From: Candidatus Gastranaerophilales bacterium | GTDB taxonomy: Bacteria; Cyanobacteriota; Vampirovibrionia; Gastranaerophilales; Gastranaerophilaceae | Direction of reading: 5' to 3' | Assembly: GCA_905234915.1 (NCBI GenBank) | Contig: CAJOJP010000001.1 | Span: 65,271-102,843, forward strand | DNA length: 37,573 bases | Shown: in pieces, positions 1 through 37,573 of the stretch | How positions within the stretch are numbered: the first letter of the stretch is position 1 | How the letters are laid out: each line of letters opens with the position of its first letter | Program-made: the position numbers and the translations under genes | The notes under the pieces: generated by a model | The model's input: only the letters and a program-made list of their open reading frames with translations | Databases searched by the model: none | Told to the model about the DNA's origin: nothing

Positions 1-2685
1 TGTATTTTTTAAGTCAATATTTCCTGTTTTAATTTTTTTCATATAAATATTGCCGTTATGTATAAGGACAGGAATACCTTGCTGCTTACTTTCCGCTTTG
101 CCGGCAGGACTTTTAACCGTGTACGCGGAAAGTTTTTCCGAAACTTTTATTGTATCTTCAACATTAAAATTATTTGAATTGATAATAAAATCAGATATTT
201 CATAAATTTTAGAAGATAAAAGATTTAATTTGCCTTTAATATCAATATCTGAAGATAAGAGCATAAGCTTATTTAAATTAAAATGAAGTTCATCTTTCTT
301 AAAATTTAAATCTATTGAATTAATATTTGTTGAAATTTCCGGAATTATTATATCTTTAACACTAAAAGTCCCTTTAATTAAAGGACGGATAGTCTTTCCG
401 TAAATATATAAAATTCCGTTTTCAATATTGAAGGTTGATTTTGGAAATACTGAAAATTTTCCCTCAAGCTTTTGCGGAATATCAATTTTAAGAAGATTAA
501 CGGTATTTCCTTCAATTGTTCCTTCAACACCTGCTATTTTATTTTTATATACAATTTCTTTATTATTTTCGTCTAAAACTACAGCTCTTGTATAAAAACC
601 GGTGTCTTTTATTTTTATTCTGTTTGGCTTAAAAACAAGTGTCGTTTGGACTGATGAAGCAAGATTTTGAAGTCTTGTAAAATTAACAGGAGTTATATAG
701 TTATCTTTATCGGCTTTTAATTGAGCATATAGAGTTTGTTTTAAATGATTTCCCATAAATTTAATATCTATGGGTATATTTCCTTTTGCATTAAAAAATT
801 GCTTCGTTTCGCTGCCGAAAAATTTTATTAAATCATTTGTATTAATTTCTCCACTCATTTTTAAATCTATATTTTGAGGATTTGTATAGTTTGTAATACT
901 GCCCGAATATAAAATTTTTGATTTGTCATTGAAAAATATACTGTTTTTATATATTTCAATATTGTCCTCCGTAATATCTGCCGATATTTTTGGAATTTTT
1001 ATATTTGAAACCGTATTCGAATATAATAAAATCAAATCATCGTTTGTAATATTTGTTTTTAATTTTTGATTTTTAACATCATAATTAATTTTAGAGTTAA
1101 ACAATTTATTTTTTATTTCTATAGATTTTAAATTATCGGTTAAATAAAAATTATTTAAACTTAAATCTGCATTAAAAACAGCCTCTTTCATTTTTCCTTT
1201 TAATGAGAAAGCTGATGAAAGATTTCCTGATTTAAAATTATATAAATTTTTATATTGTTTTGGGGCAAAAGCATTAAATAATAACGGAAGAGGAATATTA
1301 TCCGCTTTTGCATTAATATCCGCAAAAGATTTTTTATCTATTAACCCATTTATTTTAACGGGAGAATTTCCTATATAAAATTCAGAATTGCCTATAGTAA
1401 GTACATTATCATCAAAAATAAGATTAATATTCATTTTAGAAAGGATTTCTCCGAAATTTTTAACGCTGAGACCTCCATTTTCAATTTTAATAAATCCCTG
1501 AGAATTTAATTTCTTATAATTTGTTTTTATACTGCAATCGGCAGTAATAATACCTTCTGCTTTATAACGGTTAAATTCGTTTTGAATTTGCAGAGAATCG
1601 GCAAATGCTTTTAATAATTCAAGCAGATTTCCTAATTTTATTTGCTCTGTTTTAATTTTTAGATATGCTCCCAAGTTATTAAAAATCCCGTTTACTCTGA
1701 GATTTTCATTTTCATGAGTATATAAATCGGTATCCGTTTCAATATTTGTTCCGCTAAATTTTAATCTTATATAGCTTTCGGGAATTTGAACCTTGGAAAC
1801 CTTCATTGTTAAATTTTCCGCATTAACATATCCAAAAGAGTTTATTTGACTGTCTTTTCCTTGATTAATTTTTATTTTCGCATCAAAATCACCTTTTAAG
1901 TCGTAATTTCTATAAGTTTTTACAGGATTAATAAAATCAAAATCAACTTTTTCTGCCGGGTCATCTTCACTGTCCAGCTTTGGAGCCGCTTGGGGCAGAA
2001 AAGTATTTAAATCAATATTTATTTGAAGATTTTTATTTTCATCAGAGAACAGTTCCGAATTTGTTTTGATTTTTAATCTGTTTCCTTCGTAATATCCCAA
2101 AATAAGATTGTTTCCATGCAAGTCTAAATAGTGTTTTGAGTCAGTATCGGTTATTAAAACTTTATATTCTTTTAATATTAATTTTGGAATAACTATTTTA
2201 AGAGAACTAAAATCAAAAGCTGAATTTTTAGTTTCAACTGATTTTTGGGCAAAAGTTGTTTCTTTATTATCGTTAATAATATTTTCCATAAGTTTTACTA
2301 TTTTATAATCTTCACCGTTTTTCAAAATTTCGGCATTTAATAACGGTTTTTTTATTTCGGCAACAGAAAATTTTAGCTGCAATAACAAGAAACTCGGCAG
2401 AGAAACTGCTGTTTTAATATTATCGGAAGAAAAAAGCAATGAATTATCGCTCATTGTCAACTCTACATTATCGGCTTTAATTCCAACGGCAAGCAAAGGT
2501 GTTGTAATAAGTTTTAAATTATCATATTTTAAATTTAATTGAGTCTGTTCTTTTACGATTGCTATTAAATTATCTTTATACTTGTTTAAATTTATTACAT
2601 TCGGTAAAACAAACAAAAACGACAAATATATTAAAACTAAAATTGTACAAATCGATATCCCTAATATTCTCAATAATTTTTTCAT
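1..2685 (-). CDS. AsmA/TamB-like envelope protein (partial, C-terminus outside window)
   Basis: The reading frame is open from the ATG at 2685 to the left edge, giving 895 codons with no stop. GAGGG lies just upstream of the ATG. Residues 2-4 are basic, followed by one hydrophobic segment (about residues 6-26), so the protein is probably anchored in the inner membrane with a very long periplasmic part. The rest is monotonous short beta-strands rich in N, K, I, L and D, with recurring phrases of the type 'dI.G.f.......kI' as in AsmA, DUF748 and TamB proteins. Those families span the periplasm of diderm bacteria and take part in lipid transport or outer-membrane assembly. I cannot tell AsmA from TamB because the C-terminal domain that separates them lies outside the window. 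It is co-directional with alr but separated by about 100 bases. Confidence 0.6.
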   Translation of the reverse strand, partial: MKKLLRILGISICTILVLIYLSFLFVLPNVINLNKYKDNLIAIVKEQTQLNLKYDNLKLITTPLLAVGIKADNVELTMSDNSLLFSSDNIKTAVSLPSFLLLQLKFSVAEIKKPLLNAEILKNGEDYKIVKLMENIINDNKETTFAQKSVETKNSAFDFSSLKIVIPKLILKEYKVLITDTDSKHYLDLHGNNLILGYYEGNRLKIKTNSELFSDENKNLQINIDLNTFLPQAAPKLDSEDDPAEKVDFDFINPVKTYRNYDLKGDFDAKIKINQGKDSQINSFGYVNAENLTMKVSKVQIPESYIRLKFSGTNIETDTDLYTHENENLRVNGIFNNLGAYLKIKTEQIKLGNLLELLKAFADSLQIQNEFNRYKAEGIITADCSIKTNYKKLNSQGFIKIENGGLSVKNFGEILSKMNINLIFDDNVLTIGNSEFYIGNSPVKINGLIDKKSFADINAKADNIPLPLLFNAFAPKQYKNLYNFKSGNLSSAFSLKGKMKEAVFNADLSLNNFYLTDNLKSIEIKNKLFNSKINYDVKNQKLKTNITNDDLILLYSNTVSNIKIPKISADITEDNIEIYKNSIFFNDKSKILYSGSITNYTNPQNIDLKMSGEINTNDLIKFFGSETKQFFNAKGNIPIDIKFMGNHLKQTLYAQLKADKDNYITPVNFTRLQNLASSVQTTLVFKPNRIKIKDTGFYTRAVVLDENNKEIVYKNKIAGVEGTIEGNTVNLLKIDIPQKLEGKFSVFPKSTFNIENGILYIYGKTIRPLIKGTFSVKDIIIPEISTNINSIDLNFKKDELHFNLNKLMLLSSDIDIKGKLNLLSSKIYEISDFIINSNNFNVEDTIKVSEKLSAYTVKSPAGKAESKQQGIPVLIHNGNIYMKKIKTGNIDLKNT

Positions 2686-2783
2686 ACTAACCCTCACTAT
2701 ATAAAATATTTTATCATGCACAAATAAAATCATTGCTGATTTTTATAATTTATTATCAGATGAAATATTTAAAGTTGCTGATA

Positions 2784-3920
2784 CTACCTTGTGTAAACTC
2801 TTAAAAGACGGGTTTTTAGTCTGCAAATAAGTTCATAATTTATAGTATTTAATATTTCTGCCCATTCGTTTATTGAAACGGTTTCATTACCATCAGACCC
2901 GATTAAGGTTATAATATCACCTTCATTTGCCTGAGTCTCCGTTATATCAAACATCATCTGATCCATGGTAATATTACCTATTTGCGGAACTTTTTTCCCG
3001 TTTATAATGCCGAAAATTTTATTGGAAAGTCTTCTATCTACACCATCAGCATAACCTATAGGAATTGTAGCAATTTTTGTTTCTTTTTCAGCGGTATATG
3101 TATGTGAATAGCTGACACCTTCACCTTTATGAGCTGTATGAATATTTATAATTCTGCCTTTTAAACTCATAACCGGAGTCAAATCAGGAATACGTTTTGT
3201 AAAATCAGGCAAATCAGGCATTAATCCATGTAAAGAAATACCAAGACGAACCATATTATAATTTTTAATATCATATTGGGCTATTGTTGCAGCCGTATTA
3301 AAGCAATGCAGAAGAAGTCCTTTTGTATCAATCTGTGATAAAATATTCTCCCATATTGTTATTTGTTCTTTTGTCTTTTTTTCGGATTCGGCACAGGCAA
3401 AATGAGTAAAAATACCTTGAAGCTCAATAGCTTCATTATTTTGAACTTTTTTTATAAAACCGACTGCATTATCTTTTTCTACACCAATTCTATTCATGCC
3501 TGTATCCAGTTTTATATGCGCTTTAGTTTTTATACCTGTTTTTTTATAAGTAAGTTCAGCTGCTTCAATATGATTATCCAAAAAAACAGAAACAGAAATA
3601 TTATTTTGAGCAGCATAGTCAAATGCCCAAACAGGAGCAGCACCAAGAACAAGAATGGGCAAAGTAAATTGATTTTCTCTTAACTCCATTCCTTCATCAA
3701 TTGAAGCTACGCCGAGATAATCAACCCCCGAAGAAATAAGGGTCGGAGTAATCATAGAACTTCCATGCCCGTATGCATCAGCTTTTACTACAGCCAGAAT
3801 TTTTATTTCAGGCTTAACAAAAGTTTTTAATTCAATAATGTTCTTTTCAACAGCATCAAGATTTATCTCAACCCAGGCATCTCTTTTTGTATTTATATTT
3901 GATTGTCTTTGAAATTTCAT
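2784..3920 (-). CDS. alr: Alanine racemase
   Basis: PLP-dependent interconversion of L- and D-alanine, supplying D-Ala for peptidoglycan in the cytoplasm. At 378 aa it has the usual length. The PLP-binding lysine is K46 in AVVKADAYGHG and the second catalytic base is Y271 in GVSYSHTY. The IPIGYADG and GNITMDQ blocks are present; the family usually has CMDQ, so Cys is replaced by Thr here. The N-terminal TIM barrel (to about residue 240) and C-terminal beta domain are both complete. The gene stops with TAG and is divergent from the glycosyltransferase gene, with only 46 bases between the two starts, so their promoters must overlap. Identification is very secure. Confidence 0.97.
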   Translation of the reverse strand: MKFQRQSNINTKRDAWVEINLDAVEKNIIELKTFVKPEIKILAVVKADAYGHGSSMITPTLISSGVDYLGVASIDEGMELRENQFTLPILVLGAAPVWAFDYAAQNNISVSVFLDNHIEAAELTYKKTGIKTKAHIKLDTGMNRIGVEKDNAVGFIKKVQNNEAIELQGIFTHFACAESEKKTKEQITIWENILSQIDTKGLLLHCFNTAATIAQYDIKNYNMVRLGISLHGLMPDLPDFTKRIPDLTPVMSLKGRIINIHTAHKGEGVSYSHTYTAEKETKIATIPIGYADGVDRRLSNKIFGIINGKKVPQIGNITMDQMMFDITETQANEGDIITLIGSDGNETVSINEWAEILNTINYELICRLKTRLLRVYTR

Positions 3921-3966
3921 ATATAAAATTTTAGTATAAAAATACGCAATATGTTATATTAAATTT

Positions 3967-5475
3967 ATGGAAAAAAATAAAGATATTATAAATATAGGCA
4001 TAATTACAATTTTTTTAGTAATTGGTTTTTTACTGTTTAGAAATAACTTTTATTTTCCTCTTTCCGATATAGGCAGAGAATTTTTTATTCCGTCAGAAAT
4101 GGCAGAAGGCAAGGTGTTATATAAAGATATTTTTAATATTTATCCGCCTTTCGGATATTTTATAAATGCAATTACGGTAAAAATTTTCGGTAATTTCATA
4201 AATACTTTTCAGACAATAGGCCTTATTTTATCGTTTTGTATTCTATCTGCCGTGTATAAAATTGCCAAAATATATACAACACCTTTGATTGCGTTATTAA
4301 CGTCAATTTTCATTATTTTTTCCTGTACATTTTATCCTTCAATATCAAATTGGCTAACTCCTTATTCATACTCAATTCTATATGCACTTGCCGCTGTAAT
4401 GTGGGCAATTTATTTTCTTATTAAATACAATGATACAGATAAAAATAGATATTTGTATTACTCATCTGTTTTATACGGATTATCACTATCGTGCAAATAT
4501 GAATACATATTTTTCGGTTTTATAATAGCAATTGTTTTATTTTATAAAAAACAAAATATTTATACTTTTTTTAAAACAGTTTTATTTATCTTATTCTTTC
4601 CGTTGATATCTTTTATTATTTTACTTATTCAAAAAGTTTCGTTAAACGATTTTATTCAAGCATATAATTATGCCCTGCTGTTAAGTAAAAGCAGTTCCGT
4701 AAAATTTTTTTACTGGTTTTCGGGGTTGACTTTATCATTTAATTCTGTACTACGCTTAATATATTCATTTTTTCATCCTCAATTTGTAAGTTTTTTTTAT
4801 TCTATTGTAATTTGGAGCATAATAATTCTTACGTTTGTAAATAAAAGTGATTTAAAATATTTAATTCTGCATATATCTGCCGTTTTATTATCATATAAAG
4901 TTCTTGGAGGTATTTCCTTTGAAATATACGGAACATATTTTTTCCCTTTTTTGTTTATAAATTTAATTGCATTTTTATATTGTAAAAAAGTTTCATGTAA
5001 ATTTTTGACCATAATTCTTATAATATTAATATTGTCTTATAGTTCTTTTGTATTTAGGAACAAAAATTTTACGGAAATAGAAACCGTAAAAGGGGTAATT
5101 AAAACAAATCCTCAATTTAAAGAACCTGTAACAGATATGCTTGACTTTATATCAAAAATGGATAAATCAGATAAAATATTAGTATTGCCGGAGGGAGTTT
5201 TTTTAAATTATTTAACAGATACAAAAACAGACAATTATTTATTTTATTTAATTCCTCCAAATGTAGAAATATTTGGTACTGAGTATGTAATAAATCGTAT
5301 AAAAAACGGGAATTATAAATATATAGCGGTATCAAATGTAATATACCCTTGGTATAACCAAACATCATTTACAAATAGCTGGGGCGGCAATATAATTAAA
5401 TTTATACAATCAGCTTATCATTTAAAATTGATAACAGGTGAAAATTATAGATTTTATATTTATGAGATTAATTAA
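3967..5475 (+). CDS. GT-C fold membrane glycosyltransferase (ArnT/PMT-like)
   Basis: A 502-residue polytopic membrane protein with about ten hydrophobic segments up to residue 360, then a soluble C-terminal domain of about 140 residues. After the first membrane helix (residues 8-24) comes an external loop with D34 in FPLSDIGRE, then YKDIFNIYPPFGY. This arrangement, a loop-1 acidic residue followed by 'YPP.Y', is typical of GT-C enzymes that use polyprenyl-phosphate sugars (GT39/ArnT/PMT group). It probably transfers a sugar to an envelope glycan, lipid or protein; donor and acceptor cannot be read. A TATATT box lies 6 bases before the ATG with no clear Shine-Dalgarno. The next gene starts 3 bases after its stop, so the two are probably co-transcribed. 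Confidence 0.75.
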   Translation: MEKNKDIINIGIITIFLVIGFLLFRNNFYFPLSDIGREFFIPSEMAEGKVLYKDIFNIYPPFGYFINAITVKIFGNFINTFQTIGLILSFCILSAVYKIAKIYTTPLIALLTSIFIIFSCTFYPSISNWLTPYSYSILYALAAVMWAIYFLIKYNDTDKNRYLYYSSVLYGLSLSCKYEYIFFGFIIAIVLFYKKQNIYTFFKTVLFILFFPLISFIILLIQKVSLNDFIQAYNYALLLSKSSSVKFFYWFSGLTLSFNSVLRLIYSFFHPQFVSFFYSIVIWSIIILTFVNKSDLKYLILHISAVLLSYKVLGGISFEIYGTYFFPFLFINLIAFLYCKKVSCKFLTIILIILILSYSSFVFRNKNFTEIETVKGVIKTNPQFKEPVTDMLDFISKMDKSDKILVLPEGVFLNYLTDTKTDNYLFYLIPPNVEIFGTEYVINRIKNGNYKYIAVSNVIYPWYNQTSFTNSWGGNIIKFIQSAYHLKLITGENYRFYIYEIN

Positions 5476-5478
5476 GTT

Positions 5479-5799
5479 ATGAATAAAGAAGAACAAATAA
5501 AAATAACAGAAAATATGCAGGCTGTAGTTGAACAAATGAGGCTTGATGATATAGAAGAGAATCCGGCACTGGCAGAAGAAACTTTTGAGTGTTCCTGCTG
5601 TGCTAAAACTATGCCTTTTGCAGGTTCAATCCAATACGGTAAATACAGACTTTGCAACGATTGCGTTTTACTTGCCGAAACGGGATTTGCAATAGGAAAA
5701 TTTAAAAATGCACAGGAACTTATAAAAGCAATGGAAGATACAAGACTTGAAGAAATGTGTAATTTTATCAAAACAGAGCAGAAAAGGGTAAGCAATTAA
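5479..5799 (+). CDS. Small Cys4 (zinc-ribbon-like) protein, function unknown
   Basis: 106 residues. The N-terminal third is acidic and helical. C38 and C41 (CSCC) and C59 and C62 (CNDC) form two knuckles about 17 residues apart, consistent with one structural zinc. The C-terminus is helical and charged. There is no signal peptide or membrane segment. I do not recognise a named family. It lies between the glycosyltransferase gene (3-base gap) and the metalloprotease gene, whose ATG overlaps this TAA (TAATG), so translational coupling with the protease is likely. A role as partner or regulator of that protease is only an inference from this coupling. Confidence 0.6.
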   Translation: MNKEEQIKITENMQAVVEQMRLDDIEENPALAEETFECSCCAKTMPFAGSIQYGKYRLCNDCVLLAETGFAIGKFKNAQELIKAMEDTRLEEMCNFIKTEQKRVSN

Positions 5800-6578
5800 T
5801 GGATAAAATAACATATTTAAATGCTAATTTAAAAAATAACGCATTAATAAGGTGGCCCGAACAATTTTTCCCTTTACCTGTTTATATAGCTCCTTGTAAA
5901 TGGTATTCATTAAGCGGAGCAGACAGATATTTGTATAATAATATGGTTATTAACGCTTTAAAGACATGGGAATCTGTATCAGACGGCAAAGTGAGTTTTA
6001 TTCCCGTAAATTCACTTACAGACTCGCAAATGAATGTAGAATGGCGCAGGGTAGATCGTAAATCACTCGGGGACTGCAAATTCAGTTTTGATAAAGATGC
6101 AAGATTATACAGTGCAGAAGTTTCTATCGGAATTTCAGACGGTATTATTCATCATAAATATATGGATGAAAATGAAGTGTTTCATACTATATTGCATGAA
6201 ATCGGACATGCCTTAGGATTAGGTCATTCTCCCGATACCGGAGATATTATGTACACACCGCATCAATATGGTTCAGTAAATCTTTCTCAGCGTGATATTA
6301 ATTCTGTCAGGTGGCTTTATTCGCTTCCTTTAAGTGCGACAATATCAAGTTTAAATGCTCAGTATTCAACAAATTATAACGATATTGATGATATTATTTT
6401 GCACATTGTTTCAGGAAAAGGTGAATCTAAATTTCAAAAAACAATGAATGAAATAAAAATGCAATCGCGAAATCTTGTTGAAGAAAATGCCAATATAGGT
6501 GATTTAAAAAGATACCAGGTATCATTTCAAGACGTAAAATTACCGAAAGAGCTTTTTGATAAATTCAGAAAAATATAG
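5799..6578 (+). CDS. Matrixin-like zinc metalloprotease
   Basis: 259 residues with the extended zinc signature HEIGHALGLGH (H133, E134, H137, H143) followed by the Met-turn SPDTGDIMY (M151). This places it in the metzincin clan, closest to matrixin/M10A-type peptidases; E134 is the catalytic base. The catalytic domain spans roughly residues 15-175. A C-terminal tail of about 80 residues has no recognised domain. No signal peptide, propeptide or cysteine switch is visible, which is unusual because most matrixins are secreted. It may act in the cytoplasm or leave by a leaderless route. Its start overlaps the stop of the Cys4 protein gene. It ends in TAG. Confidence 0.8.
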   Translation: MDKITYLNANLKNNALIRWPEQFFPLPVYIAPCKWYSLSGADRYLYNNMVINALKTWESVSDGKVSFIPVNSLTDSQMNVEWRRVDRKSLGDCKFSFDKDARLYSAEVSIGISDGIIHHKYMDENEVFHTILHEIGHALGLGHSPDTGDIMYTPHQYGSVNLSQRDINSVRWLYSLPLSATISSLNAQYSTNYNDIDDIILHIVSGKGESKFQKTMNEIKMQSRNLVEENANIGDLKRYQVSFQDVKLPKELFDKFRKI

Positions 6579-6608
6579 AAGGAGTCCAGAACAAATTTGC
6601 AATAAGCA

Positions 6609-6634
6609 GCCGAAAATAAAAAAATATTTTCGGC
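6609..6634 (+). terminator. Perfect hairpin downstream of metalloprotease gene
   Basis: Arms GCCGAAAATA (6609-6618) and TATTTTCGGC (6625-6634) pair over 10 bp around an A6 loop, 31 bases after the protease stop. Only a few scattered Ts follow on either strand, so it is an imperfect intrinsic terminator or a processing structure ending the upstream operon. Confidence 0.45.
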
Positions 6635-6802
6635 ATAAAAGTGTCATTATTAAACCTTTAATTCACTATTAGTATTACAGCTTATGAGAATGTAAAAAAT
6701 CATGATTATATTTCGGAACAGAAAATAAAACTTCCCGTCTATAAAACATAACAACAAATCCTTTTTCCGAATTATCAAAAGTTAAGAAAAAATTAATAAC
6801 TA

Positions 6803-6830
6803 TTGAGTAACAATATTGATATTCTATAAT
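6803..6830 (+). promoter_or_regulatory. Probable sigma-70-type promoter of grpE-dnaJ
   Basis: TTGAGT (6803-6808) and TATAAT (6825-6830) are separated by 16 bases. Transcription would start near 6837, leaving a short leader before the ATG at 6855. No CIRCE-type inverted repeat (TTAGCACTC/GAGTGCTAA) is visible, so HrcA control is not supported. Confidence 0.45.
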
Positions 6831-6854
6831 TATAGAAGGAGAATTTTAAAAATT

Positions 6855-7502
6855 ATGAAAAGCATTTTTGATAACAAATATAATAAGAATCCTTTTAATA
6901 ATAAGGATATTGAAAAAGGAGATGAAACAAAAAATATGACAGAAGAAACACAAAATCAAGAAATACAAGAAGAACAGATTCAGGAAGAAAATACGGATAA
7001 AAAAGAGAACATTAATGAAACCGAACAACAACCTGAAAATTCCGAAAATAAAGAAAATGAGCAGCTCCAAGAAAAATATGATGCTTTAAATAATCAATAT
7101 ATAAGACTTGCTGCCGATTTTGATAATTTCAGAAAACGTCAGGCTCAGGAAAGAGAAGCACTTATTACTTTTGGTGCACAGGAATGTATGAAAAAAGTTA
7201 TTGAAGTTGCAGATAACTTCGACAGAGCAATTGATATGGTAGAAAAAATCGACAATATCGATAAAATGAAAGAAACATTTCATATTTTAAATAAACAATT
7301 AACTGATTCATTGTCAAAATTAGGTCTTGAACAGATTAAATGCGTGGGTGAAAAATTCGACCCGAATTTACATGAAGCTGTTATGCAGACTCCTACAGAT
7401 GAATATCCGGAAGAAACAATTATAAACGAAATGCAAAAAGGTTATAAGATTGGCGATAAAGTTTTAAGACCCGCAATGGTTTCGGTGGCGGTAAAAGCAT
7501 AA
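6855..7502 (+). CDS. grpE: GrpE nucleotide-exchange factor
   Basis: Co-chaperone that releases ADP from DnaK. The protein has a very acidic, Gln/Glu-rich N-terminus. A long coiled coil follows, with the GrpE core YIRLAADFDNFRKR. After that come the four-helix region and a C-terminal beta-wing ending in GEKFDPNLHEAVMQ and GYKIGDKVLRPAMV, the diagnostic GrpE signature. Three starts are possible: a TTG at 6816 (unlikely), the ATG at 6855 (AAGGAG 13 bases upstream, used here, 215 aa) and an ATG at 6936 (AAAGGAG about 14 bases upstream, giving MTEETQ). The real start may be the last of these, because the inferred transcription start falls inside the first AAGGAG. dnaJ follows after 30 bases; dnaK is not between them. 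Confidence 0.93.
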   Translation: MKSIFDNKYNKNPFNNKDIEKGDETKNMTEETQNQEIQEEQIQEENTDKKENINETEQQPENSENKENEQLQEKYDALNNQYIRLAADFDNFRKRQAQEREALITFGAQECMKKVIEVADNFDRAIDMVEKIDNIDKMKETFHILNKQLTDSLSKLGLEQIKCVGEKFDPNLHEAVMQTPTDEYPEETIINEMQKGYKIGDKVLRPAMVSVAVKA

Positions 7503-7532
7503 AATACTAAAATCAGAGAAAGAACAGAGAGA

Positions 7533-8660
7533 ATGAGTGATTATTACGAAATATTAGGGATAGATAAAAATGCAAGTAAAGAGGAAATAAAGTCAGCTTT
7601 CAGGAAAAAAGCAAGACAGTATCATCCTGATGTTAATAAGGCTCCTTATGCGGAAGAAAAATTTAAAGAATTGGGACGTGCTTATGAAACCTTAATGGAT
7701 GATAATAAACGTGCAGCTTATGACCGTTACGGCGAAGACGGTCTAAAAGATGCCGGATTTAGTACATCAGGACCTTTTGATGGTGGTTTCGGCGACCTTA
7801 ACGATATTTTTGAAAATTTCTTTGGCGGTGGTTTCGGTTTTTCTTCAAGAAGTTCCTCTAATCCTAATGCCCCGCAGAATGGTGCTGATTTAAGATTAAA
7901 TTTGCAAATTGAATTTAAAGAAGCTGTTTTTGGTGTTAAAAAAGAAGTAAAAATTTCTCATCTTGAAACGTGTGATGCTTGTAACGGAACAGGTGCAGAA
8001 AAAGGAAGTACACCTGAAACTTGTCCTACATGCGGAGGTTCGGGCAGAGTACAGCAGGTTACCAATACACCGTTAGGAAGTTTTAGACAAATTACAACCT
8101 GCCCGAAATGTGATGGAACAGGTAAAATAAACAAAAACCCCTGCAAAAAATGCGGCGGCGACGGAAGATTGGAAGTTGAAAGAACTTTAAAAATTAATAT
8201 TCCAGCCGGTGTCGATAACGGTTCAAGAATAGGTCTTTCTCAAGAAGGTAATTGCGGTAAAAACGGTGGCAGACCCGGCGATTTAATTGTAGTTATTTAT
8301 GTTGCAGAACACGAGGAATTTAAACGCGATGGTGTTGAGATATATTCTGCTGCGGAAATTTCTTTTCCTCAGGCTGCATTGGGCGATACTATAATTGTTA
8401 ATACACTGGAAGGAGAAAAAGAACTTGTTATTCCTCAAGGTATAGAACAAGATAAAATATTACAGTTGAAAGGCTTGGGTGTACCTTATTTGGGAAATTC
8501 AAGCAAACGCGGAAATCATAATTTCGTTGTTAAAATAAAAACACCTCAAAATTTGAATCCGGAAGAAAAACAATTATATAAAAAACTTTATGAACTTAAT
8601 TGTAATAAAAAGCCTTCCAATAAATTCATTGATAAAATGAAAAATGTACTCCATAATTAA
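7533..8660 (+). CDS. dnaJ: DnaJ (Hsp40) co-chaperone
   Basis: Type I J-protein of 375 residues with every domain in order. The J domain carries H31-P32-D33 (YHPDVNK) and stimulates the DnaK ATPase. A Gly/Phe-rich linker covers about residues 80-115. Four CxxCxGxG zinc repeats (CDACNGTG, CPTCGGSG, CPKCDGTG, CKKCGGDG) span about 148-215. The C-terminal substrate-binding domains I and II complete it. The last repeat has GGDG in place of GxG-G, a mild deviation. It shares the transcription unit of grpE, with an AGAGAGA ribosome-binding region before the ATG. Confidence 0.97.
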   Translation: MSDYYEILGIDKNASKEEIKSAFRKKARQYHPDVNKAPYAEEKFKELGRAYETLMDDNKRAAYDRYGEDGLKDAGFSTSGPFDGGFGDLNDIFENFFGGGFGFSSRSSSNPNAPQNGADLRLNLQIEFKEAVFGVKKEVKISHLETCDACNGTGAEKGSTPETCPTCGGSGRVQQVTNTPLGSFRQITTCPKCDGTGKINKNPCKKCGGDGRLEVERTLKINIPAGVDNGSRIGLSQEGNCGKNGGRPGDLIVVIYVAEHEEFKRDGVEIYSAAEISFPQAALGDTIIVNTLEGEKELVIPQGIEQDKILQLKGLGVPYLGNSSKRGNHNFVVKIKTPQNLNPEEKQLYKKLYELNCNKKPSNKFIDKMKNVLHN

Positions 8661-8674
8661 AATACGGGAAATTT

Positions 8675-10285
8675 ATGAAAATAAAAGCAATATTTTTTTC
8701 TTTATTATTGATGTTAATACTTATGCCACAAGGACATGCTACACAACTGCCGCAGGATATTAAAAATTATCTGATAAATCAAACCAGAGTACCTTCTATA
8801 AGACACGACGGCATTATTGTTTACGGCAATGACGTTATGTATCTGCCCGTTTTCCCCGCTTACCCCGAAAAAGTCGATGAAGTTAAAATAACAAAAACAT
8901 ATCCTATAAAACAAACAATGTCATCATTTCCGGATATTATTGTTTTTAATAATAATTTTGGTTTGCTCAGAATAATACGAACTGATGAAAATACTTTAAC
9001 CGTAAGAAATTTAGAAGAATATCCTATCGAAATAAAAACAGGAGAAATACCTCAAGATTTACTCGTTCCGCATGGTTTTATCATGCCTGAAAAATTAGCG
9101 GGCATTTTAGGTGACGTATATATTCCTTTATCAGGCAGTGCAAAATCAGGTGCGTTTGTAACAGGGAAAAAAGCTCCTTTACCAACAGGAAAAAGACTTG
9201 CAGAAACTAAAAAATACAGTGTTCCTGAGAAACTTAAAAATAAATTGTTCTTTGTTAATAATTATCAGAATGAATATTTAAAAGTATTTTCTTCAACTGT
9301 ATCGGAGCCCTTGTATTCATTGAAAACTTCAGGAGTAATGAGAGATGTTAAACCGGCATTAAACGGCAAATATCTGCTTGCAGCAACTAAAGGTTCTAAA
9401 AATATTGATGTAATAGATGTTGCAGGAGAGTTTGTTGCAAAACGTATTGATTTAACGGCTAATCCCGAAGAAATTGCAGTTGATGACAAACGGGGGAAAG
9501 CTTATATATCAAGCATAGATGATGAGTCCCTTATTGTACTGGATTTAAAATCATTAAGAGTTATTGAAAAAATACAGCTTGCAGGTGCCCCCAAAAAACT
9601 TTCAGTTTCTCCTGACGGTAATAAAATTGCTTATTTAGATATTTCTACCTCCAATATATTTGTATTGGAACTTGATAATGATTATTTAAATAAATTAATA
9701 ACCAATTATCCTAATACATCAAAAATAATATTGGAAAATGATACAATATATTTGATTGCGCGTACAGAGCCTAAATTAAGAGTTGTTACATTTGATTTGT
9801 TAATGGATAATAAATCTGCAAAAACACGAAAAGATAAAAAGCAGGATAAAATTAAGCAGATTGAAATGAAACAAGCAGAAAGCGAAAATGTAACCTCCGA
9901 TATATTTACAGGTTTGAGTGTACCGGAAAAGGATGATTTAACAGGTTTGAAAGCTTATGCAACAAGTATAAAAGATATTAAAACAGGAATGAAACCCGTA
10001 GATATGTATAAATACGGAAATGATGTATTTGTTTTATGTGCCGGCGATAATACCGTTTATAAATATGATATTCCTAACGGTGCTGTTACAAATTCTAAAT
10101 TACCGACAGAAGGTTTTGCACGTTCGTTTACTCCTGTTTTAGATTCTAATATTGCTGTTATTACGAATATGGCGGATTTTAAATACGTTGTTTATGATAT
10201 GGAGCAAGCTAAACCATTACAAACAATACCAATCAGTGATTATGTTAATTCAATAACAATTTTGGAAAGAAATAATGAACAGTAG
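8675..10285 (+). CDS. Secreted YVTN/YncE-like beta-propeller protein
   Basis: 536 residues starting with a classical signal peptide (basic MKIK, hydrophobic core, likely cleavage after GHA near residue 22), so exported. After a first domain of about 170 residues, residues 190-330 hold repeated blades such as 'kYLLAATKGSKNIDVIDV', 'AYISSIDDESLIVLDL' and 'SPDGNKIAYLD', which are the YVTN-type beta-propeller pattern. A Lys-rich linker (about 370-400) leads to a further blade-like part. Such proteins are structural or binding modules; no catalytic residue is evident and the ligand is unknown. It starts 14 bases after dnaJ and its 3' end overlaps the methyltransferase gene by 11 bases, so the run is probably one operon. 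Stop is TAG. Confidence 0.65.
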   Translation: MKIKAIFFSLLLMLILMPQGHATQLPQDIKNYLINQTRVPSIRHDGIIVYGNDVMYLPVFPAYPEKVDEVKITKTYPIKQTMSSFPDIIVFNNNFGLLRIIRTDENTLTVRNLEEYPIEIKTGEIPQDLLVPHGFIMPEKLAGILGDVYIPLSGSAKSGAFVTGKKAPLPTGKRLAETKKYSVPEKLKNKLFFVNNYQNEYLKVFSSTVSEPLYSLKTSGVMRDVKPALNGKYLLAATKGSKNIDVIDVAGEFVAKRIDLTANPEEIAVDDKRGKAYISSIDDESLIVLDLKSLRVIEKIQLAGAPKKLSVSPDGNKIAYLDISTSNIFVLELDNDYLNKLITNYPNTSKIILENDTIYLIARTEPKLRVVTFDLLMDNKSAKTRKDKKQDKIKQIEMKQAESENVTSDIFTGLSVPEKDDLTGLKAYATSIKDIKTGMKPVDMYKYGNDVFVLCAGDNTVYKYDIPNGAVTNSKLPTEGFARSFTPVLDSNIAVITNMADFKYVVYDMEQAKPLQTIPISDYVNSITILERNNEQ

Positions 10286-10829
10286 CACATCTGAAATATT
10301 GGGGAAATTAGAAATAACAGCTGATGAGTTTTGGAATATATCTCACCAAACAGGAAATTTTATCAGCATGTTAATAAAATGTGCAAAAATCCAAAATGTA
10401 TTAGAACTTGGTACTTCTAACGGATATTCTGCTTTGTGGATTGCTGATGCGCTTCAATATACAAATGGTCATCTTACAACCGTGGAATTTTGGGAAAAAA
10501 GGCAGTGTCTTGCGCGTGAATATATTGCGAATTGCGGATTAACGGATTATGTTTCTTTTAAAATAGGTCAGGCTATTGATGTAATAAATAATGAACTTCA
10601 AAATGAATTTTATGATATGGTTTTTATGGATGCAAATAAAAATGAATATTTAAGTTTATTTCAAGCATTTCACCCGCTGGTGAAAAAAGGCGGAATTATA
10701 CTTGCCGATAATGTAATTTCACACGCGAAAAAAGTTGAACCGTTTATAAATGCAATAACAAATAACAACGAATACCAGGTACAGGTGCTTGATTTACCTG
10801 ACGGACTTTTAATGGCATATAAACAATAG
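10275..10829 (+). CDS. SAM-dependent O-methyltransferase (family 3 type)
   Basis: 184-residue class I methyltransferase. The SAM-binding glycine motif is LELGTSNGYS (43-52), E71 ends strand 2 (TTVEFW), and FMDANKNEY (117-125) matches the D-A-(D/N)K-Y metal and substrate segment of catechol-type O-methyltransferases. GGIILADNV is the usual strand 5. The length is slightly short (family about 210-220), mainly at the N-terminus. The substrate is unknown. The ATG lies inside the end of the upstream propeller gene, and the NAD kinase gene begins 13 bases after its TAG, so it is translated within an operon. Confidence 0.85.
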   Translation: MNSSTSEILGKLEITADEFWNISHQTGNFISMLIKCAKIQNVLELGTSNGYSALWIADALQYTNGHLTTVEFWEKRQCLAREYIANCGLTDYVSFKIGQAIDVINNELQNEFYDMVFMDANKNEYLSLFQAFHPLVKKGGIILADNVISHAKKVEPFINAITNNNEYQVQVLDLPDGLLMAYKQ

Positions 10830-10842
10830 TGCAGGAGATAAT

Positions 10843-11694
10843 ATGATAAAAACAATTGAAACAAAAAACGGTGTAAAAATTGATGTAGCTAATGTCGGGA
10901 TATTCTATAACAAGGAAGACACCAAAGCATATAATTCTGCTATTGAAACTGCAAATATTTTAAATTTAAAAGATGTAAATGCTAAAGTATTAACAACAGA
11001 AGAATTTCGTACTGATATAACTTTTGCTATTGTTCTTGGAGGTGACGGAACAATATTGAAGTCAGCAAGATTTTTTGCTCCATATGATGTACCTATATTT
11101 GGTATTAATTTAGGCAGATTGGGATTTTTATCACAATCAAAAGCTGCCCAAATCAGAGAAGCAGTTGAATATATTTTGCAGGGACAATTCAGAATTGAAG
11201 AAAGAATGATGCTTGGAGCATTAAACAATCAAATATTTGCCTTGAATGATATTGTTGTTAAAGGTGACGGTTTTTCACGGACATCAAGAATGTATGTACA
11301 TATAAATGATAATACGGTATGTGATTATCTTGCGGACGGTATTATTATTTCTACACCTACCGGATCAACTGCATATAATCTTTCAGCCGGCGGACCTGTT
11401 TTATTTCCTACTCTTGATGCAATGGTTATAGTGCCGATTTGTCCGCATACTATGAGTGCAAGACCTATTGTTATTCCTTCAACCGAAATTATAAATATTA
11501 CATCAAGTCAGAATAAACCTTTGATGAAAATATCTGCTGACGGGCAAAATACATTTGATTTAGAACCCAATCAAGCTGTAGATGTTGTAAAAAGTAAGTA
11601 TAGTGCAAAACTACTGCTTTTAAATCTTCCAAAAAATTCATTTTATTCTGTTTTAAAAGAAAAATTACATTGGGGACTTTCGTGGCAAGGTTAA
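10843..11694 (+). CDS. nadK: NAD kinase
   Basis: Phosphorylates NAD to NADP using ATP or polyphosphate, in the cytoplasm. At 283 residues it matches the family. GGDGT (66-70) is the catalytic and ATP-site signature, followed by GINLGRLGFLS and the second conserved block DGIIISTPTGSTAYNLSAGGP that binds NAD. The C-terminal beta domain is present. The start follows a GGAG box ('gcaggagataATG'). The stop is separated by one base from the recN start, a nadK-recN order found in many bacteria, so the two are co-transcribed. Confidence 0.96.
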   Translation: MIKTIETKNGVKIDVANVGIFYNKEDTKAYNSAIETANILNLKDVNAKVLTTEEFRTDITFAIVLGGDGTILKSARFFAPYDVPIFGINLGRLGFLSQSKAAQIREAVEYILQGQFRIEERMMLGALNNQIFALNDIVVKGDGFSRTSRMYVHINDNTVCDYLADGIIISTPTGSTAYNLSAGGPVLFPTLDAMVIVPICPHTMSARPIVIPSTEIINITSSQNKPLMKISADGQNTFDLEPNQAVDVVKSKYSAKLLLLNLPKNSFYSVLKEKLHWGLSWQG

Positions 11695-11695
11695 G

Positions 11696-13348
11696 ATGAT
11701 TAAATCAGTCAAGGTTAAAAATTATATTCTAATTGATGAAATAACTCTTGAATTTGATAAGGGCTTTAATGTTTTTACTGGAGAAACAGGTGCAGGTAAA
11801 AGTATTATAATTGGTGCGATTGATACTGCGCTCGGGGCAAAAGTAAATAAAGATGTAATTAAATCAGGGTGTGATAAAGCTTATATTGAGCTTGAAATAA
11901 AATTAGATAATACTTTTAATATTGATATTTTAACCGAAAACGGAATTGATGCGGAAGAAAATGAAATAATTGTTTCAAGAGAAATTCAACATTCTCTAAG
12001 CCGTTTCAGAATAAACGGCATTCAAGTCAGTGCTGATTTCATTCGTGAAATAAGAGAATTAATTCTTGATATACATACCCAACATCAAAGTTATAACTAT
12101 GTTCAGTCTAAAAATCATATAATTTTACTTGATAATTTTGCGACTAAACAGCATAGAGATAATGTAAAATTATATAAAGAAAATTTTTTAAAGCTCAGGT
12201 CTTTGGAAGGAGAACTTGAAGAAGCTTTAAATATTGTTAAAACGATTCAACAGCAGGAGGAATTAATAAAATTTCAAGTTCAGGAAATTGAAAATGCAGC
12301 TATTGAAGATATAGAAGAATATGAAAATCTTGAAAAAGAGCTGGATATTCTTTCTAATGCAGAAAAACTAAAAGAGCTTTCTTATTCTTCATACAGTGCA
12401 TTATACGGTGAAGAAGAAAATATATTAAATTCACTAAGTAATGTAAAAGCTAATATTTCTAAATTAACTGCAATGGATGAGAGTGTTGCAGTTATTGAAG
12501 AAGATTTTATAAATGCCTATGAAACATTAAAAGAACTTGCATATCAACTTCGTGATTATTCTGACTCAAAAGATAGTGACAATGAACGAATGGATTATAT
12601 TGGTGAAAGACTCAGTCTTCTTGATAAAATGAAACGTAAATATGGCGGAAGTCTTGAAGCTGTTATTAATACTCATGAAAAATTATCAGATGAGCTAAAT
12701 AAAATTGAATGCTCTCAAGATGAAGTTTTAAGACTTGAGAGTGAAATAAAAGAGTTAAAAACAGAATTGGAAACACTTTCATTAACTATATCTTCTTCGA
12801 GAAAAGATCTTGCAAAAGTTTTATCACCGGCAGTCACAGCTGAACTTGAAAAATTGGAACTGCCAAAAGCAAAATTTGAAGTAGCTGTTACACCGTGTAA
12901 TATGAATGAAACAGGAATAGATCGGGTTGAATTTCTAATATCAATAAATGCGTCGGATGAACCAAGACCAATATCAAAAACAGCATCAGGAGGAGAAATA
13001 TCACGAGTAATGCTTGCATTAAAAACAGTTTTTGCAAAAGCAGATAATACAAATACAGTAATTTTTGACGAAATTGACACAGGTATATCAGGAAAGGCAT
13101 CTCAAGCTGTTGCTGATGCAATTATAAATTTATCCAATACACATCAAATAATATTAATAACTCATCAGCCTATAATAGCAGCAAAAGCTAATAAACATTT
13201 TTATGTAAAAAAATTCCAAGAAGATACAACCAGAGTTAATGTATATATACTTGAAAACGAAAACAGGATTAAAGCTATTGCATTACTTGCAGCAGGTGAA
13301 ATAAACAAGGATTCCGAATCTTTTGCTAAAAATTTACTTGGAATTTAG
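11696..13348 (+). CDS. recN: DNA repair protein RecN
   Basis: SMC-like ATPase acting in double-strand break repair. The N-terminal half-domain has Walker A GETGAGKS (29-36) and the RecN-typical HTQHQSY block. Two coiled-coil arms (about 150-360) are interrupted by a short hinge region. The C-terminal half-domain carries the ABC signature SGGEISRVMLALK and Walker B VIFDEIDTGISGKAS, then an ITHQP H-loop. 550 residues is the normal length. It is the last gene of the chromosomal plus-strand run; accessory DNA begins after its TAG stop. Confidence 0.96.
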   Translation: MIKSVKVKNYILIDEITLEFDKGFNVFTGETGAGKSIIIGAIDTALGAKVNKDVIKSGCDKAYIELEIKLDNTFNIDILTENGIDAEENEIIVSREIQHSLSRFRINGIQVSADFIREIRELILDIHTQHQSYNYVQSKNHIILLDNFATKQHRDNVKLYKENFLKLRSLEGELEEALNIVKTIQQQEELIKFQVQEIENAAIEDIEEYENLEKELDILSNAEKLKELSYSSYSALYGEEENILNSLSNVKANISKLTAMDESVAVIEEDFINAYETLKELAYQLRDYSDSKDSDNERMDYIGERLSLLDKMKRKYGGSLEAVINTHEKLSDELNKIECSQDEVLRLESEIKELKTELETLSLTISSSRKDLAKVLSPAVTAELEKLELPKAKFEVAVTPCNMNETGIDRVEFLISINASDEPRPISKTASGGEISRVMLALKTVFAKADNTNTVIFDEIDTGISGKASQAVADAIINLSNTHQIILITHQPIIAAKANKHFYVKKFQEDTTRVNVYILENENRIKAIALLAAGEINKDSESFAKNLLGI

Positions 13349-13393
13349 TTTTTTTACACATAAAAAGTGTTTTTTATTCTTATGATAAAAAAA

Positions 13394-13417
13394 CTTCCTT
13401 AATATACTTTAAGGAAG
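13394..13417 (-). terminator. Hairpin with U-tract on the minus strand, after recN
   Basis: CTTCCTTAA (13394-13402) pairs with TTAAGGAAG (13409-13417) over 9 bp with a 6-base loop. On the minus strand the stem is followed by seven Us, so it reads best as a terminator for leftward transcription. That would shield recN from antisense reading out of the accessory region. On the plus strand an A-tract follows instead. Confidence 0.5.
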
Positions 13418-13503
13418 AAAAATTAGTAAAAGAGACATCACCAAGATTATGACATGTGCTAAAAAAAATGTCCAATAGCAGAATAAAATTTTGTTTTTTT
13501 GTT

Positions 13504-13532
13504 TTGTCAATAGTAGCTATCTTTGCGATATA
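13504..13532 (+). promoter_or_regulatory. Possible promoter in the recN-proximal gap
   Basis: TTGTCA (13504-13509), 17-base spacer, GATATA (13527-13532). The spacing is ideal but the -10 is only moderate. A tandem direct repeat (two GATATATTGT) overlaps the -10. Confidence 0.3.
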
Positions 13533-13546
13533 TTGTGATATATTGT
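13527..13546 (+). repeat. Tandem 10-bp direct repeat
   Basis: GATATATTGT occurs twice head to tail (13527-13536 and 13537-13546), one helical turn apart, overlapping a possible -10 box. It may be a protein-binding site; no function is demonstrated. Confidence 0.5.
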
Positions 13547-13810
13547 AAATTTTTATTAAGCATTTTGAAAGAAAAAAGGCAATTTGCAGACTTGAAAAAA
13601 CTTTATATAAATGTAAGAAGTAAAATTGGTAAAACGAAAGGAGTTTTTAAGCTTTAGATTTCAAAAAAACTGAGGCTATGTTAAGGGATACAAACTAATA
13701 ACAACTATAATCAGCCATTTTAGGCATAATGATTAGAAAACATTTTTTACTCTCTCTTAATATCCTCGTGTTTATTTGATGTTTGCTACGTAAGGCAAAC
13801 ATTTTTTTTG
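13539..13810 (+). ncRNA. Candidate small RNA ending at a strong terminator
   Basis: Between a possible promoter (13504-13532) and the strong intrinsic terminator at 13779-13802 there is no convincing open reading frame on either strand, yet a terminator this good implies a rightward transcript. The stretch includes an orphan AAAGGAG with no start codon at a usable distance and a few short stems (for example GCC-attttа-type pairing near 13715-13730). It matches no RNA family I recognise. It may equally be the tail of a lost gene of the integrated element. Confidence 0.25.
13779..13802 (+). terminator. Strong intrinsic terminator
   Basis: ATGTTTGC (13779-13786) pairs perfectly with GCAAACAT (13795-13802) around an 8-base loop, followed directly by a run of eight Ts. 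There is no annotated gene immediately upstream on the plus strand; recN ends 430 bases earlier. Confidence 0.8.
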
Positions 13811-13867
13811 CTTATTTATTGGGTTTCAGCTAAACGACAATTATTAAATTTTCTTAAAATTTCTTTT

Positions 13868-13887
13868 AGGGTACAAAATAGGGTACA
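13868..13887 (+). repeat. Paired AGGGTACA direct repeats
   Basis: AGGGTACA at 13868-13875 and 13880-13887, period 12. They lie in the non-coding junction between chromosome and accessory module. Such spaced copies can be arm-type binding sites of recombinases or part of an attachment site, but nothing here proves it. Confidence 0.35.
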
Positions 13888-13980
13888 CTTAAGAAAAAAT
13901 TGCTTTACTTGTTCTTCTGATTGTTTTGTATTTATTTTGATTGTTTTAACCGATATTTAAACTTATTTAATATAAAAAAC

Positions 13981-14002
13981 GGCTGCCCCTTTTTGGACAG
14001 CC
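13981..14002 (-). terminator. Terminator of the minus-strand replication/excision module
   Basis: GGCTGCCC (13981-13988) and GGACAGCC (13995-14002) form an 8-bp stem (one G-U pair when read on the minus strand). On the minus strand it is followed by GTTTTTTAT. It lies 30 bases after the stop of the excisionase-like gene. Confidence 0.85.
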
Positions 14003-14032
14003 TCATCATTAGGAGTGTATGAGATGTTATTA

Positions 14033-14365
14033 CTATGAAACTTTATTTCTGTTTTGCCACCTTAAATAAGCTTGTTCATCAATGAATACTCTTTTACCTT
14101 CTTTATGAACAACTCCATATTCATTAAACCCATTACTATTCCGATTAAAAACTTTCATTCTCATACCTGCAACGGTCGGATAATCATAATATTTATTCCA
14201 TTGCGGCAGTGGAATAAGCCTGTTTTCCTTATTATCAGGTCTTAGATTTTTTTCTAAACTCAAAATTTCTATGACAGATGCTTTTGCTTCACTGCCATAC
14301 TTTTTCCCTAATGCCTCAATCTTATTGTTTATCATAAATTCTATTACATTTTTATTGAATTTCAT
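14033..14365 (-). CDS. Excisionase-like / MerR-fold small DNA-binding protein
   Basis: 110 residues. The C-terminal 50 residues (NKYYDYPTVAGMRM through DEQAYLRWQNR) follow the pattern of small excisionase/AlpA-type winged helices: 'yp.ts.lR.li...ngf....v.k.gkrv.idee.fl.W'. The N-terminal half is helical and basic. Proteins of this fold bend DNA for excision or act as regulators in mobile elements. It is the last gene of the leftward module before the terminator at 13981-14002 and is separated from the DnaC-like gene by 92 bases holding a hairpin. The ribosome-binding site is weak. No integrase is nearby, so a directionality role is inferred only from fold and context. Stop is TAG. Confidence 0.5.
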   Translation of the reverse strand: MKFNKNVIEFMINNKIEALGKKYGSEAKASVIEILSLEKNLRPDNKENRLIPLPQWNKYYDYPTVAGMRMKVFNRNSNGFNEYGVVHKEGKRVFIDEQAYLRWQNRNKVS

Positions 14366-14403
14366 TATTAATACCTATAAATCCTTATATTGCAGTTATT
14401 GCA

Positions 14404-14444
14404 GACAGAGCAGCAGATAAAAAAGTTATCTGCAAACTCCTGTC
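14404..14444 (-). other. Nested hairpin between DnaC-like and excisionase-like genes
   Basis: GCAGATAA (14413-14420) pairs perfectly with TTATCTGC (14426-14433) around a 5-base loop. An outer GACAG (14404-14408) can pair with CTGTC (14440-14444). There is no U-tract next to the stem on either strand, so it could be an attenuator, a processing site or a protein-binding site. Confidence 0.4.
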
Positions 14445-14457
14445 CGAATAGTTTTTG

Positions 14458-15186
14458 TTAATTGTTTTTTTTAAGTATGAAAGGTTGTGTTATTTGAATA
14501 TGTTCACAGTGTTTAAGCTTTTGGAATAATATTTCTCCAAATGCATCTTGGGGATTTTCTATCTCTAAACCTGCAAAAATATTTGCCTTCCCTTCTCTGA
14601 ATCGAAGATTAACTATAGTAGTTATTAAATCTCTTGATGCATCTTTAAGCGGTATTAAAGTTATATCATCCCAAACAACCAAATCAACTATTTTTAATTC
14701 ATCTACTTTTAACTTAAATGCGTCTGAATTTCTTGTACTATACGTTTCAATATCAAAGGTAAATTCAGGCAGATTAATGTATTTCCCTCTTCCATATTCA
14801 GGAACAAAATATTCTACCATATTCCAAAAATAACCATACATTAGTCTCAACGCAAGTACTGATATTTCATTTTCTACGTATGGTGTAGTAATAAGCAGAT
14901 TGTTTCCATCCAGAACCCAATTAGCAATATCTGATTTTATCGTATAATATCTTTCAAAGTTTCCATTGTCTTTTCTGACACAATTTTCATTTGACTGAAT
15001 ATCATATAATGTCTCGGGCTTAAAATTTGTACCTGAAAATGAAGCCATTCCATTAAATTGTTTAAAAGGTACACATGCGTCTTTGCATTCAGGATATTTT
15101 GAAGAATAACTGCCATCTGGGCGTTTGATTCCATCACATATCCCTGCTATGAACTTTGGGCATTCTTTTACAAAATAATTACTCAT
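14458..15186 (-). CDS. DnaC-like helicase-loader relative with degenerate ATP site
   Basis: 242 residues. Layout suggests a DnaC/DnaI-type AAA+ loader. 'GNNLLI' occupies the strand before the P-loop, and 'KIVDLVVWDDITLIPL' looks like Walker B (hydrophobics plus DD). Then come a helix and 'TTIVNLRFREGKANIFAGLEI', matching the 'iiNyRy..g.ptI.tsN' sensor-1 part of loaders. Where Walker A GxxGxGK[ST] should be, the protein has TTPYVENEIS, so nucleotide binding is probably lost. An N-terminal Cys set (C9, C17, C34, C38) could bind zinc. Start: AAAGGAAC at the end of the upstream Rep-like gene, ATG 2 bases after its stop, so translation is coupled. The pairing of Rep-like and loader genes suggests replication initiation of the element. 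Confidence 0.45.
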   Translation of the reverse strand: MSNYFVKECPKFIAGICDGIKRPDGSYSSKYPECKDACVPFKQFNGMASFSGTNFKPETLYDIQSNENCVRKDNGNFERYYTIKSDIANWVLDGNNLLITTPYVENEISVLALRLMYGYFWNMVEYFVPEYGRGKYINLPEFTFDIETYSTRNSDAFKLKVDELKIVDLVVWDDITLIPLKDASRDLITTIVNLRFREGKANIFAGLEIENPQDAFGEILFQKLKHCEHIQITQPFILKKNN

Positions 15187-15188
15187 TT

Positions 15189-16283
15189 TTATTGTTCCTT
15201 TCTAAATAAATTGTTTAAACTAATAAATTCACCATCGTCACTAAAATCTTCCTGAGGTTTAACAAATATCGACTTTTTACGAGATTTATCAACCTTTTTA
15301 CAAGATTTTTTTCTAAAGGTGGGATAACCGCAGGATATAGCATATTGAATACGTTTTATCTGCTCATCAATCGTCTTACATTCTTCTTTTAAATCAGAAT
15401 ATAATTGCTGAAACATCGTAATAGTCGTTCTTATACCTTTTTCAGAACGCATTTTAATGTGGTTTTTTAATTCACCTTTAATTTTGTCTGGAATATCTAA
15501 AGAAGAATTAATATAGTTAATAACAGCTTTCTCGTTTCTCTCACGATTGGTTTTTCTTTTATCAATATCATCTAAACGTTTTTCTGCTGCATCCAGCTTT
15601 GAATGTAGATAATCTACTGAAGTAATATCAATATTGGAAATTTCAGCTATATTCTTTGAACTGTTAGAACATGCATTTATATTGGATTCTTCAGCTATAG
15701 AATTATTACACTCAGAATCTATACTTCTTTCTTTAGAAATTAAAGAATTGGTTTGACCTTTTGCATAACCTTCAGTTATGCAAGTATTTGTACCACCTTC
15801 TTTATAATCTTTATTTATATCTATTTTTTTGTTTTCTTTATTTATATTAGGCATTGTTTCTATCTCCTGTTTTCTATCGCCTATTTTCTTGGGTTTATTT
15901 TCCAGCTCTTGTTTTTTGAACATCATATTTTGGGGTAGTTCATAAACTGTATATTTGAACCCTTTTCGACCATTCACAAAAATTTTTTCCGTTTCTAAAA
16001 ATCCTTTAGATTCCAGTTCTTCTCTTGCTTTTTGCGACCTGCCTTTTGTCAGATTACACGCATTGTTGAACCAAGGTATATGGACTGTTCAGTTATCTGG
16101 CAATGATAGGAATACCATTAGTGCAGTCTTTGCATCAGAAGACAAATTTCCAATTTCACCTCTGATGACTCTGTTGTCCAACTGTGTAAATCCTTCAGTC
16201 CTATCCGCTATCGGATATTTTTTAAAGTTTTTGTAGTTCGGGCTATTCTTTTGATTCTTTTCGTTAATGTTTTCCGTCTGCAT
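15189..16283 (-). pseudogene. Rep-like winged-helix replication protein interrupted by one in-frame TGA
   Basis: From the ATG at 16283 (GGAGATAA just upstream) to TAA at 15189 the frame is continuous except for TGA at 16089-16091 (codon 65). Before it: FTQLDNRVIRGEIGNLSSDAKTALMVFLSLPDN. After it: TVHIPWFNNACNLTKGRSQKAREELESKGFL. Together they make a winged-helix domain of the Rep/DnaD-N type found in plasmid and conjugative-element initiators, which usually has 'LPDxW' exactly here, so TGA replaces an expected TGG (Trp). The rest (to 364 codons) is a Lys/Glu/Asn-rich middle, a coiled coil near the centre and a basic C-terminal tail, all intact. A GTG at 15977 could start a truncated 262-residue product, but no clear ribosome-binding site precedes it. 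Nonsense mutation, readthrough or sequencing error all remain possible. Confidence 0.6.
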
Positions 16284-16640
16284 TTATCTCCGCCTTTGTA
16301 TGCTTATAGATATGTAATTTGCATAAGTTCTAAATTACTCATTGCATTTTAAAACATAGAATAATTAAGATTAAAATACTAAAGGCAGCAGGCACTAAAA
16401 ATTTAAAAAAACTAAATTTTAGAAAAAAATAATTCGTTAATTTGCCTAGTGAATATTGACTTTTGATATTAATGTTCTAAAAATTCTCAATATTTTCAGT
16501 AAGTTTAAATCGCTATAAATTCAGCCCCTGCAATATTTCAGACAATATAAAAATACTCTGCAATAAATCTTTACATTTTGCTTATAAAATTTTTGAAAAT
16601 ATCCTTTTATTATGTAATTTTTTATATAAAATTTAATACC
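16284..16640. other. AT-rich intergenic region (357 bases)
   Basis: It lies between the start of the Rep-like gene and the 3' end of the zinc-ribbon gene, both on the minus strand. No open reading frame, tRNA, strong hairpin or convincing promoter was found. The ribosome-binding site of the Rep-like gene (GGAGATAA) is at its left edge. The high AT content beside a Rep-like gene could suit an origin, but I see no iteron array. Confidence 0.4.
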
Positions 16641-17840
16641 TTAATTGGAAAAAGATTTATTAATATACAATTTAATATTTTGTATTATATTAGCTAAATT
16701 ACAATAATATCTCAGCTGATTTGTAGGCATTTGCTTATTTGATAAATTTTCAATCTCTTGTTTTACTTCTTCATCAGCTTTATTAAAAATTTTTTCTAAA
16801 CTTTTTTTTCTTTTTTCTCTCATATTCTTAAGCATGATTGGTTTATTAATTTTAGTTTTTAAAACCAATTCATTAAAATCAATTTCTTCAGCTACTTTAA
16901 GCAAATATTGATTTATTCTATTATAATTATTGCAGTTTAAAATTTCATTTTTAAAATAGTTTATTTCTTCATCGAGATTTTTACAATTATTGCATAGTTT
17001 TCTTGAACCTAATTTAGTTGGATTTGGAGAACACCAAAGACAATAATTTTCAATAGAATTATTAATTACTCTCATAAATTTATCGTGTGTACGTTTTATT
17101 TTTTGAAAACCTATACAATCAAATGTTTTTATAAGATTATGGATAAACTTACTATCATCTTTGTAACTTTCATCTTTATTATAATTAAAGTTCTTAGGTA
17201 AAATTATATCCAGTTTATCATTAATATATTTTTCTCGTTGTATAATAAGTGTTTGTCCATACTTTTCTTCTAAATCATATAATGTAGAGAATAGTTTGTA
17301 TTCTCTTTTTTTATTAGTATGTTCTTCTCTGATTTCCATTTTAATAAGCAGATCATCCGAAAATGAATAATAATATTTGTTATCTTTATAGCAATCAATT
17401 ATCATTCCAAATAATTTTGTAAGATCTTTATCCGTAAGAATATCAATTTTATTTAAAGATATATTATAATGTTTCTTAATTAAATCATTTATCTCATTTA
17501 AAAATTTTTTATCAGTAAATATTTTACTTTTATATGAATTATAACATTCAAATATTCCTTGTAAGTGGCAGAGTACAAGTTTTATATTTTTACGTTGCAT
17601 TAAAATATATAATAACTGAGCTTTATATTTATAATGACTTGTAATCTTATTTTTCTTCATTTCCTTTTTTGAAGAAAAAAAGCTTAAAAAAGTTTTTAAA
17701 TGTTCATCATCTATATATTCTAAAAACTCTAATATAAATTCTGAAAGTAAATATATTGTATCCTGCTTTTTTATCGGCTCATCAAATAAGATTTCTACAT
17801 TTGATACTGAAAAATCATCAACAGAAGCATCATCACACAT
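16641..17840 (-). CDS. Unknown protein with central zinc ribbon
   Basis: 399 residues, very rich in Lys, Asn, Ile and Asp, almost wholly helical in appearance, with no signal peptide or membrane helix. The one clear landmark is a treble-knuckle-type Cys set: C267 and C270 (CLWC) and C283 and C286 (CNNC), which should bind one zinc. A basic helical stretch (NMREKRKKSLEKI) follows. I recognise no family and assign no function. The gene lies 15 bases downstream of the Schlafen/AlbA-type gene on the same strand, so the two are probably co-transcribed. No terminator was seen after its stop. Confidence 0.55.
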   Translation of the reverse strand: MCDDASVDDFSVSNVEILFDEPIKKQDTIYLLSEFILEFLEYIDDEHLKTFLSFFSSKKEMKKNKITSHYKYKAQLLYILMQRKNIKLVLCHLQGIFECYNSYKSKIFTDKKFLNEINDLIKKHYNISLNKIDILTDKDLTKLFGMIIDCYKDNKYYYSFSDDLLIKMEIREEHTNKKREYKLFSTLYDLEEKYGQTLIIQREKYINDKLDIILPKNFNYNKDESYKDDSKFIHNLIKTFDCIGFQKIKRTHDKFMRVINNSIENYCLWCSPNPTKLGSRKLCNNCKNLDEEINYFKNEILNCNNYNRINQYLLKVAEEIDFNELVLKTKINKPIMLKNMREKRKKSLEKIFNKADEEVKQEIENLSNKQMPTNQLRYYCNLANIIQNIKLYINKSFSN

Positions 17841-17855
17841 TATCTAAACTCCATT

Positions 17856-19166
17856 TTACTTTTGTATTATCTCCCAATAGCCGCCTTTATCAGCACCTAT
17901 TCTTTTCAATTTATTTTCTTTTTTTAAATTACTTATTTGCTTTTCAATTCCTTTGACTGAAATATTGGTTTTCTCGGATATTTCTTTCATTGTTATTTTA
18001 GGGTTATTGGAAATTAATTTTAAAATTTTCTCCCTACTTTTCTCCCTACTTTTCTCCTCTTGGTAGGGAGAAAGTTCGGAGAAACCTTTATTAAAAGGAA
18101 TGCTAAATCTTAAAAAGTGTTCCATAAAGATAAAATTCCCTTTGTTATATATAGTTAGAATTTTCCCCATGCCTGAACCTATATGTTCAACTAATTCTAA
18201 ATCTTTAAAAATCCTCATAAGCTCACGATTTCTTGGCATAGAAACACCTGAGAAAAATTCTTCTCTGCTCAATCCTTCAACTAAACCGCCGTATGAAGTT
18301 ATTTCAAGCCTGTCAGAATATATTTCAAACAATGGCGGTACTTCTCTTGTATAGTCGTTATGAACAATAAAGTTAATTACAGCTTCTTTTACGGCTTCTG
18401 TATTCCATAACGGGATTTCTTCTCTGCCTGTATATGTTACATTAGTACTTACAGCATTTTCAACATCGAGTTTTTCCAATACTGCTTTTGCTGCTTTTAT
18501 AAGCGAACAATAGCCGTATTCTTTGTATTCTCTTAATTTTAACTTATCTGTTCCCCAATATTTTGCAACTTTGATTGATGTGCCATTCTTATCAGCTAAA
18601 AGATATGCAATATAATTATACTTACCGTCAGAAGTTAATAAATCAAGGTTTTTAGCAAAATTATCGTTTAAAGTTAATCCCTTTTCCTGATAATATATTT
18701 TCAGCTGCTCAAAAGTTAAATCCTGATGATGCGAAACTATATTTTTGAGTGTATTTCTTGTCCTTTTTGAATATAATTCAGCAATTTGATTTTCACTCAT
18801 TTGCTGAACGGATGAACCTATACGGATAAAACATCCTTTAGGTGTCATTCCGTTAGATTGCATATAATACGGCTTTTCGTTTCCGCTTGAAATAATAATG
18901 TGCAGTATTGTTTTACCTTCTTTTTGTTCGGTTAAAACATCAAACAGACCTAAGACAGACGGCTGAATACTATCTCGTATCTTATTTATAATCTTTAGCT
19001 GCAATTCATCGGCATTTTCAATTCCACAAATACTGCCGCCATTATCAACTCCAACGTATATATGACCGCCCATAGAATAATTCAAAAAACCGATAACATC
19101 TTTCATAATTGTATCGGAATATTCTCTTTTATATTCTGCCGTATTGCTTTCAGTCTGATTAAACAT
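17856..19166 (-). CDS. Schlafen/AlbA_2-type ATP-binding regulator
   Basis: 436 residues in three parts. Residues 1-120 are an AlbA_2 (Schlafen core) domain: TAEYKREYSDTIMKDVIGFLNYSMGG and HIYVGVDNGGSICGI. Residues about 240-360 are a HATPase_c_4-like module, with NTEAVKEAVINFIVHNDY, then ITSYGGLVEG and HIGSGMGKI. The C-terminus is a winged helix (NPKITMKEISEKTNISVKGIEKQI). This architecture is widespread and usually annotated as an RNA-binding or transcriptional regulator. It is common in mobile regions, and some Schlafen-core proteins act in defence. A 12-base repeat at 18028-18051 encodes the EKSREKSREK linker before the winged helix, a feature I associate with the family. It probably heads the operon with the zinc-ribbon gene. 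Confidence 0.8.
   Translation of the reverse strand: MFNQTESNTAEYKREYSDTIMKDVIGFLNYSMGGHIYVGVDNGGSICGIENADELQLKIINKIRDSIQPSVLGLFDVLTEQKEGKTILHIIISSGNEKPYYMQSNGMTPKGCFIRIGSSVQQMSENQIAELYSKRTRNTLKNIVSHHQDLTFEQLKIYYQEKGLTLNDNFAKNLDLLTSDGKYNYIAYLLADKNGTSIKVAKYWGTDKLKLREYKEYGYCSLIKAAKAVLEKLDVENAVSTNVTYTGREEIPLWNTEAVKEAVINFIVHNDYTREVPPLFEIYSDRLEITSYGGLVEGLSREEFFSGVSMPRNRELMRIFKDLELVEHIGSGMGKILTIYNKGNFIFMEHFLRFSIPFNKGFSELSPYQEEKSREKSREKILKLISNNPKITMKEISEKTNISVKGIEKQISNLKKENKLKRIGADKGGYWEIIQK
18028..18073. repeat. 12-base in-frame tandem repeat with inverted partner
   Basis: TTCTCCCTACTT occurs twice in tandem (18028-18039, 18040-18051), with a partial third. TAGGGAGAAA at 18063-18072 can pair with the repeat as a 10-bp stem. 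It lies in the coding sequence of the Schlafen-type gene and encodes its EKSR repeat, so the repeat unit is a multiple of three. Confidence 0.6.
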
Positions 19167-19401
19167 GTAACTATTTTATCATGATATACACATATAGTAT
19201 AAATTCTTTATATAACTATATATCTATCATTCAGAACCTATATATTATATAATGAGAAATGAGGGGTATAGAATGCAGACAATACAATAAGATGCTGTCT
19301 TGCTTGTTCGCAATAAACGGGTCTTTTGCCTGTATTGTCTTGTTCATCACAAGCCAAACAGGCAACGCCCTCTGCTCACTCGCGCTTTTTCAAGTGTTAG
19401 A

Positions 19402-19690
19402 ATGGATGAAAATAATCCAAAATGGAATAATGCCGTTTCAAGGCAAACAGAGATATATAAAAAAGATTACGACTTACGTACGCCGTTTGAGCGGGATTCT
19501 TCATTCAAACGGATACAGAAGATTAAAGAATAAAACGCAGGTGTTCTTTGCTCCGCATAATGACCTTTTTTATTAGGCAGGCAGATTGGTGAGTTTTTAG
19601 CATGATTAATCTGTCTGTTTATGCACTCGAATAGAACATGTTACACACGTCAGTGCCGCTATTGAAACTATAGCAAAATTCATTAATCTT
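19402..19690 (+). pseudogene. dgt: Decayed 5' fragment of a dGTP triphosphohydrolase gene
   Basis: Three pieces of a dGTPase N-terminus lie in order in different frames. From the ATG at 19402: MDENNPKWNNAVSRQTEIY and DLRTPFERD. Then, shifted after about 19495: ILHSNGYRRLKNKTQVFFAPHND, the hallmark 'H..a.RRL..KTQVF....nD' of the family. Then, after about 55 foreign bases (19564-19620) with stops, TRIEHVTHVSAAIETIAKF, the expected 'TR.eHs..Va.ia..ia' stretch. The inserted bases can fold as an imperfect hairpin (GCAGGCAGATT with AATCTGTCTGT). The gene stops here, so the HD catalytic part is missing. A small deletion plus an insertion plus a 3' truncation show it is dead. About 140 bases upstream (19259-19401) contain no supported gene. 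Confidence 0.7.
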
Positions 19691-19916
19691 TCCCATTGTC
19701 ATTAATAGGTATAAATAATTTATAAACTTCAATCTTTAGAGCTTGTGCTATTAATTCCATTCTTTTAAAACTTGGAGTCTTTTTTTCTCTTTCAATTTCT
19801 GATAAATAATCAGCACTAATTCCAGACATTTCACTCAATTTATCTTGTGTAATACCTAATTTATTTCTGTAAAATTTTAGATTAAATCTAAAAATATCAA
19901 TCGTGCTATTTGTCAT
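19683..19916 (-). CDS. XRE-family transcriptional regulator
   Basis: 77 residues with a complete Cro/C1-type helix-turn-helix covering residues 10-65: LKFYRNKLGITQDKLSEMSG and YLSEIEREKKTPSFKRM. It is little more than the DNA-binding domain, as in small phage- or element-type repressors. The gene follows a second XRE gene after 15 bases on the same strand. Its 3' end touches the dgt remnant. The ribosome-binding region is weak. Its target is unknown, though the adjacent intergenic region (20187-20255) is the natural operator. Confidence 0.85.
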   Translation of the reverse strand: MTNSTIDIFRFNLKFYRNKLGITQDKLSEMSGISADYLSEIEREKKTPSFKRMELIAQALKIEVYKLFIPINDNGKD

Positions 19917-19931
19917 ATATTAATTTTATTG

Positions 19932-20186
19932 TTACTCTTCTATTAATTTAAAATCATCGCCCAATTCATTTTCAAGAATTTTTATTACATCTGATAACTT
20001 CAACCCAAGTGCTTCGGATATACGCCATGCAGTAATTATAGAACAACCAACTTCACCATTCTCTATTTTGCTCAAATTTGCCCTATTTATACCATTTTCA
20101 AGTGCAAAAATATTTAAAGATTTAAAATTTTTTTCTTTTCTCAAATCTTTAAATATTTGTCCAAGACATCTCTTTATCTTCATCAT
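19932..20186 (-). CDS. XRE-family transcriptional regulator
   Basis: 84 residues from the ATG at 20186 (a second ATG follows at once). A longer frame to 20261 is rejected because it would overlap the divergent gene's start and adds non-conserved sequence. The Cro/C1 helix-turn-helix runs from LGQIFKDLRKEKNFKSLNIF through GINRANLSKIENGEVGCSI, with 'AWRISEALGLKLSDVIKILE' after it. Paired with the smaller XRE gene downstream and divergent from the HAD-like gene, it probably represses across the 70-base region between them. No clear Shine-Dalgarno was seen. Confidence 0.82.
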   Translation of the reverse strand: MMKIKRCLGQIFKDLRKEKNFKSLNIFALENGINRANLSKIENGEVGCSIITAWRISEALGLKLSDVIKILENELGDDFKLIEE

Positions 20187-20255
20187 CTTGCATAAATTAA
20201 TATTAAATGTTATTGTATTTACAAGTGTTTCTAAAAACATCAAAAAAGGAGCGTT

Positions 20256-20591
20256 ATGCACAAAAAAATAATATTGATTGATTTAGACGGAGTACTTAAT
20301 ACATATACAGGGAATTTTGATAAAGATATTATTCCTGATATAAAAGAAGGAGCATTTCAATTTGTAGAAAATTTAAGTAAAACTTATGAAGTTAAGTTGT
20401 TTACTACACGCAATAGATTATTAGCTGTAAAATGGCTTATAAACAACAAACTTGATAATTTTATAACTGATGTAACCAACGTAAAAGAACCTGCATCTTT
20501 ATATATAGATGACCGAAGTATAACTTTTGACGGTAATTATCAAGAATTACAAAATAAAATAGATAATTTTTCAGTATGGTATAAAAAATAA
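20256..20591 (+). CDS. Small HAD-superfamily hydrolase-like protein
   Basis: 111 residues with the HAD nucleophile motif IDLDGVLN (D9 nucleophile, D11 acid/base), motif II 'FTTRNR' (Thr) and a C-terminal 'PASLYIDDRSITFDG' that fits motif IV acids. No cap domain is present, so it resembles the minimal phosphatases often found in phages and mobile elements. AAGGAG precedes the ATG at good spacing. The substrate cannot be deduced. It is divergent from the XRE pair and ends 83 bases before the tandem AAA gene, which has its own promoter. Confidence 0.75.
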   Translation: MHKKIILIDLDGVLNTYTGNFDKDIIPDIKEGAFQFVENLSKTYEVKLFTTRNRLLAVKWLINNKLDNFITDVTNVKEPASLYIDDRSITFDGNYQELQNKIDNFSVWYKK

Positions 20592-20607
20592 ATTTTAAAT
20601 ATTTTTA

Positions 20608-20647
20608 CCCGTCCCATTCTGTCATACTTAACTCTTATAATAAGAGT
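20608..20647 (+). promoter_or_regulatory. Promoter of tandem AAA gene with shared motif and palindrome over the -10
   Basis: CCCGT (20608-20612), TGTCATA (20620-20626), nine bases, TATAAT (20636-20641). The same TGWCATA-N9-TATAMT layout precedes two other accessory genes in this window. The -10 sits inside a perfect palindrome, ACTCTTAT-A-ATAAGAGT (20631-20647), a good candidate operator. Confidence 0.5.
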
Positions 20648-20674
20648 ATAAGCAATAGAGAAGGGATGAAAAAT

Positions 20675-22669
20675 ATGAATAATTTTGAAAAAAGACTTTT
20701 TTTAGATTACATGTACAAGCTGATAAATGAAATTGATATCAGGTGTTATTCGTTTGGGGAAGTTTTAGATTTCTTTTTAGAAGAATTTAATGTATCTAAA
20801 AAAATATTTAAAACGGATGAAGACGGCGAATTAATTCTTGATACAGTTTTTCATAGACGTGATTTTTTAAGGACATTAAAAGAAACTATAAAAAAACTTC
20901 AGGATAAAATTCCCGCAAGAAATACAACTCTTGAAAAACAGCTTATTCTCTTAAAAAACATTTATAAGCTTGAAGATGATGAATACGGGGTTATAACCTG
21001 CTGTATAGTTCAAGAAATAAATAATGTATTTAAAACTTTGTTTGACTGCATTAACCATGATAAATTTGCTAAATTCACTCAAACAGTCTTGGGTATCAGA
21101 TACAATAGACGTTCAAGAATAACAGAAAGCTTGTATTTAAAGAACTTAACCGATACAAGAAGGGGGTCATCTATTGAAATAAACCCTGAAATATTGAAAA
21201 TATTTGATAACCCTGACTGCAAAAGTTCTAATCAAATAATTCGTATGCTTTTAGGGAATAGTGAAAAATCCACATTAAAACTAAACGACTATAAACATAT
21301 AGAAAACGAAAGAATAAAAGCAGTAAATATATTAAAAGCAGCCGCTGAACAAAAGAGAAAAGGTGTAAATATTCTTTTATATGGAACTGTAGGTGCTGGA
21401 AAAACCGAATTTGCAAAATTGATTGCTAATACCGCTAAAATTCCAATTTATGCAGTCAAAACAGAAAAGGAAAACTTTAAAGAAGCTGATAGAGAATATA
21501 GGCTTGTTGATTTATACTCAAAGCAGGATATTTTATCACGCTCTGGCAGTGCCTGCATACTTTTTGATGAAGCAGAAGATGTTATGAACAGGGGCTTTTC
21601 TATGTTCGGCAGTGCTTCAAAAGGCTATTTGAATAAATTGCTCGAAGAAACTTCAGTTCCTGTTATTTGGACAACAAACAATATATATGACGTTGATCCT
21701 GCATTCCTTCGCAGAATGACTTATGCAATAGAGTTTGAAAAGTTATCTGATGAAATAAGGCTGAATATTTGGAACAGAATTTTAAAGAAGAATAAATTTA
21801 AAGTTAAGCAGTCAAAAGTTCAGGAACTCAATAAGGCTTATGATATTTCACCCTCTATCATTTCAAATGCAGTTCAGACAGCTAAAATGACTGGCGGAAA
21901 TGAAAATGATTTTGAAGGTTATATTGAAAATATAACGAAAGTTGTTTATAAAAGTAAAAATGTAAAAAATACGAAAAAAGAGTTTGACATTAAAAAGTAC
22001 AATCCAAACCTTGTTAATGCAGATTTAGACGTTAATAACTTAACGGATAAAATAAAAACGTGCGGAAAGTTAAATTTTTCAATTTGTATGTATGGTGAAC
22101 CAGGAACAGGAAAAAGTGAATACAGCCGATATTTGGCAAATAAACTCGGTATCGAAGTTATACAAAAAAGAGCAAGTGATTTAATTTCAAAGTGGGTAGG
22201 CGAAACCGAACAAAATATAGCAAGAGCATTTAATGAAGCGAAAGAAAAGAAAGCAATGCTGATTTTTGATGAAGCAGACAGCTTTTTACAGAATAGGAAC
22301 GGGGCAAATCACAGCTGGGAAGTAAGTCAGGTAAACGAAATGCTTACATGGATGGAATCACACGAATATCCGTTTATCTGTACAACTAACCTTTTGGATA
22401 CACTTGATGAAGCGAGTTTAAGGCGTTTCACTTTTAAAATCAAATTTGATTTTATGAATAATCATCAGGTAAATGAAGCTATGAAGCACTTTTTCAATAT
22501 TGATAATGCGGATTTTAACATAAAAGGTTTAACAACGGGCGATTTCGCAACAGTAAAAAAGAAAGCGGACTTCCTTAATATAACCGACAAAACGGAACTT
22601 GAAAAAATGCTTCGTGATGAAGTTAAACTTAAACAGTCTAAAGAACTTAAAAATGCAATAGGGTTTTAA
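20675..22669 (+). CDS. Tandem AAA+ ATPase, role unknown
   Basis: 664 residues from the ATG at 20675, which has AAGGG nine bases upstream. The ATG at 20666 directly abuts AAGGG and is unlikely. An N-terminal helical region of about 200 residues precedes two AAA+ modules. The first has Walker A GTVGAGKT, Walker B ACILFDEAED and a 'TTNNIYDVDPAFLRRM' sensor/arginine region. The second has Walker A GEPGTGKS, Walker B AMLIFDEADS and 'CTTNLLDTLDEASLRRF'. Both modules look active and resemble the classic (spastin/p97-like) AAA clade, including 'SKWVGETEQNIARAF'. No protease or membrane part is fused, so it may be a remodelling ATPase. It ends at a strong terminator facing the mcrBC-helicase operon. 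Confidence 0.8.
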   Translation: MNNFEKRLFLDYMYKLINEIDIRCYSFGEVLDFFLEEFNVSKKIFKTDEDGELILDTVFHRRDFLRTLKETIKKLQDKIPARNTTLEKQLILLKNIYKLEDDEYGVITCCIVQEINNVFKTLFDCINHDKFAKFTQTVLGIRYNRRSRITESLYLKNLTDTRRGSSIEINPEILKIFDNPDCKSSNQIIRMLLGNSEKSTLKLNDYKHIENERIKAVNILKAAAEQKRKGVNILLYGTVGAGKTEFAKLIANTAKIPIYAVKTEKENFKEADREYRLVDLYSKQDILSRSGSACILFDEAEDVMNRGFSMFGSASKGYLNKLLEETSVPVIWTTNNIYDVDPAFLRRMTYAIEFEKLSDEIRLNIWNRILKKNKFKVKQSKVQELNKAYDISPSIISNAVQTAKMTGGNENDFEGYIENITKVVYKSKNVKNTKKEFDIKKYNPNLVNADLDVNNLTDKIKTCGKLNFSICMYGEPGTGKSEYSRYLANKLGIEVIQKRASDLISKWVGETEQNIARAFNEAKEKKAMLIFDEADSFLQNRNGANHSWEVSQVNEMLTWMESHEYPFICTTNLLDTLDEASLRRFTFKIKFDFMNNHQVNEAMKHFFNIDNADFNIKGLTTGDFATVKKKADFLNITDKTELEKMLRDEVKLKQSKELKNAIGF

Positions 22670-22692
22670 TAAATCAAATATTTTTTATATTT

Positions 22693-22714
22693 AATGGGCG
22701 GAGAACCGCCCATT
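22693..22714 (+). terminator. Strong terminator between convergent operons
   Basis: AATGGGCGG (22693-22701) pairs perfectly with CCGCCCATT (22706-22714), loop AGAA, followed by GTTTTTAT. It ends the tandem AAA transcript and overlaps the downstream end of the convergent helicase gene. Confidence 0.9.
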
Positions 22715-22718
22715 GTTT

Positions 22719-25700
22719 TTATATAACCATTGATTTACAAAAAGCTTTATAATCACAAAATGTGAAATTATCTTTATTGCACTTTTCTTTACATTCAAAA
22801 ACTTTTCGTGTTTCAATATTTGAATTTTTTTCTGCAAATTGTTTTATTTTAAATATACATTCGGCATATTTATTTAAAACATTTTTGCAATTTATTAATC
22901 CATTCTCACCTTCCAGGTCATTAATTCTAAATTCTTTAGGATTTCGTTTGTTTTGTTTGTTATTTTTAGAATTTTTTTCTTCTTCATTTTCTTTCTTAAA
23001 AAGCTGCGGCTGAACAATTTTGATTTCCTTTATTTTCCCTTTATATTCATCTTGCTGTTCTAATATATATCGGTATATTGCCAGCTGATTATAATATTCT
23101 TCGTTTTTTTGATCAGGTGCAAAAGAAGAAGAAGTTTTTTCTTTACCTGTTTTATAATCAATGATATTATAAGTTCCATCATCATTTTTATCTAAACGGT
23201 CAATTTTACCGCTAAAATCTATTGTGAATGACTTTCCGTTATATTCAACAGAAATTGACATTTCAATATTTTTTTCAGCCTCAAATGTATCTTTTTTAGG
23301 GTTTTTAATCTGACTTTGCAGATATTCATAATATGCATTAAGTTTATCTTTTTCTTCTTGAATATTAATCAATTTTGCTGCTTCTTCTAAATCTTTTTGA
23401 AGTTCTTCCTGTATTTTTTTATCAAATTTTTCATATAAAAATTCTATATCAGGATATTGACCTGTTTTGTTTACTTCTCTAACCATTTGCTCTAATGCAA
23501 AATGTATTGCATTTCCAATTTCCATAGAATAATTTTTTTCTTTATCGCCTTTTTTCTTATAAGGTTTTAAATTCAAAATATAACGACACAAATATTTTTT
23601 AGGACATTCTATATATGTATTTAGTGATGTAGCCGAATATTTTTCCTGTAAATTTTGTTTAATATATTCAACAAATTCAGCAGCATAATCATAATCATAT
23701 CTGAGTGTTTCATCTGGATTAATAGTAAAAACTAAATTTTCTTTTAAAGAATTAATTGTTTCGCAAACTTTGTTAAAATCTGATAAATGTTCTTTATCAA
23801 TATAATCTTTAAATGTACTAAGTTTTGCAGCAGCCTCTTTTAATTTTGTTTCATAGCTTGAATCTTCTTTTATATTATCTATCTTTTCATCAAATTCTTC
23901 ATTGATTTTAATTAAATCTTTTCCTGCTTTTTGCTCTAATTTTTCTATAAAATAACTTTCTTCACCTGCTTCAAAAGAAAGATAAAGCGAATGTTTTGCT
24001 CTTGTCATTCCGACATACAACAATTTCAGCGAGTTTAAAAATTTTATCTGCTTTTGTTTGTCTTCTATACTTCCCATATCATTAAATTCAGAAACAGGTG
24101 TAAATTCCTTTTTGGAGAACGGAACTATTTCTTTATAACTATTTGCTGATTCATATTTATTTTTTGTTAAATTAGGCATAAATACATATTCAAATTCCCT
24201 GCCTTTTGATGAATGCAAGGTAGATATTTGAACCGCATTTAATGGTTTATCTGTTTTATCTGTAAAAACTTCTGAATTAGAAGACAATAAAGCCTCAATA
24301 TATTCAACAAATCCGTAAAAATCGGCATCAGGTACAGTTGATGAATATTCCTCAGCTAAACCAATAAATTTATTAATAGCATCTATATTTTCGGTTCTGT
24401 TTATTTTTAGACTTATATAACTTTGTAAAATGCCTGTTACACAAGCCATTTGATGAATTAAATTTTTGACTGATTCACATTGTCTATAGTTATCTAAAAT
24501 TTTATAATCATTTAGCAGTTTTTGAAGTTTTTTCTTATCTTGTAAAATATACTTTTTATCTTTTTCATATTGTTCTTTTTTATTTTTTAGTTCTTCTTCT
24601 TTATTATTATTTTTGTTTTCCTCTTGTTTTAGTTCTTCTTCTAAAATAACTATATCTTTTCCTATCTGTTCTGTATTATCAGACAGTTTAATTGCATATT
24701 CTATTTGTTCTAAAAGATTTTTCTGGCTTTTTATTCTTTTGTCTTGAAGTATATTGTAGTCATTATTACTTATATGAAAAGGTTTTGCGAGAAGGAAATG
24801 ATACAATTTATCAGAATTATATCCTGATAAATCATTAAAAAACTGCATATATGAAATAAGAAGTTTAACGGAATTAGCGTTAAAAATGTTTTTACCTCTG
24901 ACAAGCTGAACTCTTATACCTTCTGATTTTAATAATGAGGCATATTCTTCTGCTTCGTCATTCGATTTAACTAAAACAGCAATTTCTGATAATTTTTTAT
25001 CTTTAGTTTTTTTATCAATAGGGCATTTTGTTTCATCATTTATAATATCTTTAATTTGTTTTACTATATGAATTTTCTCATATTCAGCATTAGGATATCT
25101 GTTTATAATAACAGGGGTATTTTTATTTTTTAAATTATCATTTTCAGCATTTAATTCTTTAGACGCATCTTTAGGCAGAATGTCCTTAAGATTCTTTTCT
25201 TCTTTTTTAGAAAATAATCTTAAAGGAAATTGAATTTTTTCATAATCATCATCGTCATCCGCAAGAGCATATTTATTTTTTAGTTCTTTAAACCATTTGG
25301 TATCCGTTCCTCTTTTTTCTGTTTTTAACGCACCGCCGTTTATTTTTTCAACATAAAAATCAACATATCTATCCTGCAATTCTGCAATGATTTTAGAAAC
25401 ATCTAAAATTGTTTGTGTTGAACGCCTGTTCTCTTTTAAACAAAAAACTTTAGGTTTATCAGCTTTAAATTCTTTTAAAAATCCTTCAATTGTATCAAGG
25501 CTTGCACCTTGAAATGTATAAATAATCTGGTCATCGTCGCCGACAACTAATATATTTTTACAATATTTTGCCAACTTAAATACAATATCATTTTGCGATT
25601 TATTCGTATCTTGATATTCATCAACCATAATAAAATCAAATTGTTTGGCTGTTTTTTCCAAAAATTCGGGACTTTCATCAAATTTTTTAAGCACCATATC

Positions 25701-26348
25701 AATCATATCATCAAAATCGATAAAATTAGAAGATAACTCTTTATATTTTTGATATATATTCCATAATTCTTTTATCGTTTCAATTTCTTCATCTTCTTTT
25801 ATTTTCCATTCAAGATTATCGGCAAGATTCTTGTCAAAATCTTCTTTTTCAATTCTATAATGTTTAAATGCCTCGATTGTTTCTACTATTTTATCAATCT
25901 TTGCATATAAGCTGCTATCGTTTCTATTGTATTTTATAGGCATTTGTTCAAGACATTCTTTAACAATAGCTTGTTTTTGAAAATTGGTAATAAGTTTTTT
26001 ATTACCTATATCAAAAAGTTCAGGATTGTTTTTCATTAAATCAAAACAGAAACTATGGAAGGTATAAATGTTAATACTAGAGGAATTAGGAATCTTATTT
26101 TCTTCTAATTTTTTTCTCATTTCTTTTGCAGCAGCATCAGAAAAGGTTAAACATAAAATTCGTTCGGCTGATGTACCTTTTTCATTGTCGCTTAAAATAG
26201 CTTCTATTCTTTTTGAAATAGTAAAAGTCTTACCAGTTCCAGGTCCTGCTATAACAAGATATTTCCCGTCATGTTCATAAGATTTTATTGCATTTTGTTT
26301 ATCTTCTTCAAAATTTTTTATTTCTTCTGCTAATTCCTCAGATATCAT
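22719..26348 (-). CDS. UvrD-like superfamily 1 helicase fused to RecB/AddB-type nuclease domain
   Basis: 1209 residues. SF1A motifs: Walker A AGPGTGKT (34-41), motif II MVDEYQDTNKSQ, motif III GDDDQIIYTFQGA, motif V ISTLHSSKGREFEYVF and motif VI LLYVGMTRAKHSLYL. A Lys/Glu coiled coil is inserted near residues 580-640. The C-terminal 300 residues hold a PD-(D/E)XK nuclease: YIECPKKYLCRYIL, then GKIDRLD and YNIIDYKTGK (catalytic D and K). Cysteines near the end (CKEKCN, FCDYKAFC) with the upstream CPKKYLC suit an AddB/Cas4-type 4Fe-4S cluster. It starts 2 bases after mcrC stops, with AGAAGGAA as ribosome site, so it belongs to the mcrBC operon rather than to a recBCD/addAB locus; no AddB partner is present. 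Confidence 0.9.
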   Translation of the reverse strand: MISEELAEEIKNFEEDKQNAIKSYEHDGKYLVIAGPGTGKTFTISKRIEAILSDNEKGTSAERILCLTFSDAAAKEMRKKLEENKIPNSSSINIYTFHSFCFDLMKNNPELFDIGNKKLITNFQKQAIVKECLEQMPIKYNRNDSSLYAKIDKIVETIEAFKHYRIEKEDFDKNLADNLEWKIKEDEEIETIKELWNIYQKYKELSSNFIDFDDMIDMVLKKFDESPEFLEKTAKQFDFIMVDEYQDTNKSQNDIVFKLAKYCKNILVVGDDDQIIYTFQGASLDTIEGFLKEFKADKPKVFCLKENRRSTQTILDVSKIIAELQDRYVDFYVEKINGGALKTEKRGTDTKWFKELKNKYALADDDDDYEKIQFPLRLFSKKEEKNLKDILPKDASKELNAENDNLKNKNTPVIINRYPNAEYEKIHIVKQIKDIINDETKCPIDKKTKDKKLSEIAVLVKSNDEAEEYASLLKSEGIRVQLVRGKNIFNANSVKLLISYMQFFNDLSGYNSDKLYHFLLAKPFHISNNDYNILQDKRIKSQKNLLEQIEYAIKLSDNTEQIGKDIVILEEELKQEENKNNNKEEELKNKKEQYEKDKKYILQDKKKLQKLLNDYKILDNYRQCESVKNLIHQMACVTGILQSYISLKINRTENIDAINKFIGLAEEYSSTVPDADFYGFVEYIEALLSSNSEVFTDKTDKPLNAVQISTLHSSKGREFEYVFMPNLTKNKYESANSYKEIVPFSKKEFTPVSEFNDMGSIEDKQKQIKFLNSLKLLYVGMTRAKHSLYLSFEAGEESYFIEKLEQKAGKDLIKINEEFDEKIDNIKEDSSYETKLKEAAAKLSTFKDYIDKEHLSDFNKVCETINSLKENLVFTINPDETLRYDYDYAAEFVEYIKQNLQEKYSATSLNTYIECPKKYLCRYILNLKPYKKKGDKEKNYSMEIGNAIHFALEQMVREVNKTGQYPDIEFLYEKFDKKIQEELQKDLEEAAKLINIQEEKDKLNAYYEYLQSQIKNPKKDTFEAEKNIEMSISVEYNGKSFTIDFSGKIDRLDKNDDGTYNIIDYKTGKEKTSSSFAPDQKNEEYYNQLAIYRYILEQQDEYKGKIKEIKIVQPQLFKKENEEEKNSKNNKQNKRNPKEFRINDLEGENGLINCKNVLNKYAECIFKIKQFAEKNSNIETRKVFECKEKCNKDNFTFCDYKAFCKSMVI

Positions 26349-26350
26349 TT

Positions 26351-27925
26351 TTATTCCTTCTCTTTAAAAAACTTTTTAATTTCGTCTGCATTTTCTTTAT
26401 CTATTTTATCAGATAAATTATCAAAAATATGTTTTATTGTATTTAATACTTGTTTTCTATCCTCGTCATTTTTTGATTTAGTTATGTCATCAATAATTTT
26501 ATTTTTTTCTGTACTATCATTTTTCAGTTCTTTCAATATTGGTCTTATTGTGTGCAAACATTCAACAATATCTATTATATTTTCAAACTGATTTTTGACG
26601 GAACTAACAATATCTTTTAAATTCTCATTACTTACATCAACATAAATTCTGTTTATATAAATCTCTTTATTTGTTTTAACCATATCTAATTGATATTCTT
26701 TTTCATGCCTGATAAAAAATCCTTCCTTATCATTATTTATTTTTTTTGGATATATAAGTATAGAATTATCGGTATCATGCAAAAGGCAATATGTACACAC
26801 CTGATATATATCTGAATTATCTAATGTACTTAATTTGTACTTTGTATCAAGAATTATTTTTTTGTTTTCCTTTTCTAAATATATATCAACATAAGTATTA
26901 CCTTTGCTTCTGTTTGTATCAGGATTTTTAAGCAGTTTTTGGTTTTTTTGTGCTGTAGGCGTATATTTGGTACAGCCTTTTCTTAAGACCTCATAAACAA
27001 ACTCTTCAAAAAGTTTATTCATATCCCATAAAAGAGTTATATTTTCAATTTTGTTTTGTGAAATATCAACAGAAATATTATTCAAAAACATTTTTGCAAA
27101 TTTAAACGGATGTTCAAAAAGTTTTTGATTTCGTGTCAAAATAATCTTTTCAGCTTTATATCTATCTGTTTTAACCAATGGCAGGCCGCAAAAATAATTC
27201 ATTATAAAAGATAAAATCTGTTTGTTCTTGCTATCTTTTGACACATTAAACAAACATTTTGAAACAAATAAAAATAAACGGTTAAGCTCATTGTTCTCTG
27301 AAAATTCATCATATTCGCAATAAAATTTTGCTTTGTTAGCACAGTTATAACGAATATTTTCGGTAAACTTCAACTTGCCTTTTAAATAGTTTAAATTATC
27401 TTCTTCTCTAACATAATTACGAGGTGTTAAACGCTTTAAACATTCAAATAATGATTGAGCGTAATCTCTTATAAGAACTTCTAAAAATGGATTTTTACAA
27501 CAGTTTATATTAGCATGTTCACTATATTTAACATCTAATTTTTTCGTTAAAGAAAGCATGTAAATTAAGTTTTTTGTGATTTGTTCAACAACTTTGTTAT
27601 CTGAAAGACTTTTACATTCACTTTCAGATAATTTTGATGTTTCTTCATTATCTTCTTCTGCTTCTGATTGCTGCGTGTTTGCTTTTTCCTCAAATTTGCC
27701 GAGCAGCTTGGGAAATATATCAAGCTGAAAATTTTTATATTTTATAACTCCGACATAACTGCTTGTTTTTATATAACCGTCATGAAAAGCAATAGCACCC
27801 GAAAGATTTTGCTTTATTAAATAGTTTTTAAACCGTTCTCTAAAGTTATCATCTTTAAGGCAGTATTGCTCTTCATTTTCTTTTGAAGTTTTATATTTTA
27901 TTTCTTTATATTCAAGAGTTCTCAC
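26351..27925 (-). CDS. mcrC: McrC, nuclease subunit of McrBC-type restriction system
   Basis: 524 residues, GTG start with AAAGGAAA upstream. The N-terminus (AIAFHDGYIKTSSYVGVIKYKNFQLDIFPKLL) is the McrC entry domain that contacts the McrB ring. The C-terminal nuclease has D347 in YVDIYLE and D360-T-K362 in IILDTKYK, the PD-(D/E)XK pattern. The 13- and 2-residue spacings equal those of the E. coli McrC catalytic residues D244, D257 and K259 as I recall them. McrC stimulates McrB GTPase and cuts DNA at modified sites. An acidic insertion (about residues 82-108) and a C-terminal helical extension after about residue 440 lengthen it beyond the roughly 350-residue E. coli protein. It lies 20 bases after mcrB and 2 bases before the helicase gene. 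Confidence 0.92.
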   Translation of the reverse strand: MRTLEYKEIKYKTSKENEEQYCLKDDNFRERFKNYLIKQNLSGAIAFHDGYIKTSSYVGVIKYKNFQLDIFPKLLGKFEEKANTQQSEAEEDNEETSKLSESECKSLSDNKVVEQITKNLIYMLSLTKKLDVKYSEHANINCCKNPFLEVLIRDYAQSLFECLKRLTPRNYVREEDNLNYLKGKLKFTENIRYNCANKAKFYCEYDEFSENNELNRLFLFVSKCLFNVSKDSKNKQILSFIMNYFCGLPLVKTDRYKAEKIILTRNQKLFEHPFKFAKMFLNNISVDISQNKIENITLLWDMNKLFEEFVYEVLRKGCTKYTPTAQKNQKLLKNPDTNRSKGNTYVDIYLEKENKKIILDTKYKLSTLDNSDIYQVCTYCLLHDTDNSILIYPKKINNDKEGFFIRHEKEYQLDMVKTNKEIYINRIYVDVSNENLKDIVSSVKNQFENIIDIVECLHTIRPILKELKNDSTEKNKIIDDITKSKNDEDRKQVLNTIKHIFDNLSDKIDKENADEIKKFFKEKE

Positions 27926-27945
27926 TTGGTATTTTCCTTTGCTTT

Positions 27946-30288
27946 TTATTTATTATTATCAGTCGGTGTTTTATCTTCGACTTTTGTGGATTTTGGAATA
28001 ATACCGCTTTTAATAGTATCAAGAGCATTTTCAATATTTAATTCATTATCATTTTTAAATTTGTAGATTGTTTCGCAGTCATTTATATTAAAAAGAGGTT
28101 CTTGTTGTATTTTTTCGATAAATGATTTTTTTATTTTATCTTTTTTAGCTTCATCATTATCCTGTTGATTATGTTCAATAAGTATAGCCATTATTTTTTC
28201 CCAATCACCATAGAAGTATTCGTTTAATAACGGTAAAATTTCATATTTGAATACATCTTTTAAATCATCTTCAAGAATATAATCACGCTTATTGCCATTT
28301 TCATCTTCAAAAAGTTTCATAAAATAACTGTGTCCGATTTGGTGGTCGGGGTCAGCCAAAATAGATATGCGTTCATTGAGAGTTTGAAGTAATAATTGCA
28401 AATTAATTTGATATACTGGTTTTTTATCCTCTTTTGATAATTTAACATCCCATAAACTTACAGGCTCTATTTCTCCTTCTTTTATTTCATGTTTTTTTTC
28501 ATTTTCTTTTCTCAACAATTCTGGTTTCGGCATCATTTCTATAAATCTGAAACGTCTTCTAAGTGCAATATCGACTGAAGCAATACTTCTATCTGCTGTA
28601 TTCATTGTACCTATTATGTATAGGTTTGATGGTACACCGAACGGCTGTTGAGAATAAGGCAATTTGACTTTTAATTCATGTTCAGCACCAATTCTCTTAT
28701 CAGGTTCAATCAACGTAATAAGCTCGCCAAAGATTTTTGAAATGTTACCTCGGTTTATTTCGTCTATGATGAGAACATAAGGCTGATTTGGTTCTTTTTT
28801 GTCTGTAATTTTATAATCACAATGTTGTTCCATATATTCTATAATAGGTTTTGCATAATATTTCCAATCAGATTGATTATGCAATTTATCTTTTATCAAA
28901 GAACCCTGCTGCGTAAAATTAGCTCCTGTATATAAATTCAAATTTCCGTTAGTGTTTAATGATATACCAAATTTTTTACTGTTTTTAGTTTGTAATTCTA
29001 AAAATTCTTTTGAATTATTTTCACAATTTTCTTGTATTTTTTCAATTAATTTACTATATGCTTCATCAAAATTATCAGTCTGTGTTGCTTTTGCATTTTC
29101 ACAAATTTGTTTGAAAATTCCTTTTGATTCTACATATTTTAAATCAGTTGATTGTAAATCAGGTTTAATTCCTTCAACAAATTCTTCATAAGAATAAGAT
29201 TGATGAAAAGTTACAAATTCAATTCGATGTTCTTTAGCTTTTAAACGGTCAAATTCTTTTTTTAAATCTTCGTATGTACATTTTTCAGTTTTATTTTCTT
29301 CATTATTTTGTTCTTCTTCCGTTAATTTTAACCATTCATTATATTGATTATATTTGTTATATAATTCTTTATTTAAAATTCTTATAGCCTCAATAACTGT
29401 ATTATAAGTTTTACCTGTTCCAGGCGGGCCGTATAATATTTGGTTTTTTGCAGGTTGTGTATTTACTTCGGTCATGTCATTATCCTTTTTATTTACTGCT
29501 TCATCCTCTTTATTTTTTTCTTGTTGATTTGTATCTCTTGCAATTAAATCTAATATTCTATAGTTCTTAATTCCAAGTTCATTTTTTATTTTATCAAAAT
29601 TTTTACATATAAATATGTAATCTTTCAGTTCATTACAGCTTGTTTTTATTAAATCTTTACCAAACCATTTCTGGTATTCCTTTTTATTTGCCCCATTAAT
29701 TACAGGAAAAATATCGGGTCTTAAACAATGTAATATTTGTGACAAACCTTCACAACTTTTTAGAAATCTTTCCGCAGTTAGATTGTTCTTTATATAAGAA
29801 TCTACAATATTATATATTTTATCTGTATCATTTTCTTTGTAAATTTCAATACACATTAAAATAAATTGTTTTGAGGCTTCTGGTGTTAATCTTGAATTTG
29901 GTGTGGGATTTAAACTTTCACTCGCTCGTGCGAACAACCCAATTTCTTTATTATCATATAACTTTTCTATATATGATTTTACAATACCTTTATTGCTTAA
30001 GTGTATTGGCTCATATTCTCCAACTTTTTGACCTTTTTCTATAGTTTGTCCTTTTTTCTTTTTACTATCAACATATGACTTATCTATGCAAGATTTTTTC
30101 GTTTCTTTATTTTCTATCATTGGTATATGAAATAAAAAATTTAAATCTGCAATTCCCCAAGATGCAGAATTATCTTTTTCCTTTTCATATTCAGCTATAA
30201 CTTTTTGCATAAGTTCATAGCAAGGACAATTTAAGGATTCGTCATTTGATTTTTCACTTGCTTTTTGTTTTAATTCATTTATATCCAT
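27946..30288 (-). CDS. mcrB: McrB, GTP-driven AAA+ subunit of McrBC-type restriction system
   Basis: 780 residues from the ATG at 30288, which has GAGGAAAGT directly upstream. An ATG at 30351 would add 21 low-complexity residues without a ribosome site. Residues 1-270 are a variable target-recognition part; I recognise no known reader domain in it. The AAA+ GTPase has Walker A GPPGTGKT (287-294), 'FHQSYSYEEFVEGIKP', Walker B LIIDEINRGN (509 onward) and MNTADRS (562-568), the last being the McrB hallmark replacing the NKxD motif. LRRRFRF holds the arginine region. An internal ATG at 29475 (M272), preceded by AAAAAGGATA at 7-base spacing, could give a short form lacking the reader, like E. coli McrBs. 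First gene of the mcrB-mcrC-helicase operon. Confidence 0.93.
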   Translation of the reverse strand: MDINELKQKASEKSNDESLNCPCYELMQKVIAEYEKEKDNSASWGIADLNFLFHIPMIENKETKKSCIDKSYVDSKKKKGQTIEKGQKVGEYEPIHLSNKGIVKSYIEKLYDNKEIGLFARASESLNPTPNSRLTPEASKQFILMCIEIYKENDTDKIYNIVDSYIKNNLTAERFLKSCEGLSQILHCLRPDIFPVINGANKKEYQKWFGKDLIKTSCNELKDYIFICKNFDKIKNELGIKNYRILDLIARDTNQQEKNKEDEAVNKKDNDMTEVNTQPAKNQILYGPPGTGKTYNTVIEAIRILNKELYNKYNQYNEWLKLTEEEQNNEENKTEKCTYEDLKKEFDRLKAKEHRIEFVTFHQSYSYEEFVEGIKPDLQSTDLKYVESKGIFKQICENAKATQTDNFDEAYSKLIEKIQENCENNSKEFLELQTKNSKKFGISLNTNGNLNLYTGANFTQQGSLIKDKLHNQSDWKYYAKPIIEYMEQHCDYKITDKKEPNQPYVLIIDEINRGNISKIFGELITLIEPDKRIGAEHELKVKLPYSQQPFGVPSNLYIIGTMNTADRSIASVDIALRRRFRFIEMMPKPELLRKENEKKHEIKEGEIEPVSLWDVKLSKEDKKPVYQINLQLLLQTLNERISILADPDHQIGHSYFMKLFEDENGNKRDYILEDDLKDVFKYEILPLLNEYFYGDWEKIMAILIEHNQQDNDEAKKDKIKKSFIEKIQQEPLFNINDCETIYKFKNDNELNIENALDTIKSGIIPKSTKVEDKTPTDNNK
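29475..29490 (-). promoter_or_regulatory. Internal ribosome-binding site and start within mcrB
   Basis: Read on the minus strand: AAAAAGGATA (29490-29481), then seven spacer bases from the AAGGA core to an in-frame ATG (29475-29473). It opens at MTEVNTQP just before the GTPase domain, as the internal McrBs start does in E. coli. This is a better ribosome site than the one at the full-length gene's upstream ATG. Confidence 0.4.
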
Positions 30289-30424
30289 ACTTTCCTCATT
30301 TCCGTTACTTCCTTCCCCATTTTTTTCCCCCCGACTAGATTTGTCAATCATTACGGCAGTATCAGGGCTTTTATTATTCTAATATATCAGTTTTCTTCCA
30401 TATCTTCTTTTTGTAAAATTATCG

Positions 30425-30973
30425 TTACATGTCATCAAAGTTCACATATTTGCTTATAAATTCAAAATCTTTTTTGAAGGGTTTAAAGTCTTTTATTTCA
30501 TGCCCGTATTCTGTTATTTCAAACAAATGTGCCAGATGTTTCCAATAGTTAATCGACTTACTGCTATCTAAAACTTCATCGTTTTTCCCTATAATTACAA
30601 GTCTTAGAGTCGTTCTATTTCTTACCTCAGAATAACTGTTTATCAGTTCATCCGTTATAAGCTCAGGGGCATCTTTTTGAAATTTCTTTAAAACTTCTTT
30701 GGGATTTGATACAGGGTTAAATAATGCACAATGAATAGAAAGTTCTGATGCTATAGCATTTGCATAGAATCCACCCATACTTGAACCCATTAATACACAA
30801 TCACCTTTTGCTTTTTCATCTTTCATGAATTTGAAAAGCTTATCATAATTTTCTTGAAACGGCTTTTGACAATCCCATTTCAAAATGGTAATTTCTTCAC
30901 TAATCACTTCTTTTAACCGTTTTACTGTTGTTTCGCCTGTTGCACCCCATCCATGAATGTAAAAATATTTCAT
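30425..30973 (-). CDS. YqiA/RBBP9-like alpha/beta hydrolase
   Basis: 182 residues. HGWG (7-10) forms the oxyanion-hole region, GSSMGGFYAN gives nucleophile S65 at the elbow, 'VIGKNDEVLDS' supplies the Asp and EYGHEIKDF the His of the triad. The size and lid-less layout match the YqiA/RBBP9 group of small esterases of uncertain substrate. It is transcribed leftward between the WYL gene and mcrB. A terminator precedes it and a TATAAT box overlaps the terminator's tail, so it may have its own promoter. It ends 73 bases upstream of mcrB, so partial co-transcription with the restriction operon is possible. A defence role is not established. Confidence 0.8.
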   Translation of the reverse strand: MKYFYIHGWGATGETTVKRLKEVISEEITILKWDCQKPFQENYDKLFKFMKDEKAKGDCVLMGSSMGGFYANAIASELSIHCALFNPVSNPKEVLKKFQKDAPELITDELINSYSEVRNRTTLRLVIIGKNDEVLDSSKSINYWKHLAHLFEITEYGHEIKDFKPFKKDFEFISKYVNFDDM

Positions 30974-31012
30974 TGTAATTTCCTTTTTTAACTCTTACTT
31001 TTACATTATAAA

Positions 31013-31045
31013 AAAATACCCTGTCAGTTTCGGACAGAGTATTTT
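31013..31045 (-). terminator. Terminator of the WYL regulator gene
   Basis: Plus-strand arms AAAATACCCTGTC (31013-31025) and GACAGAGTATTTT (31033-31045) pair over 13 positions with one wobble when read on the minus strand. The stem is followed there by a run of Us. It begins 3 bases after the WYL stop. Confidence 0.88.
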
Positions 31046-31048
31046 AAC

Positions 31049-32005
31049 TTATTTTTTCTTTTGATGTTTCATTGTGTTTTCGAGAAGTTCTATATATTGT
31101 TTTTTCAAACTTGTCGGAGCTAAGACTTTAACATCACATCCCCACCTGAATAAGTGCCACATTATTTCATATTCCCCCGATGCTTTAAATTTTACGGTTA
31201 CTGTTCCATCTTCATTTTGTTTCATCTTTTGTGTTGAATGGAAATAATAATTTAAAACATCATCTTTTGCCGAGGCTGCAAACAAAAGTTTTACGTCTAT
31301 TTTTTTTGAAAATTTATCAAGGTTAAAATCACCCTTATCAAAGGTTTCGTTTATAAGTTTAATTTCAGAAAATTTATGCAAAAGGTAGCAATAAGGCTCT
31401 GTTCCCTTATCTTCTTCAACCCCTATTAAATACACCTTAGAGCCGTATATTAAACCGTATGGTGCAAGCACTTTATCTTTGCCGTTATATTTTGCCTTTA
31501 TTTTTTTATTTTCTTTCATCGCATTGCGTACTGTTTCAAGCAAATCCGTATCTATTTTGTGTTTAGGCATTTGTTTAACGGCAAAACCTTCCGTCTGCAT
31601 TAAAATTTCAAGTGCATTATCAAGTTTAGGCAGTTTTTTCCTAGATAATGCTCTTATTTTATTGATTGTTTGGTCTAAAAGTTTTTCTTTATCTTCAAAA
31701 CCTTGTTCTTTTTGGTATTCTTTTAATTTTTCAAGATTGGCGAGTTCTTCAGGTGTAAAACTTATAATCTCTCTCATATAACTATTAGGAAATCCCCAGT
31801 ATTTTTCCCTCGTTTTAAAGTTTTCGATTTTCTGTATTTGAGGAACGGCAAGCATTAAACTATCCCTCATTCTTTCTGCTGTTCGGCGGGAAACACTAAA
31901 TTCTTTCATAATATCATTCAATGTAACACCCTGAACCCTTGATTGCATAAGTATCATTAAAGATAATATATCTGCTGCCCTTGAATATCTCGGTTTATCT
32001 TCCAT
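31049..32005 (-). CDS. WYL-domain transcriptional regulator
   Basis: 318 residues from the ATG at 32005, chosen because GAGG lies 8 bases before it; an ATG at 32011 is only 2 bases from GAGG. A DeoR/HTH_11-type helix-turn-helix (RAADILSLMILMQSRVQGVT, then EFSVSRRTAERMRD) is followed by a linker. The WYL domain (about 150-225) has 'APYGLIYGSKVYLIGVEE', with VYLIG in place of WYLIG. A C-terminal extension ends in a WCX-like part. WYL proteins bind nucleic-acid ligands and control defence islands in many bacteria. This gene sits in the middle of one, divergent from the AbiE pair, with a half-site pair TACGTC-N7-GACATA in its own promoter. Confidence 0.9.
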   Translation of the reverse strand: MEDKPRYSRAADILSLMILMQSRVQGVTLNDIMKEFSVSRRTAERMRDSLMLAVPQIQKIENFKTREKYWGFPNSYMREIISFTPEELANLEKLKEYQKEQGFEDKEKLLDQTINKIRALSRKKLPKLDNALEILMQTEGFAVKQMPKHKIDTDLLETVRNAMKENKKIKAKYNGKDKVLAPYGLIYGSKVYLIGVEEDKGTEPYCYLLHKFSEIKLINETFDKGDFNLDKFSKKIDVKLLFAASAKDDVLNYYFHSTQKMKQNEDGTVTVKFKASGEYEIMWHLFRWGCDVKVLAPTSLKKQYIELLENTMKHQKKK

Positions 32006-32017
32006 TTGCATAACCTC

Positions 32018-32051
32018 ATTATATAAAATTCATACGTCTATTTTGGACATA
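32018..32051 (-). promoter_or_regulatory. Promoter/operator of WYL gene
   Basis: On the minus strand TATAAT (32023-32018) is preceded at exactly nine bases by AGACGTA (32039-32033), a relative of the TGWCATA element found before three other genes here. TACGTC (32033-32038) and GACATA (32046-32051) form an imperfect inverted pair with a 7-base spacer, suitable for autoregulation. Confidence 0.4.
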
Positions 32052-32095
32052 CAAATAATATCAATTACTATAAATTTTGACAACTATTATTTTTA

Positions 32096-32124
32096 TTGAA
32101 TATATTTTAAAATTGTGCTAAAAT
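32096..32124 (+). promoter_or_regulatory. Promoter of the AbiE operon
   Basis: TTGAAT (32096-32101), 17-base spacer, TAAAAT (32119-32124), with TGC just before the -10 (extended -10). The predicted start of transcription (about 32131) coincides with the ATG at 32132, implying a leaderless or almost leaderless mRNA. Confidence 0.6.
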
Positions 32125-32131
32125 AGGAATT

Positions 32132-32893
32132 ATGAATACCGAAAACAAATCAAATTTAAAATATCTTTTATCGAATTTTCCAAGAAATACTATTTTAACA
32201 TCAAAATATTTAACACAAAAAGGGTTTTCGCATGACTTGCAAAAAAGTTATGAGCATAACGGCTGGCTGAAAAGAATTTTTCAAGGAGCATATACAATAT
32301 TAGAGGATAAAGCTGATTTAAACGGTGCAATATATGCCTTGCAGGAACAATTAAATTTAAGCGTTCATATTGGAGGTATAACTGCATTAAATGAGTATCA
32401 TAACATAATGCACAATATACCGTTTGAAAGAAAACAGCAGTTATTTGGGATTAGAGGCGAGAAACTTCCTAAATGGTTTAATACCTTGTATGGTAAGGAT
32501 ATAGAGTTAAATATTTCTTCTTTTCTGCCTAAAAATATAAGTATGACGGAGCAAAATCATGGTAATTTTAAAACTAAAGTATCATCTTTAGAGCGTGCCA
32601 TATTGGAAATGCTTTATCAAACACCTGATAAAATAACCTTAAATGAAGCCTATCAAATATTTGAACTTCTAATAACGGTTAAACCTAAAGAATTTCAGAT
32701 ATTATTAGAACAATGTACATCAATAAAAGTTAATAGATTATTTCTGTATTTATCTGAAACGGTTAATCATAACTGGTTTAAAAGGCTTGATTTAAGTAAA
32801 ATAGATTTAGGTAAAGGTGCAAGAGAAATAACAAAAGGCGGCAAGCATAATAAAAAGTACAATATTATAATCGGAGATGTTACGGAAATATAA
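32132..32893 (+). CDS. abiEi: AbiEi-type antitoxin/transcriptional regulator
   Basis: 253 residues. An N-terminal winged helix (NTILTSKYLTQKGFSHDLQK, then YEHNGWLKRIFQGAYTI) is followed by the AbiEi body with 'HIGGITALNEYHNIMHNIPF', the usual 'yig..sAL...gl......' stretch. The C-terminal part (SSLERAILEMLYQTPDK) matches the antitoxin domain. In type IV toxin-antitoxin systems AbiEi represses its own promoter and counters the nucleotidyltransferase toxin without binding it. The stop overlaps the toxin's ATG (TAATG), the normal arrangement. No Shine-Dalgarno is present at good distance; the promoter suggests leaderless translation. Confidence 0.88.
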   Translation: MNTENKSNLKYLLSNFPRNTILTSKYLTQKGFSHDLQKSYEHNGWLKRIFQGAYTILEDKADLNGAIYALQEQLNLSVHIGGITALNEYHNIMHNIPFERKQQLFGIRGEKLPKWFNTLYGKDIELNISSFLPKNISMTEQNHGNFKTKVSSLERAILEMLYQTPDKITLNEAYQIFELLITVKPKEFQILLEQCTSIKVNRLFLYLSETVNHNWFKRLDLSKIDLGKGAREITKGGKHNKKYNIIIGDVTEI

Positions 32894-33795
32894 TGGATGA
32901 AAAGTATTTAAATCAGGTAAACCTGCTTGTCAAAGTATTAAATTACACAGCAAAAGAAGAATGTTTTGCACTAAAAGGCGGAACTGCAATTAATCTTTTC
33001 TATAATAATCTTCCCCGTCTTTCTGTTGATATAGATTTGACTTATGTAGGATTTGAAGAACGAGAGAAAGCAGTTGATAATATTAATTCTGCACTGGGAA
33101 GAATTGCAAAAACTCTTAAATCAAACGGATATACTGCTGTATTACAGGGAAATAAATCCGAAAAGAAAATTATATGTTCAAATAAAGAGGCTTCGATTAA
33201 AATAGAGCCTAATTACATAATAAGAGGTTATGTCAATAAGCCTAAAATTATGAGTGTTTGTGAAGCTGTTGAAAATCAATTTTCTTATGCTGAAATACAG
33301 ATTGTTTCTAAATCTGAACTTTACGGCGGGAAGATTTGTGCCGCACTTGATAGACAGCATCCGAGAGATTTATTTGATATAAAAGAATATTTTGAAAATA
33401 ACAGCTTTGATGATGAATTAATAAAAGGCTTTATTGTAATGCTTTTAAGCCATGATAAACCTTTACATGAAACCATAAACCCTAATATTAAAAATCAAAA
33501 AGAAATTTTTGAAAAACAGTTTAAAGGAATGACGGATAAAAAATTTTCTTATGAAAATCATATTGAAACTCTGCAAAATCTTATTAAAATGGTAAAAGAA
33601 TATATACAGCCATATAAGCAGTTATTATTAGATTTCGTTTCACTTAAAGCTGATTTATCTGATTTTCAGATAGAAAATATCGAAAAACTTCCAGCTATAA
33701 AATGGAAATTTAGAAACCTTTATTATTTAAAAGAAAATAACCTCGATAAATTTAAAGAACAATATGATAAGTTAAAAGATTGTTTAGGGGATTAA
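32893..33795 (+). CDS. abiEii: AbiEii-type nucleotidyltransferase toxin
   Basis: 300 residues of the DNA polymerase beta-like nucleotidyltransferase fold. Motif I is LKGGTAINLFY (G29, G30), with the catalytic acids in SVDIDLTY (D46 and D48). Motif II is IKIEPNYIIRG. 'RQHPRDLFDIKEYF' is the third conserved block. Relatives of this toxin add nucleotides to tRNA 3' ends or otherwise stop translation, giving abortive infection. All key residues are present, so the toxin should be active. It is coupled to AbiEi by a 1-base overlap and followed after 4 bases by a small exported protein. Confidence 0.92.
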   Translation: MDEKYLNQVNLLVKVLNYTAKEECFALKGGTAINLFYNNLPRLSVDIDLTYVGFEEREKAVDNINSALGRIAKTLKSNGYTAVLQGNKSEKKIICSNKEASIKIEPNYIIRGYVNKPKIMSVCEAVENQFSYAEIQIVSKSELYGGKICAALDRQHPRDLFDIKEYFENNSFDDELIKGFIVMLLSHDKPLHETINPNIKNQKEIFEKQFKGMTDKKFSYENHIETLQNLIKMVKEYIQPYKQLLLDFVSLKADLSDFQIENIEKLPAIKWKFRNLYYLKENNLDKFKEQYDKLKDCLGD

Positions 33796-33799
33796 AAGA

Positions 33800-34219
33800 A
33801 TGAAAATAAACATAGTGTTATTTATATTGTTTATAACTGCCTCAGCTGCATTCGCTTCTGAAAATTGGCAGAAAATAGGCGATAATTTTTATGTTGATGT
33901 AAATTCTATAGATAAACAGTATGGCGGCTATGTTACAGGCTATTTCAAACAGACAAATCCAAATGAAGTTGTAAAAAAGAAACAAGTGTCATACACAAAA
34001 ATTTGGACGGGTGCTTTTTGTGATATTGAAATGCAAGACGGTATAAGAAAGCTAGAATATCCTATCTATTGGTATTACGATAAAAATAACAAATTGATTA
34101 TCGAAGATAATATACATAAATATTGGATAAAACACTACCCTGGTGGACATCTCGGTATAATGCATCCAGAAGATGACGACTGGGGCGAACTTTATTTTAA
34201 TACACTATGTAAGTTTTAA
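33800..34219 (+). CDS. Small exported protein of unknown function
   Basis: 139 residues with a clear signal peptide (MKINIVLFILFITASAAFAS, cleavage probably after AFA near residue 18). The mature part is about 120 residues, rich in aromatic residues, with two Cys (GAFCDIEM and the near-terminal NTLCKF) that could form a disulfide. 'WQKIGDNFYVDVNSI' recalls bacterial surface-adhesin E-like or small periplasmic proteins, but the match is not strong. It begins 4 bases after the toxin gene with GGGGAT as ribosome site, so it is probably transcribed with the AbiE pair, although no functional link is known. The DnaB-like gene downstream has its own promoter. Confidence 0.65.
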   Translation: MKINIVLFILFITASAAFASENWQKIGDNFYVDVNSIDKQYGGYVTGYFKQTNPNEVVKKKQVSYTKIWTGAFCDIEMQDGIRKLEYPIYWYYDKNNKLIIEDNIHKYWIKHYPGGHLGIMHPEDDDWGELYFNTLCKF

Positions 34220-34224
34220 ATATA

Positions 34225-34254
34225 CCCGTATTTGACATACTAACATTTTATACT
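34225..34254 (+). promoter_or_regulatory. Promoter of DnaB-like/RT genes with shared motif
   Basis: CCCGT (34225-34229), 3 bases, TGACATA (34233-34239), nine bases, TATACT (34249-34254). The layout is the same as at 37170-37199, and near-identical to that at 20608-20641. A good AGGAGG follows before the ATG at 34276. Confidence 0.5.
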
Positions 34255-34275
34255 TTTATTGTCAGGAGGTATAAA

Positions 34276-35025
34276 ATGAATAAAATTAATGCGGAAGAAT
34301 TTTTAAAAAATACGGAAGAAAATGTATTTTCAACGGGATTTAGTGAAATTGATGAATTGCTGCCTAATGTTGATAAGGGAAGTATTATAACTATCGGAGC
34401 AAGACCAGCTATGGGGAAAACCTCTTTCGCTTTATCGATTGTTAGTCATTTGCTTGCCGATAACAAAAAAGTATTTTATTTCTCCCCATCAGCAACTGTA
34501 AAAAGAATTACCAAGCGACTGATTTCAAATAAATTAAAAATACACAGTTATGAGTTTGAAAAAGAATTACAGACAAATGAGAACTCCATCAAAGAAGCTC
34601 TTAAGTATTATTCCGATAAAAATTTATATATCAATGACAAAACAAATATAACGGTTGAAGATATAGAAACAGAGGTTAAGGAAAATATACCTGATTTTGT
34701 TTTTATTGATTACATTCAGCTTTTAAAAATGCCTAAAGCTCCTAATTTTACCGATAGCATTAATATTGCGGTGCAGGAAATAAAACGTATTGCAAATGAA
34801 ACTGGTGTTATTTTTGTTATAATTTCTCAGCTTTCAAGAGCTGTTGAAGAACGTCTTGATAAAAGACCGTTGTTATCGGATATTAGAAATTCAAGTTTAC
34901 TTGAAGAACTTTCCGATATCGTTTTAATGATTTATCGAGACGGATACTATAATTTAGAGGACGAAACTTTGCTGAAATTATCTTTCGTAAAAATGAGTTC
35001 GGACCGTTGTTTAGTGTATGTTTAA
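34276..35025 (+). CDS. Stand-alone DnaB-like RecA-fold domain, catalytic Glu motif missing
   Basis: 249 residues corresponding to the C-terminal motor domain of DnaB helicase. It has STGFSEIDELL, Walker A GARPAMGKTS (41-50), Walker B FVFIDYIQLL (141-150), then SQLSRAVEERLDKRPLLSDI and SDIVLMIYRD. The N-terminal DnaB domain and linker are absent. Where DnaB has the 'FFSLEM' motif with its catalytic Glu, this protein has YFSPSAT, so ATP hydrolysis may be impaired. The end is also shorter: the usual 'RNGPTG' hairpin is replaced by VKMSSDRCLVYV. It starts after AGGAGG and lies 62 bases upstream of the reverse transcriptase gene. It is too divergent to be the replicative helicase; a sensor or regulatory role beside the RT is possible but unproven. 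Confidence 0.82.
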   Translation: MNKINAEEFLKNTEENVFSTGFSEIDELLPNVDKGSIITIGARPAMGKTSFALSIVSHLLADNKKVFYFSPSATVKRITKRLISNKLKIHSYEFEKELQTNENSIKEALKYYSDKNLYINDKTNITVEDIETEVKENIPDFVFIDYIQLLKMPKAPNFTDSINIAVQEIKRIANETGVIFVIISQLSRAVEERLDKRPLLSDIRNSSLLEELSDIVLMIYRDGYYNLEDETLLKLSFVKMSSDRCLVYV

Positions 35026-35064
35026 GATTTAGCAGCGGAATATTTTGTCCTAATTTAAAATCTT
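35024..35064 (+). other. Inverted repeat just upstream of the reverse transcriptase gene
   Basis: AAGATTT (35024-35030, overlapping the upstream stop codon) pairs with AAATCTT (35058-35064), and the left arm is followed by AGC. Retron ncRNAs begin in this way (a1 repeat then the branching G in AGC), but 41 bases is far too short for an msr-msd, so this is only a resemblance. Confidence 0.25.
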
Positions 35065-35087
35065 GCGAATTTTAGGAGAAATCTTTA

Positions 35088-35984
35088 ATGCAGAAAATTT
35101 ATTTAGGGTTTAACTTGTTTTATGATGTATATAAACGAGGTAAAAGAACGATTTATGCTCCGTCAAAAGAGTTAAAGGACTTGCAGCGGCAGATTTTAAA
35201 CTTTATAAAAACAAAGTATAAGATTAAATTCAATATTAAAGATACGGCAAAGGTGCATTGCAATCAAAAATATATTTTAAAATTAGATATAAGAAAATTT
35301 TATGAATCGGTTTCTAAAGAACAGATAAAAGGTGTTATTTCAGATATCCATAAAAATATTGAATTCCCTGAACAATATACGAAAAAGTTGCTTTATCAAT
35401 TAATGACGGTTGAAGATAAACTGCCAACAGGTGCTGCTACCTCTTGCCACATAGCAAACCTTGCCTTTACAAAAACAAAAATTGATGAAAAACTAAAAGA
35501 ATTTTGTGAACAAAATGAACTTAAATACTCTCGTTATATGGATGATATGTTTTTTTCGGGTGCGAATAAAATAAATCTGAAAAAGGCAGAAAAATACGCA
35601 ATTGGCTTGTTAAAAGAAGCTGGATTTAATATCAACCACGAGAAAACTCAATATATATCGGATAACAAACGGCAGGAAATTTTAGGGCTTGTTGTAAATA
35701 ATGAAGAAAATGCCGTCATTGCTTATGATAAGAAATATCAATATCGTTCAATGTTCTTTAATTATTTAAAAGCAGTGTATTTAGAAGAACGGCTCGGAAT
35801 AAATGCTCTTTTTAAAAAGAAAATCGGATACAGAGAAGTAACAGGACACCTATCTTACATAAAAAGTTCAGATATGAAATTTTACGAAACAATGAAAAAG
35901 TATATAAAATCTAAAATAAATAAATTCGGTATCTATAATAATGATGAAATTAAAAGGTTAAGAAAGGTTATTAATAAAGGATAA
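35088..35984 (+). CDS. Retron-type reverse transcriptase
   Basis: 298 residues containing RT fingers and palm. The first catalytic Asp is D67 in ILKLDIRKFYESV. The RT4 block is LPTGAATSCHIANLAF (112-127). The active site is SRYMDDMFFSG with Y150-M151-D152-D153. Next come the 'GFNINHEKTQYI' primer-grip-like region and 'RQEILGLVVNN', where retron RTs usually have VTG. A short thumb ends with GYREVTGHLSYIKSSD. Size and motifs fit retron/Abi-type RTs rather than group II intron RTs (no maturase or endonuclease) or DGR RTs (no SQ in motif 4). AGGAG lies 9 bases before the ATG. No msr-msd-like RNA is obvious in the 62 bases upstream or the 36 downstream. It sits between the DnaB-like and RhuM-Doc genes. 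Confidence 0.87.
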   Translation: MQKIYLGFNLFYDVYKRGKRTIYAPSKELKDLQRQILNFIKTKYKIKFNIKDTAKVHCNQKYILKLDIRKFYESVSKEQIKGVISDIHKNIEFPEQYTKKLLYQLMTVEDKLPTGAATSCHIANLAFTKTKIDEKLKEFCEQNELKYSRYMDDMFFSGANKINLKKAEKYAIGLLKEAGFNINHEKTQYISDNKRQEILGLVVNNEENAVIAYDKKYQYRSMFFNYLKAVYLEERLGINALFKKKIGYREVTGHLSYIKSSDMKFYETMKKYIKSKINKFGIYNNDEIKRLRKVINKG

Positions 35985-35995
35985 CATATAATTTA

Positions 35996-36004
35996 TGCTA
36001 TAAT
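35996..36004 (+). promoter_or_regulatory. Extended -10 promoter of rhuM-doc gene
   Basis: TGC-TATAAT (-10 hexamer 35999-36004) lies 16 bases before the ATG, immediately after the RT stop. No -35 of quality is visible. It implies that the RhuM-Doc gene can be transcribed apart from the RT. Confidence 0.45.
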
Positions 36005-36020
36005 TGGCTTGAGATAGATT

Positions 36021-37016
36021 ATGGAAAAAGAGTTAAACAAAGGCGAAATAGTTATATATACTGCAAAAGACGGCAGTATAAGCGTAAATGCCAGATTGGA
36101 AGATGAAACCATTTGGCTCACGCAAGATATGATTGTGAAATTGTTCAATAGCAGTAAAGCTAATGTTTCAGAACACATTAAGCATATTTTTGAAGAAGAT
36201 GAATTGGATAAAGATTCAACCGTTCGGAAATTCCGAACAGTTCAAAAAGAAGGCACAAGAACAGTTTCAAGAAATATTGAATACTATAGCCTCGATATGA
36301 TACTTTCTGTCGGTTATAGAATAAAATCCAAAACCGCAACGCAATTTCGTAAATGGGCGACATCTGTTTTAAAAGACTATATTACAAAAGGCTATGCAAT
36401 TAATGAAAAGCGATTAAAAGAACAGCAGAGCCAAATTTCTGTTCTTAAAAATTCTATTGCATTAATGGAGAGAAGTTTAATTGAACAGATTGAAAACCTT
36501 GACACAGCAAGAGATGTGTCAAAAATTCTAAATAACTTTGCTCTCGGGTTAAACTTGCTCGATGATTACGACCATAAACAGCTTGATAAAAACGGAATAA
36601 ATAAAAAAGAAGCGAAGCGGATTTCAAAAGAAGAATTTTTAAAAGTAATAAATGATATGAAATCCGAATTTAGTTCTGACGTTTTTGCTGTTCCTAAAGA
36701 TAACAGTTTTGACAGCTCAATCAATCAGATTTACCAAACTTTTGACAGAGTTGAATTATATCCTGCACTTGAAGATAAAGCTGCAACGCTTTTATACTTA
36801 ATTGTCAAAAACCACAGTTTTACTGACGGAAATAAAAGAATCGGAGCAAGCTGTTTTCTTTATTTCTTGGATAGAAATAATATGCTGTTTAGAGAAGATA
36901 AACCAATAATAGATAATGCAACGCTATTTTCGCTGACTTTATTAATAGCAGTATCAAAACCCGAAGAAATGGAAACAGTTAAACAGATTATTATAAGTGT
37001 TTTAAACAGGGGATAA
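36021..37016 (+). CDS. RhuM-like DNA-binding domain fused to Doc/Fic domain
   Basis: 331 residues. Residues 1-130 match the RhuM family: 'DETIWLTQDMIVKLFNSSKANVSEHIKHIFEEDEL', a segment with a helix-turn-helix, then 'EYYSLDMILSVGYRIKSKTATQFRKWA'. After a helical linker, residues 200-331 form a Doc-type Fic domain with the loop H265-SFTDGNKRIG (consensus HxFx(D/N)GNKR). Lys at 272 is typical of Doc-type kinases that phosphorylate EF-Tu, not of AMPylating Fic enzymes (GNGR). RhuM-Doc fusions are common near phase-variable and defence loci. No separate Phd-type antitoxin is seen; the N-terminal part may regulate. It has its own -10 and a short leader. Confidence 0.87.
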   Translation: MEKELNKGEIVIYTAKDGSISVNARLEDETIWLTQDMIVKLFNSSKANVSEHIKHIFEEDELDKDSTVRKFRTVQKEGTRTVSRNIEYYSLDMILSVGYRIKSKTATQFRKWATSVLKDYITKGYAINEKRLKEQQSQISVLKNSIALMERSLIEQIENLDTARDVSKILNNFALGLNLLDDYDHKQLDKNGINKKEAKRISKEEFLKVINDMKSEFSSDVFAVPKDNSFDSSINQIYQTFDRVELYPALEDKAATLLYLIVKNHSFTDGNKRIGASCFLYFLDRNNMLFREDKPIIDNATLFSLTLLIAVSKPEEMETVKQIIISVLNRG

Positions 37017-37022
37017 AAGAAT

Positions 37023-37047
37023 GAAACCGTCCATAAAGAACGGTTTC
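37023..37047 (+). terminator. Hairpin after rhuM-doc gene
   Basis: GAAACCGT (37023-37030) pairs perfectly with ACGGTTTC (37040-37047) around a 9-base loop, 7 bases after the stop. No U-tract follows, so termination would need another factor. The remaining bases to 37169 hold only weak stems (CGATAA/TTATCG, CACT/AGTG). Confidence 0.45.
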
Positions 37048-37169
37048 GCACTTAACATCATTTAACAAATGTCCCGATAAATATATTATAACATTTTATT
37101 TCAGTTATCGCACTAAAAAAAGTGAAAATTTAAGAAATGAAAAAGTTTTTCCTAAAAGATTTTAATACG

Positions 37170-37199
37170 CCCGTAAATGTCATATGGGAAAATTATAAT
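37170..37199 (+). promoter_or_regulatory. Promoter of the terminal ATPase gene with shared motif
   Basis: CCCGT (37170-37174), 3 bases, TGTCATA (37178-37184), nine bases, TATAAT (37194-37199). Identical spacing to the element at 34225-34254. Confidence 0.5.
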
Positions 37200-37231
37200 A
37201 AAATATATAAAAGAAAATATAGGTAATAAAA

Positions 37232-37573
37232 ATGATATATTTAAAAGAATTCAAATTTGCCAATTTAGAGCAGGAAAATGATTTTAGGTTTAATTTACAT
37301 AGAACCTGCTATACTTCAATATATCCTTTTGAAATTTTAACTAAACACTTTATAGAAAAAATCGAGTTTGAACCAACAACAATTTTTTATGGAGGAAATG
37401 GCAGCGGTAAATCAACTGCTCTTAATATTATTTCCGAAAAATTAAAACTGGAAAGAGATACTTTATATAATAAAAGTAATTTTTTTGGTGATTATCTATT
37501 GTATTGTAAATATGATGCGTATAATATTCCCGAACAAAGCCGTATCATAACAAGCGATGATGTTTTTGATTTT
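37232..37573 (+). CDS. AAA/ABC-type ATPase (partial, continues past right edge)
   Basis: 114 codons from the ATG at 37232 to the edge with no stop. MIYLKEFKFANLEQENDFRF is followed by FEPTTIFYGGNGSGKSTALN, containing Walker A GGNGSGKST at about residue 52, then IISEKLKLERDTLYNKSNFF. This N-terminus matches the single-domain ABC-type ATPases (AAA_23/SMC-like) often found alone in Firmicutes and gut bacteria and frequently linked to defence loci. The Walker B and signature motifs are outside the window. The ribosome site is poor (AGGT). Confidence 0.8.
   Translation, partial: MIYLKEFKFANLEQENDFRFNLHRTCYTSIYPFEILTKHFIEKIEFEPTTIFYGGNGSGKSTALNIISEKLKLERDTLYNKSNFFGDYLLYCKYDAYNIPEQSRIITSDDVFDF

Follow-up and report, generated by a model that had tools for sequence, protein, structure and literature searches.

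A McrBC operon with a RecB-like helicase–nuclease as an optional third gene in a Gastranaerophilales bacterium

Operon layout and genomic surroundings

We analysed a 37,573-nucleotide stretch of contig CAJOJP010000001.1 from a Candidatus Gastranaerophilales bacterium (the window), which carries mcrB, mcrC and a gene for a helicase–nuclease (HEL) in co-directional order on its minus strand (Table 1). An earlier, sequence-only reading had proposed a three-gene operon here, and ORF calling bears this out: the gaps are 20 bp between mcrB and mcrC and 2 bp between mcrC and hel, and the three genes are probably co-transcribed on one mRNA. Pfam assigns UvrD-helicase (4.5e-58), PDDEXK_1 (7.7e-27) and UvrD_C to HEL, McrBC (PF10117, 1e-57) to McrC and AAA_5 (2e-13) to McrB. 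The longest McrB frame covers 27946–30351; we agree with that reading in placing the start at 30288, because AGGAAAG lies directly 5′ of this codon, whereas the ATG at 30351 has no Shine–Dalgarno sequence. The proposal that the operon ends at a terminator needs correction. The T-run of the hairpin 3′ of the HEL stop is on the plus strand, with none on the operon strand, so the hairpin resembles a terminator of the convergent AAA+ gene. At the other end, a terminator-like site (31045–31013, minus strand) sets the upstream WYL gene apart from the operon.

Table 1 Features of the McrBC–HEL locus, with one helicase–nuclease from related loci for comparison (positions in the window unless a locus is named)
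Feature	Position	Strand	Basis or context
Double-AAA+ ATPase, distantly IetA/RFC-like, convergent	20666–22669	+	island neighbour, not an operon component
Hairpin, 10 pairs, T-run on plus strand	22692–22715	+	between HEL stop and convergent AAA+ gene
HEL, SF1A (UvrD/PcrA-like) helicase with RecB-family PD-(D/E)XK nuclease, 1209 aa	22719–26348	-	ORF calling, Pfam
HEL nuclease domain, residues 904–1204	22737–23639	-	Pfam, alignment of relatives
HEL motor, residues 15–792 (Walker A GPGTGKT, motif II DEYQD, motif VI YVGMTRAKH)	23973–26306	-	
McrC, nuclease/activator subunit, 524 aa, GTG start	26351–27925	-	ORF calling, Pfam, conserved residues
McrB AAA+ GTPase, 780 aa from the preferred start at 30288	27946–30288	-	ORF calling, Pfam, Shine–Dalgarno
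McrB N-terminal reader region, unnamed	29452–30288	-	sequence comparison, model
UPF0227-like alpha/beta hydrolase, upstream, 73 bp gap	30425–30973	-	also flanks the second operon copy
WYL/WCX-domain regulator	31049–32011	-	
IGHMBP2/UPF1-like helicase–nuclease, 860 aa	L076:10989–13571		downstream of canonical NxxD mcrBC

WYL homologues lie just 5′ of mcrB in several related loci. We found the double-AAA+ ATPase in 11 of 98 relatives, where its neighbours vary and are either convergent or co-directional with it; it may mark an exchange site. We considered whether this ATPase is the true partner of HEL, with McrBC a passenger. It does adjoin HEL in eight loci and is co-directional with it in L053, L090, L092 and L112; yet it is convergent, and hence outside the operon, in the window, the second operon copy, L061 and L080, HEL is absent from seven of the AAA+ loci (two of them on short contigs), and L079, L082 and L130 have McrBC with HEL and no AAA+ gene seen. 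We regard such a partnership as highly improbable, and reject it in its obligate form on account of the seven loci without HEL.

Several other genes surround the operon. Adjoining the WYL regulator is an AbiEi/AbiEii toxin–antitoxin pair (32132–33795), beyond which a DnaB/RecA-like ATPase (249 aa) precedes a retron-type reverse transcriptase (298 aa, YMDD), the two spanning 34276–35984. A RhuM–Fic fusion at 36021–37016 scores 410 bits against the candidate defence family PDC-S23. The pair of ATPase and reverse transcriptase recurs in L061, L081, L090, L092, L106, L112 and L153, often beside McrBC, HEL or the AAA+ gene. On the far side of the operon are an SMC/AAA_15-type ATPase (11696–13348), which resembles the mads_3, LmuB and AriA models, and a regulator-like protein with Schlafen AlbA_2, HATPase_c_4 and a winged helix (17856–19166).

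The same genome assembly (2.5 Mb, 146 contigs) holds a second operon copy. Contig C120 carries the UPF0227 hydrolase, McrB (600 aa), McrC (466 aa) and the 5′ part of HEL, while the remainder of HEL and the convergent AAA+ ATPase lie on contig C133; when C133 is reversed, its opening 99 bp are identical to the final 99 bp of C120, so the two contigs join into one operon. The operon proteins have diverged far from those of the window (McrC 27% and HEL 32% identical), whereas the flanking proteins are closer (AAA+ 94% and hydrolase 53% at the amino acid level). We read this copy as another version of the operon at a chromosomal site of the same kind; the assembly fits another strain merged into it and a duplicated island alike.

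McrB, McrC and HEL compared with known systems

The McrB motifs, Walker A GPPGTGKT, LIIDEINRG and MNTADRS, are invariant or almost so in 24 McrBs; within the last, NTAD is the canonical NxxD form of the GTPase motif, and the protein matches solved McrB (6ut3/6ut5) at about 1e-68. In McrC, the PD-(D/E)XK residues D347, D360 and K362 are invariant among 14 McrCs, and the protein aligns with solved archaeal McrC (6ut5_G, 1e-16). By these features the window encodes an ordinary canonical (NxxD-type) Type IV McrBC, for which modification-dependent cleavage is predicted. It shares with the McrBC of E. coli K-12 and Thermococcus gammatolerans (PDB 6ut5) an NxxD McrB AAA+ GTPase encoded upstream of mcrC, and a McrC with an activator region and a PD-(D/E)XK nuclease. 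It differs from them in the third gene and in the reader, which is not ADAM/DUF3578, EVE or any other Pfam family.

The earlier reading had not recognized this N-terminal reader region, and our searches agree. Residues 22–300 (the N-terminal region of about 280 residues) gave no Pfam match up to an E value of 1, and the only two related sequences found were the N-termini of the McrBs in L116 (labelled Riflebacteria) and L171/L172. Plasmids yielded no relative of the McrB N-terminus; viral contigs scanned with it and with the McrC alignment yielded no confirmed relative, and McrC had one distant match in phage records. Structure prediction of the region, proposed as a check, gave a low-confidence model built from three sequences (pLDDT 61). 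The top four VIA-align rows for this model are Ogg2 enzymes, with Z scores of 6.0–7.6 over 143–177 residues, a range (below 8) in which a match can reflect a merely common arrangement; other HhH-GPD enzymes rank below these Ogg2-type 8-oxoguanine glycosylases. Neither Pfam nor a PDB profile search, which returned unrelated matches only, provided sequence support for an HhH-GPD reader, and the Ogg-HhH Pfam model did not match the relatives' sequences. The model weakly suggests an HhH-GPD glycosylase-like fold, which we keep as a lead, and the reader remains unnamed. Among other McrBs, that of L083 carries an EVE domain, and that of the mcrB–mcrC–hel operon in L080 (7183–8565) has its Walker A at residue 12 and is apparently without an N-terminal reader (start as annotated; a split gene is possible).

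HEL combines an SF1A motor with a RecB-family nuclease. The motor motifs Walker A, DEYQD and the TRAKH type are common to 22 aligned relatives, in which the nuclease residues H949, D1050, D1064-x-K1066, Q1088 and Y1092 are invariant; together with the PDDEXK_1 match, these RecB-family residues (H, D, D-x-K, Q-x3-Y) bear out the RecB-type nuclease of the sequence-only reading. Its suggestion of a 4Fe–4S cluster also fits, in that C915, C1198 and C1204 are invariant and a fourth cysteine lies N-terminal to C1198 at a distance that varies among relatives; the four cysteines probably form such a cluster. An AF2 model of HEL (mean pLDDT 74.9, pTM 0.53) gave full-length alignments with AdnA (Z 23.8, 799 residues) and AddB (Z 20.8, 875 residues); the alignment with RecB covers most of the model, whereas PcrA, UvrD and Rep align with the motor alone. 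As modelled, HEL is a protein of RecB-family architecture.

Given this architecture, we compared HEL with AdnAB, AddAB and RecBCD. It shares with them the UvrD-type motor and the RecB-family nuclease with four cysteines, but it is a single polypeptide encoded with mcrBC and scores far under every NCBIfam equivalog cut-off, including those of AddA, RecB, PcrA and UvrD. No gene for a partner subunit was seen beside HEL at the loci examined, which speaks against the addAB-like locus that the earlier reading had named as a sign of accidental association. On these two grounds we reject HEL as AddA, AddB, RecB, AdnA or AdnB proper. The genome encodes further HEL homologues, including a lone copy on contig C66, and elsewhere a 1266-aa UvrD-type protein (L019).

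Two defence systems invite comparison. CoCoNuTs are McrBC relatives defined by an NxD GTPase motif, a deletion in NxxD, and carry in Types II and III the UPF1-like SF1 helicase CnuH, to which a Vsr-like nuclease is fused in Type III-B (PMC11090510). The window resembles them in having a McrBC-like pair, an SF1 helicase and a nuclease in one operon, but its McrB is NxxD, its McrC retains the nuclease, its helicase is of the UvrD/RecB type, and CnuE, CnuA and TerY-P are absent; the main text of the CoCoNuT paper never uses the word UvrD (PMC11090510). We reject membership on the NTAD motif and the lack of a UPF1-like CnuH. Gabija GajB and ARMADA ArmD, the latter described as GajB-like (PMC12458937), are likewise UvrD-family helicases of defence operons. 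Both GajB and DRT-helicase models score on HEL, and for its motor GajB ranks with the best models in PADLOC; the GajB models (about 600 aa) cover mainly that part of HEL. Gabija itself is rejected, since the neighbours of HEL are McrC, McrB and the double-AAA+ gene, with no GajA/OLD-nuclease gene beside it.

Distribution of the McrBC–HEL linkage

The search across genomes for this gene order, proposed as a check, drew on 51 McrC loci from species genomes of bacteria and archaea and on McrC hits in 98 relatives. Counting loci that had been fetched twice (for example, L079/L113 and L080/L123) once, and including the window, we obtained 56 non-redundant McrC loci. HEL stands flush, co-directional and 3′ of mcrC in five of them (the window, C120/C133, L079, L080 and L112), and in two others (L082 and L130) it lies flush 5′ of mcrB in the order hel–mcrB–mcrC, making only 7 of 56 with a flush HEL. 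In L083 it lies one gene upstream, and in L090 and L092 it shares an island with McrBC. The mcrB–mcrC–hel order therefore recurs, but in about 46 of the 56 loci, a few of them on short contigs, the stretch retrieved contains no HEL. Seen from the other side, of about 36 HEL loci whose surroundings could be examined, about 27 lack a nearby McrBC. The sequence-only reading had held that the association would be accidental if HEL homologues usually stood away from mcrBC, and most of them do. Taken together, these counts indicate that HEL is a recurrent and optional partner of McrBC, not a fixed subunit.

HEL proteins form two clades. One, of about 1020 aa, is widespread, occurs in most genomes of the genus and includes the HELs of L082 and L083; the other is accessory and comprises those of the window, the second copy, L079, L080, L112, L090 and L092, as well as several copies not associated with McrBC. 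In L083 (2692–10999) and L082 (3101–12181), HEL and McrBC are joined by a PDDEXK_4 nuclease gene, at differing positions. In L061 (6300–12178), a WYL regulator is followed by a 567-aa unnamed protein (no Pfam match) and then by HEL, so that the 567-aa gene occupies the place held by mcrBC in the window.

We then assessed the gene order by shuffling the eight loci that have both partners on one contig, holding McrBC fixed and permuting the other genes and their strands. Flush co-directional placement was observed five times against 0.75 expected (P = 0.00025), and four times against 0.70 expected when the window was left out (P = 0.0025); the test covers position within islands, not joint presence, and the loci are partly non-independent. 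The flush McrBC–HEL loci lie on separate branches of the McrC tree, and linkage to HEL requires seven changes on that tree and at least four on the HEL tree, so the two were brought together, or stayed together despite many losses, on several occasions in related gut bacteria. Of the combined system that had been proposed, the non-accidental link is supported by these results (five loci in the same order, on several McrC branches and beyond the shuffled expectation), whereas a fixed system is not, as most McrBC operons of this kind lack HEL and most HEL homologues stand apart from mcrBC. In plasmids, McrC relatives were about 30% identical or less and HEL matches were confined to the motor domain; McrC and HEL were not found flush together among the matches listed.

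The position after mcrC is also taken by another enzyme. In L076, L102, L105 and L078, an 860-aa helicase–nuclease lies 66–67 bp 3′ of mcrC; it consists of AAA_11/AAA_12 (an IGHMBP2/UPF1-like SF1 helicase) and a C-terminal DUF2726/MTES_1575 PD-(D/E)XK nuclease and is unrelated to HEL. The four copies are 94–98% identical and so count as one lineage. They show that a helicase–nuclease of a different family can occupy the slot of HEL.

A further pair of loci, L090 and L092, is about 90–98% identical in nucleotide sequence over most of 17 kb, with McrC (98.6%) and the AAA+ protein (98%) kept, whereas HEL (41% at the amino acid level) and McrB are replaced, the latter at its N-terminus and over much of the GTPase. 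As this is a single pair, it no more than hints at a coupling between McrB and HEL.

Possible roles of HEL beside McrBC

These loci are defence islands rich in helicases and nucleases, so the adjacency of McrBC and HEL can reflect shared regulation or transfer. It is quite possible that HEL works independently in defence or repair and has only its transcript and island in common with McrBC, each acting on different phages. Such independence would fit the many HELs away from mcrBC, the many mcrBC operons without HEL, the near-constant presence of a related HEL clade in the genus, the mixture of WYL regulators, AbiE, reverse transcriptases and helicases in the islands, and the scores of HEL with the GajB and DRT-helicase models. 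It accounts less readily for a tight order that recurs on several McrC branches in excess of shuffled order, or for an unrelated helicase–nuclease fusion in the same slot.

We favour, with a probability of about one half, the reading that a McrBC restriction operon captured a RecB-like HEL as an optional third gene, with McrBC cutting modified DNA and HEL degrading it from the ends. On invading DNA, the McrB N-terminus would bind a modified base. With stimulation by McrC, the McrB ring would then translocate on GTP, and the McrC nuclease would introduce a double-strand break. HEL would load on the fresh ends, unwind them with its UvrD-type motor and degrade them with its Fe–S RecB-type nuclease, so that the cut DNA could not be religated, repaired or packaged. 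The sequences themselves show the gene order, catalytic motifs that are intact in all three proteins, and repeated assembly of the operon on several McrC branches; from these we infer the order of action, as well as physical contact and functional coupling between McrBC and HEL. The logic of cutting followed by degradation has a precedent in E. coli, in which chromosomes broken by McrBC are degraded further by RecBCD (PMC2614495). HEL is modular in this arrangement: the majority of McrBC operons lack it, and many copies of HEL occur by themselves.

A stricter version, in which the McrB reader and HEL are matched parts that are exchanged together and McrBC passes its cut ends directly to HEL in a tripartite restrict-and-degrade system, seems to us rather unlikely; the paired replacement of those two blocks between L090 and L092 would be what suggests their joint exchange.

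The precedent can also be turned around: HEL might protect the host by resecting or repairing McrBC breaks in its own DNA, permitting a more aggressive McrBC. RecA and RecBCD lower the lethality of McrBC in E. coli (PMC2614495), and the proteins most like HEL are the recombination-repair nucleases AddAB, AdnAB and RecB. Set against this analogy, most McrBC operons of the same lineage lack HEL and no recombination-mediator gene is attached, and we consider a protective role improbable.

A search with incomplete coverage of the literature, and hence weak evidence, turned up no published account of a McrBC operon with a UvrD/RecB enzyme. McrBC is usually seen as a self-sufficient cutter, with clean-up left to the host RecBCD. 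If the reading of a captured, optional HEL is true, clean-up would be a selectable part of Type IV restriction, given the repeated assembly of the pairing and the second, unrelated helicase–nuclease in the same slot, and this could explain how restriction stays effective when a phage inhibits the host RecBCD.
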